DNA of 33,105 nt from Acholeplasma sp. (GCA_012838635.1 DUOW01000034.1:1-33105), one strand, 5' to 3'. Positions 1 through 33,105 are shown, numbered from the stretch's first letter. Notes: a model not told the origin generated them from the sequence alone. Program-made: numbers and translations.

Positions 1-18
1 ATATTTAAGAGGTTAATT

Positions 19-1956
19 ATGGCTAAAAATACATTTACAAAAGCCCGCAAAATTAAACTAATAGCAACAGCTATTTTTGCTTCCCTGATTATCGGATCAC
101 TTGTTGCGGCATTTATATTTTTCAAAGAACCAATTTTAGAGGCAATTGAACTAAAATCAATTGAACGAATTCAAACTGCCTTTAAAGACTTAGGCATCTT
201 AGGACCAATTTTATCAGGGATCATTCTGATTATGACAATGTTTACCTTTGTTGTTCCCGTTACAATTATCCAAGTAGTATCGATGCTTGCTTATGGTAAC
301 TTAGTTGGTTTCCTTACTTGTCTTGGAGCAATCATCATTGGTAACTCAATTTTATATTTTGTAGTTAATAAGTTAAACAAAACTTTAGAAGCAAGTTATA
401 CTGATGAAGAAAAAGCAATCAATGAAAAGTTAGACAAAATAAGCACATCAAAAAAGGTAAGCTTTTCAATCTTCTTACTTTATTTTGTTCCCGGAATCTC
501 TGTTGGGTTAGTTGCAAGTTTAGGGGTTAGAGCTAAATTCAAATATCCAAAGTTTTTACTTATCTCTACAATCGGTAATGTCATTAACTTACTTTATGTA
601 ATGTTATTTGGACTGACAATTACCCAAGATCAACTAGTCCTTGCTTTAATTTTAATAATTGTTTATATAATTTTATTTATCATATTATTTATCTTTAGAA
701 AGAAAATAATTACGAAGATTTTAAATCCGAAAAAAGATACAGAATACTATCGTACTAATAACAGACGGATGAGAAAGTTATTATATTATCCTTTAGTTAC
801 TTTTGTAAAGATCTTTATCTTTAAAAGATATAAAGTTAAAGTTAAAAAACTAAACTTAAAAAAAATTAAAGGACCTTTTGTTGTTCTATTCAATCACCCA
901 TCACCTTTAGATGCAGCTTATGCTTATGCTGAACTTGGAATTAAGAATAGGCCTTCAACTTTGATTGCATCTTACTACTATACAAATATAAAAACAGCTA
1001 AGTTTTTCTATCATATGGGTGGTATTTCTAAACACTTATATGCTCCTGATTTAGGTGCTGCAAAAAAAGCTCTAAGAGCTGCTAAACAAGGCTGGCCAAT
1101 AGGTCTTGCTCCTGAAGGTCGCTTAAGTGCTTATGGATCGCTAGAAACAATTACCGAAGCAACTCCTAAATTCTTAAAGAAACTAAACTTACCTTTAGTT
1201 TTTGTAAATATCAAAGGGGCCTACCTAACAAAACCTAAATGGGCTTCAAACTTTAGACGAGGTAAAATTGATGTAACATACGAGCTTATGTATGAAAACT
1301 TTGATTTAAACCAATTATCAGATGAAGAATTATTAAATACAGTTATTGAAAAACTATCATATGATGACTTTGCTTGGCAAGAAGAAAATAAAGTTTACTA
1401 TAAAGGTAAAAAGTTCGCCAATGGTTTAGAAAATATCTTATACCACTGTCCTGTTTGTAATAGTGAGTTTACTTTAGAAATGAATGATCATGATATCACA
1501 TGTACTAAATGTCATATCAAGATTAATTTAGATAATTACTATCAGTTTAATTCTGATAATCCTAAAGTACCTAAAAACATTAGAGACTGGTATTTACTTC
1601 AAAAAGACTTAGCAAGCAAAGCTATTAAAGATCCTCATTTTAAAATGGAATCAAAAACAGTCTTTAAACTACCAGATCCTAAAGGCAAAGGCTTTAAAAC
1701 TGTAGGTGAAGGAAAAGTTATTTTAGATAAAACTGGTTTAAAATATGTAGGGACAAACGATAATCAACCTTTTGAAAAATTCTTTGAACTTCATTCAGTT
1801 CCTGTAATTCTATTTGGTGCTGGAGTTGATATTGAGTTTTATCGTGATAATACTATTTACTTTTTCGAACTAGAAAACTTAAAAGAATGCGCTAAGTATA
1901 GCATTTACTGGGAAGCATTATATAACGAATATATTGGAGAAAAAAAAGATGAATGA
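19..1956 (+). CDS. Fusion protein: N-terminal VTT/DedA-like (TVP38/TMEM64) membrane domain, PlsC-type 1-acyl-glycerol-3-phosphate acyltransferase, C-terminal zinc ribbon
   Basis: ATG with SD-like AGAGG upstream. Multi-TM N-terminus with GxLGPILSG...VVPVTIIQVVSMLAYG. Acyltransferase motif NHPSPLD and PEGRLS. CPVC...CTKC ribbon near the C-terminus. Confidence 0.85.
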   Translation: MAKNTFTKARKIKLIATAIFASLIIGSLVAAFIFFKEPILEAIELKSIERIQTAFKDLGILGPILSGIILIMTMFTFVVPVTIIQVVSMLAYGNLVGFLTCLGAIIIGNSILYFVVNKLNKTLEASYTDEEKAINEKLDKISTSKKVSFSIFLLYFVPGISVGLVASLGVRAKFKYPKFLLISTIGNVINLLYVMLFGLTITQDQLVLALILIIVYIILFIILFIFRKKIITKILNPKKDTEYYRTNNRRMRKLLYYPLVTFVKIFIFKRYKVKVKKLNLKKIKGPFVVLFNHPSPLDAAYAYAELGIKNRPSTLIASYYYTNIKTAKFFYHMGGISKHLYAPDLGAAKKALRAAKQGWPIGLAPEGRLSAYGSLETITEATPKFLKKLNLPLVFVNIKGAYLTKPKWASNFRRGKIDVTYELMYENFDLNQLSDEELLNTVIEKLSYDDFAWQEENKVYYKGKKFANGLENILYHCPVCNSEFTLEMNDHDITCTKCHIKINLDNYYQFNSDNPKVPKNIRDWYLLQKDLASKAIKDPHFKMESKTVFKLPDPKGKGFKTVGEGKVILDKTGLKYVGTNDNQPFEKFFELHSVPVILFGAGVDIEFYRDNTIYFFELENLKECAKYSIYWEALYNEYIGEKKDE

Positions 1957-3388
1957 AAAACCGATGACAGAAAAACAGTTTCTCCAAATTAATAAAAGAT
2001 CATTTATTACTGCACTTATTATTCTTGTAGCAATTTTATTTGCATCTTACATCTTAACTTTAGTAATCCCTCAAGGTGAATATGTAACAGTTGAAGGGGT
2101 TAGAAGTTATCAAGCAATTGAACCAAGAGAAAGCTATAGTTTTGGTAAATTCTTACTCTCACCATTCTTAATCTTTGGTAGTAGTCATGGAATTACAATT
2201 ATTGCTATTTCCTTATTCCTACTAATCTTAGGTGGTTCTTTTAACGTAATTGATAAAACAGGAGGAATTAAATCAATTCTTTCTTGGCTTGTAGCTAAAT
2301 TTAAAGATAAAAGATTAACTTTAGTTTATGCTGTTATTTTATTCTTTATGTTATTTGGTTCGTTATTTGGAATTTTTGAAGAATCAATTACCTTACTTCC
2401 AATTATCATTATGTTATCACTATCAATGGGTTGGGATACTTTTACAGGTCTTGTTATGTGCCTTATGGCAACTGGCTTTGGTTTTTCTTCCGCAATCACT
2501 AATCCTTTCTCTGTTGGACTTGGTAGCCAGGCAATGGAAATTAGCTTAGTAAGTGGAATTTGGTATCGAATTTTAATCTTTATCATTATGTATCTATTGT
2601 TATGCGTCTTTATTACAAAACATATTAAACAAATTGAAAAAGATCCAACAAAATCCCCAACATACGAATCTGACCTAATAAAAAAAGAAAATCTAAAACT
2701 AGATTTAAATGAAAAAGATGAAAAGCAAAGCTTAACTTTAAAAGTTTATGCAACACTATTTATTACACTACTTGTGGCAATTATTGTATCATCTATCTTA
2801 GGATCATTTATTGATGCCTTAAGTGGTCTTTCAATTCCTATTATTGCAATTATCTTTTTAATAGGAACAATCATATCTTTACTAGTACTAAAAGTACCAT
2901 TTAAAGAAGGTGCTTCTTACTTCTTCAAAGGAGTTTTAGGAATCTTACCATCAATTATCTTAATTGTTCTTGCTGGTTCAATTAGACTAGTTTTAGAAAA
3001 TGGAAAAGTAATGGATACAATTATCTATGAGTTATCTAATGCATTAAGTGGTGGAAGTCCAATTTTAGGAATACTATTTGTTTACTTTATTACTTTAGTA
3101 ATTCAATTCTTTATTGGCTCTGCTAGTGCAAAAATTATTTTAATTATTCCTATCATTTCTGCGATTGCACATAATGTTGGGATAACACAAAATATTGCTC
3201 TACTTGCTTTTATCTTTGGTGATGGATTTACAGATTTAATTTATATTACAAATCCAATTTTATTAATCTCTTTAGGTGTAGCTGGCTTTAGTTATGGCAA
3301 GTGGCTCAAGAAAACTTGGCTCTTACAACTAATCGTCTTAGTAATTACAACATTACTTTTAATTCTAGGGTATTATATTGGATATTAA
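1949..3388 (+). CDS. YfcC-family (C4-dicarboxylate anaerobic carrier-like) membrane transporter
   Basis: ORF track gives 1934 (TTG), but ATG at 1949 overlaps the upstream stop (ATGAATGA). Multi-TM protein with family-like segments IPQGEY, GGSFNVIDKTGGI, ITNPFSVGLGSQ, ITNPILLISLGVAGFSYGKW. Confidence 0.8.
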   Translation: MNEKPMTEKQFLQINKRSFITALIILVAILFASYILTLVIPQGEYVTVEGVRSYQAIEPRESYSFGKFLLSPFLIFGSSHGITIIAISLFLLILGGSFNVIDKTGGIKSILSWLVAKFKDKRLTLVYAVILFFMLFGSLFGIFEESITLLPIIIMLSLSMGWDTFTGLVMCLMATGFGFSSAITNPFSVGLGSQAMEISLVSGIWYRILIFIIMYLLLCVFITKHIKQIEKDPTKSPTYESDLIKKENLKLDLNEKDEKQSLTLKVYATLFITLLVAIIVSSILGSFIDALSGLSIPIIAIIFLIGTIISLLVLKVPFKEGASYFFKGVLGILPSIILIVLAGSIRLVLENGKVMDTIIYELSNALSGGSPILGILFVYFITLVIQFFIGSASAKIILIIPIISAIAHNVGITQNIALLAFIFGDGFTDLIYITNPILLISLGVAGFSYGKWLKKTWLLQLIVLVITTLLLILGYYIGY

Positions 3389-3413
3389 AAAGGCATCAAC
3401 TGATGCCTTTTTT
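3387..3413. terminator. Bidirectional rho-independent terminator between convergent genes
   Basis: AAAAAGGCATCAACTGATGCCTTTTTTT hairpin with U-run. Confidence 0.85.
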
Positions 3414-4123
3414 TATTTAGTTAGTTTATCAATTAACCAACCAACAATATTATTATGGTATAACCAAGAAAATAGTCCAAATTTTGATGTTGCAAGTTGA
3501 TCAGCTACAAACGTATCAACAGCAGGAATTGTCTTAGCAAGGACAGTAAGTAACATTAAGAATAGCGAAATAATGATTAAAACATTTGCTAGGCTAAAAA
3601 TCCCACCTAAGATCTTATCAATTACACCTAAGAAACCCCATGTTAGAACTTTGCCTAAAATCCAAAGAACAATTACTAGCCCAATTAGTAAAACAATAAA
3701 TAATAAAACATAACCAATTATAGAGCAAATTACTTTTGCTAGACTTGGAGCTAAAAGCTGACTAAACGTAGTTCCAGGAGCAATATTACTAAAATCAACA
3801 TTTTTAATTACTAAATTAACAGCAAACGTTGGTAGTTTAGTTTGACTTAAAATAGCAAACATTTGTTCTTCAGTCATCCCATCAGGAACAGTTTGACTAA
3901 ACAAATCTCCTTGTCTTAAAAGCCAAGCATCAATTCGAGGGAAAACCCCGTTATAAAGTGCCCCTGTCGTAAACCAGTTTTCAAAAATGGGAAAAAGTAG
4001 TTTTGCTAAAAAGATTGCTAAGACAAAAGCAAGTAAGCCTCTTGCTTGCTTAGCAAAACCACTAAATAGACCTACGATCAAGGCTACTATTAAAACGCAT
4101 AAAATTATTACATCAAAAATCAT
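3413..4123 (-). CDS. CvpA family membrane protein
   Basis: N-terminal MIFDVIILCVLIVALIVGLFSGFAKQARGLLAFVLAIFLAKLL is typical of CvpA; multi-TM. Confidence 0.8.
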   Translation of the reverse strand: MIFDVIILCVLIVALIVGLFSGFAKQARGLLAFVLAIFLAKLLFPIFENWFTTGALYNGVFPRIDAWLLRQGDLFSQTVPDGMTEEQMFAILSQTKLPTFAVNLVIKNVDFSNIAPGTTFSQLLAPSLAKVICSIIGYVLLFIVLLIGLVIVLWILGKVLTWGFLGVIDKILGGIFSLANVLIIISLFLMLLTVLAKTIPAVDTFVADQLATSKFGLFSWLYHNNIVGWLIDKLTK

Positions 4124-4150
4124 AAGTCTACTTTCCTTTCATATGCTTAA

Positions 4151-4179
4151 ATTATACCAAAATCATCTTTCTTTTTCAA
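4151..4179 (-). promoter_or_regulatory. SigmaA-type promoter for the cvpA-like gene
   Basis: Minus strand TTGAAA-17 nt-TATAAT, just upstream of ATG 4123. Confidence 0.65.
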
Positions 4180-4190
4180 TATAGTATCGA

Positions 4191-4925
4191 TTACTTTTTC
4201 TCTTTTTCTTCTTTCTTCTTATAGTAATATTCCTTAGTTTTTGCTTCGTATTCTTTTCTTTTACGTTCGTGTTCTTCTTTTTGTTCAATAAGTTCACGCA
4301 TCGTTTTTTCAGGATCAGTATAAGGAGACCTAATAACTAAAAGCATCGTAAAGTATAAATAAATACAAATTACAGTTGCAAAAACAGCTTGCCAAATTGA
4401 AGATGTTCCCCACTTAAGATATAAAAAAACCATAATAACAATTACTAAAAGTAAACTAACAAAAGCTTTCCAAAATAAGTTTTTATCATATTTATAAAAA
4501 GATCCGATAAAGATAATTAAATAAACAATCGTAACTACAACAGCTAAATAAGCACTATAGTTATGAATATCAGAAATCCTCCTCACAAAAGAAGGTAGAA
4601 AAGGTACTAAAATCGTAACTAAATATAAAAACACCATTAGACCTAATAAAACTTTTAAAAGCTTGCTTTTGTTTTTAAGTAAAGCATTTACATACATAAC
4701 TACAATCCCAAAAAATGTTAGAAGTGATATTCCCCAGACAATCAGCCTATTTTGTTCCCCAAACCTACCAGCAATTTGACTAAAGGTTAGTAAATAAATA
4801 TCACTTGTATAAGCAAACTTAAAAGAAATATAAGGAATAATAATTAAAGCAGCTATCCCTAAAGCTATAAGTAAATTATCAGTCTTTTTCTGATATTCAC
4901 TTTTCTTTTTGTCTTTTTTGTCCAT
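4191..4925 (-). CDS. Uncharacterised multi-TM protein with charged Lys/Glu-rich C-terminal tail
   Basis: ORF with about six hydrophobic segments; C-terminus EHERKRKEYEAKTKEYYYKKKEEKEKK; overlaps the cca 3' end by 29 nt. Confidence 0.7.
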   Translation of the reverse strand: MDKKDKKKSEYQKKTDNLLIALGIAALIIIPYISFKFAYTSDIYLLTFSQIAGRFGEQNRLIVWGISLLTFFGIVVMYVNALLKNKSKLLKVLLGLMVFLYLVTILVPFLPSFVRRISDIHNYSAYLAVVVTIVYLIIFIGSFYKYDKNLFWKAFVSLLLVIVIMVFLYLKWGTSSIWQAVFATVICIYLYFTMLLVIRSPYTDPEKTMRELIEQKEEHERKRKEYEAKTKEYYYKKKEEKEKK

Positions 4926-6216
4926 CTTCTTCCTCTAAATACTTTAATAGTTTCTCCTTTTTATTTTCTACTTTGTTATCTAGGTATGCACTAAAGAGGA
5001 AGCCTAAAGCCTTCCCGATTCCTTTTCCTTCATAACCTAAATTAATTAAATCATTACCATCAATATCTAAGTCCTTGATGGAAATAATATCTTCTTTTTC
5101 TAACGTTTCTACTTCTTTTAGCTTTTCTTTTAAAAAGCTAACATCATGATCAATACTTAATAAATCTGCCTTAATTAAAAGAATCAATCTTTTTGTATTT
5201 AAAATTCCTATTCTACTAACTAGTCTTTTAAGATTAACTTCTTCTATTCTAATCATATGGCGTTCAATTAAAATTAGAACATCCCTTATAATAACTTTTG
5301 GATATTTCATTCGCTTTAAGATTTTTGAAGCTAAATCACATCCTGCCTTAGCATGACCAAAATAACGAGCAATACCATTTTCTAGTTTCCTTGTTTCTGG
5401 TTTACCTAAATCATGAAATAAAGCAGCTAATTTTAAGACTAAATCATTAGGTACTAAACTAACTACCTTTAGCGTATGGATTAATAAATCATCTTTGTGA
5501 TGGGGATTACTTTGATTATAGCCTTTAAATACTTTAAGTTCTGGAAGAAAGACCGTAAAAACATCAAAATATTCTTCTAAATAATCCTTAACATTTTCAT
5601 TTACTAAAATCTTATTAAATTCATCTTGAATTCTTTCAATCGCAATATTATTAAGTAAGTCTTTATTTTCCAATAAAGCTTTTTTTGTTTCACTTTCAAT
5701 CTCAAAATTTAATTTACTTGCAAACCTAATTGCTCTTAAAATTCTTAAAGCATCTTCCTTAAACCTTTTGTCTGGATTACCAATTGCTTTAATTTGTTTT
5801 GCTTTTAAATCATCTAGGCCACCAACTAAATCAATTACTTCCTTATTAAAACATAAAGCATTAATGGTAAAGTCTCTTCTTTTTAAATCTTCTTCTAACT
5901 TTGAAGAAAAGGTAACTTTTTCTGGTCTTCTATAATCTAAATAATCTGCTTCAGTCCTAAATGTAGTTACTTCATAAGTTTTACCATTAAGTACTAAACT
6001 AATTGTTCCAAATTCCTCGCCAATTTTATAAATATTATCAACTTTATTCTTAAATATTCTAATAATATCATTAGGTAAAGCATTGGTAGTTAAGTCATAA
6101 TCTAAAGGCTTTCTTCCAAGTAAACTATCTCTTACTGCTCCCCCAACAACATAAGCTTCAAACCCCTTACTTTCTAAAGTTTTTAAAATAAACTTAACAT
6201 CTTTAGGCAGCTTCAT
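4897..6216 (-). CDS. cca: CCA tRNA nucleotidyltransferase
   Basis: GGAVRDSLLGRKPLDYDLTTNA, RRDFTINAL, RFKEDALRILRAIRFASKL, and HD motif LFHDLGKPET. Confidence 0.95.
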   Translation of the reverse strand: MKLPKDVKFILKTLESKGFEAYVVGGAVRDSLLGRKPLDYDLTTNALPNDIIRIFKNKVDNIYKIGEEFGTISLVLNGKTYEVTTFRTEADYLDYRRPEKVTFSSKLEEDLKRRDFTINALCFNKEVIDLVGGLDDLKAKQIKAIGNPDKRFKEDALRILRAIRFASKLNFEIESETKKALLENKDLLNNIAIERIQDEFNKILVNENVKDYLEEYFDVFTVFLPELKVFKGYNQSNPHHKDDLLIHTLKVVSLVPNDLVLKLAALFHDLGKPETRKLENGIARYFGHAKAGCDLASKILKRMKYPKVIIRDVLILIERHMIRIEEVNLKRLVSRIGILNTKRLILLIKADLLSIDHDVSFLKEKLKEVETLEKEDIISIKDLDIDGNDLINLGYEGKGIGKALGFLFSAYLDNKVENKKEKLLKYLEEEDGQKRQKEK

Positions 6217-6889
6217 TGTTATCCTCTAATAAATCTTTAATAACATATTCAGTAATTAAAAGGGCAGCAGCTGTTACTAAATAATCAATTGTCCCCATAT
6301 CTTTATTTAAAGGCTCTTCTTTTGAATATAAAACGGGAACATCTTTTATTCCTAAATCTCTAACCATTTTCCTATATTTCCTAGCTAGAGGACAAGTATC
6401 TGTTTTAGAAACATCAGCTATTTTCAAATCTTTAATATTTACTTTATTTGCAACTCCCATTGAAGAAATAAGCGGAATATTTAACTCTTTAGCTTTCTTT
6501 AAAATCGCAATCTTAGCATCTAAATCATCAACTGCATCTACAATATAACATACATCCTTAAAATCAACCTTATCAATTGTCTTATGATCAATTTTTAAAT
6601 CATATAGTTTACATGAAATATTGTTATTAACTTTTTTAGCTAGATGGTATGATGCAATAGTTTTCTTTAAACCTAATGTTGAATAGTTAGCTTGTTTTTG
6701 TCTATTAAAGTTGCTTGTTTCAACTAAATCATAATCAACTAAAACAAAACTATCAATTCCGCTTCTTACTAAGCTTGATAAAACATTACTTCCAATACCT
6801 CCAAGCCCAAAAATAGCAATTTTTGAGTTTGCTAACTTGTTATAGTTATCTAAACCAATTAAAGAAATTAACCTTTTGAATTGTTCCAT
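6203..6889 (-). CDS. tcdA: ThiF/E1-like tRNA threonylcarbamoyladenosine dehydratase
   Basis: FKRLISLIGLDNYNKL, IFGLGGIGSNV, LVDYD, NRQ, SMGVANK, CPLARKYRKMVRDLGI match TcdA. Confidence 0.9.
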   Translation of the reverse strand: MEQFKRLISLIGLDNYNKLANSKIAIFGLGGIGSNVLSSLVRSGIDSFVLVDYDLVETSNFNRQKQANYSTLGLKKTIASYHLAKKVNNNISCKLYDLKIDHKTIDKVDFKDVCYIVDAVDDLDAKIAILKKAKELNIPLISSMGVANKVNIKDLKIADVSKTDTCPLARKYRKMVRDLGIKDVPVLYSKEEPLNKDMGTIDYLVTAAALLITEYVIKDLLEDNNEAA

Positions 6890-6934
6890 ATTTATCTCCT
6901 TAATATATTATAGCATAAAACCCAACTAAAAAAA

Positions 6935-6956
6935 AATAAAAGATTTACCTTTTATT
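6935..6956 (-). terminator. Terminator overlapping the GNAT stop codon
   Basis: Minus strand AATAAAAG-GTAAAT-CTTTTATT followed by a T-tract. Confidence 0.6.
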
Positions 6957-7359
6957 CTTTGTTTCTAACTAGTAATTTATTTTCTTCTTCGTAAACAAAA
7001 CCCATTTCTTCATAAACGATAGCAGTTTCTTTAGATCTAAATTTTAAATTGCAATAGATTTTTTCTACCTTTGGATATCTATCAAAGACTTCCTCAATCA
7101 ATAATTTCTTGGCATCAGTATGAGAATATTCATCTAAAGTAATTAAATCTTCAATAAAAATCATATACTGAAAATCCCCAACAAGTCTAATTAAACCTAC
7201 CATCTTTTTACCATCAAATAGTCCAAACGTAACTGAGTTACGGAAAGTATCGTATAACCTATAGTCATTAAATAAGTATCTTTCATATTGCTTTTCTTGA
7301 TAAATCTTTTTAATATCAGGTATCTCCCCAACATTAATCTTCTTTACTTTTAATTCCAT
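6952..7359 (-). CDS. GNAT-like N-acetyltransferase family protein
   Basis: GLFDGKKMVGLIRLVGDF, IFIEDLITLDEY, IVYEEMGFVYEEE resemble a GNAT fold; short ORF with clear boundaries. Confidence 0.7.
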   Translation of the reverse strand: MELKVKKINVGEIPDIKKIYQEKQYERYLFNDYRLYDTFRNSVTFGLFDGKKMVGLIRLVGDFQYMIFIEDLITLDEYSHTDAKKLLIEEVFDRYPKVEKIYCNLKFRSKETAIVYEEMGFVYEEENKLLVRNKE

Positions 7360-7420
7360 AATCTACCTCATATCTATAACTATTTTACCAATTTATCCTC
7401 AAATTATCAAGATTTACCTT

Positions 7421-7446
7421 TAAAAAGGCTATATTTTAGCCTTTGA
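7421..7446 (-). terminator. Hairpin with T-tract (terminator of a putative small transcript)
   Basis: Minus strand AAAGGCTA-AAATA-TAGCCTTTTT. Confidence 0.55.
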
Positions 7447-7468
7447 AATAGTTTTAGATGACTAATGC

Positions 7469-7510
7469 CCTATAAAACTTAAATAAACCGCTCAGAAAGC
7501 AAGTTTTAGG
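7469..7510. ncRNA. Possible structured small RNA or 3'UTR element
   Basis: Long-range pairing CCTATAAAACTT...AAGTTTTAGG enclosing GCTCAGAAAGC; flanked on both sides by terminator-like hairpins in a gap with no called ORF. Confidence 0.3.
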
Positions 7511-7521
7511 TTTTTTTAAGA

Positions 7522-7547
7522 GAAAAAGGCCTAAAAAGGCCTTTTTT
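7522..7547. terminator. Terminator after the InlB-repeat lipoprotein gene
   Basis: AAAAAGGCCTAAAAAGGCCTTTTTT hairpin. Confidence 0.7.
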
Positions 7548-7573
7548 GATTTGTAAATACAATATCTTCATAA

Positions 7574-9388
7574 TTATTGTGCATCTTTAACTCTTGTATA
7601 AGGTTCCCATTTTAGAGCCTTATCTGTTGGTGTAAGATTATATTCAAAGTCAAATTCAACTTCTTCATAGCTTGTATATTGAGCTGAATTAGAATACTTA
7701 GTATTAAAAAGTCCCTCTGCTGAAGCGTGAATTCCAGTTAATTTATTATCTTTAACTCTAACTTGTAATTCAGCCTCTGATTCTTTGATTGTAGATGAAT
7801 TGAAATCACCAAAAATCTTAACATCAACACTAGCATAATCAAATGGATCCACATTTAGCTCGTCATTTAACCATGTAAGCATAGAAACTAAAGCTTGATG
7901 TGTTAAACCTAAAGCATAGATTGTTTCCCCTGTTTTGCTATCAACTGTAGTTTGAATATAATTAATATCGTTAGCTTTATTATATAAATCTAAAAGATAA
8001 AATTCATCACTACGATTTGCAATATAAGGAGTTACTTCTTTCGTTTTATCTTTAAGTGCCTTCTTTTCAATTAACCAAACTTCGCCATTTACAAGCATAC
8101 TTTTATGGATTTTAATATCATCTAAACCTTTACCTTTGTATAATTCAGCTTTCTTATAGTCGTTACTTGTAATATCAATAATATTATGGAAATATGTTTT
8201 GTTTCCATCAACTTTACGCATTGTAGATCCTTTGAATTTAGAATTTACTTCTGCTTTTGATAGACCATAATCAATTGCTGTTGTTAGTTCAAAATCATAA
8301 CTTGATTTTGCTTGATTTTGATAATTATTAATAATAGTTCTCATAGTATTTAAATGACTGTTAATTTCCGAATCTGTTAATGCAAGTCCAGAAATCAACT
8401 TTGGAGTAATTGAAGGACTTACACCTACATTTTTAAACTCTAATTCATAAGTAATACTAAATGTAATAATTTCAACTGCAACAGCAAAAACAAACTTATA
8501 TTTCGTAATTTTACCACTTTTAATTTCTACAAACATTTTTGTGTCTGCTGCGGTTTCAGGTAAATTACCTAAAACTTTCTTCACTTTTTCAGAATTTAGG
8601 TTATTACAAACTAAGGAAATAATACTAGATTTATTAATTTTTGTTTTTAGTTCAAATTCACCCTTAGTTTCAGTTTTCTTCATTTCTAAAATATCATTAG
8701 CTTCATATTCAAATAATGCTTTTGCAAATGTTGAACTATCATGATCATAACTAGAATCTACTTGTTCTAAATCAACTTTTGTAACTATATTATCTTCGTT
8801 CAACCTAATTGTTCTTAAAGTATTATTTTCAAGCATTTTATAAATTGTACCATCATAAAATAATGATCCTGAGTTAATATGCTCATCATAAAACTTAATT
8901 GATCCTGTCCTACTATATTTAGTATTACCATTAGTATTACCATTAAATGCAATAGGAATTCCAGCATTACTTAAATTTGCTTGTGCATGAAGAGTATAAT
9001 CATATTCATATCCTTGAACATCAACTCCTACTGTTCTTTTTCTTGCATTTAAAAAGATAGTTTTACTATCCAAAAATGAAGCATAGATTGTAGTATCTTT
9101 ACTTATTGTTAGTGGAAATACAGCTGCTGTTTTAAAACTACTATCTAAATACCAACCATCAAAAAGATGATTTTCTTTTTCAGGTTCAATAGGTTCATTA
9201 ATCTTTTCACCTTTAGTAATTTCTTTTTTAGGAATATTAGTTCCACCAAATGTTTCAAAAGTCACTTCAACTTTCTCTTCTGTTTGTTCTTTGTTTGGGT
9301 CTGGATTTGGATCTTTTTTACATCCACTTAAAACAAACCCCATAACAAAAACTAGTAATAATGTTAAAACTTTTTTAACTCTTTTCAT
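7574..9388 (-). CDS. Lipoprotein with N-terminal Listeria-Bacteroides (InlB B-like) repeat
   Basis: Lipobox VLSGCKK after a KR-rich signal; repeat VTFETFGGTNIPKKEITKGEKINEPIEPEKENHLFDGWYLDSSF...TTIYASF. Confidence 0.8.
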   Translation of the reverse strand: MKRVKKVLTLLLVFVMGFVLSGCKKDPNPDPNKEQTEEKVEVTFETFGGTNIPKKEITKGEKINEPIEPEKENHLFDGWYLDSSFKTAAVFPLTISKDTTIYASFLDSKTIFLNARKRTVGVDVQGYEYDYTLHAQANLSNAGIPIAFNGNTNGNTKYSRTGSIKFYDEHINSGSLFYDGTIYKMLENNTLRTIRLNEDNIVTKVDLEQVDSSYDHDSSTFAKALFEYEANDILEMKKTETKGEFELKTKINKSSIISLVCNNLNSEKVKKVLGNLPETAADTKMFVEIKSGKITKYKFVFAVAVEIITFSITYELEFKNVGVSPSITPKLISGLALTDSEINSHLNTMRTIINNYQNQAKSSYDFELTTAIDYGLSKAEVNSKFKGSTMRKVDGNKTYFHNIIDITSNDYKKAELYKGKGLDDIKIHKSMLVNGEVWLIEKKALKDKTKEVTPYIANRSDEFYLLDLYNKANDINYIQTTVDSKTGETIYALGLTHQALVSMLTWLNDELNVDPFDYASVDVKIFGDFNSSTIKESEAELQVRVKDNKLTGIHASAEGLFNTKYSNSAQYTSYEEVEFDFEYNLTPTDKALKWEPYTRVKDAQ

Positions 9389-9409
9389 TGATTCCTCCTG
9401 TGCAAAATT

Positions 9410-10282
9410 TTATGCGTTTTTAAGTTCAGTTTTTTCTGGTTTTTTATAATTATTGTAAAGCGCAAATGGATAAACAAATACTGAAAGCCATACTCCAACA
9501 AACAAAGCTAAAGCTCCAAAAGCTAAAACTAACAACATTCCTAAAACCAAAAATAAAATTTTAACTGTTATTAAGAATATAATTCCCCCAAAATCTAACG
9601 AAAAGATAATCCCAGGAAATCTTACAAACCCAAAAGTAAAGATTGTACCCATAGCTTCTTTAAGAAAATTGTTATTTAAAATAATACAAGCAGGAAAAGT
9701 GTATAAAAGTATAACTGAAATAATTAAACCAATAAAAGCTTCTCCTCTAGTCATATCTGCAGGAACCTCAGTAGAAAAAATTGAAATTAAACCTAAAACT
9801 AACCACAATCCTGCAATAATACCAGTAACAATAAAAGCTTTCTTTCTTCTTCTCTTTGATTCAAAAATATGTCTTCTTAATCTTTGCTCGTTTTGTCTTT
9901 CTACGCAATCGCTACAAACAACCGATCTACCATAAGCATCTTTTCTTCTAACAATTTTTTTAGGATTGTAAATAGGCTCATTACAAATCTCACAAACAGC
10001 TAAAACAGGTGTAGGGTTAATTGGTTTTACTTCTTCCTGGTCTTCAATAACTCGTTCTTCTTTTTCTTTAGGAAGATCATCTTCAATAACTTCATGACTT
10101 AATAATTTATCTAAAGAAATATTGAAAATTTGCGCCATTGAACGAAGAGTAGTAATCGATGGTTCTACATCTCCATTTTCCCAACGCGAAACAGCCTGAG
10201 GTGAAACATAAAGAAGATCGGCTAATTCCTTTTGTGTTAAATTATGTTCCCCTCTTAATTTTCTTATTTTATCACCTAACAT
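9410..10282 (-). CDS. XRE-family transcriptional regulator with treble-clef/zinc-ribbon-like segment and C-terminal TM region
   Basis: LGDKIRKLRGEHNLTQKELADLLYVSPQAVSRWENGDVEPS HTH; CEICNEPI...CSDCVERQ; three or four hydrophobic segments. Confidence 0.85.
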   Translation of the reverse strand: MLGDKIRKLRGEHNLTQKELADLLYVSPQAVSRWENGDVEPSITTLRSMAQIFNISLDKLLSHEVIEDDLPKEKEERVIEDQEEVKPINPTPVLAVCEICNEPIYNPKKIVRRKDAYGRSVVCSDCVERQNEQRLRRHIFESKRRRKKAFIVTGIIAGLWLVLGLISIFSTEVPADMTRGEAFIGLIISVILLYTFPACIILNNNFLKEAMGTIFTFGFVRFPGIIFSLDFGGIIFLITVKILFLVLGMLLVLAFGALALFVGVWLSVFVYPFALYNNYKKPEKTELKNA

Positions 10283-10295
10283 AATCGGCCTCCTT

Positions 10296-10331
10296 TATAT
10301 TGGAATTATATCACGAATATAATTCAATATA
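10296..10331 (-). promoter_or_regulatory. Dyad operator overlapping the promoter of the XRE gene
   Basis: TATATTGGAATTATATCACGAATATAATTCAATATA: TATATTG/CAATATA and AATTATAT/ATATAATT arms; contains the TATAAT -10. Confidence 0.6.
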
Positions 10332-10449
10332 CAATCAACAATTTATTGAAATCACTCTATATTTTGTTGAATAAAGCATTTTTATCCACTTCATGACTCA
10401 ACTGTAGTCTTTTTTCTTCCTTTTCACAAGAAAATTATTGAAATTAAAA

Positions 10450-10476
10450 AACATCTGTTTAACTCAAACATATGTT
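10450..10476 (-). terminator. Terminator of the AAA/DUF4143 gene
   Basis: Minus strand AACATATGTTT-GAGTT-AAACAGATGTT followed by TTTT. Confidence 0.6.
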
Positions 10477-10481
10477 GATTT

Positions 10482-11756
10482 TTAAAACAAACCTACTCTT
10501 TCTAATAATACATCAATTAAATTACAATGAAAGATGCCATTGTGGTCATAATAATTATGACTGATGTCCATCCTAACTACAATCTTCTTAAAGAAATCTT
10601 TAGAAAGCATTAAAGATTCTAATTCTGAATTCTCCTTTTTCTCTGAATCAATTCTAAAAGCGGATTGAATATAAACTCTTTTGTCCCCATCATTAACTAC
10701 AAAATCAATTTCCTTTTGAGCATTTGAACCATTATTGCGATCACTAACAACACCTACATCAACTGAATATCCTCTTCTTAAAAGCTCATTATACAAAATA
10801 TTTTCCATAATATGACCCGGGTCAAATTGGCGATAATTTAATCTTGCATTGCGAAGACCCATATCTACATAATAATACTTATTCGGATAATTAAAATATC
10901 TTTTACCCTTAATATCATACCTTTTAGCACAGCTAACTAAAAATGAATCAATTATATATTGAACATAACTTGCAACTAAAGTAGGATTTACTTTTTCTCT
11001 TCTTGAACTTGACAAAGCATTAGCAATATTATTAGGATTAGTTAGTGAACTTATTTGAAAAGCTAAGAAATCTAAAATCTCATTTAAAATATCTTCTTTT
11101 AAAACCCCATATCGCTCTACAATATCTTTCAAATAAACTTCTTCATAAAGCTTAGTTAGATAATCCTTTTTTAAACTATCATCTTTTAAAAGCAAAACTC
11201 TAGGCATTCCCCCATAAAGCATATACTCGTTTAAAGCTTTATTTTTATCTCCACCTACATAATTATAATACTCTTTAAAAGAAAGTGGATAAAGATTTAT
11301 CTGTGTAGCTCTTCCTCTAAATTCAGTTGCAATATCAGTAGATAAACCCTTAGAATTACTATCAGTTACATATACGTCTAAATTCTTATAAGATTTAAGC
11401 TCATTTAATAAATCATAGATTGTAACTTCAATATTCTCATTTTCTTTATCAACAACTTTTAACGTTAACTGTACTTCATCAATAAACAAAAAGAATCTTT
11501 CGTTTTCTTTATTTACTACTAACCCCTCTACATATTCAGCCAAAACAATCGGATTACGATACTTATAATATCTTCTCTCATCAAGTTTGATTTTAATTAT
11601 GTTATCTTGATTAACACCATTATTAAGTAAATACTCATAAAACAAATCAAAAAGCAAGACAGATTTACCTGACCTTCTAATACCAGTAATTACTTTAATC
11701 TCTCCATTACCCTTAGCATCTATTAACTTTTCTAAATAATAATCTCTTTTTATCAT
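10482..11756 (-). CDS. AAA+ ATPase with DUF4143-type C-terminal region (PD-(D/E)XK-like fold)
   Basis: Walker A GIRRSGKS, Walker B FLFIDEVQ, LYPLSFKEYYNY, LYGGMPRVL, C-terminal KEIDFVV...VYIQSAF. Confidence 0.85.
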   Translation of the reverse strand: MIKRDYYLEKLIDAKGNGEIKVITGIRRSGKSVLLFDLFYEYLLNNGVNQDNIIKIKLDERRYYKYRNPIVLAEYVEGLVVNKENERFFLFIDEVQLTLKVVDKENENIEVTIYDLLNELKSYKNLDVYVTDSNSKGLSTDIATEFRGRATQINLYPLSFKEYYNYVGGDKNKALNEYMLYGGMPRVLLLKDDSLKKDYLTKLYEEVYLKDIVERYGVLKEDILNEILDFLAFQISSLTNPNNIANALSSSRREKVNPTLVASYVQYIIDSFLVSCAKRYDIKGKRYFNYPNKYYYVDMGLRNARLNYRQFDPGHIMENILYNELLRRGYSVDVGVVSDRNNGSNAQKEIDFVVNDGDKRVYIQSAFRIDSEKKENSELESLMLSKDFFKKIVVRMDISHNYYDHNGIFHCNLIDVLLERVGLF

Positions 11757-11764
11757 AATACCAC

Positions 11765-11799
11765 CTATAACTTACGACGTTTTCGACGTAACTTCTAGA
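11765..11799 (-). promoter_or_regulatory. Operator-like repeat copy A at the predicted TSS of the AAA/DUF4143 gene
   Basis: CTATAACTTACGACGTTTTCGACGTAACTTCTAGA; direct repeat of 11851-11885. Confidence 0.5.
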
Positions 11800-11802
11800 T
11801 AC

Positions 11803-11831
11803 AATATAACATAAACAAGCAATAAAAGCAA
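11803..11831 (-). promoter_or_regulatory. SigmaA-like promoter of the AAA/DUF4143 gene
   Basis: Minus strand TTGCTT-17 nt-TATATT. Confidence 0.55.
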
Positions 11832-11850
11832 GTAATATTTGCATTTTCAC

Positions 11851-11885
11851 CTAGAACTTGTGACGTTTTTGACGCAACTTATAGG
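11851..11885 (-). promoter_or_regulatory. Operator-like repeat copy B upstream of the -35
   Basis: CTAGAACTTGTGACGTTTTTGACGCAACTTATAGG; matches copy A over ACTT..GACGTTTT.GACG.AACTT. Confidence 0.5.
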
Positions 11886-11892
11886 CCAAAAC

Positions 11893-11922
11893 AAAAGACT
11901 TAACCAAATGGTTAAGTCTTTT
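11893..11922 (-). terminator. Terminator of the ABC/giant-lipoprotein operon
   Basis: AAAAGACTTAACC-AAAT-GGTTAAGTCTTTT, perfect 13-bp stem. Confidence 0.85.
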
Positions 11923-11936
11923 ATTATTCTCATTAT

Positions 11937-14900
11937 CTAGCTTGGATCTACTAACTCTAAGTAAGCATAAGTATAATCAGCAGGATATAATGGAATCTTT
12001 GTAACTACTTCTAAGTATTGAGGTATAGTTCTTGGATTAGCAGTTAGGATAGATTCTAAAGTAGCTCCACCTGCTATTTGCAATGTTTCTTCTTTTGTTA
12101 GGTTATAGAAACCTGCAAGCATTCCAAGATTACCTACATATTCAGCTGGTACACCGTTCATCATTAAATAAGTAACTAGTTCTGTAAATCCTGCAGCTGG
12201 ACTGTATGTAGCAATAGCAGGATAAATAAAACCATTATTATCACTTGGATCTCTTGGATCTCGATACTGTGTAGGTACTAAGTTAGGATCATAAGTTCTG
12301 TGTCGGCTTTGAGTTCCTGTATCTAAACCTTCTTGACCAATATGGATGAAGTATTGCGCACTAGCTACAGTTGTATTATCTTCTAACTTTAAGTAAGCAT
12401 TATCCATTGATGGAGCAAGTATAATTAAATTCATCTTTTCACTTAACTGTCCTGTAAGTTGATCTTGCTCAGTCTTTAGAATACTTCTTCCTGCTTCTGA
12501 TACATATCCTTCAATTGTAGATTTCATACCTGCAACCATTGTTGACATCGCATAGGCGTTAAACCAAGCTTCATTACCATTAATCCAGTTATTAATTGTT
12601 GTATTTTCATCAATATTTACATGAACATCCCAAATTGGACCTACTTCTGGATTCGCATCCTCAACATGGATTGCCGCTCCTCCTGATTTACCAATTTTAG
12701 AATTAGTAATCGTAATCCCAGTTCCACCATACATATAAACACTATTAGCCCAAGAATCATCAATTTGTACATAATCAGCTTTCATTAAAACTTGTTCAGA
12801 TCCTACTTCATTAGTCATTAAACCTGAAGCATCGTTATATAAAGCAATTAAGGAGTTAGTGATATTTACATTATTGATTCTTGTAGAACCTTTTCTTGCA
12901 AGAATTGCATTAAAACTACCTGAGTTTTGTGTCATTTGCGCTTCTTGTGATTTAATCTCTTCTGGTGATAAGTTATAATCAATATATGGATAAGATGTAT
13001 TGCTATTAATTGTTAAGTTGTTAATCGTTAGCATATTATCATTATAATGAATACCATAACCAGGAACATATCTACTACCACCTTTTTGAATCTTTTGACC
13101 ATTAATTAACTTATCTTTAAACATTTCCTTTACAAAATAATGTTCAGGAGAGTTATTATAAACATCATATTTAAAGATTGATAAGCCAACATTAAATACT
13201 GGAAATCCCGTACTTAATGGTAAGTAATTAGAATAAGCAGCACTCATATGAGGTAAATTAGAACCATTAACTGTTAGGTAGTTACCATTAATAACAATAT
13301 TGTCTCCTGATGTTGTAGCAGAAAGACGGCGATATGGATCACCATTGATAGCGCCATCGTTATTAATAGCACCATCGTTATTAATTGGTGAACCATCTGG
13401 ATTAAGTTGATTTGGTAATAATTGTACTTCAATATTGTTTTGAATATTGATTGTTTGAACACTCATATTTCCAAAAAGTGTTTTAAGTTCACTACTTGTA
13501 TAAGCATTATACCCATTATTTACATAAATATTGTATTCTAAACTTGCCCAAGTATGTTCATTAGCTTGATATTTCGGCTTAACAACAACCTTAAAATCAT
13601 GACCAACAGCATTTACAGTAAACTTGAATATGTTTTTCTTACCTGTAACTTCAGCTACATAATGCTCTAAAGCTGAGCCTTCTTCTAAAGGAGTGCTAGC
13701 TCCATCTAAGTAGAATAAGTATTCTAACTCTAACTTGTCTAAAGGAACATTATTTAAGTTTGTATCTTTAATCGCATAAGTAAACTTAAAGTCATTACTT
13801 GAACCAACTAAGAATTTCTCTGTTCCAGTTAATGGTTTTAAGTATTTTCGATCAGGTGATGCACTACTTGTTTCATATTTAAACTTCGTATAAGCCTCAC
13901 CCAAACTAAATTGACTAAAGTCTTTTACAATCTTAGCTAAATATAGTTTAGCTACATCTTCGGCTGGCTTTTTAATAGTCATTTGGAAATCACCAATTAA
14001 ACCTAAGTTTGTTTTAATTACAGGAGCATTTGTTCCTTCTTTGTAACTTAAACTAACAATATCAGCGTTTTGAACGATATTAATTTCATAACCTTCAGGG
14101 AAGTTATAAGTCATATTTTCATATAGAATATAACGTTGTGAAGGTGCTCCTAAAATTGTTACATCTTCCAAAATGTAATGATCATATGCCATTGAAGAAT
14201 CAGGCGTAATATCAGTGTCTACTTCAATAATATATGGATCTGAATATGGACTATTTAAAGTATTTAAGTTATCACCTAAAGCTCTTACAGTTAATCTATT
14301 TGTACCAATCGCAATTAGGTTGGCAAAGAATGGATCTAAGCTTGATACTTCTAAAGTAAATTCAAACCCTGAAACACTAAAATCACTAATTAATACTTCC
14401 TCATATAAATGGTTGATAAATAAACCAAAACCATAAGGTAAGTTACCTTCAATTTGTGATGGATTTAAATTAAGTTTGATTTGAATTACTTCTTCTCCTG
14501 ATAATTTTTGAACACTCATTATTACTGGCTTTGCAAAGGGAATCAGCGCCCTAAACTTCGCAAAGATATTCTTTTCTCCTGTTCCTGGATGAAGAACAGA
14601 GAATTTCATATCACTTGGATTTGTAATTGGAACTTCGCTTCCTTGATCTAAATAATACCAATATTCAAAAACATAACCTGGAGCTTGTAAGTTCCAAAGT
14701 GGAGACCCTGCTTCAAATAACAAACCATCATCACCATAATCAGCCTTATCAAACACAGCTACTGTACTACCATTAACTACAAATGTAAGTAAGGTCTTAC
14801 TTGTATTTGTATAACGAGCATAAATTGTTACATTTTCTCTTAAGAAATTAAAGTTAGTTCTTTCCCAAGTTGCAATATAACTGGCTTGAACTGGAATTTC

Positions 14901-17882
14901 CGGCCATACTAAAGTTCCTTCCCCGCCATTTTCTGTAAATGCTAAAGACTGGCCATAGAAGATTGCATATGAACCAAATGGAATCATATTACCTGTTAAA
15001 TCTCCATTTTCAAATCCCATAAAAGTAATTGTAACTATAATTCTTTCATAGTAAATCTCTAAATTGATAATATCTTCAATTGCAAATGTTTGATCACTAT
15101 TTAAATATTCGACCCCATTATTAATCATCTTTACAAAACGATAACCAGGAATAGCTTGATATGGTCTTACAATTGTACCATATTGGTATCTTTCTTTTGT
15201 AACTGAAGTTCTTGATACTTCAATTGGTGTTGATCCAGCTACATAATCAATAATTTCTTTTTCAAGTCTAATAATTTTATACCTTAAGTTAAGGTTTTGG
15301 TTATTGTATTGTAAGTAAACTGTTAAATCATTTTGAGGCATAAAGCTATTTTTTGTATATTCATTACCATCAGCATCTTGATAACCCATATATGCTTTAC
15401 CTACATAATCAATTCTAATTAGCATTGATAATTTTGCTCCCCATTTTAAAATATGAGGTGTAGGAAGATAATCGGGATCATTAATATAGTTAGTGTTAAC
15501 TACAGTTAACTTATAACTTATTCGTTCAAAATATACTTTTAAAGCTAAGCTACCATCACCTAAAACTGTTCCACTTAAAACATTATTTTCATGGTCTTTA
15601 AACTCATAATGATCTATAGTTTTTAGGTCAGTTAAAGTTAATGTAACTGTGCTTTCAGTTAAAGCTTGTTTTACTTCATCTAAATTAGGAGTATAAATAT
15701 ACTCACCATTTTCATTTTCTAAATAGTATTCTACTTTATAAGTTACTTCTCCCGGAAGCCAAATTGCTTCAACTTCCATTGATGTATCTGGCATCACTGA
15801 AGGAAGCAAAGGATTCCAGCCACCAAACTCATAACCTACCTTTGTAGGTTCTAAAGGCGTAATCGTTGTTCCTGGTTCTTGAGAAATTAAAGTTGTTGAT
15901 AGATTACCACCATTTAACTTCAAAGTAATTACTGGCCAAATACTATAATCAGCATATAAATCAAGATTATTTGCTGGCATTTTAGTAATCATAAACTCAT
16001 TTAAAAATGTACCATCATCAGTAAACCAACCTACAAACGATACACCATCTTTAGTAGGTACAGGCAAGCTAATTGTACTATTATAGGCAAATGTTAGAAG
16101 CGTATTTTCTACTGTTCCTCCATTTGGATGTAATGTAATTGTATAAGAATTAAGATTCCAAGATGCCTTAATTGTCATATTATTAGCTGGCATTACTTCA
16201 GGAATTACTTGATCCCAAGAAGCAAAACTGTAACCAGTTTTTGTTGGGTCATCTGGTGCTACAATAACTGTACCATAATCTTGGTAGATTGCTGCTACAG
16301 CTGATCCACCATTAGAATCAAAAGTAATCTTATACTTATTTACTGTAAATTTAGCACTTACAGTAATATCTTCTATATATAAATATAATGTTTCGTTTTT
16401 AATTTCATCTTCTTGATAAAACCAACCCTTAAATGTATGACCTTCTTTAGCAGGATGTTCTAAAATTCCACTGTCATTTACAGCTAAACCATAAGTAACA
16501 TCTTTGGCCTCCCCAAAAGGTATCCCATCTACTTCAAAATAAATCTTATAACTATTTGCTAGCCACTTAGCTTTAATCGTTAAGTTATTTTCAATTAAAG
16601 TATCTAAGCTTACCTCTTCTTGATCTTCATAAACAAAAGTACAGCTATGACCAACTTTAACTGGTATTTCAATAACATCATCTAACTTATCGCCATATTC
16701 GACTTCAATTGTTAATTCATCTAAATCACCAGTAAACTTACCACCATTAGCTAGTAGTTTAAGTTCAAAAGTCTTCTTTTTCCAAGAAGCATTAATTGTT
16801 ATATTAGAAGTAACAATCGTATTTTCAAAAACTTCAGTTCCGTTTTCTAAATAAAAGCCTTTAAAATCATAACCTGCTTGTTCTAAAACCGTAATTGCTC
16901 CAATAGGTGAGCCATGATTTACAGTTCTTGTTTCTACTTGTTGTTCACTTTTAAAATCGATTGTAACTGTATAATGTTTAATACGATATTTCGGATAGAA
17001 AACAAAATTATCACGAATATGATTAAAATCATAGATTTTACTATTTACTTCAAACCAACCAATTGGATCATATCCTTCTTTAGCCGGTAGATTTGGAGCA
17101 ATAACCTCACCATTATGAGGAATCACTTCATTATAAATTTCATTTCCGCCTTCGCTATCTAAAAAGATAACATTATAAGTTTTCGTAACGATATGATACT
17201 GAAACTTAAGGTTATTTTTAACCTCTCCTACTTCAGTTACAACATCTTCTTCTCCAAACTTAGTCCAATAAATAATATCACCTTCATTAGTAGCTACAAC
17301 AGGAAAACTAAGTAAAGTTCCATAAAGAACATTGTCTTGCTCTGCATAAAGGTTGCCTTTGGGATCAAAAAACTCAACTTTATACTTACTAGGAATTAAC
17401 TTTCCATAAACTGTTAAGTTTTCTCCTGGCATATTACCTACAGCGTAAGCAACAGTTAAAGCTTCATCTTTATACCAACCACCAAAAGTATAACCTTCTT
17501 CATACGGATCTTCTACCACTACTCTACTAGCATAACTGGCAGTAATTTCTTTAAATAAATTAGGGCCAATCATAAATTTCATCGTGTAAGAATTAATCGT
17601 CCATTTCGCATAAAGTTTTGTATGTCTAATGATTGGACGGCTTAAATCAAAACTTTCAGTTAGATCTTTATCATAAAACCAACCTGCAAAAGTATACCCA
17701 GTTCTTTTAGCCTCAGGCTCACTTTTAAAAACAAAGCCCGAGTCTACATTTTTACTTGGTATTGCCTCTCCTCCGTTTGTTACAAAATCAATCTTTAGTT
17801 GTTTATTAACGCAACTACAACCAGCTACAAAGAGCAAGCCAACTAATAATGTAATAAAAACAAAAATTCTTTTCATAATCAT
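11937..17882 (-). CDS. Giant lipoprotein with tandem InlB B-like repeats, MucBP-like modules and a beta-helix-like C-terminal region
   Basis: ORF of 1981 aa; lipobox FVAGCSC; repeated F..NGG...GY.F.GW......T.YA.W units; C-terminal INNVNITNSLIAL...GITITNSKIGKSGGAAIHVED ladder. Second ATG at 17876 may be the true start. Confidence 0.9.
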   Translation of the reverse strand: MIMKRIFVFITLLVGLLFVAGCSCVNKQLKIDFVTNGGEAIPSKNVDSGFVFKSEPEAKRTGYTFAGWFYDKDLTESFDLSRPIIRHTKLYAKWTINSYTMKFMIGPNLFKEITASYASRVVVEDPYEEGYTFGGWYKDEALTVAYAVGNMPGENLTVYGKLIPSKYKVEFFDPKGNLYAEQDNVLYGTLLSFPVVATNEGDIIYWTKFGEEDVVTEVGEVKNNLKFQYHIVTKTYNVIFLDSEGGNEIYNEVIPHNGEVIAPNLPAKEGYDPIGWFEVNSKIYDFNHIRDNFVFYPKYRIKHYTVTIDFKSEQQVETRTVNHGSPIGAITVLEQAGYDFKGFYLENGTEVFENTIVTSNITINASWKKKTFELKLLANGGKFTGDLDELTIEVEYGDKLDDVIEIPVKVGHSCTFVYEDQEEVSLDTLIENNLTIKAKWLANSYKIYFEVDGIPFGEAKDVTYGLAVNDSGILEHPAKEGHTFKGWFYQEDEIKNETLYLYIEDITVSAKFTVNKYKITFDSNGGSAVAAIYQDYGTVIVAPDDPTKTGYSFASWDQVIPEVMPANNMTIKASWNLNSYTITLHPNGGTVENTLLTFAYNSTISLPVPTKDGVSFVGWFTDDGTFLNEFMITKMPANNLDLYADYSIWPVITLKLNGGNLSTTLISQEPGTTITPLEPTKVGYEFGGWNPLLPSVMPDTSMEVEAIWLPGEVTYKVEYYLENENGEYIYTPNLDEVKQALTESTVTLTLTDLKTIDHYEFKDHENNVLSGTVLGDGSLALKVYFERISYKLTVVNTNYINDPDYLPTPHILKWGAKLSMLIRIDYVGKAYMGYQDADGNEYTKNSFMPQNDLTVYLQYNNQNLNLRYKIIRLEKEIIDYVAGSTPIEVSRTSVTKERYQYGTIVRPYQAIPGYRFVKMINNGVEYLNSDQTFAIEDIINLEIYYERIIVTITFMGFENGDLTGNMIPFGSYAIFYGQSLAFTENGGEGTLVWPEIPVQASYIATWERTNFNFLRENVTIYARYTNTSKTLLTFVVNGSTVAVFDKADYGDDGLLFEAGSPLWNLQAPGYVFEYWYYLDQGSEVPITNPSDMKFSVLHPGTGEKNIFAKFRALIPFAKPVIMSVQKLSGEEVIQIKLNLNPSQIEGNLPYGFGLFINHLYEEVLISDFSVSGFEFTLEVSSLDPFFANLIAIGTNRLTVRALGDNLNTLNSPYSDPYIIEVDTDITPDSSMAYDHYILEDVTILGAPSQRYILYENMTYNFPEGYEINIVQNADIVSLSYKEGTNAPVIKTNLGLIGDFQMTIKKPAEDVAKLYLAKIVKDFSQFSLGEAYTKFKYETSSASPDRKYLKPLTGTEKFLVGSSNDFKFTYAIKDTNLNNVPLDKLELEYLFYLDGASTPLEEGSALEHYVAEVTGKKNIFKFTVNAVGHDFKVVVKPKYQANEHTWASLEYNIYVNNGYNAYTSSELKTLFGNMSVQTINIQNNIEVQLLPNQLNPDGSPINNDGAINNDGAINGDPYRRLSATTSGDNIVINGNYLTVNGSNLPHMSAAYSNYLPLSTGFPVFNVGLSIFKYDVYNNSPEHYFVKEMFKDKLINGQKIQKGGSRYVPGYGIHYNDNMLTINNLTINSNTSYPYIDYNLSPEEIKSQEAQMTQNSGSFNAILARKGSTRINNVNITNSLIALYNDASGLMTNEVGSEQVLMKADYVQIDDSWANSVYMYGGTGITITNSKIGKSGGAAIHVEDANPEVGPIWDVHVNIDENTTINNWINGNEAWFNAYAMSTMVAGMKSTIEGYVSEAGRSILKTEQDQLTGQLSEKMNLIILAPSMDNAYLKLEDNTTVASAQYFIHIGQEGLDTGTQSRHRTYDPNLVPTQYRDPRDPSDNNGFIYPAIATYSPAAGFTELVTYLMMNGVPAEYVGNLGMLAGFYNLTKEETLQIAGGATLESILTANPRTIPQYLEVVTKIPLYPADYTYAYLELVDPS
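13342..13392 (-). repeat. 18-bp in-frame tandem repeat (encodes INNDGA)n
   Basis: GC(G/A)CCATCGTTATTAAT(A/T) in tandem, 2-3 copies. Confidence 0.7.
14545..17812 (-). repeat. Region encoding about 15 divergent InlB B/Flg_new-like protein repeats
   Basis: Manual parsing of the translation into about 15 units of roughly 60-85 aa ending in (Y/V)AKW/YADY/YERI-like strands. Confidence 0.75.
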
Positions 17883-17894
17883 TTACCTCATTAT

Positions 17895-18428
17895 TTATTC
17901 TATTCCCGATTCGCCATCTTTTTTAAAGTATAGCAAAACGTGGTCTGATATTCCTTGATTCTTTTTTGACACTATTTTCACATCAAATGTTTTCTTTAAA
18001 TCACTTAAGTCAAAGATTAATGTAATCCTGTTAGAATTATAATCAACCCTAAAGTTTAGATCACTAACAACATCAATATCTTCTCTTAAGATAGAAAGAA
18101 TTCTACTTCTTTCCTTTAAATACTCTTCTTCATCAAGATATTTTTCTCTTAACCCAGCTTCAAAAGCAGCAGGTAGTGTAAGTTCATAATACAAATCAAA
18201 ACTTAAATTACTATCAGTTACAATATCTTTTAAGTCTTTAATTTTAATACTTGTTACCGTACCATCTTCATTATTCTCATATTTATAGCCATCATAGCTT
18301 TCAGGAGAAATTATAATTTCTTCAAGATTTACACTTACGTTATCTGGAAGTGTACCAATTAAAGCAATAATCAGTACTGAAAGAAACGAAAAAATAATAA
18401 TTACAAAAACTACAATTTTTTTACTCAT
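17895..18428 (-). CDS. Small single-TM, probably extracytoplasmic protein of unknown function
   Basis: ORF with SD AAGGAGG; N-terminal hydrophobic anchor then soluble acidic domain; sits between the permease and giant lipoprotein genes. Confidence 0.75.
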   Translation of the reverse strand: MSKKIVVFVIIIFSFLSVLIIALIGTLPDNVSVNLEEIIISPESYDGYKYENNEDGTVTSIKIKDLKDIVTDSNLSFDLYYELTLPAAFEAGLREKYLDEEEYLKERSRILSILREDIDVVSDLNFRVDYNSNRITLIFDLSDLKKTFDVKIVSKKNQGISDHVLLYFKKDGESGIE

Positions 18429-18439
18429 ATTATTCCTCC

Positions 18440-20044
18440 TTACATCTCAATATCAATAAAGTAAGCACTTAAATAGCTTCTAAAATAAACAAACCTGACG
18501 ATAAGTAGTAAAATTGCTAGGCCAAAAAGAAGAATCCAAACATAAGGTCCTAAAATAAAAGTTCCGCCTAATGCTAAAATTCCGGCAATAAAACTTAAAG
18601 TAAAGCCAATGCCAATTGATTTACTAATGTTAGGACTATTCCTCAATGTCCCTAAAGTCATTGCTTGATTAAGCTGTGGGTTTAGAATATCAAGCTCAAA
18701 GCTCCAAAAGATATGCGAGATATTAATCATAATTACGAGGATAAAGATTAACCATAAATCTAAAGCCGGAAATTTTGGCAGTGCCAGCCTAAACACAACA
18801 AAACTAATAAAGATTAAGAGTGTAGAAATTAAAATATTAAATAAGATCTTCGCCCAAGCAATCGTCTTCGTATCACTTGGTGCTGTCTTTAATAACACAA
18901 ACTCTTGTCCTTCCCCAGAAATTGCTGTTGCTGAGGCGGTATTAGATGATGTTGCAATAAGTAGAGTAATAATAATATTAAAAACTAAAACATAAGTATT
19001 ACCATTTAAACTACGGTTCATTCGCATATAAATTGAGTTAATAATTAACATCACAAAAGGCATCATCAATAATAGTGAATAATGACTTAAGGTATCACCA
19101 AAACTTCTAAAAGAGACAATTAACTCTTTCTTAAAGAAAGCAATAAATAAGTTATTACTCTTTTCATTTTGAGCTTTTCTTTTCTTACTTCTTGCTTCCT
19201 CAAATGTTAGACTAGCAAGCTTAAAGTAAAGTGGTTTAATCAAAAGATAAACAATCACAAATAACACAACTGGTGTTATTAAAAAGACCGGATACCATAA
19301 ACCTAAATTTTGTCCATACAAAATATAACCAGCAACTTTGTAGATTGTAGCATAATTAGAAATAGCCATCATTGTATCATATAAATTATTTGTAAAAGAA
19401 TGATATAACTGAACAATCCTTATTTGATCCGGTAAGAATGATAGTCCATAACTTACAAGTAAATATAAGGCTACAAAAACAACTGACCCCAAAATTACAG
19501 GTAAAAAACTATATCTTTTAAATAAGTTTTTAAAAAATGTTAGCTGGATTGAAATTAAGCTAGAGATGGTGGTTGCTAAAAACGGTAAAACAAACATCAA
19601 AACGATAACTCCAAGATAATAACTAAATCCCATATCTTTAATAATTCCAACACCAATAAGTAGGGGAATAATAAAGTTTAAACTTCTTAATAACTCCCTT
19701 AAATATGAAACAATTAATTTACTAATAAAGATATCATTATCAGTTACAGGAAAAGACATCAAAATCTGATTTTCCTTACTCTCGTAAAGGGAGTTCATTA
19801 ACTGTGATGTAATCCCTCCAATACTAAAGGCTTGGGATAATAATATCATTACAATAACAAAGTAAATATTTACGGTAATATATAAGAAATTATTAAATAG
19901 ATAAACAACTAACGCCATCACAATTGTAACCAAAACAATTCTTAAGATTCTTAAAGCAATCTTCGCAAAAAGTCTTTTATTCCTTTTAATTTCAGTTAAA
20001 TTACTTAACTGTAAAATCGTTAGTATTTTTAAACGACTAAGCAT
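18440..20044 (-). CDS. ABC-2-like transporter permease
   Basis: Multi-TM protein with SFPVTDNDIFISKLIVSYLRELL; overlaps the upstream ABC ATPase gene by 8 nt. Confidence 0.8.
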   Translation of the reverse strand: MLSRLKILTILQLSNLTEIKRNKRLFAKIALRILRIVLVTIVMALVVYLFNNFLYITVNIYFVIVMILLSQAFSIGGITSQLMNSLYESKENQILMSFPVTDNDIFISKLIVSYLRELLRSLNFIIPLLIGVGIIKDMGFSYYLGVIVLMFVLPFLATTISSLISIQLTFFKNLFKRYSFLPVILGSVVFVALYLLVSYGLSFLPDQIRIVQLYHSFTNNLYDTMMAISNYATIYKVAGYILYGQNLGLWYPVFLITPVVLFVIVYLLIKPLYFKLASLTFEEARSKKRKAQNEKSNNLFIAFFKKELIVSFRSFGDTLSHYSLLLMMPFVMLIINSIYMRMNRSLNGNTYVLVFNIIITLLIATSSNTASATAISGEGQEFVLLKTAPSDTKTIAWAKILFNILISTLLIFISFVVFRLALPKFPALDLWLIFILVIMINISHIFWSFELDILNPQLNQAMTLGTLRNSPNISKSIGIGFTLSFIAGILALGGTFILGPYVWILLFGLAILLLIVRFVYFRSYLSAYFIDIEM

Positions 20045-20924
20045 CTTTCTTTTCCTTCTTCGCTTTTTTCTTAGCTTCTTTTTGAAGTTTGATTTCTGCT
20101 TTTTTAGCTAACTTTTCTTGGCTTTTAGCTGCTGCTTCTAATTGTTCGTGATTTGTTAAGTATAACTTTTCTAAATCAGCCCCTTCTTTCATAATATCTT
20201 TAACCGCAAAATCACCTATAAGTTTACCTTGGTTGATAATACAAATACGATCACATAACTTCTCTACAACTTCAATAATATGTGTTGAGAAGAAAACAAT
20301 ATTACCATTATCTGCATGCTCTTTCATCATTTGTTTGATTTGGAACGAACTTGCTGGATCTAGTCCAGTTAAAGGCTCATCGAGAATCCAAACTTTTGGA
20401 TTATGGATTAAAGATGCAATAACTACTAACTTTTGCTTCATACCATGAGAGTATGATTTAACTTCACGGTCAATTGCAAACCCTAACTGAAACTTCTCTA
20501 AATATTCTTCTAACCTTTGATCACGGTCTTTAGGGTCTACTCTGTATAAATCTGCTACATAGTTAATATATTCTCTACCAGTTAGCCTTTCATAAACAGC
20601 ATGGTTATCAGAAACATAACCAATTCTTAGTTTAGCTTCCATTGGTTGCGATTTAATTGAGTACCCGCAAACATACATCTCCCCTTCAGTAATTGACTGA
20701 ATACCAACTAAAGACTTAATTGTAGTTGATTTACCTGCACCATTATGGCCTAAAAAACCATAAACATAGCCAGTTTCAATTGTAAGCGAAAAGTCATCAA
20801 CAGCTTTTTTCTTACTACTGCCATACCTTTTTGTAAAGTGCTCAATAACAACTTTATCTTGATATTCAGGTTTAATTGGATCTGATAAATTTTTGCTTCC
20901 TAAAGCTTCTTTTAGTTTATTCAT
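20037..20924 (-). CDS. Alternative internal-start product: stand-alone ABC ATPase (about 295 aa)
   Basis: In-frame ATG at codon 469 of the 22328 ORF preceded by AAGAGGATAGAG-ATG (SD at 20930-20935); starts just before the ABC domain. Confidence 0.45.
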   Translation of the reverse strand: MNKLKEALGSKNLSDPIKPEYQDKVVIEHFTKRYGSSKKKAVDDFSLTIETGYVYGFLGHNGAGKSTTIKSLVGIQSITEGEMYVCGYSIKSQPMEAKLRIGYVSDNHAVYERLTGREYINYVADLYRVDPKDRDQRLEEYLEKFQLGFAIDREVKSYSHGMKQKLVVIASLIHNPKVWILDEPLTGLDPASSFQIKQMMKEHADNGNIVFFSTHIIEVVEKLCDRICIINQGKLIGDFAVKDIMKEGADLEKLYLTNHEQLEAAAKSQEKLAKKAEIKLQKEAKKKAKKEKKDA

Positions 20925-22316
20925 CTCTATCCTCTTTTCTTTTTGTTTTTTAATTAACGCTGCTTGATTATCAATTGCTTGATATACAAGGTCATAGACA
21001 TACCAACTCATAAACATCAAGAAAACAAATCCAAGATATAAAAGAATTTGGTAAACATAGAAGAATTTAAATGTTAGTCCTTTATAGGTAAATGATGCTA
21101 CATAATCAGTTTGTAACCACTGTAAGTTAAATCTTTTTGTAATATCAAAACCGTAAGTAAAGAAATAATCAACACTTTCATAATTATTAAACCAAGCATT
21201 TAAAAACACAACTAAAATATAATAAAGTGTAAAGATTCCAATTGCCTTTCTCATATCCTTAAGTTTAGGCTTTTCAAAAATCTTTAAAGCAACACTTAAA
21301 ATCGGAATAACAAAGACTAAAAAGTGACTATAGCTAAAGTGCATTACACCAATACTAAAAACATCACTTGAATAGTTAGGAAGCATTATAGCTACAAATG
21401 CCCCTAAGACATTGGCAAAGTAGGTAAAATAAAATACTCTTCTTGAATTAAAAACATATGCTATAAATAACAAAATAACAGCTGTATTACATAAGTGTAA
21501 AGGCAGTCCCCCATATCCTCTTCTTTCTAAATAGAAATACTGAAAAACTCCAGCTATTACCATATATGTAAGAAACATCTTTCTTGTTTCAAAAGTCCGT
21601 TTCTTTAAAGCAAAGTAAATAACAAAAATTAAAGCAATATACAAACTAATTAAGAATAAGTGAACTTTATTAAAGTTTTCTGCTACTTCTCCATATTTTC
21701 CAAATAAGTTATAAATAAAACCTAAAGGCATTAAGAAAATCAAACTTCCTAAGAAAAGCAAAATCGTATCTCTTACTTCTTTTTTATTTGGCCATAATTT
21801 ATCTTTAATTAAATTAAACCAATTTATTGTTACAATAACAATAGTTATCATTATTTGTATCATAATCAAAATTGATCGATATTTTAAATAATTAACTTCA
21901 CCATAAACAGCAATTAGATGTTGATCCAAAAAGATTAAATTAAGTACTATTAAAACAGGTCCTAAAAATGTAGATAAGAACTTCGCATGTTTAGATTTAA
22001 TAAATGAACTAATAACACTCATTGCAATCAGGATTGTCGTTAACCACCTTAGAATATGAATAAAGACAGTCATCCCTGGTGAAAAAATCCATGTATCAGG
22101 TGCATAAGCTGGTTCAGTTGACTTTACATCAACCAAAAGTACGTTAAATACATCGTCTAAGGCATTTTCAAAGTTTAACCCAATTACATATGATGTAAAA
22201 AGTAAAACCGCTAAGACCTTTAAAACAACTTCTATCTTTAAATCCTTTTTTTTATAAAGTAAGTATAATATTCCTAAAACAATAATACTTACTCCTAATA
22301 TGATAATTTGCGGCAT
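20037..22316 (-). CDS. YwaF/TMEM164-like (TIGR02206-like) membrane domain fused to an ABC transporter ATP-binding domain
   Basis: ORF track starts at 22328 (GTG); ATG 22316 has SD GGAGG. N-terminal TM domain with GGLPLHLCNTAVILLF and HFSYSHFLVF. C-terminal Walker A GHNGAGKSTT, signature YSHGMKQKL, Walker B VWILDEPLTGLDP. Confidence 0.85.
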   Translation of the reverse strand: MPQIIILGVSIIVLGILYLLYKKKDLKIEVVLKVLAVLLFTSYVIGLNFENALDDVFNVLLVDVKSTEPAYAPDTWIFSPGMTVFIHILRWLTTILIAMSVISSFIKSKHAKFLSTFLGPVLIVLNLIFLDQHLIAVYGEVNYLKYRSILIMIQIMITIVIVTINWFNLIKDKLWPNKKEVRDTILLFLGSLIFLMPLGFIYNLFGKYGEVAENFNKVHLFLISLYIALIFVIYFALKKRTFETRKMFLTYMVIAGVFQYFYLERRGYGGLPLHLCNTAVILLFIAYVFNSRRVFYFTYFANVLGAFVAIMLPNYSSDVFSIGVMHFSYSHFLVFVIPILSVALKIFEKPKLKDMRKAIGIFTLYYILVVFLNAWFNNYESVDYFFTYGFDITKRFNLQWLQTDYVASFTYKGLTFKFFYVYQILLYLGFVFLMFMSWYVYDLVYQAIDNQAALIKKQKEKRIEMNKLKEALGSKNLSDPIKPEYQDKVVIEHFTKRYGSSKKKAVDDFSLTIETGYVYGFLGHNGAGKSTTIKSLVGIQSITEGEMYVCGYSIKSQPMEAKLRIGYVSDNHAVYERLTGREYINYVADLYRVDPKDRDQRLEEYLEKFQLGFAIDREVKSYSHGMKQKLVVIASLIHNPKVWILDEPLTGLDPASSFQIKQMMKEHADNGNIVFFSTHIIEVVEKLCDRICIINQGKLIGDFAVKDIMKEGADLEKLYLTNHEQLEAAAKSQEKLAKKAEIKLQKEAKKKAKKEKKDA

Positions 22317-22466
22317 AATAACCTCCACCTTATAAAACTATATAAAAAAACCAGAACCTTCCTTTTATTCCCTCAAAGGTTACTCCCCATCACTAATAAA
22401 ATTCAAAATTCTGACTTATTTTAAATTTATATGTTTTATAAGTATTAAAATTTCAATGTCTTATAT

Positions 22467-22497
22467 AACTAATTATCTTAAAATCAAGTAATTAGTT
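22467..22497. repeat. Inverted repeat upstream of the ABC operon
   Basis: AACTAATTA-13 nt-TAATTAGTT. Confidence 0.4.
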
Positions 22498-22625
22498 TTA
22501 CAATTACTTTACTCTTTCTTTAATCTGTATTTTACCATAAACCATCATAAAAGTAAAGCAATATCAAACTACCTACAAAGACCCTACAAATAATACAATT
22601 AACTATCCTAAAAGGTGACATATAT

Positions 22626-22663
22626 AAATTTGAGCTAACTATTAATTAGTTAGCTCAAATTTT
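22626..22663. terminator. Strong hairpin terminator
   Basis: AAATTTGAGCTAACTA-TTAAT-TAGTTAGCTCAAATTT then T-rich. Confidence 0.75.
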
Positions 22664-22671
22664 ATACTTTT

Positions 22672-23225
22672 TTAACTTAAGATTAGGGTGTGCTTTCCCC
22701 CAGGAAATTGTTTAAATTGAGGACAGCGGTAAACCATCTGACTTTTTGCACGCACAACCAAACAATTTCTAAATGGTAGAAAAGTAAAATATAAAACAAA
22801 ATCTAAAATATCATAATTCAAGAAGTAATAGACAATGATTGATATTGCCTTATAAAACAACCTACTATCAATGTGTTCTTTTGTTGTTATATATTCCATC
22901 AATCTTCCTTCAAAATTATCAAGTTTAGGAAACTCTTTTTTCTTATGATATGTTCTAATTCCACTCCACCAATTACTTTTCCCTCATACTCAACAGCAAA
23001 AGAATTTTTCATTTTTATCATATCTTCTAAATTACTCTTAGCTTCTTCTAAATTATTAAGATATGACCAACCACCTACAGCACATAACAACTTGTCTTTC
23101 ACAAGCTCATAATACACTTCCAAATTCTCTTCTTTCCAAGGCCTAAATTCAAAACCTTCCGATGTGATTACTAAATCACAATAGTCTACTTCTTCAAGTT
23201 TCCCAATTTTGTTATTTGCTTTCAT
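22672..23225 (-). pseudogene. Frameshifted/degraded GNAT-family acetyltransferase
   Basis: ORF 22899..23273 (likely start MKANNKIG at 23225) carries a GNAT N-terminal half ending abnormally after GGVELEHIIRKK. Shifting frame at AGAAAAAAGAG gives KKKEFPKLDNFEGRLMEYI..., which joins ORF 22672..22902. Confidence 0.6.
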
Positions 23226-23256
23226 AATTTCTTTTTTCTTTAACAGTATTTGATAT

Positions 23257-23928
23257 TTATATATTAGAACCATTGATGATTATTTTTGACAATCTATGGT
23301 ATAACTGATATAAAGTATCGTTCTTTGGATCTTCTCCCAAATCTTCTAAAGCTGCTTTTACAATTTGCTTTTTACTTGGTTTACTATTATTAGGCACTTC
23401 CTTTCCAGTACTTAAGTCAATAATAGCTAATGTGCCTTCTTCTGATGTAGTACCTTTGTATCTTTTTTTAGTAAGACTTGATTCAAATTCACAATCTTTA
23501 AATCCATGTCTATTCTTTGATAAATGATAAATAGTTTGAGCTGTTTTTTCATCTTCTAATTCTTCTACAGTTTTATCATATTTCTTTAAATTAGAAGTTA
23601 ACCCATTAATTTTCGCTATCCCCTCTAATAAGGAATATGCTTGTTCTGGAGTTAAAGCATAAAACTCCCTTTTTTTAATTTTTTCATCAACTTCATCTAC
23701 ACTTCTAAGGCTAGGATTTAGATTGTCAATAATACTATGTAATTCTTTATCAATAAGTCTACTATTTACCTTATATGTAGCATAAATTCTAAACGCAAAA
23801 GGTGTGCACTCTGTTGTATTTAATTGTTTTACTCTTTCCTCAACATCATCAGCATATCCAATTTTAACATACTCTTCAAATGAAGGATTTGTTAGAATAT
23901 AAATATAGCCAGTTTTGTTTTCCTTCAT
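23257..23928 (-). CDS. GIY-YIG-like (T5orf172-type) nuclease family protein
   Basis: GYIYILTNPSFEEYVKIGYADDVEERVKQLN with the conserved spacing and Arg of the GIY-YIG core. Confidence 0.75.
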   Translation of the reverse strand: MKENKTGYIYILTNPSFEEYVKIGYADDVEERVKQLNTTECTPFAFRIYATYKVNSRLIDKELHSIIDNLNPSLRSVDEVDEKIKKREFYALTPEQAYSLLEGIAKINGLTSNLKKYDKTVEELEDEKTAQTIYHLSKNRHGFKDCEFESSLTKKRYKGTTSEEGTLAIIDLSTGKEVPNNSKPSKKQIVKAALEDLGEDPKNDTLYQLYHRLSKIIINGSNI

Positions 23929-24107
23929 AATACCTCCTATTTTTACAATTATATGTCCTTTTAAAGATTTCTAGCAATATAGAAATATAAATACCCTACA
24001 AATCTAATGTTATTATTATTCAAAAAAACATTTATTGCAATAAAATTTCAGTTTTTGTTCTAAATCTATATTTTTATGATACAATATTTTTATAAGGAGA
24101 AATAAAT

Positions 24108-24479
24108 ATGAAAACAATTCACACAAACAAAGCACCAAAAGCAATAGGTCCTTATAGTCAAGGTATCCTTGCTGGTAACACATTATATGTTTCAGGTCAA
24201 ATCCCAGTTGATCTAGAAACCGAAAAGAATATTGATGACATCTACAAAGCAACCACAAAAGCTTTAGAATACATCCTAGCAATAGTTAACGAAGCAGGAT
24301 TAAAGAAAAAGGATATTGTTAAATGTTGTGTATTTTTAAAAGACTTAACTGACTTTGAAGTTATGAATAAAGCTTACTCTGATTTCTTTAAAGATCATAA
24401 ACCTGCAAGAGTTGCTTTAGAAGTATCTAAACTACCAAAAGATGTAGTTGTAGAAATAGACTGTATTGCAGTAAAGTAA
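24108..24479 (+). CDS. ridA: RidA family reactive intermediate/imine deaminase
   Basis: KAPKAIGPYSQGILAGNTLYVSGQIP...KCCVFLKDLTDFEVMNKAYSDFF...PARVALEVSKLPKDVVVEIDCIA. Confidence 0.95.
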   Translation: MKTIHTNKAPKAIGPYSQGILAGNTLYVSGQIPVDLETEKNIDDIYKATTKALEYILAIVNEAGLKKKDIVKCCVFLKDLTDFEVMNKAYSDFFKDHKPARVALEVSKLPKDVVVEIDCIAVK

Positions 24480-24497
24480 TAATATTTATATCAAAAG

Positions 24498-24525
24498 AAA
24501 ATGGCTTTTTTAAAAAGCCATTTTT
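24498..24525. terminator. Bidirectional terminator between ridA and mgtE
   Basis: AAAATGGCTTTTTTAAAAAGCCATTTTT. Confidence 0.75.
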
Positions 24526-24530
24526 CATTC

Positions 24531-25865
24531 TTACAATAAAAATATTAATGTTGCAATACCAAAATAAATTAGTAATGCAAATAAGTCATTAAGTGTGGAA
24601 ATGATTGGTCCAGATGCAATTGCTGGATCGACTTTCATTTTCTCTAAAATAATTGGAATAAATACTCCAGCCATAGCTGATACAAACATACCTCCAGTTA
24701 AAGAAAGCCCGATTGTTAAAGCAAGAAGCAATGGGCTTTGATCGCCCATATTTGTAAAGTTTAAAACTCCGTATGATAGTAAAAAACCAACTATTCCAAT
24801 TGCAATACTATTTAATAAACCAATCCCTATTTCTTTAAAAATATGTCTTTTTTCTGCTTTTTTTCCTTCTAGTTCATCATGAGATAACTTTAAGATCGTT
24901 ACCGCAATCGATTGTGATCCAATATTACCAGCCATACCTAAAATCATCGGTTGAAACATAATTAAAGCTACAACTTCAACTAATGTTCTTTCAAATACAG
25001 ATAGTAATAATGCAATAACTAAGTTTAAGACTACTGAAAGTAAAAGCCAAGGTACTCTTTGATATGCCCTTACAAAGGCACTTGATGATTCATCATAATC
25101 ACCAACACCAGTCATCTTCTCAATATCTTCTTCATGTTCTAAAATCATGATATTTAAAACATCATCTGCAGTTACAATTCCAATTACTTGCCTATTTTCA
25201 TTTAAAACTGGCAACACCTTTTCTGCGTAATTCTTAAATTTTTTAAACCCAGTATTAATTGAATCATCTATTTTTAAATAATTGTTTGTATTATCAGTGA
25301 TACTTTCAAGGCTATCACTTGCTCTTGCACTAATTAAATCTTTCAGGCTAAAAGATCCAACTAAAACATTATCATCATCAACTACAAAGATATCATCAAT
25401 AAAATCACGATCTTTAGAAGTATTAATTACATATGCTGTGGCATCTTTAATTGAAGAGTTTTGATTAATGATCACAAAATCAGTACTCATAATTGAAGCT
25501 ATCTTTTCTTCATCATAACTCATTAATAATCTAAGTTTAGCTTGTTTAGATTTAGATAATAAACTAATCAAATACATTTGATAATCTTCTTCAAAACTAG
25601 TAATGAAGTGTTTTAAATCATCCGTTTCAAATTCTTGAAGAAAGCTTTTCTTTTGACTTTCTGTTAACAAATTAAAATAGTTTCTCGAAACATCTTCTGG
25701 TAACTCTAAAAAAACTTCCACTGTTTTGTTTAAAGACATTAACCTAATAATGCGCATTGGCGCATCACTAGATGAATCTTTCATCTTTTCTGCTATATCA
25801 TAAGGATGCATCTTAGCTAATTCTTTTTTTAGCTGAGCATCATTTAAACGCATTAATTCCTTCAT
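24531..25865 (-). CDS. mgtE: MgtE-family magnesium transporter (paralog 2)
   Basis: KMHPYDIAEKM, tandem CBS-like region, GNIGSQSIAVTILKL, DPAIASGPIISTLNDLFALLIYFGIATLI. Confidence 0.9.
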   Translation of the reverse strand: MKELMRLNDAQLKKELAKMHPYDIAEKMKDSSSDAPMRIIRLMSLNKTVEVFLELPEDVSRNYFNLLTESQKKSFLQEFETDDLKHFITSFEEDYQMYLISLLSKSKQAKLRLLMSYDEEKIASIMSTDFVIINQNSSIKDATAYVINTSKDRDFIDDIFVVDDDNVLVGSFSLKDLISARASDSLESITDNTNNYLKIDDSINTGFKKFKNYAEKVLPVLNENRQVIGIVTADDVLNIMILEHEEDIEKMTGVGDYDESSSAFVRAYQRVPWLLLSVVLNLVIALLLSVFERTLVEVVALIMFQPMILGMAGNIGSQSIAVTILKLSHDELEGKKAEKRHIFKEIGIGLLNSIAIGIVGFLLSYGVLNFTNMGDQSPLLLALTIGLSLTGGMFVSAMAGVFIPIILEKMKVDPAIASGPIISTLNDLFALLIYFGIATLIFLL

Positions 25866-27173
25866 CTAAAACACCCCCAAAAGAAGTGTTGCACAGCCAA
25901 AATAAATAATTACACTCGTAATATCTATTAAGGTAGTAATAAATGGACTAGATGCAACAGCTGGATCTATTTTCATTTTCTTTAGAATCAAAGGAATAAA
26001 TAAACCAAAGATTGGTCCAATTGCAACTGTAAGAGCAAGTGAAATAAAGACAACTAAGGAAACATTAAGAGGCTGTTCTACTTTTAGTACTTTCGCAATA
26101 ATAAAAGAAACAACTCCGGCTACTAGTCCTAAAGCAATCCCGTTAATTAATCCAGCTAAGATTTCTTTACCACCATTCTTTAAAGCTTTTTTAGAATCTT
26201 TTTTAGATAAGATTCTTAAAGTAACAGCTAGAGTCTGACTTGCAACATCTCCTCCCGCATCTAAAATTAAAGGCTGAAAAATAGCAAGTACAGCAACTGT
26301 AGTAATAACTTCTTCAAAACGAGTTGTAACAATCGCAATTGGAAGTGATAATGCTAACAGTAAAACAAGCCAAGGTAGTCTTTTAAGAGCAGATTTTACT
26401 ATTCCTTTTGTTTTTGTATCTGGCAAAGCTGATAATTTCTCAAAATCATCAACTGATTCTTCATGATAAATATCAATCGCATCATCGATTGTTAAAATAC
26501 CAATTAATTCTAACTCCTTATTTAAAACTGGCATTTCATACAAACTATAATCTTTCATCTTATGAATTGCCTCTTCAACATTATCATTTGACAAAACATG
26601 GGGACTTAGTTTAATAATATCATCAATGTACGCGGGAGCTTTAGTTTTAACTAAATCTCTTAGCTCCACAATTCCTTTAAACTTCTTCTCTTCATCTACA
26701 ATAAAAATATGATTGTTAATACTAACTTCTCCTGCTTCCTTAATAACCTTTTTAGTAGCAGCTTTAATATCCATCCCTAAATTAAGACTAATAAAACTAT
26801 CGGACATATGAGCTCCAACTTCTTGATCATCATAATCAAGTACTTTAGAAATATGTTCTTCATTTTCTAAAGCATGAATTAATTCTTCTTCATTGTCCAT
26901 ATGAACTATGATATCCGCAGCATCATCAAGCTCTAATGTATCCATAATATTCTTTTGTCTTTCAAAATCAAAATCATCAATAACATCAGCAGCTTCTTCA
27001 GGCTCCATAAAAGCAATAATTCTTGCTATTTCTTCTTCAGAAAGAAGTGAATAAAATAAATCTTTTTCTTCTTCACTTAAACCTTTTACTTCTTCAGCAA
27101 TATCATAAGGATGCATCTTCTCTAAATGCTGAAGTAGTAACTTTTGATCTTTTCGCTTAATAATAGACTTCAT
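25866..27173 (-). CDS. mgtE: MgtE-family magnesium transporter (paralog 1)
   Basis: ORF track starts at 27212, but ATG 27173 has SD AAAGGAG. LEKMHPYDIAEEV, EPEEAADVIDDFDFE, CBS, GGDVASQTLAVTLRIL, DPAVASSPFITTLIDITSVIIYF. Confidence 0.92.
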   Translation of the reverse strand: MKSIIKRKDQKLLLQHLEKMHPYDIAEEVKGLSEEEKDLFYSLLSEEEIARIIAFMEPEEAADVIDDFDFERQKNIMDTLELDDAADIIVHMDNEEELIHALENEEHISKVLDYDDQEVGAHMSDSFISLNLGMDIKAATKKVIKEAGEVSINNHIFIVDEEKKFKGIVELRDLVKTKAPAYIDDIIKLSPHVLSNDNVEEAIHKMKDYSLYEMPVLNKELELIGILTIDDAIDIYHEESVDDFEKLSALPDTKTKGIVKSALKRLPWLVLLLALSLPIAIVTTRFEEVITTVAVLAIFQPLILDAGGDVASQTLAVTLRILSKKDSKKALKNGGKEILAGLINGIALGLVAGVVSFIIAKVLKVEQPLNVSLVVFISLALTVAIGPIFGLFIPLILKKMKIDPAVASSPFITTLIDITSVIIYFGCATLLLGVF

Positions 27174-27198
27174 ATTAAAACTCCTTTCTAAAATATTA

Positions 27199-28254
27199 TT
27201 ACCATTTATCAATCAACCTGTATAAATAAACATTCTTATATAGTTTTTCTTTTCCCAACTTTTCTACAACTAAAAATCCTTTTTCAACAAGCAAATTTAA
27301 ATACTTAGTAGCTGTATTTCGCGAAATATGTAAAGCATCTCTAAAATATTCATTTTTAGTATAAAAATCATAAAATAAATAATTTACAAGTTCTTCTGAA
27401 TAAATACTAGGGCACTTTTCTTTCATTTTCTCTATTGCTTCTTTCATTAAAGATAAAAAGTTATTAATGAAACTAATAGTAAATTTTGAAGTTTCTTCAA
27501 CTCCCTTAATCATATATAACAAATAATCTTTAATATTCTTATCATCTTTTCTTATACCACTTAAATGTTTATAGTATTCACTTTTAGTGTTGTTTATATA
27601 TTTTGATAGATATAACACTGGAAGATTAATCTGCTTTTCTAATAACAAATATAAAATATTTAAAACACGACCAGTTCTTCCATTTCCATCATGAAATGGA
27701 TGAATTGATTCAAATTGATAATGAATCATTGCCATTTTTAAAATTGGATCAATATTATGCATTTCTGGATAGTTAATATACTGTTCCAAATTATTCATAT
27801 AATCTATAATTTCTTTTTCTGATTGCGGGGGAGTATGAAGAACTTCTTTTGTTTTTGTATTCATGATAACAGTTCCTGGTATTTTTCTAATCCCCCCAAC
27901 ATTAGGTTCAATTATTGAATGTATTTCTACAATCATGTTTGTAGAAATAAACCCATTTGCTTTAAGATCTGAATAACCTTTTAAAATAGCTTGGCGATAG
28001 TTTACTACTTCTTTTGTATTTGCATCTTGATTTTTTAAAGTAATTTCTTTAAAAATCTCATCAAAAGTAGTTACAATATTTTCAATAGAGCTTGACTCTT
28101 TTGCTTCCCCTAGGATAATTGCATTCAAAATAATCTTAGGATTAGGCAATAAATTAATTAAGCCATTTAAATTTCCAAGTTCGTATTTAGCGTTAACTAA
28201 CGCTTTTAAAATTTCTGGATCTTCGTAATTAAATTTTATCGGTAATTTGTGCAT
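27199..28254 (-). CDS. Fic family protein with C-terminal winged-HTH-like region
   Basis: HPFHDGNGRTGR Fic motif; SSSIEN inhibitory-type motif; start MHKLPIKF at 28254 with perfect AGGAGG. Confidence 0.9.
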   Translation of the reverse strand: MHKLPIKFNYEDPEILKALVNAKYELGNLNGLINLLPNPKIILNAIILGEAKESSSIENIVTTFDEIFKEITLKNQDANTKEVVNYRQAILKGYSDLKANGFISTNMIVEIHSIIEPNVGGIRKIPGTVIMNTKTKEVLHTPPQSEKEIIDYMNNLEQYINYPEMHNIDPILKMAMIHYQFESIHPFHDGNGRTGRVLNILYLLLEKQINLPVLYLSKYINNTKSEYYKHLSGIRKDDKNIKDYLLYMIKGVEETSKFTISFINNFLSLMKEAIEKMKEKCPSIYSEELVNYLFYDFYTKNEYFRDALHISRNTATKYLNLLVEKGFLVVEKLGKEKLYKNVYLYRLIDKW

Positions 28255-28266
28255 GTTTTTACCTCC

Positions 28267-28313
28267 TGCCCAAATTATATCATTTTTTGCGCACGTTGTC
28301 AATATATGCCCAA
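28267..28313 (-). promoter_or_regulatory. Consensus promoter with three phased TGC(C/G)CA boxes
   Basis: Minus strand TTGACA-17 nt-TATAAT (28274-28302); TGCCCA at 28267, TGCGCA at 28288, TGCCCA at 28307. Confidence 0.7.
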
Positions 28314-28332
28314 TTTAATTTGCAAATGAATA

Positions 28333-28363
28333 AAAATGGCTTATTAAAAGTAAGCCGTTTTTT
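28333..28363. terminator. Terminator-like hairpin
   Basis: AAAATGGCTTA-TTAAAAG-TAAGCCGTTTTTT. Confidence 0.65.
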
Positions 28364-28554
28364 ATACCATCTACAATAAGATTCAATTAAAACAACATCA
28401 ATAACAATATCAATACCTATAAGATATGATGATTCATAAGTGGTTAAATACGGAACAAGCTATAAAATTTCTTCCAAGTAAGAAGTTATGATAGCTATAG
28501 TTTTCACTTTAGGCTAGAATTAACTATCTTGCTATCCAAAACCTATTTTTGTTT

Positions 28555-28863
28555 TTACTCATTATCTTCCCCTCCTTCTATAAAAGTAAAATCATCATAA
28601 TCAACCGGCTGTACTCTTCTTACAGCATTATTGTATAGTCTAGTAATAATGCTTTGAATAAGCTTATTACTATAGTCTGAACTGTCTGTACTCTTTGGAA
28701 GTAAAAATATCCTTTTAAGAGGATTTATATTATTTCGTCCTCTATAAATACCAAAACGTGTAATGTCTACTGCATAGTATTCTATATCAGTTTTGGTATC
28801 CTTAACTACATAAATCCAAAGTGTAACTCCTGTGAAAATAATAGTGACACCCATAGTCTTCAT
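28555..28863 (-). CDS. Small hypothetical protein
   Basis: 102-aa ORF overlapping the upstream stop by ATGA; hydrophobic N-terminus and acidic C-terminus. Confidence 0.55.
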   Translation of the reverse strand: MKTMGVTIIFTGVTLWIYVVKDTKTDIEYYAVDITRFGIYRGRNNINPLKRIFLLPKSTDSSDYSNKLIQSIITRLYNNAVRRVQPVDYDDFTFIEGGEDNE

Positions 28864-29093
28864 AAGAAAATTCTTAGTGTCTGTGCAAGGTAAGCACCTG
28901 CTACACTAATATCATTATAGTCTCTAAGAACCATATTTAAACCACTGTAACTAAAGTCTAAACTACTTGTTGCTATTAAGTCGACTAGGAACTTTTTCAT
29001 TCCTGCTCTATAGCCATCTTGCTTAACTTTGTTATAAGCACTAATGTGTTCTGCTGGTAGGTTAATTCTACCTCTAATTGTAATTTTTTTCAT
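28860..29093 (-). CDS. Small hypothetical protein, translationally coupled to the downstream ORF
   Basis: Likely start MKKITIRGRINLPAEH at 29093 with AGAG upstream; ATGA overlap with 28863. Confidence 0.55.
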   Translation of the reverse strand: MKKITIRGRINLPAEHISAYNKVKQDGYRAGMKKFLVDLIATSSLDFSYSGLNMVLRDYNDISVAGAYLAQTLRIFL

Positions 29094-29254
29094 TATTTTA
29101 TCTCTTTTATTTAAATAAATTATATTAGTATTTACAATTTGCAATTATACTCTTTTAATTTTAAATTGTTAAGGGATGCTTAAAACTATATTTATCACTA
29201 AACTTTAAAACATCCAAATTCATGTAACATTAATACTAATATGTCAAAATTTTC

Positions 29255-30088
29255 TCAATAATATATCGTATCTGAGCCTTTATTATAATTGCAATTATGA
29301 CATAAAGTTTGCAAGTTGTCATATGTAGATTTACCACCTTTAGAGATAGGAATGATATGATCTATTTCTAAATTATCTCTACTTCCACATTTCTTACAAC
29401 GATATCCATCTCTTTCAAAAATTTCAAATCTCATTTTATTAGAAACTTTTCCTCTTTCCACACTGCATATAGATTGCCAAACATCATCATCAAGATAATA
29501 ATCACCATTTTTTCGTTCTACAGCAGCCATTAAATCCATAATTTCATCATCATTAAAAGTTGCTGATTTGGAATCTCTACAAAAACCAGTTAAATTTGTT
29601 AAGTAAATGTTTACTGTTATTTTAAAATCAGTTACAACCTTTCTTATATGTTGGGAAACTATCTTTTTTTCAATTCTTAATAGCTCTTCTTTATTTCTCA
29701 GTGTTATATCTGTATCAAACCTATTAAACACACATTTTTTTCCGATTTCTTTTATATATTGATTATAAAGGTGATTATTATCAAATGTTTTATCCATTGC
29801 ATCATAAATTTTATCTTTAGAAGAAACAAGTTGGTATGTTAAATAATCTTTTGGTGAAATATTATTATAGTTATCCTCATTATCATATGAATTACTCATA
29901 TTACAATTGGGGATATTATAAAAATTATATTCTTTATTAATAGCTTTTATTTCTCTTAATGCAATACTATAGTTTAAGACAAAATCTCTATATTTAGCAG
30001 TTGATTTTGATTTAGTTAGAAAATAAATTCCGATTATTAAAAGTATGACTATTACTATAATCAAAAATATTTTTAGTGTTTCTATCAT
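29255..30088 (-). CDS. Membrane-anchored HNH endonuclease family protein
   Basis: N-terminal TM IFLIIVIVILLIIGIYFL; HNH core RFEIFERDGYRCKKCGSRDNLEIDHIIPISKGGKSTYDNLQTLCHNCNYNKG. Confidence 0.85.
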   Translation of the reverse strand: MIETLKIFLIIVIVILLIIGIYFLTKSKSTAKYRDFVLNYSIALREIKAINKEYNFYNIPNCNMSNSYDNEDNYNNISPKDYLTYQLVSSKDKIYDAMDKTFDNNHLYNQYIKEIGKKCVFNRFDTDITLRNKEELLRIEKKIVSQHIRKVVTDFKITVNIYLTNLTGFCRDSKSATFNDDEIMDLMAAVERKNGDYYLDDDVWQSICSVERGKVSNKMRFEIFERDGYRCKKCGSRDNLEIDHIIPISKGGKSTYDNLQTLCHNCNYNKGSDTIYY

Positions 30089-30111
30089 TATTGCTCTCTC
30101 CTTCTTACATA

Positions 30112-30150
30112 AAAACTACTTAAAACATTATATTAAGTTTAAGTAGTTTT
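30112..30150. terminator. Terminator downstream of pepA
   Basis: AAAACTACTTAAA...TTTAAGTAGTTTT, 13-bp stem. Confidence 0.65.
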
Positions 30151-30173
30151 ATTTTCCATCAAATATTAAAATA

Positions 30174-31583
30174 TTACTTACAAAAGTTAGATGCAACTAA
30201 CTTATATAAAGTTCTAACTCCTACACCAGTTGCTCCAGCTGCATAATATCTTTTAGCACCACCATTAGCTGTACTAGCAATATCTAAGTGAACAAAAGGA
30301 ACACCTTCTGAAAAATGCTCTAAGAAAATACCAGCTGTAATTACTCCAGCTCCACCTGGAATTGAATTTCTTAAATCCGCAAACTCTCCTTTAACTGCTT
30401 CTTTTAGTGTATCTGTTATTGGTAATCTCCAGTTTAGTTCACCAACGTGTTTACCTGCTTCAAATACCTTACTATAAAAATCATCATCATTTGCAATAGC
30501 CCCAACAATATCTGAGCCAAAGGCAACACCAACTGATCCAGTTAATGTAGAAAGTTCAATAATGTGTGTAGAGTTTAATTTTGTTGCGGCATAGTAAATA
30601 GTATCAGCTAAAGTAAGTCTTCCTTCAGCATCAGTACTACCAATTTCAATTGTAGAACCTTTCATTGAAGAAATAATATCACCATTTTTATAAGCGTGAC
30701 CGCTAATTAAGTTTTCAACTAACCCCGTAACTGCTACAACATTTGCCTTTAACTTCATATCAGAAATAGCTTTAATTGCACCTACAACTGCAGCTGAACC
30801 TGCCATATCATCATACATATCAAACATACTTTTACCAGGTTTTAAGTCATATCCACCAGAATCATAAGTTAACCCTTTCCCAACAAAAGTAATATGTTTA
30901 TCAGTTTCACTATTACCAAAGTATTTCATCACAACAAATCTAGGCTCTTTATCGCTTCCAGAACCAACTGCAAGTAAGGCATGCATCCCTAGTTCTTCAA
31001 TTTGTTTTTTATCATATACTTCTACTTTAACTTTACTTCCTTTAAATAGTTTTACAATCTCGTTTGCGTAACTTTCAGGATATAAATCAATCGCTCTTGT
31101 ATTTACAAAATCTCTAGCAATATTTACTCCGTTTATTACTACTTCAAGTTCTTTGATCTTATCTTTTAATGCTTTAGGTGCATTTAGTAAAGAAACTTCA
31201 ATTTCTTCTTTGTCAAGCTTAGTAGTCTTATATTTATCAAAGTTATAATTACTATATAAAATACCTTGAATTAAAGTAGAAACCAATTTAGGATCTTCTT
31301 CTTTACAGTCTAGATTAATTTTGCTTACCTTTTCTTGAACTAGTTTTTTTGCTAAGTTAAAACCTGCAGTTCTAATCTTATCATGACAGCCATCTAAACC
31401 TTTCTCCAAAGCAAGATAAACTGTTCCCTCTCTATTTAAATTTACATTTACAAAAATTTCTCCTTGTTTAGCACTAAATAATTTCTTTTCTAAAAGAAGC
31501 TCTAATTCTTTTGATTTTGCTTTTCCTTCTAAATCTAAAACTAATTTAGTATTAAATTTATTATCATATGTTATTTTAATCAT
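30174..31583 (-). CDS. pepA: Leucyl aminopeptidase (M17 cytosol aminopeptidase)
   Basis: VGKGLTYDSGGYDLKPGKSMFDMYDDMAGSAAVVGA and STDAEGRLTLADT. Confidence 0.93.
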   Translation of the reverse strand: MIKITYDNKFNTKLVLDLEGKAKSKELELLLEKKLFSAKQGEIFVNVNLNREGTVYLALEKGLDGCHDKIRTAGFNLAKKLVQEKVSKINLDCKEEDPKLVSTLIQGILYSNYNFDKYKTTKLDKEEIEVSLLNAPKALKDKIKELEVVINGVNIARDFVNTRAIDLYPESYANEIVKLFKGSKVKVEVYDKKQIEELGMHALLAVGSGSDKEPRFVVMKYFGNSETDKHITFVGKGLTYDSGGYDLKPGKSMFDMYDDMAGSAAVVGAIKAISDMKLKANVVAVTGLVENLISGHAYKNGDIISSMKGSTIEIGSTDAEGRLTLADTIYYAATKLNSTHIIELSTLTGSVGVAFGSDIVGAIANDDDFYSKVFEAGKHVGELNWRLPITDTLKEAVKGEFADLRNSIPGGAGVITAGIFLEHFSEGVPFVHLDIASTANGGAKRYYAAGATGVGVRTLYKLVASNFCK

Positions 31584-31631
31584 ATTCTTCCTCCTTGTTA
31601 AACATTATATCATATTAAAATTTTATTTTCA

Positions 31632-32522
31632 TTAATTATAATCTATTCTAAAATAATCTAAGTATTTTTTAAATTTGTCTTGAGCTGAAAGACAAGTATC
31701 TATTAAATATCCTCTTTCTTTATTCCATTCTTTTAATCCCCTATAATAAAATAACTTATAACTTTCATCAATAATGAATGGAACAATATTATATTTCAAG
31801 CATTCCTTAAACATTATTAATCTTCCTACTCTTCCATTTCCATCTTGAAAAGGATGAATTAGCTCAAATCTATAATGAAATTCTAGTATTTCTTCTAATG
31901 TTTTGTTTTCTAAAGCATTATACCATTGAAGCAATGATTTAATCTCTTTTGCAACATCTTCTGGTTTAGTTGTTTTTAAGCCACCAACTTCATTTGGCAC
32001 CTTTTTATAATCTCCAATTGCAAAAGGGCTTTTTCTACTATCAGAAGTCCCACTTTTTAGAATTAGGTGAAGTTCCTTAATTAACTTTTCAGTTATATTA
32101 AAGTTGGCTTTATCAATAATCAAATCTACACATCTAAAATGATTAACAGTTTCCAAAATATCATCAACATTAGTTACTTCTTTTTCTAATCCAATAGTAT
32201 TAGTTTCATAAATGTATCTTGTTTGATCGTGTGTTAATGTGCTCCCCTCAATATGATTAGAATTATATGTAAGTTCTATTTGGATTTTATGGTAAATACC
32301 ACCTTTAAGTTTAGCTTCTTTTTCCTTTTTCAATATTTCAAGAAGTGTATTCTTAAATATTCTCGTTCCTTTTCTTTCAGGTTTTATAGCATTTTCTGGA
32401 ATCAGCCATGTTTTACCATCTAGGTATGCACCTAAAACACGACCTTGTTTACAATAGTTTCGCACACTTCTCTCAGATAATCCCCATCTTTTTGCAGTTT
32501 CTGATACGCTTAAATATTTCAT
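31632..32522 (-). CDS. Fic family protein with N-terminal HTH DNA-binding domain
   Basis: N-terminal LSVSETAKRWGLSERSVRNYCKQGRVLGAYLDGKTWLIPENA (MerR/excisionase-like); SNHIEGS inhibitory motif; HPFQDGNGRVGR Fic motif. Confidence 0.9.
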   Translation of the reverse strand: MKYLSVSETAKRWGLSERSVRNYCKQGRVLGAYLDGKTWLIPENAIKPERKGTRIFKNTLLEILKKEKEAKLKGGIYHKIQIELTYNSNHIEGSTLTHDQTRYIYETNTIGLEKEVTNVDDILETVNHFRCVDLIIDKANFNITEKLIKELHLILKSGTSDSRKSPFAIGDYKKVPNEVGGLKTTKPEDVAKEIKSLLQWYNALENKTLEEILEFHYRFELIHPFQDGNGRVGRLIMFKECLKYNIVPFIIDESYKLFYYRGLKEWNKERGYLIDTCLSAQDKFKKYLDYFRIDYN

Positions 32523-32545
32523 ATCAAGACCTCCTATATATAAAT

Positions 32546-32610
32546 ATTATATCACACTATCGGCAATATATCAATAATTTTATATTATTTTTTAATATAT
32601 CTTGCCGATA
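32546..32610 (-). promoter_or_regulatory. Promoter with perfect inverted operator pair for the HTH-Fic gene
   Basis: TTGATA-17 nt-TATAAT (32546-32574, minus strand); TATCGGCAA 32558-32566 in the spacer and TTGCCGATA 32602-32610 upstream. Confidence 0.65.
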
Positions 32611-32621
32611 AAAATACAAAA

Positions 32622-32645
32622 AAGAGATACTTTTAAGTATCTCTT
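32622..32645 (-). terminator. Terminator of the flavoprotein gene
   Basis: AAGAGATACTT-TT-AAGTATCTCTT; T-tract on the minus strand. Confidence 0.7.
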
Positions 32646-33105
32646 AATTATTTTCACTTTGAATATAATCATCTATTGCATCAGCTACTAGTTTAGAAAT
32701 CCTTACCGCCTCTACAACTGTCTTAGCTCCAGTAACTACATCACCAGAAGCAAAAACACCTTTTCTTGTGGTTTTTCCAACTTCATCAGTTTCTACTAAA
32801 CCCTTATTTGTAACATCAATTCCTTTTGTAGAGTTAACAATTACTGCTCTTGGTCCTTGACTAATAGCAATAATTACTGAATCACAGGCAAATAACTTTT
32901 CTGTTCCTTCAATTGGTCTAACTACTGTTCTATTATTTTCATCAACAGTAATTTCAGAATCAGCTAAAATTACACCCTCATCTACAAACTCAACTGCGGT
33001 TTTATAAAACTCAAATTTTGCTCCATCAATCTTGGCATATTCAACTTCATGCTCACGAGCTGTAATTGTATCTTCACCCTTATAACACAAGATATAAACA
33101 TGTTC
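32644..33105 (-). CDS. C-terminal part of a GltD-like NAD(P)/FAD-dependent oxidoreductase (runs off window)
   Basis: Frame continues to the window edge (EHVYILCYKGEDTITARE); DSVIIAISQGPRA, GLVETDEVGKTTRKGVFASGDVVTGAKTVVEAV. Confidence 0.8.
   Translation of the reverse strand, partial: EHVYILCYKGEDTITAREHEVEYAKIDGAKFEFYKTAVEFVDEGVILADSEITVDENNRTVVRPIEGTEKLFACDSVIIAISQGPRAVIVNSTKGIDVTNKGLVETDEVGKTTRKGVFASGDVVTGAKTVVEAVRISKLVADAIDDYIQSENN

What the first reader, a model, noticed from the sequence alone, without database searches (positions are those of the whole stretch)
11937..22316. Candidate undescribed system: YwaF-ABC fusion + permease + small exoprotein + giant InlB-repeat lipoprotein
Seen: four minus-strand genes lie in one tight cluster (8-nt overlap, then gaps of about 12 nt each). 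The last terminator-like hairpin on the upstream side is at 22626 and the next on the downstream side is at 11893. The products are a fused membrane-domain/ABC ATPase, an ABC-2-like permease, a single-TM exoprotein and a ~1980-aa lipoprotein. Known: giant InlB-like repeat proteins are surface stalks, and dedicated ABC partners for one such protein are not standard. Inference: the ABC module may export, modify or energise the giant lipoprotein, or the complex may act as one surface machine.
Basis: partly seen in the sequence, partly recalled or inferred. Interest (0 to 1): 0.72.

Follow-up and report, generated by a model that had tools for sequence, protein, structure and literature searches.

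The report
ABC machine with dedicated surface lipoprotein
In uncultured relatives of mycoplasmas, four genes that are inherited together encode an ATP-driven membrane machine and one very long surface protein that belongs to it; the set recurs in many species, appears undescribed, and what it moves or builds is still unknown.

Summary
Four minus-strand genes lie between two terminator-like hairpins: YwaF/TMEM164-ABC ATPase fusion, 12-TM permease, single-TM exoprotein, 1981-aa InlB-repeat lipoprotein. What is conserved is not the InlB stalk (lipoproteins range from about 670 to 3568 aa) but a C-terminal Ig-like plus parallel beta-helix domain of about 600 aa. That domain occurs in 25 of 296 class genomes, all 25 among the 29 that carry the cassette permease (P about 10^-32). 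Permease and beta-helix trees agree (Mantel r 0.96) even where both disagree with host family. Tandem cassettes have their own lipoproteins. The permease folds like NosY/CcmB/Wzm exporters. The ATPase motifs are intact. The TMEM164 motif PxHLCN is kept except in one genome, which suggests but does not prove an acyl-transfer role. Best reading: a dedicated type-V ABC machine acting on or through its beta-helix lipoprotein, analogous to GldAFG or NosDFY but homologous to neither as a system. Substrate and direction are unproven.

The parts
20037..22316 (-). Gene 1: fusion of an N-terminal multi-TM region with a YwaF/TMEM164 domain (about 21018-21668) and a C-terminal ABC ATPase (about 20121-20852)
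   Evidence: PF14808 E 2.9e-16, PF00005 E 4.9e-26; motif LPLHLCN, Walker A GHNGAGKST, signature SHGMKQK, Walker B WILDEP
18440..20044 (-). Gene 2: 534-aa permease with two exporter halves (about 12 TM), PF16949-like, type-V (ABC-2) exporter fold
   Evidence: AlphaFold2 pLDDT 82; Foldseek: mycobacterial efflux pump, NosY, CcmB, Wzm
17895..18428 (-). Gene 3: 177-aa exoprotein with one N-terminal TM segment; relatives carry an Ig-like (Big_2) ectodomain
   Evidence: Big_2 matched by 5 of 18 relatives; immediately 3' of the permease in the cassettes
11937..17882 (-). Gene 4: 1981-aa lipoprotein (lipobox ...LFVAGC, Cys22) with InlB/List_Bact repeats as a stalk
   Evidence: (PF09479 E 4.8e-68)
11940..13892 (-). 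Conserved C-terminal part of the lipoprotein (aa 1331-1981): Ig/cadherin-like domain followed by a parallel beta-helix; found only with this cassette
   Evidence: (AlphaFold2 pLDDT 81, pTM 0.86)
15813..17795 (-). Region of the InlB/List_Bact repeats (variable stalk)
   Evidence: PF09479 matches
22626..22662 (.). Terminator-like hairpin upstream of the cluster
11893..11922 (.). Terminator-like hairpin downstream of the cluster

Best explanation
The four genes encode one ATP-driven envelope machine. SHOWN by genomics: they are a conserved, co-inherited unit, and the lipoprotein's C-terminal beta-helix domain is exclusive to it. INFERRED from fold and motifs: the 12-TM permease plus two copies of the YwaF-ABC subunit form a full type-V (ABC-2 class) ABC complex; the single-TM Ig-like protein is its extracytoplasmic subunit; the lipoprotein, exported separately by the Sec/lipoprotein route, is the dedicated surface partner, with InlB repeats as a stalk of variable length and the beta-helix as working end. 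INFERRED, less certain: ATP hydrolysis acts on the outer face to assemble, load or stabilise this lipoprotein, as GldA/GldF are needed for stability of the surface proteins GldJ/GldK and as NosDFY serves an extracytoplasmic protein, and the TMEM164-type domain contributes an acyl-transfer (lipid-modifying) step in most lineages. What is loaded or modified (lipid, glycolipid, or the lipoprotein's own anchor) is not known.
For: Recurrence: 48 places, all four genes wherever the contig allows. Beta-helix domain in 25/296 class genomes, all within the 29 with the cassette permease; hypergeometric P about 10^-32. Permease and beta-helix distances correlate, r 0.956 over 27 cassettes, p 1e-4, and both trees make the same host-discordant moves (window with f13/f22, G029 away from other f2, G419 with f2). 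Tandem cassettes in G103 each have a lipoprotein; G146 cassettes are followed by 2-3 lipoprotein paralogues that cluster by cassette. Permease model resembles NosY (TMt about 0.6), CcmB (0.67), Wzm. ATPase motifs intact throughout. ATPase scores best among NCBIfam models for DrrA and GldA, both below cut-off. GldA/GldF precedent for stability of GldJ/GldK: PMC9127263. TMEM164 moves acyl chains between phospholipids: PMC10474074; motif P-x-[HQ]-[LI]-C-N kept in nearly all fusions; a stand-alone TMEM164 gene also lies beside several cassettes.
Against: No biochemical or expression data. The beta-helix can be separated from the lipid anchor by over 1,000 residues (over 2,700 in G433), which makes direct contact with the permease hard unless it acts before the stalk extends or the stalk folds back. 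The TMEM164 motif is lost in both G146 cassettes (PLGIID in one), so acyl transfer is not universal. Exporter folds usually move small molecules, lipids or glycans. Foldseek E-values for both models are weak (best 0.04 and 0.013), so fold class is supported, not homology. The Mantel test has no unrelated-gene control; the discordant hosts are the stronger evidence.
Confidence: 0.5

Rival explanations
1. Lipid or lipid-linked glycan exporter. The ABC complex flips or exports a (glyco)lipid, the TMEM164 domain acylates or deacylates it, and the TM-Ig protein and beta-helix lipoprotein receive, bind or display it outside.
For: Nearest solved permease folds include glycan/lipid-type exporters (Wzm, TarG, ABCA/ABCG) besides NosY/CcmB; nearest folds for the beta-helix are carbohydrate-active or glycan-binding proteins (AlgE4, GH28, SRRP adhesin); TMEM164 is a phospholipid transacylase.
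Against: No glycosyltransferase or lipid-synthesis gene was seen to travel with the cassette. Columns conserved at 75% or more in the beta-helix are almost all Gly, Asn and aromatic, with no conserved acidic/basic catalytic cluster, so it is not an obvious glycan enzyme. The fold resemblance is at the level of the beta-helix class only.
Confidence: 0.25
2. Dedicated lipoprotein acylation. The YwaF/TMEM164 domain acts as transacylase on the N-terminal cysteine of this lipoprotein, and the ABC module presents or extracts it.
For: Fusion of a TMEM164-type domain to the ATPase with the HxCN motif kept; partner is nearly always a lipoprotein; acyl transfer is the known TMEM164 activity.
Against: No shared sequence after the lipobox cysteine among cassette lipoproteins, whereas the distal C-terminal domain is conserved; motif lost in G146; the genome has other lipobox proteins without such a partner.
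Confidence: 0.12
3. Ordinary neighbourhood: an ABC efflux pump and a surface adhesin kept together by chance or by shared regulation only.
For: Small genomes keep many adjacent gene pairs; no direct interaction data. Other PF16949-type permeases in the class lie beside unrelated cytosolic genes (L140-L145).
Against: Exclusive co-occurrence over 296 genomes, matched trees across host-discordant lineages, retention after tandem duplication, and persistence when gene order changes (lipoprotein upstream in L055, L100, L101).
Confidence: 0.08

Closest known systems
NosDFY(L), maturation ABC complex of nitrous oxide reductase
   Same: ABC ATPase + ABC-2-class permease (NosY among the nearest solved folds of P0003, TMt about 0.6) + extracytoplasmic protein; serves an extracytoplasmic partner rather than plain efflux (PMC7660919). 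NosD being a beta-helix protein is from memory.
   Different: Permease has both halves in one chain; ATPase carries a TMEM164 domain; the beta-helix is a lipoprotein on an InlB stalk; an extra TM-Ig protein is present; no nos genes seen in the cassettes; NosD not among the 50 best folds for the beta-helix.
GldA-GldF-GldG gliding ABC complex of Bacteroidota
   Same: ATPase, permease and membrane-anchored exoprotein; ATPase is needed for stability of surface proteins GldJ/GldK (PMC9127263); GldA is the second-best NCBIfam model for the ATPase.
   Different: GldA score 185.7 against a cut-off of 402.6; exoprotein is Ig-like rather than the GldG type; type IX secretion is a Bacteroidota feature; extra TMEM164 domain.
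TMEM164 / YwaF family (PF14808)
   Same: Domain above the Pfam cut-off in gene 1; conserved P-x-H-L-C-N motif.
   Different: Fused to an ABC ATPase and preceded by further TM segments; enzymatic activity untested; motif lost in G146.
PF16949 ABC_tran_2 permeases
   Same: P0003 and relatives match weakly (L119 permease above cut-off).
   Different: P0003 itself is below the curated cut-off; it belongs to a distinct subfamily that goes with the TM-Ig protein and lipoprotein.
InlB/List_Bact repeat surface proteins
   Same: Repeat stalk (PF09479).
   Different: Stalk length highly variable and not the conserved part; the C-terminal end is a beta-helix domain of its own family.

Membership tests
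NosDFY | Permease of NosY-like type-V exporter fold | tested here: inconclusive
   NosY among nearest folds (TMt 0.5-0.6) but E 0.15-0.4
NosDFY | Extracytoplasmic NosD beta-helix protein | tested here: not met
   The lipoprotein has a beta-helix, but NosD is not among the 50 best folds and there is no meaningful PDB sequence match
NosDFY | Linked nosZ/nosL | tested here: not met
   Not in the window; cassette loci were read by custom profiles only, where no constant fifth gene was seen
GldAFG | GldA equivalog ATPase (NCBIfam TIGR03522) | tested here: not met
   185.7 bits vs cut-off 402.6
GldAFG | GldG-type exoprotein subunit | tested here: not met
   P0002 has no Pfam match and its relatives match mainly Big_2
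TMEM164/YwaF (PF14808) | Pfam gathering score | tested here: met
   60.1 bits vs 25
TMEM164/YwaF (PF14808) | Transacylase activity | not testable with these tools
   Motif with conserved Cys/His present; activity needs biochemistry
PF16949 ABC_tran_2 | Pfam gathering score for P0003 | tested here: not met
   23.0 vs 25.7 bits; some relatives pass
Bacterial lipoprotein | Signal peptide with lipobox cysteine | tested here: met
   LFVAGC at aa 17-22; lipobox in nearly all cassette lipoproteins with an intact N-terminus
Internalin (NCBIfam NF033188 InlH/InlC2) | Curated NCBIfam score | tested here: not met
   117 vs 1050 bits; only the repeats match
InlB/List_Bact repeat proteins | PF09479 repeats | tested here: met
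   225.6 bits

The most novel reading that the evidence does not exclude
A previously undescribed class of ATP-powered surface machine in mycoplasma-like bacteria, with a lipid transacylase built into its ABC ATPase, which loads or energises its own dedicated beta-helix lipoprotein at the tip of an adjustable stalk. ABC-only sister systems with long Ig-like exoproteins in the same bacterial class would form a wider superfamily.
Probability: 0.22. Interest if true: 0.85.

Novelty: new variant of a known kind. Interest (0 to 1): 0.6.

Why it matters
Giant repeat lipoproteins are usually treated as passive stalks. Here one class of them has its own ABC complex, which makes a testable claim that ATP hydrolysis is coupled to a surface protein. 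It also places an uncharacterised bacterial branch of the TMEM164 acyltransferase family in a defined functional context, and gives a four-gene signature for surface biology in a large, mostly uncultured group (Acholeplasmatales, Izemoplasmatales and relatives), many of whose carriers lack detectable peptidoglycan transpeptidases.

Tried and rejected
Riboswitch or RNA leader upstream of the fusion: no Rfam match at gathering, and only chance-level matches at relaxed thresholds. TGA recoding: frames are complete under table 11. InlB repeats as the link to the ABC genes: rejected, since other InlB proteins of the genome whose surroundings were read (C36, C41, C45, C57) and window 7574-9388 have no such partner. 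NosD homology: not supported. Enzymatic beta-helix: not supported by column conservation. Adaptation to wall loss: rejected, since transpeptidase is absent in 14 of 20 carriers but present in six. Sequence relatives of known structure: none for the YwaF domain or the permease, and no meaningful one for the beta-helix. First attempt at the named-genome scan failed because the alignment was too diverse; a narrower alignment worked. The primary TMEM164 paper was not held, so its catalytic residues could not be checked. Literature searches returned no paper that appeared, from titles and abstracts, to describe this system.

Full report
OBSERVATION. The four ORFs, their strand, the 8-nt overlap and the 11- and 12-nt gaps are as described. 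All are open in table 11, so no recoding is needed. Pfam gives TMEM164 plus ABC_tran in the fusion, a sub-threshold ABC_tran_2 in the permease, nothing in the 177-aa protein and InlB/List_Bact repeats in the lipoprotein. Terminator-like hairpins flank the cluster at 22626-22662 and 11893-11922; no Rfam family is present.

RECURRENCE. A search of 100 relatives with the fusion found the full-length fusion in other genera of the family and order and in another family of the class. Reading the loci showed the same neighbours: fusion, permease, short TM protein, lipoprotein. A permease profile over 296 genomes of the class gave hits of two kinds: E below 1e-90 in 29 genomes of seven families, and weaker hits from 1e-65 down. 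Nearly all the strong hits were read, and all of those carry the cassette. A scan of named genomes added further cassettes, mostly labelled Acholeplasmatales, Acholeplasmataceae, Izemoplasmatales or Tenericutes MAGs (two labelled Clostridia and one Bacteroidales may be binning errors). A phylum-wide search with the fusion's N-terminal domain found it only in this class and added two more families. In all there are 37 places in nine families plus 11 further named contigs. Where contigs allow, the four genes are always together; in G032 and G034 the TMEM164 and ABC parts are separate genes, and in L055, L100 and L101 the lipoprotein lies upstream.

WHAT IS CONSERVED IN THE LIPOPROTEIN. Length runs from about 670 to 3568 aa. 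The InlB repeats vary; the last 560-650 residues are conserved. A profile of that part hit 25 of 296 genomes, every one of them among the 29 with the cassette permease (P about 10^-32). The two hits on other contigs (G003:C74, G024:C142) are contig-end fragments of the same broken lipoproteins, in the same downstream context as G017. The four cassette genomes without a hit have truncated (G034, G135, G207) or diverged (G032) lipoproteins. AlphaFold2 gives pLDDT 81 and pTM 0.86: an Ig/cadherin-like domain then a parallel beta-helix. Conserved columns are mostly Gly, Asn and aromatic, an Asn-ladder pattern without a catalytic cluster.

CO-INHERITANCE. Permease and beta-helix trees share the same deep split, and the same cassettes are out of place with respect to host family: the window groups with families f13/f22, G029 apart from other f2, G419 with f2. 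Distances correlate at r 0.956 over 27 cassettes. Tandem cassettes in G103 each have a lipoprotein; in G146 each of two cassettes has its own cluster of lipoprotein paralogues. Family f1 is patchy: the window's congener G001 (88% complete) has no match. This points to transfer or loss of the cassette as a unit.

PARTS AND MECHANISM. The permease model (pLDDT 82) resembles a mycobacterial efflux pump, CcmB, NosY and Wzm; single-half chains of about 220-280 residues align to about half of it, so both exporter halves are in one chain and two ATPase subunits are expected (inference). Walker A, signature and Walker B are intact throughout. The TMEM164 motif PxHLCN is kept except in both G146 cassettes, and a second stand-alone TMEM164 gene lies next to several cassettes. 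Human TMEM164 transfers acyl chains between phospholipids (PMC10474074). The short TM protein belongs to an Ig-like (Big_2) group. Precedents for an ABC complex serving extracytoplasmic proteins are GldA/GldF, needed for stability of GldJ/GldK (PMC9127263), and NosDFY (PMC7660919). The cassette meets neither membership test, but the way of working may be alike.

WIDER SUPERFAMILY. The weaker permease hits lie in related clusters without TMEM164: ABC, permease, a long exoprotein with a similar N-terminal TM start (587-1644 aa, several with Big_2), and often a lipoprotein (L106-L110, L146-L159). Ordinary PF16949-type pumps (L140-L145) lack both, which serves as a negative control.

LIMITS. No expression, interaction or activity data; fold matches are of class level only; the literature library is open-access only; genomes are mostly MAGs. 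Lipoprotein export itself needs no ABC transporter, because the signal is an ordinary lipobox.

Noticed in passing
window 7574-9388 and 9410-10282: A second InlB-repeat protein (604 aa) sits next to an HTH regulator (290 aa) and an AAA/DUF4143 ATPase (10482-11756), with no ABC partner.
   Followed up: partly
window 24531-27212: Two adjacent MgtE-type magnesium transporters, 33% identical to each other, with no gap between the genes: a likely tandem duplication.
   Followed up: partly
window 1-1956: Open reading frame that fuses a VTT (DedA-like) domain to an acyltransferase domain.
   Followed up: no
window 27199-28302 and 31632-32522: Two Fic-family proteins in about 5 kb, one SoFic-like and one with an N-terminal HTH.
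   Followed up: no
window 22329-22440 (minus strand leader): The 5' leader of the fusion holds AACCTT...AAGGTT followed by a run of T, which looks like an attenuator just before the Shine-Dalgarno; no Rfam match.
   Followed up: partly
L146, L147, L151, L152, L155, L159: Another recurring cluster in f7, f18 and G040: a 600-aa protein with weak AAA matches, a ~450-aa protein with a possible zinc ribbon, ABC, permease, ~800-aa TM exoprotein, small lipoprotein (with an InlB repeat at its end where scanned).
   Followed up: partly
L176 (G432:C51): A stand-alone TMEM164/YwaF gene followed by an ABC ATPase and two ~260-aa apparent membrane proteins, just before the cassette fusion.
   Followed up: no
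L180:8576-19282 (G433:C14): A 3568-aa cassette lipoprotein with the beta-helix only near its C-terminus, the longest seen.
   Followed up: yes
G000 and cassette-bearing genomes: No PBP transpeptidase (PF00905) in the window's genome or in 14 of 20 carriers searched (own genome included), but present in six carriers of families f1 and f2.
   Followed up: yes
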